Shown here one piece after another: positions 1 to 64,000 of a stretch of 64,000 nt of DNA. The stretch is from Ianthella basta (lineage: Eukaryota > Porifera > Demospongiae > Verongiida > Ianthellidae). The position numbers and the translations under genes are program-made. Each line of letters opens with the position of its first letter. The stretch's first letter is position 1. The stretch is from assembly GCA_964019415.1 (NCBI GenBank), contig OZ025868.1:5557371-5621370 (forward strand), read 5' to 3'. The notes under the pieces were generated by a model. That model saw only the letters and a list, made by a program, of their open reading frames with translations. It was not told the DNA's origin and searched no databases.

Positions 1-2086
1 ACTGTGATATGGGAAGGTATATAGAGAGCTGCACTGTGATATGGGAAGATATATAGAGAGTGCACTGTATATCAAAACCGTTCCCAAGCCTCGTGTAAGT
101 GAAGATATAGAGAATGGATCTCAACCACTGATTTTTGGATCATAGATATTTCGCAGAACTTAATCCCAATCGTGGAACATCATAATCCTAAAAGAATGTT
201 TACAACTTGAGACTCATCTTTATACAGCTTGATGCACAAGGTCCGCACATGGTTTTCGGTAGACACAAGACCAAGACACATGATGAACTGATTGGCCAGA
301 ATTATTTGGGACGGTGAGAGTCAAGGAATCAGCCCAAAGATACCAGACCACCTTTCTGCAGTTGTATACTGGTTGCATTTACATTAGCACCTACGTATTT
401 AAATAACAATAAAGTAACAGCTAAGTGTAACAGGGGTATTCCATCACTACTGCACACATGAGAAGGTAAATTTACCTCTACGCAAATTAAAGCAATAATC
501 ATTGATAAACATCGATAAATAGACAGTGCAATAAACTGTACCAGGAACATGAGCATCACAGCATGTACCTTGGTATTAGGGCCATTGAGCTAATTGTTAG
601 CAAAGCATGACTCAGTTCAAAGGGCCATCCATTAAACCAGCCCCTTCTCTCACCATTTGCGCTTAACTCATAATTTGCTACTGTGGTGCTAACTCAAACA
701 TTGCTGCACCCTTAGATTAAACAACATTATGCATTTCATAAGTTACTCTCTTTAGCTTCACTGGACTACGTGGCCATGGACATAACTCAGCTTTCTCCAC
801 AAGATCTAGTCATCGGGCCAAGTGGATTGTCCCAGTAGGCTACAGTTAGTAGGCCCGCCTATCACCTGGGCACACATGGGCCTGCATGGGCACAGTATTA
901 CACTAGTGGCAGCTACATAGCTATAACATTCCAATGTACGGTATAGTCATATATACTATCATAGCTGTTTGTCTCAAAATTAATCTGCAGTGATGCCCTA
1001 CCAATCACATCTCTGGCAACATCTAATGGTAGGCATGTTCAAATGTAGCATGAACTGTGAAAATTGCAAGCATAGGTTCATGAATATGATGGAATGGCCG
1101 CGTTAGCTGACAGCATGTACATATAGTAGGTTACACATGCTATCATGTCTCATTGTGGGAGAGACTACTGAGACAATCATTCTTATACAACCATTAAAGC
1201 AGGCGAAAGCAAAGGGGACGGCTACAAACGGTTACAATCCTGTTAGCATTAGGCAGCTACACAAGCACGCATCTGTGGATTCTACCAGTACAGAATTCGA
1301 TGCAATCAAACACACAATCACACATGCAGGAATTGATGCACTAAAGTTGAACCACAGCGTCTACACCTAGCTACATTGTTACCAAACATTTATACTGCGG
1401 CTCATTTTAGTACTGCAGGCTAAAATTTCACATGAACGTTTGTACATGGCATAAGTCATTGATACATTGCAAGCCCTGAATATTGAGTACGAGAAAGGTT
1501 TCCATGCTATATCAAGAGAACAACGCACCTGTAGTCGACCCTGAATCATCTTGCGCAATGAACTCGTAACAATCTCTCACTTCAGTGGTACGTCATAAAA
1601 TTAGGATAATCATCATACCCTTTGTAGGGCACGAGGCGTTGAATTACTACCACACGGTGCAGTTTGGGACAATTCTCTGAGTGTACACTTGCCAACTCTA
1701 TACGCCATTTTGGCAGCGGGTGGGGAAAACCCTTGTCACGAGCCGCTCGAACGCAGTAAGAAGGGGATTGGAAGAAATGCAAAAGCTCCTGCAATCATTC
1801 ACGTCCTTCCAGAGTGACACTGACCATAAAATGAGATGTAAATCTCTGCTCCCAATCGTGTAAGGCATATTTGTTCCAGTAGCTGGTCTTCCGTCAATTT
1901 GCCGACGAGTCCACGCATTATATTCGAAATACATACTATACGTAGCTAAACGACCAGGTTGTGTAAGTTTCGTGCCTCAAGTGATAAATCGCATCTCAAC
2001 CTTTACCTCATCTACTAACCTATAGCAACAGCAACCTATAGTAACCTATAGTAGCAACAGTACAACCTAAAGACACCACAAAAGTG
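1..2086. other. spacer, no gene recognised
   Basis: About 2 kb downstream of C0 (its 3' side). I see no supported exon. A minus-strand stretch at about 1582-1860 is open in two frames for 60-78 codons, but it lacks a recognisable domain and I cannot place splice sites. A minus-strand frame at 329-559 resembles the decayed segment found below C2 and C3 (ending in a hydrophobic PLLHLAVTLLLF run), so this may be the remnant of another duplicated unit. Confidence 0.4.
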
Positions 2087-4443
2087 TCAACATTTTGTTA
2101 ATTCGTGATCTCCTCCAACATCATTTCCTGTCAAACCAGATTCTGCAGGTTCAGTGGAGATGGCCACTTTGTTGTTACGTTTAGTATCAAACACATGTGG
2201 AGTTGCAACAAAAATGCACCCCAGAGCACAAATCTGTGGCAAAAGAGAAGTATCCAGACGTCACCAATTATAGGGGAGAAGTACAGTAACCCTATGAGTT
2301 GGTTTGACATAAATTTACATGTAGAAATACATAACTCAAATGGATATAATACTTAAATTATATGTGCCTGTGTACAGTTTGTGCATGCACATACACACAC
2401 TATGAACCAAACAAATTGTCACTTACACAAACCGTAAAGAACTAAACTAACCTACTTGCAGCAAGAAGAGATCAAGAACAAGCTAATCACAGATGAAGCA
2501 TTTGCACTTGCAAAGGAACTTATTATTACTGCTCATGTCTTTGTACTTACAGAGAAGACAGCTGTTGCCAATGTCCCTGCGAACTGCACCACGGTGTACA
2601 CATCAATGATGGTGGCAACCCCATCCACTGTGACCCTGTGTATGGTCTCACTGCTGGCATAGAGCACTGCTCCTGCAGCTGCAAACAGGTAGGCCAACAG
2701 AAAGGCCAGCTGCAACAAGAACACCAGTCAAGGAACAACAAGGAATACGTACAAGCAGATATGCCATAATAGTGAGAGTCAATTGGATAGAGATCAAAGT
2801 GGCAAGGAGATTATAACATGACAGTCAAATTTACTCGTGCTTATGCTCTCTCACTTGCACACACATGCACACGTGCACACACTCACACACTCACAATCTA
2901 GTAAAATCACACAAAATGGAAACTGCGACAGATGCGATAGTACAAATCTGCTAATTCCAGTAACTGAGAATTGAGACACATGTAATAGTAAATCTGCCAA
3001 ATATGATAATTGGAGGATACAGGCATTGCCAAGAGGCACCAACACGCTTTGCGCTGCATCCTGGTGGCCAGCACAACTATATGCACAACATTGGCAATCA
3101 ACACAATGGGAGCACCGACCACAAAGGCCCAGTTTGGGTAGTGTGTCAGCCCAGTGAAGTTCACTACTGACGATCCTTGTCTGCAAGTGTGGAGGTACAC
3201 AACATCACCCAATGGGCCCATATGTACTTATGCATTTGGTGGAGCTGCCCAGGCTGCATGCACAGAACATGCATGGACTGATCAGATTTTTAGGTCTGAA
3301 TATTACTTTAATAGCTAACATATCTCCATCGCGGTGCAAAGGGGAAATGCTGCCTCAGTGATGGGAACTATGGGGGGCTCCACCTCGCATTTTAATTTCT
3401 TTGATTGACTGGACTTATTTTTGAGGGGGCACTCCCCTCATCTGACTGCATATTTTTCTTTTATTCTATTTTTCTTTTACTCAGTTTATAGCTCAGGCAG
3501 TGCGCATGTGTGCCTATTATTATACAATTACATATAAAAAAAAAAAATAGCTAACAGCTCGTTTACACTATGCGGTGGAGCGGTTCTGGAACAGTTCTGG
3601 AAAGACGGTTCTTTCCGTAGTGCAAACAGGGGCTACACCGATCCTTACTGATCCATAGATCAGCTCACATAACTGTCGTGCTAATGTAATGGGCTGGGTG
3701 GCTTGTGTGACCCTCTCAGAGACAGCATACTGCAAATAGCTATATTGTTTCAGTCTGGCCTGGCTACCTATGAAGTGCTTCCTTTGAGCCTGAGAGTATG
3801 GTCACCCATAGATTGTCATTCATACACACTTACATACATACATATGAATACACCAATTGTATGAGACTCTCACTCCAAGAGAGTATACTCCCAAGGAGGT
3901 CAGGCCTGTTTGTTTATATTATACACACACACACACACACACGCACGCACACACGCACACGCGCGCGCACACACACACGCACACGCGCGCGCACACACAC
4001 AGTAAAGTTTGACGTGAATCTGGTATACGGGGTGATGGCAATAACCGTAACATAACATTCTGTATCAACTCACACGTTAATCAGTAAGCCATATCCAGCC
4101 ACTGCTGTAATCCACCCTCCAGCAGCAAGCAAGTAGCTAAGCAGCGCACCCTACGTATGCCCGGAGGAAAGGGCTCATACAGCTTGATCGAGAGAGGTAT
4201 TGGATCAGGTGCATTATCCGGACCTAGCTAGATGAATAATGCAACTGTGAAGTCATATGAATATGATGCTCCTTGGCTACAACAACTAACGGCGCCCGCT
4301 ACAACAACTTAGCCTTAATTGGGCACCCGCTATAACAACTTAGCCTTGGGCGCCTGATTCGAAATATTCAGGCTACATGCAGCTAAACTGCGGATTAGAC
4401 GAGCAAAACTCACGAAAACCGTTAGACCAAGTACCGCCCGCAT
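2087..4443 (-). CDS. C0: four-transmembrane (MARVEL-like) protein, 5 exons, 190 aa
   Basis: Predicted join on the minus strand: 4443-4414, 4150-4074, 3180-3021, 2709-2551, 2233-2087, giving 190 residues and a TGA stop. Intron phases are 0, 2, 0, 0 and all introns are GT-AG (donors GTGAGT, GTGAGT, GTATCC, GTAAGT). The protein starts MRAVLGLTVF. TM1 lies at about 11-34 (ALLSYLLAAGGWITAVAGYG). The short outer loop has an NFT glycosylation sequon. TM2 starts at NWAFVVGAPIVLIA, TM3 contains LAYLFAAAGAVLYAS, and TM4 crosses the last intron into ICALGCIFVATPH. A short polar tail ends in ELTKC. Spacing and the Ala-rich TM3 resemble MARVEL/tetraspan vesicle-traffic or junction proteins; that family name is inference, the 4TM topology is well supported. 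The start is the only ATG in the phase-matched first exon and the same exon recurs in C1-C3. Confidence 0.72.
3922..4000. repeat. (CA)n microsatellite with CG interruptions
   Basis: Imperfect CA array with repeated CGCGCG interruptions, in C0 intron 2. Confidence 0.9.
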
Positions 4444-4650
4444 TGTAGTCTCTAACCACACCCAACTCGTTTCCGGCCTGATGACGTATCCCCTACCACA
4501 CCCAACTCGTTTCCGGTCCAATGACGTCATAATGGAGGCGATCGAGAAGCGGCGCGGTCTGGGCGTCTACTAGTCTCGTTCCCCGCCCCCCACTTCCGCT
4601 AACGAGACTAGGCGTCTACGAGGCTACCCGCATTTGGTGGGCATCAAATG

Positions 4651-4688
4651 GAACAACCATATGATGAGGACACATGTACAGCCAGACC
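4651..4688 (-). pseudogene. relic terminal TM4 exon of a kinase-type gene
   Basis: A good acceptor (CCTGTACAG) is followed by GLAV and then unrelated residues to a stop. It sits where the terminal exon of an A gene sits relative to C1 (A1 exon 5 lies about 160 bp upstream of the C1 start). I read it as the decayed end of a lost A-type neighbour of C0. Weak on its own. Confidence 0.3.
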
Positions 4689-4699
4689 CTGTACAGGGG

Positions 4700-5850
4700 A
4701 GAAGATATATCATTATTGCTAACTAGCTAGCTAAATGAATAGAACATGCCACTTTACAGTAGCTAGCTAGCTATTGACTAACTGTTAGGCACACATAGCT
4801 AGCTACACTTGCTAGCTGCTAGCTATAGCTTTAACTGCATATAGTCTAAGTACCTATACTATGTAGCTACCACAACTGCTGCAAGATATAGCTAGAGCTA
4901 GCTGCAGAATGCAGAATTCTCACAGAGGAGGAACTGCACCTGTTTACAAGCACATACCAGTCCTGTATGACACCACACATCACAAAAAGTATCCAATCCA
5001 TTAAAATCCATTGTCAGGCAGTATAAACAGATTGTAAGGGTTATGATTTTAATACATTGTCAAGTAGCTAGCTAACAATAACTAAGTACAATAGCTAACA
5101 ATGCATGGGATGCCAGATGGTGTCTAGCTATAATCTTGTGTAACAAATAAGTGTGTACAAGGCACAGATATGCTTGCATTTGAGTGCTAGCTATGAGCTT
5201 ACTTTGACAGGAGGTAAGATCAACCACCTTCCACACCAAATAATTAAATTCTTCCTGCTATTGATGAAAATGAGAGTCAAATTGAATTGATCTGTATGCT
5301 GGTCATACATATATATGTACCTATCTTCAGCAATCCAATTACGATTTAATTGGAACATTTTTCCTGTATAGCTATGTAAGTACACCTGCATGTAGTTCAC
5401 ACTGCACAGACATTGAGGAGAATGCCACATCAGCAGACAAGATGGCCCAGAGCATTAGCTACCCAGCAACCCCAGTGGCCGATCTGAAATGCTAAAATTC
5501 TCATCCATGTGCCATGTAGGCCAGCAGCAATAGAAATGAGCTCCGTATATCATTGCATTAAAATTGCAGAGAATCAAATGTGACTCACAATTATGTACTG
5601 TGTAGTTATTATGCCAGCCCAATCTATCTAGCTATGCACCAGTTCAGTGAGTACACGGACACCACGGCAAACAGAATAGCACTTGGTAAGGAAGTACCTT
5701 AAGTGACTAATACCAAATGTGCAACACACATACATGCATACACAATATTTGCATGAGGTTCACGTACTGTAGCTACATGTCATACTCGACAGATGTTCTG
5801 GAGTAGCTGTACGTACTTACGCAGCTACGTGTACATTATGTCAACACTTT
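4700..5850. other. spacer rich in AGCTAGCT motifs
   Basis: Many short self-complementary AGCTAGCT/CTAGCTAG runs between 4720 and 4910, then AT-rich sequence. A minus-strand frame at 5191-5430 is open for 79 codons without recognisable domain or convincing splice sites. Nothing else supported. Confidence 0.4.
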
Positions 5851-6330
5851 CGCTAATAAAACAACTTTACCCTCAATAGTTCCGCTCTAAATGAGCACAG
5901 TGCAAAGAGAGATTAGTTAGTCACACTCAGTGAAGTTGAATTTCTGGGAGGTTCAGGGACTAAGGACCAGCGAGCTCTGGAGTGTTGCGTACTGGTTGGG
6001 CGTTGGGTATGGTCAGTAATATAAAGCAGCTTTACCCTCGATCAATCGCCTCCAAACAAACACAGTAACAAGAACAGTTGGTCATCAACACTCACGGAGT
6101 TCGGATTTCAGGGAGGAGCAGGGACTAAGGAACAGTAATCCGTTGAACATTGCGTACCGTTGGAGAGCTAGTTACATTTACCAGTTAAACATCTTTACCC
6201 TCGTTCGATCGCCTCCAAACGAATACAGTAGCAAGAAGATGCAGAACTTAACACTCATTGAGATCGGCGTTCAGGGAGGTTCAGGTCCTTAGGAAACGGT
6301 ATTACTGAGTTCCTCCTAAAGGAGGTCGAG
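5850..6330. repeat. triplicated ~160-bp module (copy 1)
   Basis: Three head-to-tail diverged units of about 160 bp. Each contains TTTACCCTCGAT-like sequence followed by GCCTCCAAACGAACACAG and, further on, a block like TTCAGGGAGG. On the minus strand each unit ends in a donor-like GAGGGTAAAG. No conserved reading frame. The same triplet recurs at 35430-35925 and 53210-53705. Function unknown; tandem untranslated first exons or promoters are possible. Confidence 0.6.
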
Positions 6331-6339
6331 CGGCCATGT

Positions 6340-6771
6340 TTTTCAGAAGCGCACAGCAAAGGGAAATCCCCTGTAACTGGCATACACTAGCTTGTATTGG
6401 GCACTCTGCGCAGAACAGTATGTACGTATGGATTAACCTGCCTTTGCAAAGGAGTGCAACAAGCTAAGAAGTTTCCCTTCAGCTTCTCTGCACACTTGCA
6501 GCCACCTATAAGCTGTAATGCAGGGTATGTAGCAGTAAGTTGTACGTACACTGCATGTGGTTGCTAAATGTAAATAACAATAATGTAACAGCTTGCTAGG
6601 TGTACGAGGGGTAATCATCATTACTGCACACATGAGAAGTAAAATGCATGTCAAAGCTAAAGCAAATTAAAGCCATATTTGACATAACTGCACAACAGTG
6701 CCAACACACAACAAATAAACCAACAAATCTGCCCAGTACTTATTAAAAACTTAAAGACACGACACAGAGTG
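6340..6771 (-). other. 3' flank of C1 with decayed membrane-exon remnant
   Basis: Related to 36340-36870 and 54120-54650, which retain a minus-strand acceptor (TGTGTGCAG) followed by NDGIPLLHIAVTLLLF and a terminal segment ending LYFTMQIY. In this copy the frames are broken. Probably another eroded 4TM gene end. Confidence 0.3.
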
Positions 6772-9112
<2,341 letters not shown>

Positions 9113-9273
9113 CGCAGGGTCTACGGTCTCTTTGGTGGGCATCAAATAGAACAAACAGGGTGATCACCTTTGCGATAATTTTAAGTTATAATACAATTAA
9201 TAGGAAGCAAATGTAGTTCATGATCGATGCACTCGCGTAATAACAGTATTCATAATTGATCACTGTAATTGAT

Positions 9274-12200
9274 CTAGCCTCTCGACCTCCTCCACTGCAA
9301 CATGGTAAAGTAGCAGATAACAGCAATAGCCTGTACGAGAGAGGAAGTGGATTCAAGCAATCATACACACATCCGTCTAACTCTCAGACAGGCAATTGCA
9401 ACACAAGAAGCTATTCATACAGTAGAATGTCTCAACCATGCAAAATACAATTCCTACCAATGTATTCCACATACAAAGGTGGCATAGCTAGCTACATAGC
9501 TGCAAGTGATACAAGAATGTTAGGAAGGCATGAGACATGATGCTCACAAAGTGGTGGCAGCTAGTCCTGCATGGTGCAAATTTCATTACATAAAAGCTAC
9601 AGTAAGAGCTGAGAATATAGCGCTACATTTTGGTTGCACTACAGTATTACTAATTATACAAACTACCACCACCATCCACCCACACGCAGCACTATACCAT
9701 GCTGTCTGACAGAGCATTCATATAACAGTGTAGACAATCAACTTGTAACAACTTGTCTGATATGTCTTTTACGCAAGGACAATGGGTTGCTCACATACTG
9801 CAAAGAAGCAATGGTAGACTCACCGCACTTATGGCAGAAAGAGTGGACAGACCAGTGCACTGGAAGGAAGCAGCTAATCCATAAAATGTGAAGAATGCCA
9901 CCACCTGAAACACAAGCTACAACAGCAATGCTAAGGTGATTGATAACATTGTGTGAAGACATGGGAGTGGAACTACAGTGGAACATGTTTGCTATTGTTT
10001 ATACATAGAGGACGTAGCTCAGCTGCCTGGTTACAGATAAAGTAGCTAGCAGTCTCAAAACTCCAAGTAGTACACTATCACACTGCAATGCACCTCTGAC
10101 ATACATCAAAACCAATCAGGTGCAGAAATCTCAAAGGTGACTGACTCAAACAGTTTAATGGCTGAATTAAGAATAATCGTTAGTACTTGTTGGTGCACGA
10201 AGTATTTCATAGCACAGGACAAACAATTGCAAAGGATACAATTGGTGAGCAGGTGATAATAAGCACTCGATCTTTCACTCCTCTGCACCAGAGGATGGAG
10301 TTGAATAGGAGTAGGCAGGTGAGGGAAAAGGAAAAGGCAATCTGGGATGGTACACCAACCCACAGGGCCATGTCAGCAGCATACCTATGCACAATGAAGA
10401 GTTGCATGTAATAACCTCAACATGGGACACCCACAGTGAGTTAACAGTACGGCACAAAGTAGACTTGTAATACTGCATGTAACCTTGTCTTGCCACTGAG
10501 GCCAAGATGATTGGGAAAGTATAGTATCCCCACAGCAATGAAAGTCTAAGCATTGTGCTATGTACGTACATTTAAAATGGGAATAGTATTAGTGTGCATA
10601 TATCACCTTGGACACTATTGACTTACTTTAGCCTAAAGGCAAACTTTCCGAAGTATAATTCATTGAAAAAACAGCTGTGGGCTGTAGGTAATATTATGGG
10701 GAACTCCACAAGAGCTGCTCCTCCAAACGCAAATGAAAGAATGCTTGACAGAACCATTATCTGCATTCAGAATAGACAAATACGTATGTGTATATATACA
10801 TAGCAACTAATGAAGGGCTGAAATAATGTCCTAGTGATCAAGTGCATGTTTCACCCTATTCACAAGTATGTATGACTGCATAGCACCACCTATTTCAATA
10901 TGTGAGTGGATTTGAGAAAAGGGAGCAACTTGTGCTATGTATAAAGTATCAGTACAGGTGAAAACATGCAAACGAGTCATGTTTCGGGTAAAGTCAAATT
11001 ACTACATCATGTGCACCTGTGGTATAGTCCCAACATACTGACCAAGTTTGGAACCCGTAGTCCTTTCTTGCACATCAAACCAGGAAGAATAGTAACGCCG
11101 TCACCGTGTTTACAGACATAATAACGGAAGGGTCACAGGCCGTTTTCTCATAATTGCAGTATTTTTGTACTTTAAGTGAGCGTATCTTGGGAACTGGACC
11201 AGCTATTGAAGCACAAGAAAGCGCAAGGAAGTGCTCATCTACTGTGCTTCCACCCAATACCACTAACTTAAAATTGGCAATTTGTGCGAATTGGTCCCTT
11301 TTCTCAAATCCACTCACATACAATAGTGTTTAACTTATAGGAATTCAAGTTTCAAAGGACACACATTCTGATTGATGCCACTGTGAATAGGCATAGTAAA
11401 AACATCGTGCACATTGGGTGTCCAAGTAATGATCAGATACACATGAATATTATTATTATGCTCAGTGATCAATATATTAAATTCTTCAAGAGGGCAGAGG
11501 CAATACAAGAAAGAAGGGTGAAGTATATTCTGTTAACATAAGGTTTGCTAAAGGGGGGATGTTCATTGCACAAGTACATACATTCACTAAAATCTAAATA
11601 ACACTTATGAGAAATGCCTAAGTTTGGCACAGCATAGTAGATCTGTCACGATCATTAGAGAATATACACGAAGGTGACTGCTGGGAATCACAGCAGATGT
11701 CCCAATGGACGGGAATATGGGCCTGAGGTTGATACATAGGTGAATGTGACTAATCAAGACAGCATCTGCTCCACTGATGTCTTGATCGGGCAAGTTCACT
11801 AGGACTGTAGCCCCTTCCATTAGGTCACTTGCTGATTATGCTCAAAATACACTGCAGACCATGGTATAACAACAGTGTGGTAATAAATGCATTACATAAA
11901 TGTACTTACTGTGAACAAGCCACAAACACATTTCCCATGCTTGAAGCACCACTGACAATGACCACTTGTTTCTGGCATCTCCTCAACCAGTGGAGTGTTG
12001 CTAGGTTCACTGGCTGAGAGAACTGACATTTCATGCAAGCCGCTATCAGAGAGGGGTACACTAGGAACAGTCTTCCCCTGTAGACGGAGCCTCAGATGTA
12101 CATGCTCTATGCGCTCCTTGAGATTCTTAACCTTCTGGTCGGATATAGAGCTCTGACTTACTAGCTCAGCTTTCATCTTGCTCATCCGCAGAGCCTCACT

Positions 12201-13181
12201 ATCCTTACTCTCCAAGTCCTTCTGCATACGCCACATTGCAAGCTGTACATTGCTGTCCTGCTCTTGTACAGAATAGCTCTTCAGCACAGTTTTCTCAACT
12301 CGCTTCATTTGAGGCAGAAGTGTACTACTTGTTGGGCGTGTACTTGCATCATCATCCAAGCACAATTTAATAACACCTTGGAATAACTTCTCTTCATCTT
12401 CTGAAAATAGCTCCATGTAGGGCGCACGTGTCTCCAGTTGAGAGTACACCACTGGGTCCTGTGTCTTATTACCTTTGGCTGCTGTTGACCTTGGAGTGAC
12501 TGGGGTGGGCCACTCGTGTGTGATGGCCATGATGATCACATTGCCGTAGGAGAACACATCGAGCTTGTCATCATATAGTAGTGGGTAACGCAATGCTTCA
12601 GGAGGCATGAACCCCGGTGTGCCCTTGATGGAGGAGCTACGTGTGAGTGAGGCTGCATCGATGGCCCTGGTCATACCAAAGTCGGTCAGCTTGGTCAGGT
12701 AGGTCACCTCGTTGACGAGGATGTTGTTGGGACTGAGGTCGTGATGCACCAACTTGGGGGAGTGGCTGTGAAGATACACCAGACCCTGGGCCACCTGACG
12801 GAGGATCACCACCTTGTTGATGAGGGGGAAATCTTCCTTTGCTGTTGACTCGAGCAGAGAGCGCAGACTGGTGTCCATCTTCTCCAGCACCATGACAGGG
12901 GTGTGGGAGGGGTCGAAGTAGATCCCCAGAAACTGGACAATTTGAGGGTGCCTCAAAGCAGACCACGTGGCGCACTCTTTCTCAAATGCTGTGATGAACG
13001 CTTGCTTCTCCTCCGCTGACAGTATCTCTTTGAAGATGTCGTGCATGAACTTCGCAGCGCAGGTCGTTCCGTTCCATTCCACTTCGAAAACTGTCCCAAA
13101 TGCACCCGCTCCGAGTCTCCGATCAGTCCTTCTGATGTCGTAGATCTTCAACGGAGCGAGCTCAACATCGAACTCAGCCAT
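9274..13181 (-). CDS. A1: TKL-like kinase fused to four-transmembrane domain, 5 exons, 562 aa
   Basis: Predicted join: 13181-11910, 10760-10627, 10384-10240, 9904-9824, 9330-9274. Exon 1 alone encodes residues 1-424. Kinase landmarks: glycine loop GAGAFG 24-29, Lys44 in CAAKF, Glu69 as likely helix-C Glu, HHDLSPNN 146-153 (Asp148, Asn153), DFG 167-169, PPE 193-195, Asp208 in DVFSYG. Residues ~300-375 form heptad-like coiled coil. Cys 409, 412, 418 and 420 sit just before TM1. Exons 2-5 give TM1 (~427-447), TM2 (475-501), TM3 (~510-531), TM4 (~539-557) and a basic end RRSRG. Donor of exon 1 is ACA|GTAAGT. All catalytic residues are present, so the kinase is probably active; HRD is HHD. Expected topology: kinase and C-terminus cytosolic. 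Serine/threonine specificity and the TKL group are inferred from overall motif style. Confidence 0.75.
11017..11107 (-). pseudogene. decayed alternative first exon of A1
   Basis: Counterpart of the intact 30-codon exons inside A3 (40114-40203) and A4 (57897-57986). Here the ATG is ACG, one extra base shifts the frame, and a TGA falls inside. The donor (CAG|GTGCAC) remains. It lies in A1 intron 1. Confidence 0.5.
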
Positions 13182-13192
13182 CGCAATCGTCT

Positions 13193-13225
13193 AAGCAAAT
13201 TTTGCGGTCGCGTGCACGCGAGGCC
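13193..13225 (-). promoter_or_regulatory. conserved A-type upstream block
   Basis: Immediately upstream of the A1 ATG is a block reading AAGCAAATTTTGCGGTCGCG on the plus strand. It is retained upstream of A2 (24301-24330), A3 (42078-42100) and A4 (59863-59885). It contains the near-palindrome GCAAATTTTGC and CG-rich sequence, consistent with core promoter or 5' UTR. No TATA box is visible at a usual distance. Confidence 0.35.
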
Positions 13226-13536
13226 CCGTAACTGCAATATATTATGCCATTTGGCATGGCTGATCGATCTGCGGTACTATTACAAGTTGCATTAATTTCA
13301 TTGCATGTATGTATACAGCCATCAATATTCATTAAACAATATTACACACTGGAGTGATCTTATAGTCATAACATCCAAATTGCTATTCCACTATTGCATG
13401 CATGTTACTTCAATCTAACACAGCCTACACACATTATGCAAATATAAGGAGCTGCAGCTGTTACATGTAGACACTAAAATGTGCTGCCAAGACAGCAGCA
13501 GCTATAGACAGCTACAGACAGGTAGCACTTCAAAAG

Positions 13537-13761
13537 TCACTCTATCCACTGCAGTACAATCAGATAGCAGAGTAGAGCCAGTCCCTACAATGGAATAAAG
13601 CAGGAAGTTTGCATTAGCATATGCATATATCACAGGCTACACACCCCAGCTTGAACTGGTTGCTCTTTTCTGCTGATCAGCTAGTATTAGTTATCACATC
13701 ACCATAAGGATACTAACCAATTAATACACCCATCCACACACGCACATACATGCAAGTACGT

Positions 13762-13812
<51 letters not shown>

Positions 13813-13829
13813 CACACACACAAACACAC

Positions 13830-13908
<79 letters not shown>

Positions 13909-16900
13909 CAAACACACAAGCATATGCAAAACACATGTACTTGTATTAGCACAACCAAGATTTGGCTGTGAGGAGCTCATTAATAGGGTGAGCCAGCAGG
14001 TGGCAACAAGATTGGTGGCTCTATGGATAGCATGCAGAGACACCAGCTTCATCTACCCAGTTGCAGGGCCTCTCAGTAGGGGCATTCATCTATGGGCTTG
14101 CAAGACCCATGAGACGAGAGAGGTGAGGTATGGCCTTGAGTGACTGCTGTGGGTGACTACGTCAAAATACATAACTGTCCTGGACTCGTGGCTGTAGAGT
14201 GCACCACATAGGTGGCTAGCATAACTTGCAAAATTGGCAGTAAACACTGGGAAGTGTGCTAGCACTTAAGAGAGAATCACATGCACAAGTTGCTGTATTC
14301 TCCCTTGACTTGACTAGACTTGTAACCAACATAGTTTTCAAACCCCGTCCAGCTACCAGAATCGTTGGCTGCAGATCTGCCACCCTATGGTACATGCACA
14401 CACACACACATGCATATATGCGTGCACACACACACACTCTACAGCTCACCATGAAGAATACCGAAGGTAGGGCCATTGATAAAGGAGGTACTCCTCCAAA
14501 TACCAAGAAAGAGGGAATTCCACAGATTGTACAGTATGACACAGCTAGTACAATCACCTAACACATGGAGTTAAGGGTATTTACATATACTGAAGGAATA
14601 AGGTACGTATATACCACCCATAGCATCTCTCTCCTCTGCACCACTGCGAGAACCTGACAATCAGTGCAGTTGTGAGGACCACAGATAGAAGTATCTGTAT
14701 CACAGCTGTGGCAATCACACTTTGGTGAGACACACCTGGGGTTACTTCTAAGCCTGGAAATGAGCAGCTGCATCTACAAGGAGTAGTGAGACAAAGAAAT
14801 GCAAAGGAATTGGACTGAGTGAAATTCCATTGAAGTACATGTGAAATCCACATGGAATTGCATTCAAATTCTGAATTTCATCATTAAAATGGCTGGCTTT
14901 GTTAACAAAATACCAATGTCATTATTTTCATCTTGACACATGTACAATACGGACTCACTCCACATTAAATGGGAAAACCATTACTCTCTAAGTAAAACCT
15001 CAACTGAATTAGGTGCTTTGGGATTCTCAAATTTCCGGCCTACTTTAAACGTAATTTGAAAGAACATAATTATACATGCAGTTGCTTAGCATCTATTGAC
15101 AACATATTAGAAAAGTACTGCAGCTAAGTTGTACTACATTTGTAATTACCATGACAACCCCATCTTATATTAAAGGGGAGTTGGAGATATCACACTATTA
15201 GAGATACTTGGCTAGTTTGTCACTGGTAGTGTTTTGTCAAAAAATTTGCAAACCTGCCACACAGAAGCCAATGCCAAAGTGACTGTGGGTGACCTGTGGT
15301 CATTCTGTCGTCTTCCATATAGGGCCAAACAGCTGTCCGTGGCTCTTATATATCTAGATGGATGACTGGGGAGTTGATTGCTGGTTACCACTCAATAGGG
15401 GTGAAGGATCTGCATCACAGCCTCTTTGGCTTCAGCTTCAGTGTAGCCCTATACCAGTGATCAGGTAACTACCCATATTAGTACATCAGTCGTATGTCAG
15501 ACAGAGTCAAGTCAGTGAAACTAGACATCTAAAAGTTAATTAAAAACTGAAAATCCTGTTTGTATAACATCAGCTATTTAGAACTTTCATCTTTTGGCAT
15601 AACACCAAGCTGTAGCCATGGCAAATGCTGCATGCATACACAATGTACATGTGCCACTTACTGTCTGTAAACAGAGAAACTCTGCAAGTAGTCTGGCAGT
15701 GCTGTGCTGATTAGCGTCACAAATGCAAATGCAAATGCTATGGAGATGATGCTCAATATCGCCATGGACTGCAGAATGAACAAGTATACAAAATTGATTT
15801 ATACATACGTACATATGTCTGAATAGAGATAATGACAGCAAATACCTTTTGCATTCATACATGCAGTACACACTAGTAAATGCATGCAGTTCTCCAGGGA
15901 TGATGCACAACTGATAGTTAATATTATAATATATCAGTTTGCAGTCAAAGTATCAACCTGAGGTAGGGCTAGTTGTTGAGATCAGAAGACACGCACTAGA
16001 GCAGAGAGAGGCAGCGTGAACTGCAGCCCTCACACAATAGTAAGTACGGAAGATGCTTTCTTTGCAGCAGTTATAATATATTCCATAACTTTATAAGTCC
16101 ATCCACAATTTAAACATACAGACAAACATACATTATGGCACTAAGCAATTGGCACGATTTGGAAAAACTTAGCTAGCCAACTATAATACTAGCTATGCTT
16201 ACTGTAAACAAGCAACAGGCACACTTTCCCCCTTGGGTCAGTCCAGTAGGTGATTCTTCTGTTTCACGGTCAGTCTCAGCAACTGAGCTAGTCTCATGGA
16301 TTAGGAGTGAATCTGTCAGCGCTGAAGTCCAATGCCCGCTACTGGAGTCTTCAAGCTCAGTGGAACGCTCAAGCTGTGACTCTAGCTGGAGATGTTCCAG
16401 GTGCTGTTCAAGAATTCTTGCATTTGCTGAAAATTTTGTAATATTAGTTTGAAGACATTTAGTCTCTTGACTCATCATGGCAATCTCCGACTTCTTCTTC
16501 TGCACTGCCTTCTGCACTGCCTTCTGCACTGCCTTCTGCACTACCTTCTGCATGCGCCACATTGCTAGCTGAATGCTGTTTGCTTCTGTCTCTGCTGACA
16601 TGCCACTTTCCAAGACAGTCACCTCAATCTTCTTCATTTCAGCTAGTAGCATCGTGCTGGTTGGACGCATTTCTTCCTGATTCTCCAGGCAAAGTTTAGT
16701 TATTCTTTGTTTCTTCCTTTGAAAACTGCTCAAAATGATGCTCACACAGCTGAAATTCAGATACAATCTCAACCAGTGGCTCTCCTTCACCCATCAGCTG
16801 AGGTGTGGGCCACTGGTGGGTGATGACAGTGATGATCACATTGCCATATGCAAACACGTCCAGCTTGTCGTCATAACGTAAAGGAAAGCGAAGTGCCTCT

Positions 16901-17481
16901 GGAGCGACGAAACCCGGTGTGCCCTTGATGGAGGAGCTGCGTGTGGGTGAGGCTGCATCGATGGCCCTGGTCATACCAAAGTCGGTCAGCTTGGTCAGGT
17001 AGGTCACCTCGTTGACGAGTATGTTGTTGGGACTGAGGTCGTGATGCACCAACTTGGGGGAGTGGCTGTGAAGGTACACCAGACCCTGGGCCACCTGACG
17101 GAGGATCACCATCTTGTTGATGAGAGGAAAGTCTTCCTTTGGCGTCCCCTCGAGTAGCGATCGCAGACTGGCGTCCATTTTCTCCAGCACCATGACAGGA
17201 GAGTGGGAAGGGTCGAAGTAGATCCCTAAAAACTGGACAATTTGAGGGTATCTCAAAGCAGACCACGTGGCGCACTCTTTCTCAAACGCTGTGATGAACG
17301 CTTGCTTCTACTCAGCTGATAGTATCTCCTTGAAGATTTCGTGCATGAACTTCGCAGCGCAGGTCGTTCCGTTCCATTCCACTTCGAATACCGTCCCAAA
17401 TGCGCCGGCTCCGAGTTTTCGATCAGTATTTCTGACGTTGTGGATCCTCAACGGAGCGAAAGGCTGAACTTTAGAAGCCAT
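13537..17481 (-). pseudogene. B1: broken kinase-4TM gene
   Basis: Exon 1 17481-16203; exon 2 15768-15662 (TM1, SMAILSIISIAFAFAF); exon 3 from 14773 (TM2, 3' part missing); exon 4 14557-14450 (TM3, VIVLAVSYCTICGIP); exon 5 13584-13537 ([15 protein letters not shown]). Lesions relative to B2: an in-frame TAG at 17308-17310, where B2 has GAG, after residue 57; an 11-base deletion near 16705 that shifts the frame after KEETK; and a deletion near 14620 removing the exon 3 end and its donor. The coiled coil carries four AVQK-type units (about 16505-16550) against one in B2. The ATG of MASKVQ is taken as the start because the longer upstream frame begins at TTG, not ATG. Confidence 0.72.
13766..13903. 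repeat. (CA)n microsatellite
   Basis: CA array of about 138 bp with a few CG and AA interruptions, in B1 intron 4. Confidence 0.95.
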
Positions 17482-17520
17482 CTTGCGCGCATGCAATCAC
17501 GTGAGGTAGCGATCGAGTGG
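17482..17520 (-). promoter_or_regulatory. B-type upstream block with CACGTG
   Basis: Directly upstream of the B1 start lie GCGCGCATGCAA and an E-box CACGTG (17498-17503), followed by GGTAGCGATCGAG. The block is kept at B2 (CACGTG 28705-28710) and B3 (46452-46457). E-box plus an NRF1-like GCGCATGC core is typical of TATA-less animal promoters; the role here is inference. Confidence 0.4.
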
Positions 17521-17739
17521 AATCATGAACATAAGATAAACCTCCTTTAATGCAACGTGGTGAAACAGTTGTACCATACAAGCTGTACGTCCTTCCCAGC
17601 ATCACAAATCATGTATGTCCTGGGAATATGACATACATATCGCATAATACTACATTACAGACTATATAGAATTTGATGCAGCAGTTGCTCAAGGTTCAAT
17701 TTAGCAAAATAGGTAGTTAGCTATAGCTATGTATACATA

Positions 17740-17787
17740 CTACCTCCTCCACTGCAACATGTTGAAGTAGCAGAACACAGCCAGACC
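17740..17787 (-). pseudogene. orphan TM4 terminal exon
   Basis: A 48-nt open terminal exon after acceptor TATGCAG encodes GLAVFCYFNMLQWRR and a TAG. It matches the last exons of A (CYFTMLQWRR) and B (CYLIVLQW) but lies upstream of B1, with no matching kinase exon to its right before A2. It is probably what remains of a deleted member, or the end of the D1 gene. Confidence 0.45.
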
Positions 17788-18035
17788 CTGCATAGGTAAA
17801 AAGTAAACTTGTAGAAATAGCTAAACAGAACTGCATTTCTGACTCTCATTGCATGCACACTCAAGTCTATAGTATGCTAAAGCATGAAGTAAAGCAGTTT
17901 GAAATGTAATATGCAAGTGAGTTACAACACGGGGAAGTGAAAGGAAGAATTGTGAAGAAGGAAAAGTATAAAACAACAAGAATCTACAGTTGAGGCCCTG
18001 CACGGAGAAACACATCAATTACTTAACTCCAGGAA

Positions 18036-18435
18036 TTACATGAAGCAAGGCAACTGCTCCACAGGTAGTGCTGAGATGACTAGATACTTGAAATTCACAG
18101 CACTGTTTGAGCATTTGATGATAAAAACAACCACGACTGCAAACACGAGTAAAAATGTTGATCTAGCATTTCTGCCAATTACTACCTCAGCAAGAAAGAT
18201 TTTAATGACTAGTTTAGCTGAAACATCTTTACATGAAATGAACTGATTTGTAGACACCAGCACACTGAGACATATCAAACCCATCCCAATCCCAATCATA
18301 ATTGATGCAATGAGAATGCAATGACCAGTGCAAAGCGAATGGTGCCACAAACAGCTTTAGTAGCAATAAGTAGAGACAGGACAATTATTAGGCAAGCAAA
18401 GATACCCAAGAAGACCACAATCATCACTGCACAAA
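18036..18435 (-). pseudogene. D1 two-TM exon, frameshifted
   Basis: Homologous to the intact two-membrane-segment exons of D2 (28920-29146) and D3 (46667-46893). An indel near 18320 breaks the frame between the first hydrophobic run and the second (GLICLSVLVSTNQF), and a further hydrophobic stretch follows. Confidence 0.4.
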
Positions 18436-18638
18436 AGGCCCACTGGCCAGTGCCAGCTTAAGTATCATTAAGTTGTAGTATTACAAGCGACACTAATTCC
18501 ATCCATCACCATGTGCATGCAAGTTGGTTTAGCTTGAACATAGCTAGCCAAATGCAGGCATCTGCCATGAATAAAGTGAACCAGACATGATCAACACCAG
18601 GCGGTCAATGCAAGGAGAAAGACAGACCCACAATAGAG

Positions 18639-18811
18639 TATTGAATGATCTGGACATACACTTTCAGGTACTGAATGATCTGGACATGCACTTTCAGGTA
18701 CTGAATGATCTGGACATGCACTTTCAGGTACTGAATGATCTGGACATGCACTTTCAGGTATTGAATGATCTGGACATGCACTTTCAGGTACTGAATGATC
18801 TGGACATGCAC
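18639..18811. repeat. 30-bp minisatellite
   Basis: Nearly six tandem copies of a 30-bp unit, AGGTACTGAATGATCTGGAC then ATGCACTTTC. The unit length is divisible by three, so it stays open in several frames (VLNDLDMHFQ repeated on plus). D2 and D3 keep only about two diverged units at the same place, so it expanded in D1. Not considered coding. Confidence 0.85.
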
Positions 18812-19447
18812 ATTTAGTGCAACATTTCAATCTCAGCTATGGGCTGATCAACACTTTCATTACAGCAGATGAAGCATAAATTCATGTGTACACGACATAC
18901 AGTGATTAGCAGAGTAAGTATATTATCATGCAAATTGAAAGTATTGCAACGCTACCCCCAACCATATGTAGACAAAAAGTTTAAATAACTAGTCAGGTAC
19001 GTAGGTGGTCACAGAAACTTCAAATTCTGATCTACAAAATCACTGCTACAGTGTCAAATGCAACTTGAAGCACAATCTAACATAGCAAAATGGTGAACAT
19101 CTAATTATTAACTCTACTCTATTGGAGAAGCCAACTAATAACACCCATTCTGTCAAATGTTGCTGCCTTGATATTCCAGAAGAATTCCTGCATGCATTTC
19201 GACAAACATGCAGAAGACACTTCTTCATCAGGACACGTACTGGTTTGAAGTACACCAAAATTAGAATGGGAGTGGGAATGATGGACACCAGGAAAATGAC
19301 AACAATGCATTCATTAATGGCTTGAACCACCTCTGGTGTGGCATATAGCCCATGGTGCTCAGTAGGGTACCAAGGAGGAGAAACATCAACATCGGCTTCA
19401 AACTTGCATTTTTCACTGACAGTGTAAGCTATTAGCTAGCTACATAC

Positions 19448-19566
19448 CAGAAGGATGTCATGCACAAGCAGCACAACATTTACAGCAATAGGAATGAATA
19501 TGAAACAGGCAAGGACAGGAACAGAGTAGATGTGAACATATGTATATACTAACCAATTCCAAGATG
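19448..19566 (-). CDS. D1 internal exon, membrane segment
   Basis: Strong acceptor (CTTCTCTCACAG) and donor (CTG|GTATGT) bound 119 nt encoding SWNWLVYTYVHIYSVPVLAC and a long hydrophobic run ending VHDILL, phase 1 to 0. The same exon of identical length is at 30051-30169 (D2) and 47800-47918 (D3). The N-W start and single long helix recall the TM2 exon of C genes, so D may be a divergent relative; the full gene could not be assembled. Confidence 0.5.
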
Positions 19567-19829
19567 CTGTGAGAGAAGAGCAGCAAATTAAATGCAATAC
19601 ATAGCTAGCTACCAGCCACACGGCTAGAGTGCTGATGACCAAATACTTGAACTTGACTGCGCTGATGGAATACCTGATGATGATTAACACCACAACGGCG
19701 AAATCCACCATTACCAGAGGGCAGAGGTATGGTGATGCCACTGACTGAGATGAGGGTTAAGAGAGACCTACAAATACTGTGAAGGAGAAAAATTTGTCCA
19801 CATGCTTTCACAACATCTCTAGTGATGTT

Positions 19830-20590
19830 TATCAACATGGATTCTCAAGCCGGCAGTAAAATTGTCTATGAGAATGTTAGCCAGCACAAGGCGAATAGCA
19901 CAATCGAGAGACTGCCTTACATTCTAACTGCTGAAATTCAGTCTGTATTTGACATATGTACGTAGTTGCAATGATTATTATTCATTTGTAGTCAATGCAG
20001 AATCACGAGCAGATCACAGCAGTGAGGAGAAGGGGCTCCTGTGGTCTGAAGACCTAAATGTTATCATGTCCTATCATGGACGTGAATTGGGGCACTCACC
20101 ATTCATAGAACTTTGAAATGGCAAGAGAAAATTTCAAAGCTGTTTCAAAGGTTTACAGACCAGATGGTGACAGCCCCTATTCATGTTACAATTTGACATA
20201 ATAACTGTTATATCAGTATATAGATCATTGGACCACAGGAGCCCTTTCCATTGGGATCAATCCTCACTGCTGTGATCTGCTCACAATTCAACATTGACCA
20301 TGGCCGTATACACAGCAATAGACTGCATACTATATATTTTACCACAATTATAATGTTTACAACTCCCTTGGTTAGAACAACTACAATCTTAATTACACAA
20401 CTGCAAGCAGCATGTGATTATAGCGTAAATTGTAATTACAATAAATGCCATGGGAGTTCAGAATGCTAGACTCTCCAAGAACATGTACAGTCATGTTGAT
20501 ATTATAGCCTCTCACACGCAAATTGAGTAGTTCATGCACTAATGTACAGTTTTCACATTACAGTACAGAAGATGTTTGTAATTGACCACT
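19830..20590. other. spacer, nothing supported
   Basis: Between the D1 fragments and the A2 terminal exon. Short open frames only; AT-rich with no recognisable exon or repeat. Confidence 0.4.
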
Positions 20591-20593
20591 GAT

Positions 20594-23500
20594 CTAGTAT
20601 CTCGACCTCCTCCACTGCAACATGGTAAAGTAGCAGATAACAGCAATAGCCTGCAAGAGAGAGGAAGTGGATTCAAGCAATCATACACACATCCGTCTAG
20701 CTAACTCTCACACAAGTAAGACATAATGTATGAGCTATTTATACAGTAGAATGTCTCACCTATGCAAGTTATATTATGTACAACTATTAAACAGGAAATG
20801 TTGCTAAAGTAATACACATACAAAGGTGACATACGTACAAGAACGTTAGGATGGCATGAGACAAAGTGGTGGCAGTCCATACTGTATGGTGCAAAGTCCA
20901 TTACATAAAAGACACAGGCATAGCTGGGAATACTGCTACTTTTCAGTTGCATTACAGTATTATACAAACTACCACCACCATCCACACACACGCAGTACTG
21001 CTATGCTGTCTAACAGAGCATTCATAGTAGTGTACACAACCAACTTGTAACATCTTATATATATATGTCTTTTATGCAAGGACAATAGATTACTCGTATA
21101 CTGCAAAGAGGCAATGGTAGACTCACCGCACTTATGGCAGAAAGAGTGGGCAGACCAGTGCACTGGAAGGGAGCAGCTAATCCATAAAATGTGAAGAATG
21201 CCACCACCTGAAACACAAGCTACAACAGCAATGCTAAGGCGGTGGATAACATTGTGTGAAGGAATGAGAGTGGAACTACAGTGGAACATGTTTGCTATTG
21301 TTTATACATAGAGTATGTAGCTCAGCTACCTGATTACAGATAAAGTAGATAGCAGTCTCAAAATTCCAAGTAGTACACCATCACACTGCATTGCACCTCT
21401 GACATCCATCTAAACCAATCAGGTGCAGAAGTCTCACAAGTGATTGATTCAAAAAAGTTAATGGCTGAAGTACAATCATTAGAATTTGTTGGTGCACAAA
21501 GTACTTCATAACACAGGGATTGTAAAGGATACAATTGGTGAGCAGGTGATAATAAGCACTCGATCCTTAACTCCTCTGCACCAGAGAATGGAGTTGAATA
21601 GGAGTAGGGAGGTGAGGGAAAAGGAAAGGCCAATCTGGCATGGTACACCAGTGAACAGGGCTATGGAAGCACTGGACCTACACACAAGGTAGAGTTAACA
21701 ACCACTGGGACACCAATAGTGAATCAATGGTATACTGCACACAGCAAACAGGTATGCTGTCTTGACAATGAGGTGTAGGTGATTGTGAAAGTTGGGTGAT
21801 ATTCTAGTTGTCACCAACAACAGTCAAAGCATTGAGCTACACGTGAGATAGGAATGGTATTAATGTGTGTCACCTTGGTAACCATTGACTTACATTAGCC
21901 GAGTGGGAAAAGCTGTACAAACATCAGAAAAGGCAACAACACCTATGACAATTTCCACTACGGCTGCTCCTCCAAACAGAATTGAAAGAAAGCTTGACAG
22001 CATCATTATCTGCATTCAGGGATACAAATATGGGCAAACTGTATGCCAAATACAGGTTGAAAACAAAATATTACATCATTCAAGGGCATTCATCCTGTGC
22101 ATAAAATTAAAGCATCTCTGTAAGCATAATACCGTATCCGCTCTAGAATTCGTCACCCCTAGTGCAGCAAATATTTCGTCTTTTGAAGCAATTAGAGTTG
22201 GAATGGAGAAGACCGTCGAAGGTGATGAATATTTAGAGTTTTTGGACGAAACATTAGAGTGAAGTTGAAACATTAGAGTACTGTCACCAACTGTAATACA
22301 GTTGTGTTATAGAAACTCGATCAAGCTTCAAGACGAGGAAAAATTCTAATACGTATGCTGTGCATAGCAAATATCTATATCACAAACATAAACATTGTGT
22401 GCATCAAGTGTCTATATGTAATGATCAATTACACAAACACCATTGTATGCTCAGGGCTGTACTTAGAAATTTCTTCAAGGGGCCAAACTGAGGTTCCAAG
22501 ATATGGGGCAGAGATGGGGGTGGTAGAGAGTTGCTGGGCAATACAAGAAAAACAGGGGGGTGGGGGGAGGAGACTATGCTGACATAAGGTTTGCTAAGGG
22601 GGTGGATGGAGATGAGACTATAACAGGGGGGTACAAAGTAAGTGGGGGGCTCATTGTACATTCACTAAAATCTACGTATATACAACTTATTATATTGAAA
22701 TGAATAAAGTTGGCACAGCACACTAGATCTGTTGATTGATATAGAATGATTGCAGTGTGCAGAATTACTTGGTGTGTAGAAGGATCATGAAAGTAATCAC
22801 AGCAAGGAGGGAATACGGAGCAGTATACTGAGAGGTGAATGTGACTAATCAAGGCAGTAATGGATCCAATGGTGTCCTGATTAGACATGTTCACCAATCA
22901 GTTTCAAGACTATAGCTAGTCCCAAAGATTAGGACGCCTGCTGTGATTACACTCATGACTCCTTCCACACTCACACTAGATCTGGTATGACACCAGTGTG
23001 GTAATGCTCTGTACTTACTGTGAACAAGCCACAAACACATCTCCCATGTTTGAAACACCACTGATAACGAACTTGTGTTTCCAGAATCTCTTCAACCAGT
23101 GGAGTGTTGCTGGGTTCACTGGCTGAGAGAACTGACATTTCATGCAAGCTGCTATCGGAGAGGGGTACACTAGGAACAGTCTTCCCCTGTAGACGGAGCC
23201 TCAGATGTACATGCTCTATGCGCTCCCTGAGATTCTTAACCTTCTGGTCGGATATAGAGCTCTGACTTACTAGCTCAGCTTTCATCTTGCTCATCCGCAG
23301 AGCCTCACTGTCCTTACTCTCCAAGTCCTTCTGCATACGCCACATTGCAAGCTGTACATTGCTGTCCTGCTCTTGTACAGAATAGCTCTTCAACACAGTT
23401 TTTTCAACTCGCTTCATTTGAGGCAGAAGTGTACTACTTGTTGGGCGTGTACTTGCATCGTCATCCAAGCACAATTTAATAACACCTTGGAATAACTTCT

Positions 23501-24290
23501 CTTCATCTTCTGAAAATAGCTCCATGTAGGGCGCACGTGTCTCCAGTTGAGAGTACACCACTGGGTTCTGTGTCTTATTACCTTTGGCTGCCGACGACCT
23601 AGGAATAACAGGGGTGGGCCACTCGTGTGTGATTGTCATAATGATGAGGTTGCCGTAGGAGAACACATCGAGCTTGTCATCATATTGTGGTGGGTAGTGC
23701 AAGGCTTCAGGAGGCATGAACCCCGGTGTGCCCTTGATGGAGGAGCTACGTGTGAGTGAGGCTGCATCGATGGCCCTGGTCATACCGAAGTCGGTCAGCT
23801 TGGTCAGGTAGGTCACCTCGTTGACGAGGATGTTGTTGGGAGTGAGGTCGTGATGCACCAACTTGGGGGAGTGGCTGTGAAGGTACACCAGACCCTGGGC
23901 CACCTGACGGAGGATCACCACCTTGTTGATGAGGGGAAAATCTTCCTTCGTTGTTGACTCGAGCAGTGAGCGCAGACTGGTGTCCATCTTCTCCAGCACC
24001 ATGACAGGGGTGTGGGATGGGTCGAAGTAGATCCCCAGAAACTGGACAATCTGAGGATGTCTCAAAGCAGACCACGTGGCGCACTCTTTCTCAAATGCTG
24101 TGATGAACGCTTGCTTCTCCTCCGCTGACAGTATCTCTTTGAAGATGTCGTGCATGAACTTCGCAGCGCAGGTCGTTCCGTTCCATTCCACTTCGAAAAC
24201 TGTCCCAAATGCACCCGCTCCGAGTCTCCGATCGGTCCTTCTGATGTCGTAGATCTTCAAAGGAGCGAGCTCAACATCGAACTCAGTCAT
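20594..24290 (-). CDS. A2: TKL-like kinase fused to four-transmembrane domain, 5 exons, 556 aa
   Basis: Predicted join: 24290-23019, 22009-21894, 21677-21533, 21207-21127, 20650-20594. Exon 1 is 1272 nt as in A1 and begins MTEFDVELAP. Catalytic motifs intact: GAGAFG, Lys44, HHDLTPNN (Thr where the other copies have Ser), DFG, PPE. Exon 2 is shorter than in A1 (116 nt) and encodes IMMLSSFLSILFGGAAVVE as TM1. Exon 3 carries TM2 and the WCRGVKDR segment; exon 4 TM3; exon 5 ends CYFTMLQWRRSRY. All phases match A1. Intron 1 lacks the alternative first exon found in A3 and A4. No lesion seen. Confidence 0.74.
22300..22960. other. A2 intron 1 segment with G-rich tract
   Basis: Part of A2 intron 1 not shared with A1 in simple alignment. 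It holds G-rich stretches (AACAGGGGGGTGGGGGGAGG) and no supported exon. Confidence 0.35.
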
Positions 24291-24645
24291 CGCAATCGTC
24301 TAAGCAAATTTTGCGGTCGCGTGCACGCGGGGCCTCGTAACTGCAATATATTATGCCATTTGGCATGGCTGATCGATCTGCGGTACTATTGCAAGTTGCA
24401 TAAATTTCATTGCATGGATGTATACAGCCATCAAAATTCATTAAACAACATTACACACTGGAGTGATCTTATAGTCATAACATCCAAATTGCTATTCCAC
24501 TACTGCATGCATGTTACTTCAATCTAACACAGCCTACACACATTATGCAAATATATGAAACTGCAGCTGTTACATGTAGACACTAAAATGTGCTGCCAAG
24601 ACAGCAGCAGCTATAGACAGCTACAGACAGATATAACTTCCAAAG

Positions 24646-24967
24646 TCACTCCATCCACTGCAGTACAATCAGATAGCAGAGTAGAGCCAGTCCCTACAAT
24701 GGAATGAAACAGGAAGTTTGAGTTTGAATATCACAGGCTACACACCTTTAATAGAACTGCATGTTTACTCCTTTCATCTGCTGATCAGCTAGTATTAGCT
24801 ATTACATCGATCACCATAAGGATACTAACCAATTATTAATACACCCATCCACACACACACGCACACGCACATACACACACACACACACACGCACACACAC
24901 ACACACACACATACACACACATACACACACACACATTCACGCACACACACACACCGCACACGCACGC

Positions 24968-25030
<63 letters not shown>

Positions 25031-28000
25031 CATGTACACATGTACAAACACACAAGCATGTGCAACACGCGTGTACTTGTATTAGCACAACCAAGACTTG
25101 GCTGCATGGAGCTCCCTAACAGGCTGAACCAGCAGGTGGCAGCAAGATTGGTGGCTCTATGGGTAGCATGCAGAGACACCAGCTTCATCTACCCAGTTGC
25201 ACGGTTCCTCGGTACAGTAGGGGCATTCATCTATGGGCTTGCAAGACCCATGAGATGAGAGAGGTGGGTTACGGCTGTGGATGACGACATCAGAGTACGT
25301 AACTGTCCTGGACTCGTGGCTGTAGAGTACCACACATAGCTTGCAAAATTGGCAGTAAACACTGGGAAGTGTGCTAGCACTTAAGAGAGAATCACATGCA
25401 CAAGTTGCTGTATTCTCCCTTGGCTTGACTAGACTTATACCCATGCAACCAGGTTTTCAACCTTCCAACTACCAGAATCGTTGGCTGCAGATCTGCCACC
25501 CTTTTGGCCTATTCACTCACACAGTTTCTGCTACGTAATACTGCACACACACACACACACACACATTAGTCTAGCATATACAACTATACTCACCATAAAA
25601 GAGACTGAGGGTATGGCCATTGCTACAGGAAGTGGTGTCAATAATGCGGGGATCCCACAGGTTGTGCAGAATGACACAGCTAACACAATGACCTAGCACA
25701 TGGTGTTAAGGAAACATGTATTCAAGGAATAAGGCAACAACCAAAGGTACCAATATGGTAACATACCAACCATGGCTCTTACAAGAACCCAGCCATCAAA
25801 TTCGGCTTAACATAATATTCAAGTACTGTAACATTGGGATACAAATAGAGAAGGTTCAAGGATACAACTGGTGAACAGATAAGGGTGAGTCCTTGGCGTC
25901 TCTCTCCTCTGCACCACAGCAAGAACCTGACAATCAGTGCAGTTGTGAGGACCACAGACAGAAGTACCTGTATCACAGCTGTGGTAATCACACTTTGGTG
26001 GGACAGACCTGGGGTTGTCTGTAAGCCTGGAAATGAGCAGCTGCATCTACAAGGAGTAGTGAGACAAAGAAATGCAAAGGAATTGGACTGAGGGAAATTT
26101 GAAGTACATGTGAAATCTATATGGAATTGAATTCAAATTCTGAATTTCATCATTAAAATGGCTTTGCTTGTTAACAAAATACCAATGTCATTATTTCATC
26201 TTGACACATGTACAATACGGACTCACTCCACATTAAATGGGAAAACTCTTGTTCTCTAGGTATAACCTCAACTGAATTAGGTGCTTTGGGATTCTCAAAT
26301 TTCCAGCCTACTTAAAACGTAATTTGAAAGAACATTATTATACATGCAGTTGCTTAGCATCTATTGACAACATATTTGAAAGGTACAGCAGCTAATTTGT
26401 ACTACATATGTAATTACCATGGCAACCCCATCCTTCATTGAAGGGGAGTTGGAGATATCACACTATGAGGGATACTTGGCTAGTTTGTCACTGGTAGTGT
26501 TTTGCCAAACAATTTGCCAGCCTGCCACACAGAAGCCAATGCCAAAGTGACTGTGGGTGACCTGTGGTCATTCCGTCGTCATCCATATGGGGCCAAACAG
26601 CTGTCCGTGGCTCTTATATATCTAGATGGATGACTGGGGAGTTGATCGCTGGTTACCACTCAATAGGGCTGAAGGATCTGCATCACAGCCTCTTTGGCTT
26701 CAGCTTCAGTGTAGCCCTATACCACCCATATTAGTACATCAGTCGTATGCCAGACAGAGTCAAGTCAGTGAAACTAGACACCCATACAAAAACTGAAAAT
26801 TGAAAATCCTGTTTTTATAACATCAATCATTTAGAACTTTAATCTTTCTGCATAAAACAAACTAGTACTGTCTGTATCCGTGACAAGTGCTGCATGCATG
26901 CACAATGTACATGTACCACTTACTGTCGGTAAACAGAGAAACTCTGCAAGTCGGGTGCATATGGCAGTTCCACCGTGCTGTATAGTGTCGCAACTGCAAA
27001 TGCTATGGAGATGGTGCTCAGAATCAGCATGGACTGCAGAATGAACAAGTATGTATATACATATTGAGATAATGACAGCAATTACCTTTTACATTCATAC
27101 ACACCAGGAAATGCATGTCGTTCCCCAGGGATGATGCAAGATTGGTACAGTTAATATATATCAGCTCGCAGTCAAAGTATCAACCTGAGCATGGACTAGT
27201 TGCTGAGATCAGAAGGAGCTAGAGCTGAGAGAGGCATCAGGAACTGCAGCCCTCACACAATAGTAAGTACGGAAGTCTTGTTTTCTTTGCAGCAGTTATA
27301 ATATATTCCATAATTTTATAAGTCCACCCACTATTTAAACATACAGACAAACATGCTTATAATGGCACTAAGCAATTGGCACAATTTGGAAAACTAAGCT
27401 AGCCAACTGCATATACACTTACTGTAAACAAGCAACAGGCACACTTTCCCTTTTGGAAACAGCACTGGGTCAGTCCAGTAGGTGACTCTTCTGTTCCATG
27501 ATCAGTCTCAGCAACTGAGCTAGTCTCATGGACTAGGAGCGAATCTGTCAGAGCTGAAGTCCAGTGCCCACTACTGGAGTCTTCAAGCACAGTGGAACGC
27601 TCAAGCTGTGACTCTAGCTGGAGATGTTCCAGGTGCTGTTCAAGAATTCTTGCATTTGCTGAAAATTTTGTAATATTAGTTTGCAGACTTCGAGTCTCCT
27701 CACTCATCATGGCAATCTCCGACTCCTTCTTCTGCACTGCCTTCTGCATGCGCCACATTGCTAGTTGAATGCTGCTAGCTTCTGTCTCTGCTGACATGCT
27801 ACTTTCCAAGACAGTCACCTCAATCTTCTTCATTTCAGCTAGTAGCATCGTGCTTGTTGGACGCATTTCTTCCTGATTCTCCAGGCAAAGTTTAGTTATT
27901 CCTCTAAAAGCCTTTGTTTCTTCCTTTGAAAACTGCTCGAAATGATGCTCACGTAGCTGAAATTCAGACACAATCTCAACCAGTGGCTCTCCTTCACCCA

Positions 28001-28688
28001 TCAGCTGAGGTGTGGGCCACTGGTGGGTGATGACTGTGATGATCACATTGCCGTATGCAAACACATCGAGTTTGTCGTCATAACGTAAAGGAAAGCGAAG
28101 TGCCTCTGGAGCGACAAACCCCGGTGTGCCCTTGATGGATGAGCTACGTGTGAGTGAGGATGCATCGATGGCCCTGGTCATACCAAAGTCGGTCAGCTTG
28201 GTCAGGTAGGTCACCTCGTTGACGAGGATGTTGTTGGGACTGAGGTCGTGATGCACCAGCTTGGGGGAGTGGCTGTGAAGGTACACCAGACCCTGGGCCA
28301 CCTGACGGAGGATCACCACCTTGTTGATGAGAGGAAAGTCTTCCTTTGGCGTCGTCTCGAGGAGCGATCGCAGACTGGCGTCCATTTTCTCCAGCACCAT
28401 GACAGGGGTGTGGGATGGGTCGAAGTAGATCCCCAGAAACTGGACAATCTGAGGATGTCTCAAAGCAGACCACGTGGCGCACTCTTTCTCAAACGCTGCG
28501 ATGAACGCTTGCTTCTCCTCCGCTGATAGTATCTCCTTGAAGATTTCGTGCATGAACTTCGCAGCGCAGGTCGTTCCGTTCCATTCTACTTCAAATACTG
28601 TCCCAAATGCACCCGCTCCGAGTTTTCGATCAGTTTTTCTGACCTCGTAGATTTTCAACGGAGCGAAAGGCTGAACTTTAGAAGCCAT
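24646..28688 (-). CDS. B2: TKL-like kinase fused to four-transmembrane domain, 5 exons, 567 aa
   Basis: The only intact B copy. Predicted join: 28688-27423, 27033-26924, 26046-25866, 25692-25594, 24693-24646; phases 0, 2, 0, 0 as in A and C. Exon 1 encodes 422 residues from [14 protein letters not shown] 24-29, Lys44, HHDLSPNN 146-153, DFG 167-169, APE in [14 protein letters not shown]. The C-lobe insert and coiled coil differ strongly from A. Juxtamembrane Cys cluster [13 protein letters not shown]. Exon 2 TM1 ([17 protein letters not shown]); exon 3 a Cys pair, then TM2 ([17 protein letters not shown]) and WCRGER; exon 4 TM3 ([15 protein letters not shown]); exon 5 [15 protein letters not shown]. 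Donor of exon 3 is GTATCC, as in A and C. The open frame reaches 15 nt further 5' only to a TTG, so the MASK ATG is preferred. Confidence 0.74.
24858..25027. repeat. (CA)n microsatellite, interrupted
   Basis: CA array of about 170 bp with CG, TA and TTCACG interruptions, in B2 intron 4. Confidence 0.9.
25157..25444 (-). other. candidate Cys-rich exon in B2 intron 4
   Basis: A minus-strand frame with many cysteines ([34 protein letters not shown]) ends at a TAG. B3 (42874 to about 43130) and B4 (61224 to about 61480) keep the same frame and stop despite a 9-nt in-frame deletion; B1 has lost it. It could be an alternative 3'-terminal exon or a relic. No family recognised and the acceptor is uncertain. 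Confidence 0.35.
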
Positions 28689-28919
28689 CTTGCGCGCATG
28701 CAATCACGTGAGGTAGCGATCGAGTGGAATCATGAACATATGATAAACCTCCTTCAATGCAACGTAGTGAAACATTGGTACCATACAGGCTGTCCTTCCC
28801 AGCATCACAAATCATGTACCTCCTGGGAATATAACATTCATATCGCACAATACTACACTACAGACTATATAGAATTTACTGCAGCAGTTGCTCAAGGTTC
28901 AATTTAGCAAAATAGGTAG

Positions 28920-29146
28920 TTAGCTATAGCTATGTATAGCTGAAACATCTTTATGTGAAATGAACTGATTTGTAGACGCCAGCGCACTGAGACATATCAA
29001 ACCAGTTCCAAAGCAAATCATAATTAATGCAATGAGAATGTTAACCAGTACAAAGGGAATGGTGCCACAAACAGCTTTAGTAGCAATAACTAGAGACGGG
29101 ACAATTATCAGGAAAGCAAAGATTACCAAGAAGACCACAATCATCA
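28920..29146 (-). CDS. D2 exon with two membrane segments
   Basis: After acceptor TTTGTGCAG the frame gives two hydrophobic helices (IVVFLVIFAFLIIVPSLVIA and ILIALIMICFGTGLICLSAL) separated by KAVCGTIPF, then a short polar end and TAA. Probably a terminal exon. D3 46667-46893 is the same exon. The parent gene is not assembled. Confidence 0.45.
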
Positions 29147-30050
29147 CTGCACAAAAGGCCCACTGGCCAGTGCCAGCTTAAGTATCATTTGTAGTATTAC
29201 AAGCGACACCAATTCCATCCATCACCATATGCACGCAAGTTGGTTTAGCTTGAACATAGCTACCCAAATGCAGGCATCTGCCATGAATACAGTGAACCAG
29301 ACATGATCAGCACCAGGCGATCAATGCAAGGAGAAAGACAGACCCACAATAGAGTATTGCATGATCCGGACATACACTTTCAGTATGTTGAATGATCTGG
29401 ACATGCACTTTCAGCACAACATTTCAATCTCAGCTATGTACTGATCAACACTTTCATTACAGCAGATGAAGCATAAATTCATGTGTACACGACATACAGT
29501 GATTAGCAGAGTAAGTATTATCATGCAAATTGAAAGTATTGCAATGCTACTCCCAACCATATGTAGACAAAAAAGTTTAAATTTAAAAGTAGTCAGGTAC
29601 GTAGGTGATCACAGAATTTTCAAATTCTGATCTACAAAAATCACTGCTACACTGTCAAATGCAACTTGAAACACAATCTACCATAGTAAAATGGTGAGTA
29701 TCTAATTGTTAACTCTACTCTATTGGAGAAGCCAACTAATAACATCCATTCTGTCAAATGTTGCTGCCTTGATATTCCAGAAGACTTCCTGCATGCATTC
29801 CTACAAACATGCAGAAGACGCTTCTTCACCAGGACACATTCAGGTGTGAAGTACACCAAATTAGAATGGAAGTGGGAATGATGGACACCTGGAAAATGAC
29901 AGCAACACACATTCATTAATGGCTTGAAACACCTCTGGTGTGGCATATAGCCCATGGTGCTCAGTAGGGTACCAAGGAGGAGAAACATCAACATCGGCTT
30001 CAAACTTGCATTTTCACTGATAGTGTTGGTTCTTATAATTAGCTACATAC

Positions 30051-30169
30051 CAGAAGGATGTCATGCACAAGCAGCACAACATTTACAGCAATAGGAATAT
30101 ATATGAAACAGGCAAGGACAGGAACAGAGCAGATGTGAACATACGTATATGCTAACCAATTACAAGATG
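30051..30169 (-). CDS. D2 internal exon, membrane segment
   Basis: 119 nt, same borders as the D1 exon at 19448-19566, encoding SCNWLAYTYVHICSVPVLAC plus a hydrophobic run to VHDILL. Frame and splice sites kept. Confidence 0.5.
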
Positions 30170-30533
30170 CTGTGAGAGAAGAGCAGCAAATTAAATGCAA
30201 TACATAGCTAGCTACCGGCCACATGGCTAGAGTGCTGATGACCAAATACTTGAACCTGACAGCACTAATAAAATACCTGTTGATGATTACATACCACAAA
30301 GGCAGATTCCACCATTACCAGAGGGCAGAGGTCTAGTGATGCTACCGACTGAGATGAGGGTTAAGAGAGACCTGCAAATACTGTGAAGGAGAATCATTTG
30401 TCCAAGTGCTTTCACAACACCTCTAGTGATGTTTATCGACAAGGATTCTCAAGCCGGCAGTAAAATTGACTATGAGAATGTTGGTCAGATCAAGGTGAAT
30501 AGCGTGATCGAGAGGCTGTCTTAGCTGCAAACG

Positions 30534-30824
30534 CTAGAGACAGAACAGGCCATGCAGTGCAGCAGTGTAGACATAAATTAAAAGGCACAGGGCTTTATGC
30601 ATGTCTTGGTCCCATAGCATTTGATAGACTGATTCCCTCCAGAATTCACCAACAATCTCATATTCAAAAATATGAACTCTTAAGTGATGTGGGTGGCTGT
30701 GGACACCAGGTGATGTACTTAATATGTATGTGCAACATGCAGCTATACTGAAAACAGAACGAGAGCAATATTGCATAATTCTAATGAATCTCATGTACAG
30801 CATCAGCCTTTCAAGTACTAGCAT
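30534..30824 (-). other. 96-codon open frame, unknown
   Basis: Open minus frame ending in a segment with EYEIVGEFWRESVYQMLW and a hydrophobic tail LIYVYTAALHGLFCL. The copy at 48283-48573 keeps it. May hold an exon; no domain recognised, no sure start. Confidence 0.3.
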
Positions 30825-30921
30825 ACAGTGTATACAAGTTTACATATAGCTATATAATATGTTCTGATTTACTTAAAGAACACTGATCTAAGCTGCACAA
30901 TGTTCCGAAACTATAATCTAC

Positions 30922-31076
30922 CTTTAAATTGAGAAACAGTGCTGGACACATTTGATGGCTATATGGACAACGACTCTGCCCACTCTTTATTATTGCAGGT
31001 GAACTCGACCGTAGGCTCTTAAAGAACACCAACCTTGCTGTACAGCCTACACCACGACGTCGCTTTCCCTTGCACA
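30922..31076 (-). CDS. Cys-rich internal exon, unknown gene
   Basis: 155 nt bounded by acceptor TTTTCAATAG and donor AAAG|GTAGAT, phase 1 to 0, with only one open frame. It encodes CKGKRRRGVGC, a basic stretch, and SRCPYSHQMCPALFLNL: five cysteines in 51 residues. Same exon at 48671-48825. Likely part of the D gene 5' end or a separate gene. Confidence 0.4.
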
Positions 31077-31129
31077 CTATTGAAAATATACATTTGCTCA
31101 TGTTAGATATCACCTACCTCTCACAAATG

Positions 31130-33760
31130 GTTCTAACATTACAATTATATGCATATGTATGTAGCAACTTGTGTGGGCAGATCAAAAGGGGTATTTAAGT
31201 ACCTTACAAATATATTTAATTGTCCTACAGCATGCCTTACAGTCCATGTCATTCATTAACTTTGGTAAACAGTGCTAGGATGTCATAAAGAATACTGCGA
31301 CTTTTTTTTCACTTTGAAAATCAGAGCCCGTCCAGTGTGTTCCACAGGTTGCAGTGAATATTGCAAAGTACACCATTAGATTTCCTAGGGATACTGCAAT
31401 TACAGTCACCTAGAACAAACATACAGCTTCTGTACGTGTCAACTTATGATGTAAAGGATCATGTAGATATTCCCTGCATTCGTTATTGATGCATTAAAGG
31501 CAGGCCTGGAGGAAGCACTTTAAAGGTGGTCAGGCTAAGTTAGAATAATATTACCTAGACGGCCACTTGCACAGGCCAGGAAATACCTTAGCTATAGAAA
31601 AGCATGGGCAGAACTAAACATCTGGTCAGGCCATGGCCTGGGCAGCCTGGGCAAATCTGCTGGGCATGAAAGAGCATTTCAATTGGCTATTACAGTTTGC
31701 CATATGGTACTTCAGTGCACAGTACCACACATCTGTATTATACTCTATATCAGCAGGATCGATACAGAGAAATAACTCTGCCAGAGTTCCTCCAAGCACA
31801 TGCAACAGAGAGGACGCTTGAGAGCAGCATTGCCTGCAGTATATATACAACAGTAAGCAGTATTGAAACTAGTGTGCACAATGTCATCACATTTAACATC
31901 TCAGTTAACGTTGTGGTTATGCTTTGTAAAGATTATTATCACATATAGAGGATTAATTCTGTTACCAGTAATGCTTGTGAATTGTAACAACAGTTAGCTA
32001 CCACACAATGTACTATGAATTAATCCATTCCATAGTTTTAGGAGTTTATTTGGGCAAAATCTGATGAAATACAAAATTTAAGAAAGATTGGGTCATCATG
32101 CTTTGGGCTCAACAGACAGTACCAAAATTATGTAACAGCAAATTAAACGTTTACACACTTATAGAAAGTGAGCTTCCAATAACCAATCTATCTATGAAAT
32201 GTGCATGTACGCACCCAACCTCATCCTTCACAGTGGTTAAGATAAGGGCCGGAGCTCGAGGTGAGCTGGAATGAGCAGACTTGATAAAGCATCATGTCAG
32301 TTGAACAAAATGTTTCTGAAGGAGATGTAAGTGCATGTGTCAAGGAACATGTAGGACAAGGGCTGGGATGTACTTACATGCAACTTCAAATAAGGCATGT
32401 GTACGTTGTTTGAACCTCTGTAACTATTAAAGAAGGATAACCCTTAGTCATCTATTAACCATCGTGGGGGGGGGGGGGGGGGTGAGGAGTGGAAGTATTA
32501 ATCCAAGGTAATACGATTGGTACAATTCCTTTGCAAATATACACTTAAACATGCCATTATTTTTACCAGAAGGGTATAGGGTGGGGGATATCCCTTGCAC
32601 TCTTCACTAGTGAGCATTTGTTCCATGCCTGCGATTATTTTGTGTTTGAGAGAACGCAGCGATAGTCAGAGCGATTTAATTTGGCTTGATATATTATATA
32701 ATACATAATTTCCTTTCTAGTGCTGAAGTAGCAGTAAATATGCATGCACATAGCTATGTGGCCATAGCCACTAGCTAGTAGGTTCACAGACTTTGTCTCA
32801 GTTCTAGCTCTTTCTTGCAAATTGAATTGTGAGCCGCGTGATGAAAAAAATTATTTGCACACAGCAATTGCAAAAGGGCCTTCATTGCCACAAACACCAT
32901 TGATACATCCACTAATTAATGATATGCTGCATGTATATTGTACTTATAGGGTGCATGGCTGACAGTATGTAAGCAGGCTGTATGGAAATGAAATATAACT
33001 CTCGAGTCAGTCAATGCATGCACTTAAAGTGGTGGGGATTGGAGTCATCATGTGCTGTATATAATCATAATTATTATACTTTCAGTGAATCAGATACTGC
33101 TATGTGTATATATGTGAACATTGACTTCACAGGTCTGTGGCATACACATACATATACAGCCTCCTCATCTTTCAAATTGACACACAAATATATTACAAAT
33201 CTTGTTCATTAACAAGATTGGTGAATACATGGTCAGTTGTCATAGCAACAAGGCTTCAGCAAAGCAGATTGAGTACTAGTCAAGTATTACACTCTCAAAA
33301 ATACATGTGACATTTTATATTAAAGGTTGTGCATGCTTATATACCAACACGTTCAATAGCATCCACAGTAACATAAAACTGAGTTATAACTGCAATAGTC
33401 ATCTGCTTGCATAGTTATTGATGTGCACATACGAGGAAGGAAAATCATCTCCATTCATGCAAGTGATGAATGTACATAGGCACAAACATGCATCAAATCG
33501 GAGTTGCTACTATAGCTAGAGTGATGATCAAGGATGCAGCAGCTGTATCAAACAGGCACTATAATTAGCCCACAGCGACTGAAGGCTGTTGGCACCTGGA
33601 GACCGTTTGGCAGCTGCGCACTATATACCATTATTGCAAATAATTGGAGCTACTAAAGAAAATGCTAATAGTTTGGAAACGTCTTTGCCACACTGATTGT
33701 ACATGTATAGCATCAAACACACATAGCTATTAATACGTAACTATTGCTATATCCTCTTCT
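31130..33760. other. spacer between D2 and EB_dh fragment
   Basis: No supported complete gene. A minus-strand frame at 31750-31833 after a good acceptor (ATACTGCAG) reads AMLLSSVLSVACAW and then a stop, recalling the TM1 exons of A genes; probably a relic. A poly-G run of about 17 lies at 32466-32482. The rest is AT-rich with short frames. The same stretch recurs at 48880-51540. Confidence 0.35.
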
Positions 33761-33768
33761 TTGATTGA

Positions 33769-34125
33769 TCAGTTGAAACCAATGAACATCCACATGATGG
33801 CCACCACAGTGGCCACACACACACTGGGAAGCTGGGCGGTGGGAAGACTGCCAGATGGCACCAGAGTGAGAGATCCAAACTGGAAATTGTCCGGAGCAAC
33901 GTAATGGTTTGCATCTAGCCAGCCTTCATTGATGCTTTTTGGGATCCACAATGCAAAGGCAAACTCCAGAGTTCAGGAAGTTGTAAAGTTGGCATCAGTG
34001 TTTTCCGCACTGTACAGTGGTCTTGAAAATTCATATGTGTACCAACCATCAATGCCCTGAGCCTCAGTAGTGAATGGATACTGATATCTCCACCCCCGAA
34101 CATCACTGCTGCTGGAGCTAGGAGA
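33769..34125 (-). pseudogene. 3' end of EB_dh/DOMON-like heme-binding membrane protein
   Basis: Minus frame reads GWRYQYPF, then GWYTYEFSRPLYS, TDANF, an in-frame TGA, then EFAFALWIPKSIN, GWLDANHY, and a C-terminal helix VCVATVVAIMWMFIGF before TGA. The W-x-x-EFSRPL block followed by FAFALW is the pattern of ethylbenzene-dehydrogenase/DOMON heme-binding folds, often ending in a membrane anchor. The N-terminal part is cut off by the LINE fragment at about 34125. Internal stop plus truncation make it a pseudogene. Confidence 0.5.
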
Positions 34126-34963
34126 CCTCCCAGTGGTATGTCTGGCGAGGATAAGATGTATGTTTTTTTGGCTCAAGATTTTGACTAGTGCAGCATATGA
34201 TGGAAGGTTGCTGAAAAGAGTGTCTGTTGAGGCTATAAGACTCAACAAGGATACATGGATAAAGAAAATGACTGCCTGCTGTAACGATTTTGGTTGGCAA
34301 GATGTGGGAGTGGAGCAGGTTAAAGATCTGTCAGAGAATGAGTTGAAGAGAATGTTGGAGAGTGTGGCGTGGAGGAGAGTAAGAAAAGAATGAAGTCAGG
34401 AATTAGAGAACAAACCAAAGCTGTCAATGCTGAAGAAGATTGCAGAGTATGAAGAAGAATTTAGTTGTGCAAATGTGAAGATGAAAAGCGAGAGGAGGGT
34501 CTTGATCAAGCTGAGGGGAGGTACTGCACTGTTTCAAATGGAGACGGGCAGATGGCATGGATTGAAAAGGGAGGAAAGAGTATGCAAAGAGTGTGACAGT
34601 GGAGAGGTGGAGGATGTGGTCCATTGGCTGATCAGGTGCCCAGCCTGGATTGGACATCGTGAGGCACTTTTGAAACATTGTCGTGATCATTCCTCCAATT
34701 CTGATGAAGATACCACGGCCAGACTCCTGGGCCTGGCTTGCCACAACCACAAGATAGCAGCAGATATCCACACCATGTGGAAGGCGCGTTTTGGCACATA
34801 GGGCCAGAATGAACTCTCTATACCCTGCAGGCCCTTAATTAACTGATTTGTATACAGTATATGTGAAGGACATCATCTAAACAGTTTTATGTAAATGTTT
34901 GTGTATATAGTGCTGCTTTGGGCCAGTCTGGGCCCTAGTGCTGTATGGCATGATGCACTCAAA

Positions 34964-35006
<43 letters not shown>
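34126..35006 (+). mobile_element. 5'-truncated LINE (non-LTR retrotransposon) 3' end
   Basis: Plus-strand frame 34133-34801 with one in-frame TGA (34391) encodes the carboxyl end of a LINE polymerase protein. It contains LRGGTALFQMETGRWHG, then the C-x2-C-x-H-x-C zinc motif CKECDSGEVEDVVHWLIRC, ending at 34801. A short 3' UTR leads to a tail of ATTG repeats (34975-35003), the expected simple-repeat 3' terminus. The reverse transcriptase core is absent. It interrupts the EB_dh-like gene. An almost identical copy at 51906-52787 came with the segmental duplication. Confidence 0.75.
34975..35003. repeat. (ATTG)n LINE tail
   Basis: About eight ATTG units at the 3' end of the LINE fragment. Matching tail at 52746-52783. 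Confidence 0.9.
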
Positions 35007-35429
35007 ATAGACTAGCCCAACACCATTTGTAGACTGCCCTTCCCTACACCAAACAATGTGTTGGCACAAACGTACTCTACAGGAATGTGTACACACTGCA
35101 CTGTTAGAACAGGTTTGTTATCACAACATCAATGTTTACACTAAACAAATCTGGAATGTTGGCGCTACACCCACAGGGGTGTTATGGTTAGCCACACCTT
35201 AGCTAGCTAACCATAGACTTTGCTTGACTGACAATTAGCTACTACTGTCTACAGCCATGATTAATGCTACTATAATATTATGTTTTCATGTAAGAATCCT
35301 CATTTTATTATTATATATTCATCACAGGTAGTGCGCATGAGTGCCTGTATGTATGTTATGTTCTACGTACGTAGTTCCTTTCGCAGCTACTTACGTACGT
35401 AGCTAAGTGTGAATGCATTAGCACTTTTG

Positions 35430-35925
35430 CTAATAAAACATCTTTACCCTCGATAGTTCCACTCCAAAAGAGCACAGAGCAAAGGGAGATCAGTCCTTCA
35501 CACTCGGTGAAGTCGGATTTCTGGGAGACTCAGGGACTGAGGACCACTGAGCTCTGGAGTGTTGTGTACTGGTTGGGCGTTGCGTGTGTTAGACAATAAA
35601 GTATCTTTACCCTCTTTCAATTGCCTCCAAACAAGCAAAGCGGCAAGAAGAGTTAATCATCAACGCTCACTAAGGTCGGATTTCAGGGAGGAGCAGGAAC
35701 TAAGGAACAATGAGCTCTAGAACGTTGCGTACTGTTGGAGAGCTACGTACATTCACCAATTAAACATGTTTACCCTCGATCGATCGCCTCCAAACGAACA
35801 CAGTAGCAAGAAGATGCAGTACTTAACACTCACTGAGTTCGGCGTTCAGGGAGGTTCTGGTCTTTAGGAAATGGTATAACTGAGTGCCTTTGCTGAAGGA
35901 GGTGGTAGAGCAGCCATGTTCTTCA
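35430..35925. repeat. triplicated ~160-bp module (copy 2)
   Basis: Three diverged tandem units as at 5850-6330, with TTTACCCTCGATCGATCGCC and minus-strand GAGGGTAAA at the end of units. No reading frame conserved. Confidence 0.6.
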
Positions 35926-36339
35926 GAACGTACAACACAGGGAAATTCCATTCAACTGGCGTACGTCGATCCTTACAAACCAAACGGCATAGGAAAGATG
36001 CACGATAGTTTCTCAGTTACCTACTGTTCCTGGAAGTATCCATGCTAGAATCACAATTGAGAATCTGATCATGAACATTACCTCAATCCCTGTACAGCTT
36101 TCTACGTATAGATAACTTATGAAAGCACTGATTTCACACAATATTGTGTGAAACAGTAACTAGCTAGTGGATCTTCATACAAGCCACGACTTCAGGGGCA
36201 GGACAAAATTGACCTCCAAATTGTGGAGGGACACATCTAACTCAATAACATTGCTTACAATTTGTGTTGTTTTGTTTGTAACTTCTAGATTAGTCTAATT
36301 TTTGCACTATGCTAGCTACGTATGTGTGAATTGTGCAAT

Positions 36340-36870
36340 GTCTCAGTATATTTGCATGGTGAAATACAGCCAGGCCCTGCAGCATGAGAGAGAAGTTATG
36401 ATGTAGTGGCAGTGGTGAACAGAAATGTTAGAAACAGCGGCTGTAATTAAAATGCATGGCATTGGGCATTCTGCGCAGAGCAGTATATACGTATGGATTG
36501 ACTGTCCCCTTTGTGAAAAGAGTGCAATAAGATTAAGGCTCCCTTCAGTTTCTCTGCACACAGGCATCCACCTAAGCTGTAATGCAGGGTATGTAGCAGT
36601 AAGTTGTACACTGTATGTGGTTGCAATTTTGTACATTATACAGTACCTATGTACATAAATAACAATAATGTAACAGCTATGTGTAAGAGGGGTATTCCAT
36701 CATTACTGCACACATCATGAGAAGTAAAATACATGTCAAAGCAAAGTAAAGCAATACTTGACATAACTGCACAACAGTGCCAAACACACGACAAATAAAC
36801 CAACAAACCAGCCCAGTACATACGTATTAAAAACTTAAAGACATTACAATGCATGTCATAGAGTATCAAC
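36340..36870 (-). pseudogene. eroded 4TM-like gene end
   Basis: Minus-strand acceptor TGTGTGCAG followed by NDGIPLLHIAVTLLLFMYI, and a terminal segment after CATGCTGCAG reading AWLYFTMQIY. These resemble membrane exons of the family without a complete gene around them. Same at 54120-54650. Confidence 0.3.
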
Positions 36871-36880
36871 ATTTATCGGT

Positions 36881-36899
36881 AGTTTCTTAATGATCCTCT

Positions 36900-36979
<80 letters not shown>

Positions 36980-38167
36980 TAGTGAAATCACACATATTGG
37001 GAATTGAGACAGATGCAATAGTAAATCTGCTAACTATAATAACTGAAGGATACAGGCATTGCCAAGAGACACCAACACGCCTTGTGCTGCATCCTGGTGG
37101 CCAGCACAACAATATGCACACCATTGGCAATCAACACAATGGGTGCACCGACCACAAAGGCCCAGTTTGGGTAGTGTGTCAGTCCAGTGATGCTCACTGC
37201 TGATGGTCCTTGTCTGCAAGTGTGGAGTCACATGACATTAAAGTCGTGTCTACTAGAAAAATATACATCTAGCTACAGGAGATTGTAGAATCCATATGCA
37301 TGCAATGTCACCAAAAGCATATTGTAAATCATCTAAAGAGAAGCAGGTCACATTCACCAATGAGATCCCTACACACGGAAATGATTGTCTTCTTCATGGC
37401 CGCAATTGCCCCTTTGTATGGGTGCATGTGACTAGAATCACCTCTTCTGTACCTTCAGTTGCAAAGACTTTACAACCTTCTGTATTCTAGCTGTTAATTC
37501 ATGTGCATGTGTGCTTGCTAATAATCTCTGATGGCATGGTCACCTTTAGACTGTCATGCACACATGCATGAACAAACCAGTGTTCTTTCAGTGATGATTG
37601 GTCCAAATGGGAACTCCCTAGGACTAAGGTGGTTGCTTGTTTTACTTATACATTGAAATAGGTGATGTGCATGTAGCCATTATCACTTGTGACACTGTGA
37701 CAAGAGTGAAGAGTAGCTAGCTACATACAGAAAGACACATAAGAGCAAACGAGGGCTGCAAGGACACTGTTCCTTTGGGAAGAGGCTAGAGGCAACACTG
37801 ATTCTCATACGTACGTATGCACATAGCTATACGTATGCACGAGCACATGCACGCACGCATGCACACGCACAGGAAACCAGACAAGCACTTGGAGAATACG
37901 TAGGGACTGACGTAAAATTAATTGGTAAAATTGTCCATAAACTACAGCAGCCATATGCATCAGCTCACACATTAATGAGTAAGCCATATCCAACCACTGC
38001 TGTAATCCACCCTCCTGCTGCAAGCAAGTAGCCAAGCAGAGCACCCTATAGCCGAAGGAGAGAAGGGTGCGTGCGTAGAGCTTGAAACATTCACGCGTTC
38101 AGGCCAACTGGATTACAATCTGTAGAGTAAAGCTTAAGAAAATGGTTAGACAAAGTCCCGCCCGCAT
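36881..38167 (-). pseudogene. C2: truncated 4TM gene
   Basis: Exon 1 38167-38138 (MRAGLCLTIF), exon 2 38045-37969, exon 3 37213-37054 are recognisable and open, but exon 4 and nearly all of exon 5 are gone. The last ten codons of exon 5 (with a TAA) join intron 3 through a (CA)n array at 36900-36976. The donor of exon 1 reads TTAAGC instead of GTAAGC, so splicing would fail as well. The NFT sequon of C0 and C1 is also lost (SIT). TM3 and TM4 are missing. Confidence 0.7.
36900..36976. repeat. (CA)n at C2 deletion junction
   Basis: CA array lying exactly between the exon 5 remnant and intron 3 sequence. Confidence 0.9.
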
Positions 38168-38332
38168 TGCAGGGTCTATGGTCTCTTTGGTGGGCATCAA
38201 ATGGAATAAACAGGGGTGATCCCTTTTGCGGTAATTTTAAATTATAATACTATTACTATGAAACAAATGGAGTAGTTCATGATGCACTCGCGTATCTACA
38301 GTATTCATAATTGACCATTATAGCTAATTGAT

Positions 38333-41300
38333 CTAGCCTCTCGACCTCCTCCACTGCAACATGGTAAAGTAGCAGATAACAGCAATAGCCTGCAAGAGAG
38401 AGGAAGTGGATTCAGGCAATCATACACAGATCTGTTTAACTCTCAGACAGGCAATTGCAACACAAGAAGCTATTCATACAGTAGAATGTCTCAACCTTAC
38501 AAAGTACAATTCCTACCAATGTATTTCACATACAAATTAAAGGTGACATAGCTACGTAGCTAGCTACGTACATAGCTACAAGTCATACAAGAACTTAAGA
38601 TGGCACGAGATCTGATGCTAACAAAGTGGTGGCAGTACTAGTTCATACTGCATGGTGCAAAGTTCATTACATAAAAGCTACAGAAATAGCTGAGAATATA
38701 GCGCTACATTTTGGTTGCACTACAGTATTACTAATTATACAAACAACCACCACCTTCCACCCACACACAGCACTATAGCTACCACACTGTGACTGTCTGA
38801 CAGAGCATTCATATAATAGTGTAGACAATCAACTTGTAACAACTTGTCTGATATGTCTTTTATGCAAGGACAATGGATTGCTCATAATACTGCAAAGAGG
38901 CAATGGTAGACTCACCGCACTTATGGCAGAAAGAGTGGACAGACTAGTGCACTGGAAGGGAGCAGCTAATCCATAAAATGTGAAGAATGCCACCACCTGA
39001 AACACAAGCTATAACAGCAATGCTAAGGCAGTGGATAACATTGTGTGAAGACTTGGGAGTGGAACTACAGTGGAATCTGTCTGCTATTGTTAATACATAA
39101 TATATAGAGTATGTAGCTCAGCTACCTGGTTACAGATAAAGTAGCTATATAGCAATCTCAAAACTCCATTTAATACACTATCACACTGCAATACACCTCT
39201 GACATCCATCTAAACCAATCAAGTGCAAAGTCTCACAGGTGACTGATTCAAAGAGGTTAATGGCTGAATTAAGTATATTCATTGGTACTTGTTGGTGCAC
39301 AAAGTACTTCATAACACAGGGCAAACAATTGCAAAGGATACAATTGGTGAGCAGGTGATAATAAGCACTCGATCCTTCACTCCTCTGCACCAGAGGATGG
39401 AGTTGAATAGGAGTAGGGAGGTGAGGGAAACGGAAAAGGCAATCTGTGATGATACACCTACCGTCAGGGCCATAGAAGCATTGATCCTATGAGCAATGAA
39501 GAGCTGCATGTAATAACCCCGGCCAGCATAACCTCAACATGGGACACCCACAGTGAATTAACAGTACGGCACAATGTGGACTTGTAGCATTGTATGTAAT
39601 CCTGTTTTGCCACTGATGAGGCAGAGACGATTGTGAAAGTATATTATGGGTGATATAATCCCCACAACAATGAAAGTCTAAGCATTGTGCTATGTACGTA
39701 CATTTAAAATGGGAATAGTATTATATCACCTTGGACACTATTGACTTACCAAAACTTAAAGGCAACCCTTCCAAAGATAAATTCATTCAAAACACAGCGT
39801 GTAGGAAATATGCCGTTCACCATAAAGGCTGCTCCTCCAAATAGAAATGAAAGAATGCCTGACAGCACCATTATCTGCATTCAGAGTAGACAAATATAAT
39901 ACATATGTGTATATATACATAGCAACAAATGAAGGGTTGAAACAATGTCATACATAATGTCATAGTGATCAAGGGCATGTTTCACCCTGTTTCAATATGT
40001 GAGTGGATTTGAGAATAGGGACCAATTTGTGCAATGTATAAAATGTCAGTATAGGTGAAAGCACACTAACGAGTCATGTTTCTGGTAAAGTCGGATTACT
40101 ACATCATGCGTACCTGTGGTATAGTCCCAACATCCTGGCCAGTTTGGAACCCGTAGTCGTTTCCTGCACAGCAAACCACGAAGAATAGCAATGCCGTCGC
40201 CATGTTTACAGATATAATACCAGAAGGGTTACGGGCTATTTTCTCATAATTGCAGTATTTCGTACTTTGAGTGAGCGTATCTCGGGAACTGGACCAGCTA
40301 TTGAAGCGCAACAAAGTGCAAGGAATAGCTCATCTACTGTGCTTCCACTCAGCACCACTAACTTGAAATCAGCAATTTGTGCGAATTGGTCCCTTTTCTC
40401 AAATCCATTCACGTATAATAGTGTTTAACTTACAGAAATTCAAGTTTCAAAGGACAAACATTCTGATGCACTGTGAATAGGCACAGTGAAAACATCGTGC
40501 GCATTGGGTGTCCAAGTAATGATCAGATACACATGACTGCTATTGTATGGTCAGTGCTCAATATATGAAATTCTTCAAGAGGGCGGGGCAATACAAGAAA
40601 TACGTCTTTCGGTTTGTTAAAGGTTCATTGTTCATTGTTCATTGTACATGTACAAACATTCACTGAATTATAAATAACACGTTCACTTATCAGACTGTAG
40701 CCCCTTTCATTGGGTCCCTTGCTGTGATTATGCTCAAAATACACTGCAGACCATGGTATAACAACAGTGTGGTAATTAATGCATTACATAAATGTACTTA
40801 CTGTGAACAATCCACAAACAATTTTCCCATGTTTGAAGCACAACTGACAACGACCACTTGTTTCTGGGATCTCCTCAACCAGTGGAGTGTTGCTGGGCTC
40901 ACTGGCTGAGAGAACTGACATTTCATGCAAGCCACTATCAGAGAGGGGTACATTGGGAACAATCTTCCCCTGTAGACGGAGCCTAAGCTGAACGTCCTGA
41001 ATGCGCTCCCTGAGATTCTTAACCTTCTGGTCGGATATAGAGCTCTGGCTTACTAGCTCAGCTTTCATCTTGCTCATCCGCAGAGCCTCACTGTCCTTAC
41101 TCTCCAAGTCCTTCTGCATACGCCACATCGCAAGCTGCACATTGCTGTCCTGCTCTTGTATGGAATAGCTCTTCAGCACAGTTTTCTCCACCCGCTTCAT
41201 TTCAAGCAAAATTGTATTACTTGCTGGACGTTTGCTAGCATCATCATCCAGACACAACTCAATCACACCCTGGAATAACTTAACTTCATATTCTGAAAAT

Positions 41301-42073
41301 AACTGAAGGTAGGGTGCACGTGTTTCCAGTTGAGAGTATGCCACTACACGCTGTGTCTTCTTTCCTTCAGTTGCAGATGGTCTTGGAATGACTGGGGTGG
41401 GCCACTCATGTGTGATGGCCATAATGATGAGGTTGCCGTAGGAGAACACATCGAGCTTGTCATCGTATTGTGGTGGGTGGCGCAATGCTTCAGGAGGCAT
41501 GAACCCCGGTGTGCCCTTGATGGAGGAGCTACGTGTGAGTGAGGCTGCATCGATGGCCCTGGTCATACCGAAGTCGGTCAGCTTGGTCAGGTAGGTCACC
41601 TCGTTGACGAGGATGTTGTTGGGACTGAGGTCGTGATGCACCAACTTGGGGGAGTGGCTGTGAAGGTACACCAGACCCTGGGCCACCTGACGGAGGATCA
41701 CCACCTTGTTGATGAGGGGAAAATCTTCCTTTGGCGTCGTCTCGAGTAGCGATCGCAGACTGGCGTCCATCTTCTCCAGCACCATGACAGGAGTGTGTGA
41801 GGGATCGAAGTAGATCCCTAGAAACTGGACAATCTGAGGATGTCTCAAAGCAGACCACGTGGCGCACTCTTTCTCAAACGCTGTAATGAACGCTTGCTTC
41901 TCCTCTGCTGATAGTATCTCTTTGAAGATGTCGTGCATGAACTTCGCAGCGCAGGTCGTTCCGTTCCATTCCACTTCAAATACCGTCCCAAATGCCCCCC
42001 ATCCGAGTTTCCGATCGGTCCTTCTGATGTCGTAGATCTTCAACGGAGCGAGCTCAACTTCGAAATCAGCCAT
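38333..42073 (-). CDS. A3: TKL-like kinase fused to four-transmembrane domain, 5 exons, 559 aa
   Basis: Predicted join: 42073-40802, 39874-39750, 39486-39342, 38996-38916, 38389-38333. Exon 1 encodes MADFEVELAP and the kinase. The glycine loop is GWGAFG, with Trp where A1, A2, A4 and B have Ala. Lys44, [11 protein letters not shown] and PPE are present. The C-lobe segment after residue 230 differs from A1/A2 and matches A4. TM1 IMVLSGILSFLFGGAAF; TM2 MALTVGVSSQIAF with an NAS sequon just before it; TM3 VVAFFTFYGLAAPF; end CYFTMLQWRRSRG. A possible alternative first exon lies in intron 1 (40114-40203). Confidence 0.74.
40114..40203 (-). CDS. A3 alternative first exon, 30 codons
   Basis: ATG, 30 open codons (MATALLFFVVCCAGNDYGF then QTGQDVGTIPQ) and donor CAG|GTACGC, ending in phase 0, the phase of A3 exon 2. 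Initiation here would give a 165-residue kinase-free 4TM protein, comparable to C0. The hydrophobic start could act as a signal or extra helix. A4 keeps it intact (57897-57986); A1 has a decayed version. No transcript evidence available from sequence alone. Confidence 0.42.
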
Positions 42074-42684
42074 CGTCTATAAGCAAATTTTGCGGTCGCG
42101 TGAACTAGGCCCCGTAACTGCACTATATATAGCTGTCTATCATGTGGAAAGCAGGATTTGGGAATAAATTATAATTTTATGCCATTTGATCTGATCGATC
42201 TGCGGTATTATTGCAAGTTGCATAAGTTTCATGGCGTGTATGTATACAGCCATCAAAATTCATTAAACAACATTACATACTGGAGTCATTTTATAGTCAT
42301 AACATCCAAATTGCTAGTCCACTACCTCATTCATGTTACGTCTATCTAACACAGCCTACACACATTATGCAAATATAAGGAACTGCAGCTGTTACATGTA
42401 GACACTAAAATGTGCTGTCAAGACAGCAGCAGCTATAGACAGCTACAGACAGGTAGCACTTCAAAAGTCACTCTATCCACTGCAGTACAATCAGATAGCA
42501 GAGTAGAGCCAGTCCCTACAATGGAATAAGGCAGGAAGTTTGAGTTTGAATGTCACGGGCTACACACCCTTACTAGAACTGTTTGCTCCTTTCATCTGAT
42601 CTGCTAGTATTAGTTATCACATCACCATAAAGATACTAACCAATTAATACACCCATCCACACACGCACATACATGCAAGTACAT

Positions 42685-42686
<2 letters not shown>

Positions 42687-42764
<78 letters not shown>
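42687..42764. repeat. (CA)n microsatellite
   Basis: CA array in B3 between exon 5 and the Cys-rich candidate exon. Confidence 0.95.
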
Positions 42765-42769
<5 letters not shown>

Positions 42770-43218
42770 TGCACACACACATGTACTTGTACTAGCACAA
42801 CCAAGATTTGGTTGTGTAGAGCTCATTAATATATAAGGTGAGTCAGCAGGTGGCAACAAGAACATCAGTGGCTCTATGGGTAGCATGTAGAGACACCAGC
42901 TTCATCTACCCAGTTGCACGGTCCCACAGTGCAGTAGGGGTATTTATCTATGTTCTTGCAAGACCCATGAGACGAGAGAGGTGGGGTACGGCTGTGGATG
43001 ATGATATCAGAATACGTAACTGTCCTGGACTCGTGGCTGTAGAGTACTCCACATAGCTTGCAAAATTGGCAGTAAACACTGGGAAGTGTGCTAGAGGAAT
43101 CACATGCACAAGTTGCTGCATATATTCTCCCTTGGCTTGGTTTTCAAACCCCCTCCAGCTACCAGAATTGTAGGCTGCAGATCTGCCACCCTTTTGGCTT
43201 ATTCAATGGTGCTCGTAC

Positions 43219-43323
<105 letters not shown>

Positions 43324-46300
43324 GTTAAGGGTATCACATATACTGAAGGAATAAGGTACGTATATACCACCCATAGCTTGGCTAATCATGTCACTACAAG
43401 ATCACCACAATTATGTACATGCATATCAAACTCAGCACAACATAATCCAAGTACAGAGAGAGGGTTCAAGGATACAATTGGTGAACAGATGAGGGTGAGT
43501 CCTTGACGTCTCTCTCCTCTGCACCACAGCAGAAATCATGACAGTCAGTGCAGTTGTGAGGACCACAGACAGAAGTATCTGTATTGCAGCTGTGGCATTC
43601 AAACTTTGATGAGGATGATCTGGGGTTGCTTCTATGTAAGCCCTGAAATGAGCAGCTGCATCTACAAGGAGTAGTGAGACAAAGAAATGCAAAGGGATTG
43701 GACTGAGTGAAATTCCATTGAAGTACATGTGAAATCCACATGGAATTGCATTCAAATTCTGAATTTCATCATTAGAAAAGGCTGGCTCGCATGTTAACAA
43801 AATACTAATGTCATTATTTCATCGTGACACATGTACAATATGGACTCACTCCACATTAAATGGGAAAACTCTTGCTCTCTAAGTATAACCTCAATAGAAT
43901 GAGGTCCCTTGGGATTCTCAAATCACGGGCCTACTTTAAACATAATTTGAAAGAACATAATTATACATGCAGTAGCTTAGCATTTATTGGCAATATATTA
44001 GAAAAGTACAGCAGCTATATAAATTGTACTACATACGTAATTACCATGACAACCCCATTCTTCACTGAAGGTGAGTTGGAGATATCACACTATGAGGGAT
44101 ACTTGGCTATAATTTGTCACTGGTAGTGTTTTGTCAAACAAGCCTGTCACACTGAAGCCAATGCCAAAGTGACCTGTGGTCACTCCCCCGTCCTTCATAT
44201 AGGGCAAAACAGCTGTACGTGGCTCTGATATATCTAGATGGATGACTGGGGAGTTGATCGCTGGTTACCACTCAACAGGAGTGAAGCATCAACATCACAT
44301 CCTCTTTGGCATCAGCTACAGTGTAGCCCTATACCAGTGATCAGGTAACTACCCATATTAGTACAGCAGTCGTATGCCAGACAGAGTCAAGTCAGTGAAA
44401 CTAGACACCTAAAAGTATTATTAAAAACTGAAAATCCTGTTTGTATAGCATCAGCTATTTAGAACTTTCATCTTTCGGCATAACAACAAACTGTAGCCAT
44501 GGCAAATGCTGCATGCATATACCATGTACATGTGCCACTTACTGTGTGTAAAAAGTTCTGAAAGACCGTTGGTAGTTTTACCGTGCTGGATAGCGTCGCA
44601 AATGCAAAATTTAATGCTATGGAGATGATGCTCAGGATCACCATGGACTGCAGAATGAACAGATACGTATACCACCCGTTATAGCACATCAGTCGTATCT
44701 CAGACAGAGTCAAGTCAGTAAAACTAGACACCTAAAAGTAAAGTGAAAATTGAAATCCTGTTTTTATAACACCAGCCATTTAGAACTTTCATCTTTCTGC
44801 ATAACAACAAACTGTCTGAATGTTGAGATAATGACAACAAATACCTTATGCATTCATACAGTACACACCATGCAGTAAATGCATGCAGTTCTCCAATGAT
44901 GATGCACGAATGATAGTTAATAATGTAGTGAAAATATCAACCTGGGTTAGTTGCTGAGATCAGAAGGAGCTAGAGGAGAGAGAGGCATCGTGAACTGCAG
45001 CCCTCACACAATAGTAAGTACGTAAGATGCTTTCTTTGCAGCAGTTATAATATGTTCCATAATTTTATAAGTCCACCCACAATTTATAAATACAGACAAA
45101 CATACATAATGGCACTAAGCAATTGGCACGATTTGGAAAAACTAAGCTAGCCTACTGCATATATACTTACTGTAAACAAGCAACAGGCACACTTTCCCCG
45201 TTGGAAACAGCACTGGGTCAGTTCAGTAGGTGCCTCTTCTGTTGCATGATCAGTCTCGGCCATGGCACTGGTCTCATGGACTAGGAGTGAATCTGTCAGA
45301 GCTGAAGTCCAATGCCCACTACTGGAGTCTTCAAGCACAGTGGAACGCTCAAGCTGTGACTCTAGCTGGAGATGTTCCAGGTGCTATTCAAGAATTCTTG
45401 CATTTGCTGAAAATTTTGAAATATTAGTTTGAAGACTTCGCGTCTTCTCACTCATCTTGGCAATCTCCGACTCCTTCTTCTGCACTGCCTTCTGCATGCG
45501 CCACATTGCTAGCTGAATGTTGTTTGCTTCTGTCTCTACAGCTATGCCACTTTCCAAGATAGTCACCTCGATCTTCTTCATTTCAGCTAGTAGCATTGTG
45601 CTGGTTGGATGCATTTCTTCCTGATTCTCCAGGCAAAGTTTAGTTATTCCTCCAAAAGCCTTTGTTTCTTCCTTTGAAAACTGCTCGAAATGATGCTCAC
45701 GTAGCTGAAATTCGGATGCCATCTCAACCAGTGGTTCTCCTTCGCCCATCAGCTGAGGTGTGGGCCACTGGTGGGTGATGACTGTGATGATCACATTGCC
45801 GTATGCAAACACGTCCAGTTTGTCGTCATAACGTAGGGGATAGCGAAGTGCCTCTGGAGCGACAAACCCCGGTGTGCCCTTGATGGATGAGCTACGTGTG
45901 AGTGAGGCTGCATCGATGGCCCTGGTCATACCAAAGTCGGTCAGCTTGGTCAGGTAGGTCACCTCGTTGACGAGGATGTTGTTGGGACTGAGGTCATGAT
46001 GCACCAACTTGGGGGAGTGGCTGTGAAGGTACACCAGACCCTGGGCCACCTGACGGAGGATCACCACCTTGTTGATGAGGGGAAAGTCTTCCTTTGGCGT
46101 CGTCTCGAGTAGCGATCGCAGACTGGCGTCCATCTTCTCCAGCACCATGACGGGAGTGTGGGAAGGGTCGAAGTAGATCCACAGAACTGGACAATCTGAG
46201 GATGCCTCAAAGCAGACCACGTGGCGCACTCTTTCTCAAACGCTGAGACGAACGCTTGCTTCTCCTCCGCTGATAGTATCTCCTTGAAGATTTCGTGCAT

Positions 46301-46666
46301 GAACTTCGCAGCGCAGACCGTTCCGTTCCATTCTACTTCGAATACTGTCCCAAATGCGCCCGCTCCGAGTTTTCGATCGGTTATTCTGACGTCGTAGATC
46401 TTCAACGGAGCGAAAGGCTGAACTTTAGAAGCCATCTTGCGCGCATACAATCACGTGAGGTAGCGATCGAGTGGAATCATGGACATAAGATAAACCTCCT
46501 TCAATGCAACGTATTGAAACATTTGTACCATACAAGCTGTCCTTCCCAGCATCACAAATCATGTACGTCCTGGGAATATGACATACATATCGCATAATAC
46601 TACACTACAGACTATATAGAATTTGATGCAGCAGTTGCTCAAGGTTCAATTTAGCTAAATAGGTAG

Positions 46667-46893
46667 TTAGCTATAGCTATGTATAGCTGAAACATCTTTA
46701 CGTGAAATGAACTGATTTGTAGATACCAGCGCACTGAGACATATCAAACCAATTCCAAAGCAAATCATAATTAATGCAATGAGAATGTTAACCAGTACAA
46801 AGTGAATGGTGCCACAAACAGCTTTAGTAGCAATAACTAGAGACAGGACAATTATCAGGCAAGCAAAGATATCCAAGAAGACCACAATCATCA
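46667..46893 (-). CDS. D3 exon with two membrane segments
   Basis: Same as D2 28920-29146: helices from IVVFLDIFACLIIVLSLVIA and ILIALIMICFGIGLICLSAL, polar end, TAA. Acceptor TTTGTGCAG. Confidence 0.45.
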
Positions 46894-47248
46894 CTGCACA
46901 AAAGGCCCACTGGCCAGTGCCAGCTTAAGCATCATTAAGTTGTAGTATTACAAGCGACACTAATTCCATCCATCACCATGTGCATGCAAGTTGGTTTAGC
47001 TTGAACATAGCTACCCAAATGCAGGCATCTGCCATGAATACAGTGAACCAGACATGATCAGCACCAGGCGGTCAATGCAAGGAGAAAGACAGACCCACAA
47101 TAGAGTATTGAATGATCCGGACATACACTTTCAGTATATTGAATGATCTGGACATGCACTTTCAGCACAACATTTCAATCTCAGCTATGTACTGATCAAC
47201 ACTTTCATTACAGCAGATGAAGCAAATATTTATGTGTACACGACATAC

Positions 47249-47312
47249 AGTGATTAGCAGAGTAAGTATTATCATGCAAATTGAAAGTATTGCAACACTA
47301 CTCCCAACCATA
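47249..47312 (-). CDS. D3 candidate membrane exon
   Basis: Minus frame VAILSICMIILTLLIT ends at a good donor (ACT|GTATGT). Start of the exon uncertain. Related sequence lies in D1 and D2. Confidence 0.3.
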
Positions 47313-47799
47313 TGTGGACAAAAAGTTTAAATTTGAAAGTAGTCAGGTACGAAGGTGGTCACAGAAACTTCAAATTCTGATCTTAGACTACAAAAATCAC
47401 TGCTACAGTGTCCAATGCAACTTGAAGCACAATCTACCATAGTAAAAATGGTGAGTATCTAATTGTTAACTCTACTCTATTGGAGAAGCCAACTAATAAC
47501 ATCCATTCTGTCAAATGTTGCTGTCTTGATATTCCAGAAGACTTCCTGCATGCATTCCTACAAACATGCAGAAGACGCTTCTTCACCAGGACACATTCAG
47601 GTGTGAAGTACACCAAAGTAGAATGGGAGTGGGAATGATGGACACCTGGAAAATGACAGCAACGCATTCATTAATGGCTTGAACCACCTCTGGTGTGGCA
47701 TATAGCCCATGGTGCTCAGCAGGGTACCAAGGAGGAGAAACATCAACATCGGCTTCAAACCTGCATTTTCACTGATAGTGTTGGCTCTTAGCTACATAC

Positions 47800-47918
47800 C
47801 AGAAGGATGTCATGCACAAGCAGCACAACATTTACAGCAATGGGAATATATATGAAACAGGCAAGGACAGGAACAGAGCAGATGTGAACATACATATATG
47901 CTAACCAATTCCAAGATG
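47800..47918 (-). CDS. D3 internal exon, membrane segment
   Basis: 119 nt with the same borders as in D1 and D2; SWNWLAYMYVHICSVPVLAC and hydrophobic run to VHDILL. Confidence 0.5.
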
Positions 47919-48670
47919 CTGTGAGAGAAGAGCAGCAAATTAAATGCAATACATAGCTAGCTACCGGCCACACGGCTAGAGTGCTGATGACCAAATACTT
48001 GAACTTGACAGCACTAATGAAATACCTGATGATGATTATACACAACAATTGCAAACTCCACCATTACCAGAGGGCAGAGGTCTAGTGATGCCACTGACTG
48101 AGATGAGGATTAAGAGAGATCTGCAAATGCTGTGAAGGAGAATCATTTGTCCATGTGCTTTCACAACACCTCTAGTGATGTTTATCAACATGGATTCTCA
48201 AGCCAGCAGTAGAACTGACTATGAGAATGTTGGTCAGCTCAAGGTGAATAGCGCAATCGAGTGGCTGTCTTAGCTGCAAACGCTAGAGACAGAACAGGCC
48301 ATGCAGTGCAGCAGTGTAGACATAAATTAAAAGGCACAGGGCTTTATGCCTATCTTGGTCCCATAGCATTTGATAGACTGATTCCCTCCAGAATTCACCA
48401 ACAATCTCATATTCAAAAATAAGAACTCTTAAGTGATGTGGTTGGCTGTGGACACCAGGTGATGTACTTAATATGTATGTGCAACATGCAGCCATACTGA
48501 AAACAGAAAGAGAGCAAAATTGCATAATTCTAATGAATCTCATGTACAGCATCAGCCTTTCAAGTACTAGCATACAGTCTGTACAAGTCTACAAATAGCT
48601 ATATAATATGTTCTGATTTAATTAAAGAACACTGATCTAAGCTGCACAATGTTCAGAAGCTGTAATCTAC

Positions 48671-48825
48671 CTTTAAATTGAGAAACAGTGCTGGACACAT
48701 TTGATGGCTATATGGACAACGACTCTGCCCACTCTTTATTATTGCAGGTGAACTCGACCGTAGGCTCTTAAAGAACACCAACCTTGCTGTACAGCCTACA
48801 CCACGACGTCGCTTTCCCTTGCACA
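48671..48825 (-). CDS. Cys-rich internal exon, second copy
   Basis: Copy of 30922-31076 with the same splice sites, phase and five cysteines. Confidence 0.4.
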
Positions 48826-48879
48826 CTATTGAAAATATACATTTGCTCATGTTAGATATCACCTTCCTCTCACAAATGG

Positions 48880-51540
48880 TTCCAACATTATAATTGTATG
48901 CATATGTATGTAGCAACTTGTGTGGGCAGATCAAAAGGGGTATTTAAGTACCTTACAAATATATCTAATAGTCCTACAGCATGCCTTACAGTCCACGTCA
49001 TTCGTTAACGTTGGTAAACAGTGCTAGGATGTCATAAAGAATACTGCGACTTTTTTTTCACTTTGAAAATCAGAGCCCGTCCAGTGTGTTCCACAGGTTG
49101 CAGTGAATATTGCAAAGTACAGCATTAGATTTCCTAGGGATACTGCAATTACAGTCACCTAGAACAAACATACAGCTTCTGTATGTGTCAACTTATGATG
49201 TAAAGGATCATGTAGATATTCCCTGCATTCATTATTGATGCATTAAAGGCAGGCTTGGAGGAAGCACTTTAAAGGTGGTCAGGCTAAGTTAGAATAATAT
49301 TACCTAGACGGCCACTTGCACAGGCCAGGAAGTACCTTAGCTATAGAAAAGCATGGGCAGAACTAAACATCTGGTCAGGCCATGGCCTGGGCAGCCTGGG
49401 CAAATCTGCTGGGCATGAAAGAGCATTTCAATTGGCTATTACAGTTTGCCATATGGTACTTCAGTGCACAGTACCACACATCTGTATTATACTCTATATC
49501 AGCAGGATCAATACAGAGAAATAACTCAGCCAGAGTTCCTCCAAGCACATGCAACAGAGAGGACGCTTGAGAGCATCATTGCCTGCAGTATATATACAAC
49601 AGTAAGCAGTATTGAAACTAGTGCACACAATGTCATCACATTTAGCATCTCAGTTAACGTTGTGGTTATGCTTTGTAAAGATTATTATCACATATAGAGG
49701 ATTAATTCTGTTACCAGTAATGCTTGTGAATTGTAACAGCAGTTAGCTACCTCACAATGTACTATGAATTAATCCATTCCATAGTTTAGGAATTTATTTG
49801 GGCAAAATCTGATGAAATACAAAATTTAAGAAAGATTGGGTCATCATGCTTTGGGCTCAACAGACAGTACCAAAATTATGTAACAGCAAATTAAACGTTT
49901 ACACACTAATAGAAAGTGAGCTTCCAATAACCAATCTATCTATGTAATGTGCATGTACGCACCCAACCTCATCCTTCACAGTGGTTAAGATAAGGGCCGG
50001 AGCTCGAGGTGAGCTGGAATGAGCAGACTTGATATAAAGCATCATGTCAGTTGAACAAAATATTTCTGAAGGAGATGTATATACGTGCATGTGTCGAGGA
50101 ACATGTAGGACAAGGGCTGGGATGTACTTACATGCAACTTCAAATAAGGCATGTGTACATTGTTTGAACCTCTGTAAATATTAAAGAAGGATAACCCTTA
50201 GTCATCTATTAACCATCGTGGAGGGGGGGGGGGGGGGGGGTGAGGAGTGGAAGTATTAATCCAAGGTAATATGATTGGTACAATTCCTTTGCAAATATGC
50301 ACTTAAACATGCCGTTATATTTACCGGAGGTTATAGGGTGGGGGATATCCCTTGCACTCTTCACTAGCAAGCATTCGTTCCATGCATGCGATTATTATGT
50401 GTTTGAGAGAACGCAGCGATAGTCAGAGCGATTTAATTTGGCTTGATATATTATATAATACATAATTTGCCTTCAAGTGCTGAAGTAGCAGTAAATATAC
50501 ATCCACATAGCTATGTGGCCATAGCCACTAGCTAGTAGGTTCACAGACTTTGTCACAGTTGTAGCTCTTTCTTGCGAATTGAATTGCGAGCCGCTTGACG
50601 AAACAAAAATTACTTGCACACAGCAATTGCAAATGGGCCTTCATTGCCACAAACACAATTGATACATCCACTAATTAATGATATGCTGCTTGTATATTGT
50701 ACTTATAGGGTGCATGGCTGACAGTATGTAAGCAGGCTATATAGACTGTCTGGAAATGAAATATAACTCTCGAGTCATTCAATGCATGCATTTAAAGTGG
50801 TGGGGATTGGAGTCATCATGAGCTGTATATAATCATAATTATTATGCTTACAGTAAATCAGATACTGAAAGGGTAGCTATGTGTATGTGAACATTGACTT
50901 CACAGGTCTGTGGCATACACATACATATATAGCCTCCTCATCTTTCAAATTGGCACACAAATATATTACAAATCTTGTTCATTACCAAGATTGGTGACCA
51001 CATGGTCAGTTGTCATAGCAACATGGCTTCAGCAAAGCAGATTGAGTACTAGTCAAGTATTACACTCTCAAAAATACATGTGACATTTTATATTAAAGGC
51101 TGTGCATGCTTACCAATGCGTTCAATAGCATCCACAACAACATAAAACTGAGTTATAACTGCAATAGTCATCTGCTTGCATAGTTATTGATGTGCATATA
51201 CGAGGAAGGAAAATCATCTCCATTCATGCAAGTGATGAATGTACATAGGCACAAACATGCATCAAATCGAAGTTGCTATTATAGCTAGAGTGATGATCAA
51301 GGATGCAGCAGCTGTATCAAACAGGCACTATAATTAGCCCACAGCGACTGAAGGCTGTTGGCACCTGGAGACCGTTTGGCAGCTGCGCACTATATACCAT
51401 TATTGCAAATAATTGGAGCTACTAAAGAAAATGCTGATAGTTTGGAAACGTCTTTGCCACATGCACTGATTGTATTGTACATGTATAGCATCAAACACAC
51501 ATAGCTATTAATACGTAACTATAATTGCTATATCCTCTTA
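48880..51540. other. spacer, second copy of 31130-33760
   Basis: Near-copy of the earlier spacer including the poly-G run (50222-50240). No supported gene. The TM1-like relic here hits a stop even earlier (after WRNSG). Confidence 0.4.
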
Positions 51541-51545
51541 TTTGA

Positions 51546-51905
51546 TTGATCAGTTGAAACCAATGAACATCCACATGATGGCCACCACAGTGGCCACACA
51601 CACACTGGGGAGCTGGGCGGTGGGAAGACTGCCAGATGGCACCAGAGTGAGAGATCCAAACTGGAAATTGTCCGGAGCAAGTAATGGTTTGCATCTAACC
51701 AGCCTTCATTGATGCTTTTTGGGATCCACAATGCAAAGGCAAACTCCAGAGTTCAGGAAGTTGTAAAGTTGGCATCAGTGTTTTCCGCACTGTACAGTGG
51801 TCTTGAAAATTCATATGTGTACCAACCATCAATGCCCTGAGCCTCAGTAGTGAATGGATACTGATATCTCCACCCCCGAACATCACTGCTGCTGGAGCTA
51901 GGAGA
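51546..51905 (-). pseudogene. EB_dh/DOMON-like gene end, second copy
   Basis: Copy of 33769-34125. It shares the in-frame TGA and the LINE junction and adds a one-base deletion near 51680 (AAGTAATGG against AACGTAATGG) that shifts the frame before the C-terminal helix. Confidence 0.5.
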
Positions 51906-52743
51906 CCTCCCAGTGGTATGTCTGGCGAGGATAAGATGTATGTTTTTTTGGCTCAAGATTTTGACTAGTGCAGCATATGATGGAAGGTTGCTGAAAAGAG
52001 TGTCTGTTGAGGCTATAAGACTCAACAAGGATACATGGATAAAGAAAATGACTGCCTGCTGTAACGATTTTGGTTGGCAAGATGTGGGAGTGGAGCAGGT
52101 TAAAGATCTGTCAGAGAATGAGTTGAAGAGAATGTTGGAGAGTGTGGCGTGGAGGAGAGTAAGAAAAGAATGAAGTCAGGAATTAGAGAACAAACCAAAG
52201 CTGTCAATGCTGAAGAAGATTGCAGAGTATGAAGAAGAATTTAGTTGTGCAAATGTGAAGATGAAAAGCGAGAGGAGGGTCTTGATCAAGCTGAGGGGAG
52301 GTACTGCACTGTTTCAAATGGAGACGGGCAGATGGCATGGATTGAAAAGGGAGGAAAGAGTATGCAAAGAGTGTGACAGTGGAGAGGTGGAGGATGTGGT
52401 CCATTGGCTGATCAGGTGCCCAGCCTGGATTGGACATCGTGAGGCACTTTTGAAACATTGTCGTGATCATTCCTCCAATTCTGATGAAGATACCACGGCC
52501 AGACTCCTGGGCCTGGCTTGCCACAACCACAAGATAGCAGCAGATATCCACACCATGTGGAAGGCGCGTTTTGGCACATAGGGCCAGAATGAACTCTCTA
52601 TACCCTGCAGGCCCTTAATTAACTGATTTGTATACAGTATATGTGAAGGACATCATCTAAACAGTTTTATGTAAATGTTTGTGTATATAGTGCTGCTTTG
52701 GGCCAGTCTGGGCCCTAGTGCTGTATGGCATGATGCACTCAAA

Positions 52744-52786
<43 letters not shown>

Positions 52787-52787
52787 A
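51906..52787 (+). mobile_element. 5'-truncated LINE 3' end, second copy
   Basis: Practically identical to 34126-35006: same in-frame TGA (52171), zinc motif frame ending at 52581, and ATTG tail. It arose by the segmental duplication, not a second insertion. Confidence 0.75.
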
Positions 52788-53209
52788 TAGACTAGCCCAC
52801 ACCATTTGTAGACTGCCCTTCCCTACACCAAACAATGTGTTGGCACAAACGTACTCTACAGGAATGTGTACACACTGCACTGTTAGAACAGGTTTGTTAT
52901 CACAACATCAATGTTTACACTAAACAAATCTGGAATGTTGGCGCTACACCCACAGGGGTGTTATGGTTAGCCACACCTTAGCTAGCTAACCATAGACTTT
53001 GCTTGACTGACAATTAGCTACTACTGTCTACAGCCATGATTAATGCTACTATAATATTATGTTTTCATGTAAGAATCCTCATGTTATTATTATATATTCA
53101 TCACAGGTAGTGCGCATGAGTGCCTGTATGTATGTTGTGTTCTACGTACGTAGTTCCTTTCGCAGCTACTTACTTACGTAGCTAAGTGTGAATGCATTAG
53201 CACTTTTGC

Positions 53210-53705
53210 TAATAAAACATCTTTATCCTCGATAGTTCCACTCCAAAAGAGCACAGAGCAAAGGGAGATCAGTCCTTCACACTCGGTGAAGTCGGATTTC
53301 TGGGAGACTCAGGGACTGAGGACCACTGAGCTCTGGAGTGTTGTGTACTGGTTGGGCGTTGCGTGTGTTAGACAATAAAGTATCTTTACCCTCTTTCAAT
53401 TGCCTCCAAACAAGCAAAGCGGCAAGAAGAGTTAATCATCAACGCTCACTAAGGTCGGATTTCAGGGAGGAGCAGGAACTAAGGAACAATGAGCTCTAGA
53501 ACGTTGCGTACTGTTGGAGAGCTACGTACATTTACCAATTAAACATGTTTACCCTCGATCGATCGCCTCCAAACGAACACAGTAGCAAGAAGATGCAGTA
53601 CTTAACACTCACTGAGTTCGGCGTTCAGGGAGGTTCAGGTCTTTAGGAAATGGTATAACTGAGTGCCTTTGCTGAAGGAGGTGGTAGAGCAGCCATGTTC
53701 TTCAG
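53210..53705. repeat. triplicated ~160-bp module (copy 3)
   Basis: Near-identical to copy 2 at 35430-35925. Confidence 0.6.
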
Positions 53706-54659
53706 AACGTACAACACAGGGAAATTCCATTCAACTGGCGTACGTCGATCCTTACAAACCAAACGGCATAGGAAAGATGCACGATAGTTTCTCAGTTACC
53801 TACTGTTCCTGGAAGTATCCATGCTAGAATCACAATTGAGAATCTGATCATGAACATTACCTCAATCCCACTGTACAGCTTTCTACGTATAGCTAGATAA
53901 CTTATGAAAGCACTGATCAATATTGTGTGAAACAGTAACTAGCTAGTGGATCTTCATACAAGCCACGACTTCAGGGGCAGGACAAAATTGACCTCCAAAT
54001 TGTGGAGGGACACATCTAACTCAATAACATTGCTTACAATTTGTGTTGTTTTGTTTGTAACTTCTAGATTAGTCTAATTTTTGCACTATGCTAGCTACGT
54101 ATGTGTGAATTGTGCAATGTCTCAGTATATTTGCATGGTGAAATACAGCCAGGCCCTGCAGCATGAGAGAGAAGTTATGATGTAGTGGCAGTGGTGAACA
54201 GAAATGTTAGAAACAGCGGCTGTAATTAAAATGCATGGCATTGGGCATTCTGCGCAGAGCAGTATATACGTATGGATTGACTGTCCCCTTTGTGAAAAGA
54301 GTGCAATAAGATTAAGGCTCCCTTCAGTTTCTCTGCACACAGGCATCCACCTAAGCTGTAATGCAGGGTATGTAGCAGTAAGTTGTACACTGTATGTGGT
54401 TGCAATTTTGTACATTATACAGTACCTATGTACATGAATAACAATAATGTAACAGCTAGGTGTAAGAGGGGTATTCCATCATTACTGCACACATCATGAG
54501 AAGTAAAATACATGTCAAAGCAAAGTAAAGCAATACTTGACATAACTGCACAACAGTGCCAAACACACGACAAATAAACCAACAAACCAGCCCAGTACAT
54601 ACGTATTAAAAACTTAAAGACATTACAATGCATGTCATAGAGTATCAACATTTATCGGT

Positions 54660-54678
54660 AGTTTCTTAATGATCCTCT

Positions 54679-54762
<84 letters not shown>

Positions 54763-55950
54763 TAGTGAAATCACACATATTGGGAATTGAGACAGATGCA
54801 ATAGTAAATCTGCTAACTATAATAACTGAAGGATACAGGCATTGCCAAGAGACACCAACACGCCTTGTGCTGCATCCTGGTGGCCAGCACAACAATATGC
54901 ACACCACTGGCAATCAACACAATGGGTGCACCGACCACAAAGGCCCAGTTTGGGTAGTGTGTCAGTCCAGTGATGCTCACTGCTGATGGTCCTTGTCTGC
55001 AAGTGTGGAGTCACATGACATTAAAGTCGTGTCTACTAGAAAAATATACATCTAGCTACAGGAGATTGTAGAATCCATATGCATGCAATGTCACCAAAAG
55101 CATATTGTAAATCATCTAAAGAGAAGCAGGTCACATTCACCAATGAGATCCCTACACACGGAAATGATTGTCTTCTTCATGGCCGCAATTGCCCCTTTGT
55201 ATGGGTGCATGTGACTAGAATCACCTCTTCTGTACCTTCAGTTGCAAAGACTTTACAACCTTCTGTATTCTAGCTGTTAATTCATGTGCATGTGTACTTG
55301 CTAATAATCTCTGATGGCATGGTCACCTTTAGACTGTCATGCACACATGCATGAACAAACCAGTGTTCTTTCAGTGATGATTGGTCCAAATGGGAACTCC
55401 CTAGGACTAAGGTGGTTGCTTGTTTTACTTATACATTGAAATAGGTGATGTGCATGTAGCCATTATCACTTGTGACACTGTGACAAGAGTGAAGAGTAGC
55501 TAGCTACATACAGAAAGACACATAAGAGCAAACGAGGGCTGCAAAGACACTGTTCCTTTGGGAAGAGGCTAGAGGCAACACTGATTCTCATACGTACGTA
55601 TGCACATAGCTATACGTATGCACGAGCACATGCACGCACGCATGCACACGCACAGGAAACCAGACAAGCACTTGGAGAATACGTAGGGACTGACGTAAAA
55701 TTAATTGGTAAAATTGTCCATAAACTACAGCAGCCATATGCATCAGCTCACACATTAATGAGTAAGCCATATCCAACCACTGCTGTAATCCACCCTCCTG
55801 CTGCAAGCAAGTAGCCAAGCAGAGCACCCTATAGCCGAAGGAGAGAAGGGTGCGTGCGTAGAGCTTGAAACATTCACGCGTTCAGGCCAACTGGATTACA
55901 ATCTGTAGAGTAAAGCTTACGAAAATGGTTAGACAAAGTCCCGCCCGCAT
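54660..55950 (-). pseudogene. C3: truncated 4TM gene
   Basis: Exon 1 55950-55921, exon 2 55828-55752, exon 3 54996-54837. Same loss of exon 4 and exon 5 at a (CA)n array (54680-54759) as C2, so the deletion predates the duplication. Here the exon 1 donor is still GTAAGC. Confidence 0.7.
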
Positions 55951-56115
55951 TGCAGGGTCTATGGTCTCTTTGGTGGGCATCAAATGGAATAAACAGGGGT
56001 GATCCCTTTTGCGGTAATTTTAAATTATAATACTATTACTATGAAACAAATGGAGTAGTTCATGATGCACTCGCGTATCTACAGTATTCATAATTGACCA
56101 TTATAGCTAATTGAT

Positions 56116-59100
56116 CTAGCCTCTCGACCTCCTCCACTGCAACATGGTAAAGTAGCAGATAACAGCAATAGCCTGCAAGAGAGAGGAAGTGGATTCAGGC
56201 AATCATACACAGATCTGTTTAACTCTCAGACAGGCAATTGCAACACAAGAAGCTATTTATACAGTAGAATGTCTCAACCTTACAAAGTACAATTCCTACC
56301 AATGTATTTCACATACAAATTAAAGGTGACATAGCTACGTAGCTAGCTACGTACATAGCTACAAGTCATACAAGAACTTAAGATGGCACGAGATCTGATG
56401 CTAACAAAGTGGTGGCAGTACTAGTTCATACTGCATGGTGCAAAGTTCATTACATAAAAGCTACAGAAATAGCTGAGAATATAGCGCTACATTTTGGTTG
56501 CACTACAGTATTACTAATTATACAAACAACCACCACCTTCCACCCACACACAGCACTATAGCTACCACACTGTGACTGTCTGACAGAGCATTCATATAAT
56601 AGTGTAGACAATCAACTTGTAACAACTTGTCTGATATGTCTTTTATGCAAGGACAATGGATTGCTCATAATACTGCAAAGAGGCAATGGTAGACTCACCG
56701 CACTTATGGCAGAAAGAGTGGACAGACTAGTGCACTGGAAGGGAGCAGCTAATCCATAAAATGTGAAGAATGCCACCACCTGAAACACAAGCTATAACAG
56801 CAATGCTAAGGCAGTGGATAACATTGTGTGAAGACTTGGGAGTGGAACTACAGTGGAATCTGTCTGCTATTGTTAATACATAATATATAGAGTATGTAGC
56901 TCAGCTACCTGGTTACAGATAAAGTAGCTATATAGCAATCTCAAAACTCCATTTAATACACTATCACACTGCAATACACCTCTGACATCCATCTAAACCA
57001 ATCAAGTGCAAAGTCTCACAGGTGACTGATTCAAAGAGGTTAATGGCTGAATTAAGTATATTCATTGGTACTTGTTGGTGCACAAAGTACTTCATAACAC
57101 AGGGCAAACAATTGCAAAGGATACAATTGGTGAGCAGGTGATAATAAGCACTCGATCCTTCACTCCTCTGCACCAGAGGATGGAGTTGAATAGGAGTAGG
57201 GAGGTGAGGGAAACGGAAAAGGCAATCTGTGATGATACACCTACCGTCAGGGCCATAGAAGCATTGATCCTATGAGCAATGAAGAGCTGCATGTAATAAC
57301 CCCGGCCAGCATAACCTCAACATGGGACACCCACAGTGAATTAACAGTACGGCACAATGTGGACTTGTAGCATTGTATGTAATCCTGTTTTGCCACTGAT
57401 GAGGCAGAGACGATTGTGAAAGTATATTATGGGTGATATAATCCCCACAACAATGAAAGTCTAAGCATTGTGCTATGTACGTACATTTAAAATGGGAATA
57501 GTATTATATCACCTTGGACACTATTGACTTACCAAAACTTAAAGGCAACCCTTCCAAAGATAAATTCATTCAAAACACAGCGTGTAGGAAATATGCCGTT
57601 CACCATAAAGGCTGCTCCTCCAAATAGAAATGAAAGAATGCCTGACAGCACCATTATCTGCATTCAGAGTAGACAAATATAATACATATGTGTATATATA
57701 CATAGCAACAAATGAAGGGTTGAAACAATGTCATACATAATGTCATAGTGATCAAGGGCATGTTTCACCCTGTTTCAATATGTGAGTGGATTTGAGAATA
57801 GGGACCAATTTGTGCAATGTATAAAATGTCAGTATAGGTGAAAGCACACTAACGAGTCATGTTTCTGGTAAAGTCGGATTACTACATCATGCGTACCTGT
57901 GGTATAGTCCCAACATCCTGGCCAGTTTGGAACCCGTAGTCGTTTCCTGCACAGCAAACCACGAAGAATAGCAATGCCGTCGCCATGTTTACAGATATAA
58001 TACCAGAAGGGTTACGGGCTATTTTCTCATAATTGCAGTATTTCGTACTTTGAGTGAGCGTATCTCGGGAACTGAACCAGCTATTGAAGCGCAACAAAGT
58101 GCAAGGAATAGCTCATCTACTGTGCTTCCACTCAGCACCACTAACTTGAAATCAGCAATTTGTGCGAATTGGTCCCTTTTCTCAAATCCATTCACGTATA
58201 ATAGTGTTTAACTTACAGAAATTCAAGTTTCAAAGGACAAACATTCTGATGCACTGTGAATAGGCACAGTGAAAACATCGTGCGCATTGGGTGTCCAAGT
58301 AATGATCAGATACACATGACTGCTATTGTATGGTCAGTGCTCAATATATGAAATTCTTCAAGAGGGCGGGGCAATACAAGAAATACGTCTTTCGGTTTGT
58401 TAAAGGTTCATTGTTCATTGTTCATTGTACATGTACAAACATTCACTGAATTATAAATAACACGTTCACTTATCAGACTGTAGCCCCTTTCATTGGGTCC
58501 CTTGCTGTGATTATGCTCAAAATACACTGCAGACCATGGTATAACAACAGTGTGGTAATTAATGCATTACATAAATGTACTTACTGTGAACAATCCACAA
58601 ACAATTTTCCCATGTTTGAAGCACAACTGACAACGACCACTTGTTTCTGGGATCTCCTCAACCAGTGGAGTGTTGCTGGGCTCACTGGCTGAGAGAACTG
58701 ACATTTCATGCAAGCCACTATCAGAGAGGGGTACATTGGGAACAGTCTTCCCCTGTAGACGGAGCCTAAGCTGAACGTCCTGAATGCGCTCCCTGAGATT
58801 CTTAACCTTCTCGTCGGATATAGAGCTCTGACTTACTAGTTCAGCTTTCATCTTGCTCATCCGCAGAGCCTCACTGTCCTTACTCTCCAAGTCCTTCTGC
58901 ATACGCCACATCGCAAGCTGCACATTGCTGTCCTGCTCTTGTATGGAATAGCTCTTCAGCACAGTTTTCTCCACCCGCTTCATTTCAAGCAAAATTGTAT
59001 TACTTGCTGGACGTTTGCTAGCATCATCATCCAGACACAACTCAATCACACCCTGGAATAACTTAACTTCATATTCTGAAAATAACTGAAGGTAGGGTGC

Positions 59101-59856
59101 ACGTGTTTCCAGTTGAGAGTATGCCACTACACGCTGTGTCTTCTTTCCTTCAGTTGCAGATGGTCTTGGAATGACAGGGGTGGGCCACTCATGTGTGACT
59201 GTCATAATGATGAGGTTGCCGTAGGAGAACACATCAAGCTTGTCATCATATTGTGGTGGGTAGCGCAATGCTTCAGGAGGCATGAACCCCGGTGTGCCCT
59301 TGATGGAGGAGCTACGAGTGAGTGAGGCTGCATCGATGGCCCTGGTCATACCAAAGTCGGTCAGCTTGGTCAGGTAGGTCACCTCGTTGACGAGGATGTT
59401 GTTGGGACTGAGGTCGTGATGCACCATCTTGGGGGAGTAGCTGTGAAGGTAAACCAGACCCTGGGCCACCTGACGGAGGATCACAACCTTGTTGATGAGA
59501 GGAAAATCTTCCTTTGGCGTCGACTCGAGTAGCGATCGCAGACTGGCGTCCATCTTCTCCAGCACCATGACAGGAGTGTGTGAGGGATCGAAGTAGATCC
59601 CTAGAAACTGGACAATCTGAGGATGTCTCAAAGCAGACCACGTGGCGCACTCTTTCTCAAACGCTGTAATGAACGCTTGCTTCTCCTCCGCTGATAGTAT
59701 CTCCTTGAAGATGTCGTGCATGAACTTCGCAGCGCAGGTCGTTCCGTTCCATTCAACTTCGAATACCGTCCCAAATGCACCCGCTCCGAGCTTCCGATCG
59801 GTCCTTCTGATGTCGTAGATCTTCAACGGAGCGAGCTCAACTTCGAAATCAGCCAT
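56116..59856 (-). CDS. A4: TKL-like kinase fused to four-transmembrane domain, 5 exons, 559 aa
   Basis: Predicted join: 59856-58585, 57657-57533, 57269-57125, 56779-56699, 56172-56116. Same layout as A3. Exon 1 starts MADFEVELAP; glycine loop GAGAFG; Lys44; [14 protein letters not shown]. Small differences from A3 include SYSPKMVHHD and SDEKVKNL. 4TM exons are identical or nearly so. Intron 1 holds an intact alternative first exon. No lesion seen. It lies directly downstream (3') of the 482-bp insertion that separates it from B4. Confidence 0.74.
57897..57986 (-). CDS. A4 alternative first exon, 30 codons
   Basis: Same 30 codons, ATG and donor as in A3. Phase 0, so it could join A4 exon 2 at 57657 to give a 165-residue kinase-free product. 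Confidence 0.42.
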
Positions 59857-59990
59857 CGTCTATAAGCAAATTTTGCGGTCGCGTGCACGAGGCCCAGTAA
59901 CTGCACTATATATATAGCTGTCTATCATGTGGAAAGCAAGATTTGGGAATAAATTATAATTTTATGCCATTTGATCTGATCGATCTGCGG

Positions 59991-60472
59991 TCGGTCCCCA
60001 TTGGGGCTAACTCGTTTTTTCAGTTTTTGGAATATGCTTTCCTCAAAGTGAAGCTGCCAAAGAAACAGGCTTTGGCCAGACTGGCAGCAAAGCTAAACAT
60101 TTAGTTCCCCTTTTCCCATATTCTCCTTTTTGTTATTTATTGTACGTATAGCCAGTGTTTCTGGTTTCTGCTTAATCATTGACTACTGCTGCAACTATGC
60201 TATTCAAGGTGCATGCGTATTGCATGACATGCAGGAGTAGAAAAGTTCTATTTTCATATTTAAATTTGGAACAGGTATAATTATGTGCATCTAAAGTGTG
60301 AGGATCACTCTTAAAATGCATCTATTAAGTGTGAGGCTCACACTAATTCTGAGTGTGATTATCACTCTATTTGCAATGTGGTGACCTTCACACCAAAATT
60401 TGGTGTGCTCACAGATGCAACCAATTCACACCAATAATCAGTGTGATCCTCACACCAAGTTTCTAACAGTGT
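59991..60472. mobile_element. 482-bp insertion specific to the A4-B4 spacer
   Basis: A3-B3 reads CTGCGGTATTATTGC without a break; here about 482 bp separate the two halves. The insert begins TCGGTCCCCATTGGGG, contains a plus-strand acceptor-like TTTTTTCAG followed by an open stretch (FLEYAFLKVKLPKKQALARL to a TAG), and ends in a series of short GTGTGA/TCACAC inverted repeats (60294-60460). Probably a non-autonomous transposon; class not recognised. Confidence 0.55.
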
Positions 60473-60947
60473 ATTATTGCAAGTTGCATAAGTTTCATGG
60501 CATGTATGTATACAGCCATCAATATTCGTTAAACAACATTACATACTGGAGTCATTTTATAGTCATAACATCCAAATTGCTAGTCCACTACCTCATTCAT
60601 GTTACGTCTATCTAACACAGCCTACACACATTATGCAAATATAAGGAACTGCAGCTGTTACATGTAGAAACTAAAATGTGCTGTCAAGACAGCAGCAGCT
60701 ATAGACAGCTACAGACAGGTAGCACTTCAAAAGTCACTCTATCCACTGCAGTACAATCAGATAGCAGAGTAGAGCCAGTCCCTACAATGGAATAAGGCAG
60801 GAAGTTTGAGTTTGAATGTCACGGGCTACACACCCTTACTAGAACTGTTTGCTCCTTTCATCTGATCTGCTAGTATTAGTTATCACATCACCATAAGAAT
60901 ACTAACCAATTAATACACCCATCCACACACGCACATACATGCAAGTA

Positions 60948-61077
<130 letters not shown>

Positions 61078-61568
61078 TGCACACACACACACTTGCAAGC
61101 ACACACACACACACTTGCATGCACACACACATGTACTTGTACTAGCACAACCAAGATTTGGTTGCGTAGAGCTCATTAATATATAAGGTGAGTCAGCAGG
61201 TGGCAACAAGAACATCAGTGGCTCTATGGGTAGCATGCAGAGACACCAGCTTCATCTACCCAGTTGCACGGTCCCACGGTGCAGTAGGGGTATTTATCTA
61301 TGTTCTTGCAAGACCCATGAGACGAGAGAGATGGGGTACGTCTGTGGATGACGACATCAGAATACGTAACTGTCCTGGACTCGTGGCTGTAGAGTACTCC
61401 ACATAGCTTGCAAAATTGGCAGTAAACACTGGGAAGTGTGCTAGAGGAATCACATGCACAAGTTGCTGCATGTATTCTCCCTTGGCTTGGTTTTCAAACC
61501 CCCTCCAGCTACCAGAATTGTAGGCTGCAGATCTGCCACCCTTTTGGCTTATTCAATGGTGCTCGTAC

Positions 61569-61572
61569 ACGC

Positions 61573-61644
<72 letters not shown>
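61569..61644. repeat. (CA)n replacing B4 exon 4
   Basis: CA array at the same deletion junction as B3 43219-43320. Confidence 0.9.
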
Positions 61645-61647
<3 letters not shown>

Positions 61648-64000
61648 GTTAAGGGTATCACATATACTGAAGGAATAAGGTACGTATATACCACCCATAG
61701 CTTGGCTAATCATGTCACTACAAGATCACCACAATTATGTACATGCATATCAAACTCAGCACAACATAATCCAAGTACAGAGAGAGGGTTCAAGGATACA
61801 ATTGGTGAACAGATGAGGGTGAGTCCTTGACGTCTCTCTCCTCTGCACCACAGCAGAAATCATGACAGTCAGTGCAGTTGTGAGGACCACAGACAGAAGT
61901 ATCTGTATTACAGCTGTGGCATTCAAACTTTGATGAGGATGATCTGGGGTTGCTTCTATGTAAGCCTGGAAATGAGCAGCTGCATCTACAAGGAGTAGTG
62001 AGACAAAGAAATGCAAAGGGATTGGACTGAGTGAAATTCCATTGAAGTACATGTGAAATCCACATGGAATTGCATTCAAATTCTGAATTTCATCATTAGA
62101 AAAGGCTGGCTCGCATGTTAACAAAATACTAATGTCATTATTTCATCGTGACACATGTACAATATGGACTCACTCCACATTAAATGGGAAAACTCTTGCT
62201 CTCTAAGTATAACCTCAATAGAATGAGGTCCCTTGGGATTCTCAAATCACGGGCCTACTTTAAACATAATTTGAAAGAACATAATTATACATGCAGTAGC
62301 TTAGCATTTATTGGCAATATATTAGAAAAGTATAGCAGCTATATAAATTGTACTACATACGTAATTACCATGACAACCCCATTCTTCACTGAAGGTGAGT
62401 TGGAGATATCACACTATGAGGGATACTTGGCTATAATTTGTCACTGGTAGTGTTTTGTCAAACAAGCCTGTCACACTGAAGCCAATGCCAAAGTGACCTG
62501 TGGTCACTCCCCCGTCCTTCATATAGGGCAAAACAGCTGTACGTGGCTCTGATATATCTAGATGGATGACTGGGGAGTTGATCGCTGGTTACCACTCAAC
62601 AGGAGTGAAGCATCAACATCACATCCTCTTTGGCATCAGCTACAGTGTAGCCCTATACCAGTGATCAGGTAACTACCCATATTAGTACAGCAGTCGTATG
62701 CCAGACAGAGTCAAGTCAGTGAAACTAGACACCTAAAAGTATTATTAAAAACTGAAAATCCTGTTTGTATAGCATCAGCTATTTAGAACTTTCATCTTTC
62801 GGCATAACAACAAACTGTAGCCATGGCAAATGCTGCATGCATATACCATGTACATGTGCCACTTACTGTGTGTAAAAAGTTCTGAAAGACCGTTGGTAGT
62901 TTTACCGTGCTGGATAGCGTCGCAAATGCAAATGCTATGGAGATGATGCTCAGGATCACCATGGACTGCAGAATGAACAGATACATATACCACCCGTTAT
63001 AGCACATCAGTCGTATCTCAGACAGAGTCAAGTCAGTAAAACTAGACACCTAAAAGTAAAGTGAAAATTGAAATCCTGTTTTTATAACACCAGCCATTTA
63101 GAACTTTCATCTTTCTGCATAACAACAAACTGTCTGAATGTTGAGATAATGACAACAAATACCTTATGCATTCATACAGTACACACCATGCAGTAAATGC
63201 ATACAGTTCTCCAATGATGATGCACGAATGATAGTTAATAATGTAGTGAAAATATCAACCTGGGTTAGTTGCTGAGATCAGAAGGAGCTAGAGGAGAGAG
63301 AGGCATCGTGAACTGCAGCCCTCACACAATAGTAAGTACGTAAGATGCTTTCTTTGCAGCAGTTATAATATGTTCCATAATTTTATAAGTCCACCCACAA
63401 TTTATAAATACAGACAAACATACATAATGGCACTAAGCAATTGGCACGATTTGGAAAAACTAAGCTAGCCTACTGCATATATACTTACTGTAAACAAGCA
63501 ACAGGCACACTTTCCCCGTTGGAAACAGCACTGGGTCAGTTCAGTAGGTGCCTCTTCTGTTGCATGATCAGTCTCGGCCATGGCACTGGTCTCATGGACT
63601 AGGAGTGAATCTGTCAGAGCTGAAGTCCAATGCCCACTACTGGAGTCTTCAAGCACAGTGGAACGCTCAAGCTGTGACTCTAGCTGGAGATGTTCCAGGT
63701 GCTATTCAAGAATTCTTGCATTTGCTGAAAATTTTGAAATATTAGTTTGAAGACTTCGCGTCTTCTCACTCATCTTGGCAATCTCCGACTCCTTCTTCTG
63801 CACTGCCTTCTGCATGCGCCACATTGCTAGCTGAATGTTGTTTGCTTCTGTCTCTACAGCTATGCCACTTTCCAAGATAGTCACCTCGATCTTCTTCATT
63901 TCAGCTAGTAGCATTGTGCTGGTTGGATGCATTTCTTCCTGATTCTCCAGGCAAAGTTTAGTTATTCCTCCAAAAGCCTTTGTTTCTTCCTTTGAAAACT

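Follow-up and report, generated by a model that had tools for sequence, protein, structure and literature searches.

A tandem array in a sponge predicted to encode kinases with a C-terminal four-helix membrane tail

Introduction

Receptor tyrosine kinases and plant receptor-like kinases consist of a large N-terminal ectodomain, one membrane helix and a C-terminal kinase, and to our knowledge in nearly all animal membrane kinases the sensor precedes the kinase. Tetraspanin, MS4A and MARVEL proteins have four helices, short ends and a larger loop, and we know of no such small four-helix family that carries a kinase. GPCR-TKL/K proteins have been reported in acanthoecid choanoflagellates, and comparable fusions occur in oomycetes and amoebozoans; in the portions of the source cited here, its authors consider that such multipass-kinase fusions likely arose repeatedly (PMC12716839). 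For oomycetes, the cited sections of a further source describe many transmembrane TKL kinases, whose predicted membrane helices number from one to nine (PMC3019232).

We analyzed a 64,000-nucleotide stretch of the genome of the sponge Ianthella basta (contig OZ025868.1, positions 5,557,371 to 5,621,370; hereafter the window), in which an earlier note had proposed a kinase fused to a C-terminal four-transmembrane domain.

Results

The reference unit, A1, lies on the minus strand with its start codon at 13181 and the end of its stop codon at 9274, exactly the limits that the earlier note had given. Its kinase exon has 424 codons; downstream, four small exons continue in phase (junction phases 0, 2, 0 and 0, in order) as far as the stop codon, giving a joined frame of 566 amino acids; the coiled-coil character of the exon 1 linker was judged by eye. 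Joined models without internal stops were likewise obtained for A2 (560 amino acids), A3 (563), A4 (563) and B2 (567), so that the window does hold five intact copies, as had been claimed, beside the broken units B1, B3 and B4. Joined frames are also present in A5-A7, outside the window. A start of A1 exon 4 at 9904 was dropped, since an AG 12 nt upstream of the AG first used is kept in 17/17 type-A copies and aligns with type-B exon 4; type-A exon 4 very probably begins at this upstream AG.

Table 1. Predicted exons and units of the window (window positions)
Feature	Position	Strand	Content or remark
A1 exon 1	11910..13181	-	TKL-like kinase domain, linker, juxtamembrane Cys cluster; ends CVCGLFT, then donor GTAAGT
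A1 exon 2	10627..10760	-	Remainder of helix 1, beginning of variable loop 1
A1 exon 3	10240..10384	-	Last part of loop 1, helix 2, inner loop CRGVKDR, first part of helix 3; donor GTATCC
A1 exon 4	9824..9916	-	Remainder of helix 3, loop 2, beginning of helix 4; acceptor at 9916
A1 exon 5	9274..9330	-	Last part of helix 4, basic tail QWRRSRG, stop codon
A2 exon 1	23019..24290	-	Kinase
A2 exons 2-5	22009-21894, 21677-21533, 21219-21127, 20650-20594	-	Span 20594..22009
A3 exon 1	40802..42073	-	Kinase; G-loop is GWGAFG
A3 exons 2-5	39874-39750, 39486-39342, 39008-38916, 38389-38333	-	Span 38333..39874
A4 exon 1	58585..59856	-	Kinase
A4 exons 2-5	57657-57533, 57269-57125, 56791-56699, 56172-56116	-	Span 56116..57657
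B2 exon 1	27423..28688	-	Kinase; ends CACCLFT, then GTAAGT
B2 exons 2-5	27033-26924, 26046-25866, 25692-25594, 24693-24646	-	Span 24646..27033
B1 unit	13537..17481	-	Degenerate; kinase exon broken
B1 tail	Exon 2 15768-15662; exon 3 near 14700; exon 4 14557-14450; exon 5 13584-13537	-	Exon 3 shortened
B3 unit	42471..46440	-	Degenerate; reading frame of kinase disrupted; upper limit approximate
B4 unit	60737..64000	-	Degenerate; stop within kinase match, exon 4 not found; kinase exon extends past window

The N-terminal kinase was borne out by a match of A1 to Pfam Pkinase (PF00069; E 1.7e-36, profile positions 4-258 of 263). The catalytic Lys, HHD-NN and DFG motifs are present in all 25 full, stop-free kinase exons examined, and the G-loop in 24 of them. 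Ranked against PDB sequences, the kinase matched CTR1 best, with IRAK4, RIPK3, TAK1 and MLK4 also listed, behind EGFR, WNK and BRI1; the label TKL-like is used here as a tentative placement.

The window is part of an array in which 37 kinase exons were found, all on one strand; apart from B1, B3 and B4, at least five kinase stretches of the array are partial (5804105, 5788479, 5750511, 5655229 and 5790171) and one further stretch has a stop (5746311). The array kinases fell on one side of a branch separating them from five outside relatives with support of 100/100, in a tree where the long branch of one relative (L073) may join falsely and support for the A group is only 90/90. The kinase at 5687726 is type A by both identity and tree position. 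No retrocopy with joined exons was seen, the multi-exon matches of the genome search containing stops, and a single exon 3-like stretch (C2:6712057, L021) had no exon 2, 4 or 5 match within 1.5 kb on either side. The kinase exon had no match in viral contigs. The same genome contains 34 matches to Wnt, in keeping with an animal, and a cathepsin-L relative (L077) with Ser at the place of the catalytic Cys, which hints at a siliceous sponge.

Of 31 known kinase exon ends, 30 have a GTAAG donor immediately after them. Among exons with near-complete ends, acceptors were found for exon 2 (12/12 type A, 10/10 type B), exon 4 (17/17 type A at the corrected place, 4/4 type B) and exon 5 (16/16 type A with orphan copies included, 13/13 type B), while donors were found for exon 3 (26/27; GTATCC, which we take to be a poor fit to the usual donor consensus) and exon 4 (21/21). 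Exon 2 varies by indels, with lengths of 134, 116, 125, 128, 110 and 107 nt, each of which leaves a remainder of 2 when divided by 3; the frame and splice sites of this exon are kept in 7/7 aligned A copies. These lengths, together with the kept splice sites, point to an exon structure beyond chance.

Membrane exons of the matching type lie downstream of 20/20 type-A and 14/17 type-B kinases; the intervals after the remaining three type-B kinases were read to 0, 40 and 26%, and wherever a tail was seen the type of its first exon never mismatched. Tails of the two types are only 37% identical, with the same exon phases, and exon order is the same in consecutive A-A units. Taken together, the common strand and order, the match of types and the donor after exon 1 uphold the proposal that kinase and four-helix exons contribute to one protein through predicted splicing; A1 helices spanning three junctions, and the absence of tail exons from the opposite strand in the part of the array that was read, also back their joining. 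Each intact unit is very likely one five-exon gene, an estimate that we lowered slightly since exons 2-5 of close copies lack a third-position excess. A helices-first reading, in which the tail belongs to the next kinase downstream, was rejected because exon 5 closes with a stop codon and the kinase exon opens with an ATG, and because it is contradicted by the order kept in consecutive A-A units.

By plain hydropathy, the joined exons of A1 code for four hydrophobic stretches, three of which straddle exon junctions. Helix 1 spans the exon 1/2 junction in A1, A3, A4 and B2, the best-scoring stretch of A2 lying inside exon 2; helix 3 spans exons 3/4 in A1-A4, and in B2 crosses that junction by a single residue; and helix 4 spans exons 4/5 in all five models. 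The earlier description of four helices in four small exons thus holds for the number of stretches but not for one helix per exon. The number of hydrophobic stretches alone is weak evidence, as shuffling the residues of the A1 tail produced four or more of them in 17% of cases. The same method gave five segments in A6, and the third and fourth segments of B2 overlap. The proposed inner loop carries three Lys/Arg in 8/8 proteins checked and loop 2 of A1-A7 carries none, while three Lys/Arg in loop 1 of each of A1, A3, A4 and A7 speak against the proposed topology, as does, for B2, nothing basic in its C-terminal tail (QWME). N-glycosylation sequons occur in loop 1 of A3, A4 and A7. We infer that the kinase and both protein ends would be cytosolic, with loops 1 and 2 outside or lumenal, and that the juxtamembrane Cys cluster may be acylated. 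The tail had no significant Pfam match (best for type A, a phage holin at E 0.4, below the cut-off; for type B, none), no match in the prokaryote library NCBIfam and none among PDB chains at E up to 10, and Pfam recognized no receptor domain.

The kinase is under strong constraint, judging from a pN/pS of 0.20 (0.15-0.27) among six A copies. Loop 1 had a pN/pS of 1.32 (0.98-1.80), an interval that just includes 1 and comes from a gappy alignment. Its p-distances (0.44 and 0.29) exceeded those of introns of the same units (0.11-0.26), which argues against a mere lack of constraint; elsewhere, p-distances were 0.058 for the rest of exon 3, 0.034 for exon 4 and 0.018 for exon 5. Among close A copies, and with wide intervals, pN/pS was 0.99 for helix 1, 1.19 for loop 2, 0.91 for helix 4 and, on few silent changes, 4.13 for helix 2, with lower values only in the inner loop (0.09) and helix 3 (0.44); variable sites in exons 2-5 of these copies showed no third-position excess. 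Across all copies, in A and B sets that overlap, third positions made up 0.38-0.43 of differences in exons 3-5 versus 0.34-0.35 in intron 3, and stops occurred in 0/17 copies of exon 4, 0/27 and 0/24 of exon 5 and 3/27 and 2/26 of exon 3, versus 12/27 and 11/26 intron stretches. Codon signals in the membrane exons other than loop 1 are weak: with pN/pS near 1 or above in most segments of close A copies and no third-position excess, the case for constraint in exons 2-5 is built on small distances, frames that stay open and the comparison across all copies. For exons selected on protein similarity, pooled pN/pS was 0.27-0.80 in exons 2-5 (median 0.91 for type-B exon 3), values set aside because the selection biases them. 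Divergence of B-type exon 4 was excluded, as B3 lacks a proper exon 4 and two of the three B copies (B1 and B3) are broken. The last exons have a low pS, a sign of gene conversion.

Discussion

We consider it probable (about 0.83) that each intact unit forms a single gene of five exons, encoding a multipass membrane kinase whose outer loop is diversifying. Such a protein would be a TKL-like receptor kinase of inverted order, with a cytosolic N-terminal kinase, a Cys cluster and four helices. Loop 1 could meet a ligand or partner, and this contact might reorient an oligomer of the helix bundle, bringing the kinases together via the linker for Ser/Thr trans-phosphorylation and onward signalling; the tandem array would then place many loop variants on one output module. 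A receptor role for the joined protein seems to us about an even bet, and no single class of ligand, immune or self/non-self for example, is likely.

Alternatively, each unit could hold two neighboring genes that tandem duplication has kept together, one for a soluble kinase that stops close to the end of exon 1 and the other for a four-helix protein encoded by exons 2-5. One ATG adjoins exon 2 of A1 upstream and another lies inside its start, so a short separate transcript is possible, and reading A1 through the exon 1 donor meets a stop after five codons. However, that nearly invariant donor would then have no role, the last residues of exon 1 belong to helix 1 in A1, A3, A4 and B2, the AG of exon 2 is present in 22/22 copies checked and consecutive A-A units keep their order, which makes two genes very unlikely. 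The helix 1 residues also bear on alternative splicing into a soluble kinase and a membrane form: exon 1 alone does code for the whole kinase with its linker, but its CxCxLFT end is part of helix 1 in most modelled copies, and we regard this as unlikely. That the copies are mostly dead relics of a formerly active family is the least credible reading; while B1, B3, B4 and the partial or stop-containing stretches elsewhere in the array fit it, the 25 full kinase exons have no stops and keep their catalytic motifs, and the low kinase pN/pS argues against decay.

A more serious possibility, though one we hold at somewhat less than even odds, is that the helices are a mere membrane anchor, with a loop 1 that varies through lack of constraint and not through selection for diversity. 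The loop 1 pN/pS interval includes 1, Pfam recognizes no receptor domain, and gene conversion could have homogenized all but loop 1 without any selection for diversity; on the other side, loop 1 has diverged more than the introns while exon 2 has kept its frame and splice sites. If a multipass kinase with a diversifying loop is the right reading, the array might represent a new animal receptor class, inverted tetraspan receptor kinases forming a recognition repertoire outside the Toll, NLR, Ig and GPCR families. In this tentative proposal, which we rate as less likely than not, a germline array of dozens of genes would pair a conserved cytosolic kinase with a diversifying helix 1-2 loop directed at microbes, chemicals or self/non-self. 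A full array of genes that put the kinase first and a four-helix tail after it would give an early-branching animal its own route to receptor signalling, and the pairing of a constant kinase with a rapidly changing loop offers testable guesses on how animals lacking adaptive immunity achieve recognition.

Further TKL-like proteins of the genome, likewise with an N-terminal kinase, begin as the array proteins do and show 44-54% identity in the kinase, and the five relatives sampled read HHDLSPNN or HHDLSTNN. The A1 tail had no match at the loci of these other kinases; frames downstream of the relatives' kinases match NHL repeats (L072), DUSP (L073) and Ras (L071), as candidate parts of the kinase genes. 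One kinase exon type may join quite different C-terminal modules within a single genome.

Like receptor tyrosine and receptor-like kinases, the array proteins would combine a variable outer part with a conserved kinase, but they differ from receptor tyrosine kinases in both order and helix number. With tetraspanin, MS4A and MARVEL they share four predicted helices, short ends and a larger loop; Pfam, NCBIfam and PDB sequence searches placed the tail in no known four-helix family. Most of the oomycete transmembrane TKL kinases have signal peptides or signal anchors, with examples carrying extracellular domains, and none of those described in the cited sections has an N-terminal kinase and four C-terminal helices (PMC3019232). 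Our literature searches found no other protein of that architecture, the nearest being GPCR-TKL/K, whose order is the opposite: by the cited portions of the source, these too unite a TKL-like kinase and a multipass membrane domain in one protein, but with seven helices and a C-terminal kinase (PMC12716839), so that the array proteins, with an N-terminal kinase and four C-terminal segments, fall outside them. Within the reach of Pfam, PDB sequences and literature searches, the suggestion of a distinct membrane-signalling type is supported, and by comparison with these systems the array proteins look like a back-to-front, hitherto undescribed form of membrane receptor kinase.

The kinase exon and the four tail exons join in phase into one predicted reading frame

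The assembly comprises 209 Mb in 96 contigs, with the window placed at C1:5557371-5621370. In A1, an intact type-A unit, the kinase exon (exon 1) is predicted to join the four small tail exons, which code for four hydrophobic segments, with phases 0, 2, 0, 0 for exons 2-5, giving a frame of 566 aa whose single stop is the terminal one. Joined frames in the other intact copies are 560 (A2), 563 (A3), 563 (A4) and, for the type-B unit B2, 567 aa long. The lengths of exon 2 (134, 116, 125, 128, 110 and 107 nt) are all 2 modulo 3, so that they differ by five multiples of three; by simple arithmetic, the chance of this is ~1/240 if the lengths are independent.

Predicted exons of the A1 gene (window positions)
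Feature	Position	Strand	Remark
Whole gene	start 13181, stop 9274	minus	joined frame
Exon 1	13181-11910	minus	ends CVCGLFT, then GTAAGT
Exon 2	10760-10627	minus	joined frame
Exon 3	10384-10240	minus	joined frame
Exon 4	9916-9824	minus	joined frame, corrected acceptor
Exon 5	9330-9274	minus	joined frame

Of the 31 copies read to the end of exon 1, 30 continue into a GTAAG donor (next base T in 27, G in 2 and C in 1), the sole exception being a 246-base fragment. Among the exons 2-5 recovered by similarity search with near-complete ends, acceptors were kept for exon 2 (22/22), exon 4 (21/21, at the corrected place in A) and exon 5 (29/29, including orphan copies), as were the donors of exon 3 (GTATCC, 26/27) and exon 4 (21/21). 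For exon 4 of the A copies, the AG adjoining GTGGTG was rejected as acceptor, being absent from more distant A copies. The AG 12 nt upstream occurs in 17/17 A copies, keeps the frame open in A1-A4 and aligns with exon 4 of B2; it would also serve in A7, an A copy outside the window that has lost the nearer AG.

Kinase and tail types match along the array

With the B2 kinase exon as query, at least 99 places were found in the genome. Of these, 36 occupy the minus strand of C1:5569280-5808498, and the small contig C79 has one; a further fragment at 5655229 brings the array on C1 to 37 kinase stretches. At a cut-off of E 10, the A1 tail matched 61 places: 57 are in the C1 array, again without exception on the minus strand, and the others are on C79 (two), C2 (one) and C3 (one, E 5). 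We read 188,652 of the 254,630 array bases, window included, and typed the kinases by identity to A1 and B2, or to B2 alone where sequence was incompletely read, as 20 A and 17 B. The truncated copy 5804773 was typed by its HEWPTP motif because its 88% identity to B2 spans only the part shared by A and B. The first downstream tail exon was type A in all 20 A intervals and type B in 14/17 B intervals (5789507 and 5655474 being scored from one exon each), while the remaining three B intervals, read to 0, 40 and 26%, gave no tail match. Since consecutive A units are present, alternation of types does not explain this match. In the part of the array read, the opposite strand showed no tail exon.

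Some intervals hold extra tail exons (second A-type copies of exon 5, a second A-type exon 3), and two B-type tail matches fall late in A intervals. An orphan A-type exon 5 (LAVFCYFNMLQWRR) lies at 17792-17742 (minus) just before the degenerate B1 kinase, with similar extras elsewhere in the array. Far from it, a lone exon-3-like stretch (L021:1510-1650, C2:6712057) has no other tail exon within ~1.5 kb.

The window also contains a recent segmental duplication, in which blocks of ~15 kb with kinase units (27061-42206 and 44820-59991, ~17.8 kb apart) are 97% identical; A3 and A4 are therefore close copies. Between A tails and B kinases, stop-broken minus-strand frames with many hydrophobic stretches (17900-19800, 29000-30800, 46700-48600) are perhaps the relic of a multi-helix receptor; Pfam gave nothing significant on them. 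Two near-identical copies of overlapping open frames (33973-34834 and 51753-52614) have Cys and His residues spaced in a way reminiscent of the final part of a reverse transcriptase from a retroelement, and Pfam found no match for one frame of the pair.

Membrane segments and predicted topology

Hydropathy gave four segments in A1-A5, A7 and B2, where segments 3 and 4 overlap, and five in A6 (A5-A7 lie outside the window). Since shuffling the residues of the A1 tail yields at least four segments in 17% of cases, hydropathy is weak taken alone. That segments 1, 3 and 4 cross exon junctions in A1, A3 and A4 is stronger evidence than the segment count. The inner loop, between helices 2 and 3, carries 3 Lys/Arg in 8/8 proteins checked, and loop 2, between helices 3 and 4, none in A1-A7; the C-terminal tail is basic in A (QWRRSR) and not in B2 (QWME). 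This distribution of charge suggests that both protein ends would lie inside.

Loop 1 is more divergent than the introns

We calculated pN/pS for A1, A2, A3, A5, A6 and A7, excluding A4 as a near copy of A3; these values and the distances were computed with the older exon 4 boundary, 12 nt omitted. The ratio was 0.20 (0.15-0.27) for the kinase, 0.16 for the linker and 1.32 (0.98-1.80) for loop 1, between helices 1 and 2, where the interval spans 1 and the alignment is gappy; amino-acid identity was 0.36 in loop 1 versus 0.91 in the kinase. Most other membrane parts, with few changes to count, likewise had ratios of ~1 or above (0.99 in helix 1, 4.13 in helix 2, 1.19 in loop 2 and 0.91 in helix 4). 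Because plain distances were 0.44 and 0.29 for the two loop 1 pieces versus 0.11 to 0.26 for the four introns, loop 1 is more divergent than the introns, with its frame still open. Diversifying selection on loop 1 is likely but not proven; the interval spanning 1, the gappy alignment and the ratios of the other membrane parts speak against it. In type B, for which three copies, two of them broken, were compared, the exon 2 loop part differed by 0.22 versus 0.14, 0.09 and 0.13 for introns 1, 2 and 4; intron 3, at 0.23 on few sites, was not below it.

Distances were 0.058 (remainder of exon 3), 0.034 (exon 4) and 0.018 (exon 5). Two further points speak against such selection: the low pS of the last exons suggests gene conversion, and exons 2-5 had no third-position excess among close copies. 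Across all copies read, third positions held 0.38-0.43 of the differences in exons 3-5 versus 0.34-0.35 in intron 3, and stops were rare or absent in exons 3-5 but interrupted almost one in two intron stretches.

The kinase domain and its outside relatives

The profile search identified the kinase as Pfam Pkinase (E 1.7e-36). Its best relatives of solved structure were two CTR1 chains, then EGFR, WNK, a LysM receptor kinase and BRI1, with TAK1, RIPK3, MLK4 and IRAK4 close after. All 25 full stop-free kinase exons read (of the 37 in the array) have the DFG motif and those of the catalytic Lys, Asp and Asn, and 24 of them have the G-loop. The catalytic loop reads HHD instead of HRD, which we take to make these kinases non-RD in the sense used for plant immune receptors. 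Across the 25 exons, 2 to 6 Cys fall within the final 17 residues of exon 1, a stretch that we infer may be acylated.

Five outside relatives (L069-L073) share 47-54% identity and also place the kinase first; a branch with support 100/100 separates them from 26 array kinases, C79 included. By eye, L070, L072 and L073 have a long coiled-coil-like stretch in the kinase's open frame. The A1 tail had no match at the five loci. Frames downstream of the kinase match NHL repeats (L072, E 6.6e-28), DUSP (L073, 4.1e-08) and Ras (L071, 3.2e-26), and these three are possible modular kinase fusions; L070 is followed by a second kinase piece and L069 by long frames. If the frames with NHL, DUSP and Ras matches are part of the kinase genes, the four-helix tail would be one among several modules on this kinase exon.

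Clustered kinase exons also occur on C3, C5, C11, C14 and other contigs (at least 129 matches, with 127 of 2243 candidates scored), and their abundance on many contigs indicates that the kinase expansion is genome-wide. Elsewhere in the genome, the Wnt family gave 34 matches and none in 14 control genomes, which marks the genome as that of an animal; Wnt-like matches form a tandem cluster at C16:1991483-2026924. A cathepsin-L relative (L077), of which one piece was read, has Ser at the place of the catalytic Cys and is presumably silicatein-like, so that a siliceous sponge is the likely source.

Comparison with known kinases

Among the 10 to 26 best-ranked papers on sponge kinases, this architecture and sponge genomes, out of sometimes hundreds of matches, none was listed with a kinase carrying four helices at its C-terminus. 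The search covered few subscription papers, so this absence is weak evidence of novelty. The kinase-first, four-helix order is likewise not described in the accessible portions of PMC7385117, PMC8242945 and PMC8662651. For an oomycete, 99 transmembrane kinases are reported, each of them TKL and predicted to have between one and nine helices (PMC3019232). In GPCR-TKL/K proteins, a 7TM domain carries a C-terminal kinase, and its authors hold repeated origin of fusions of this type to be likely (PMC12716839).
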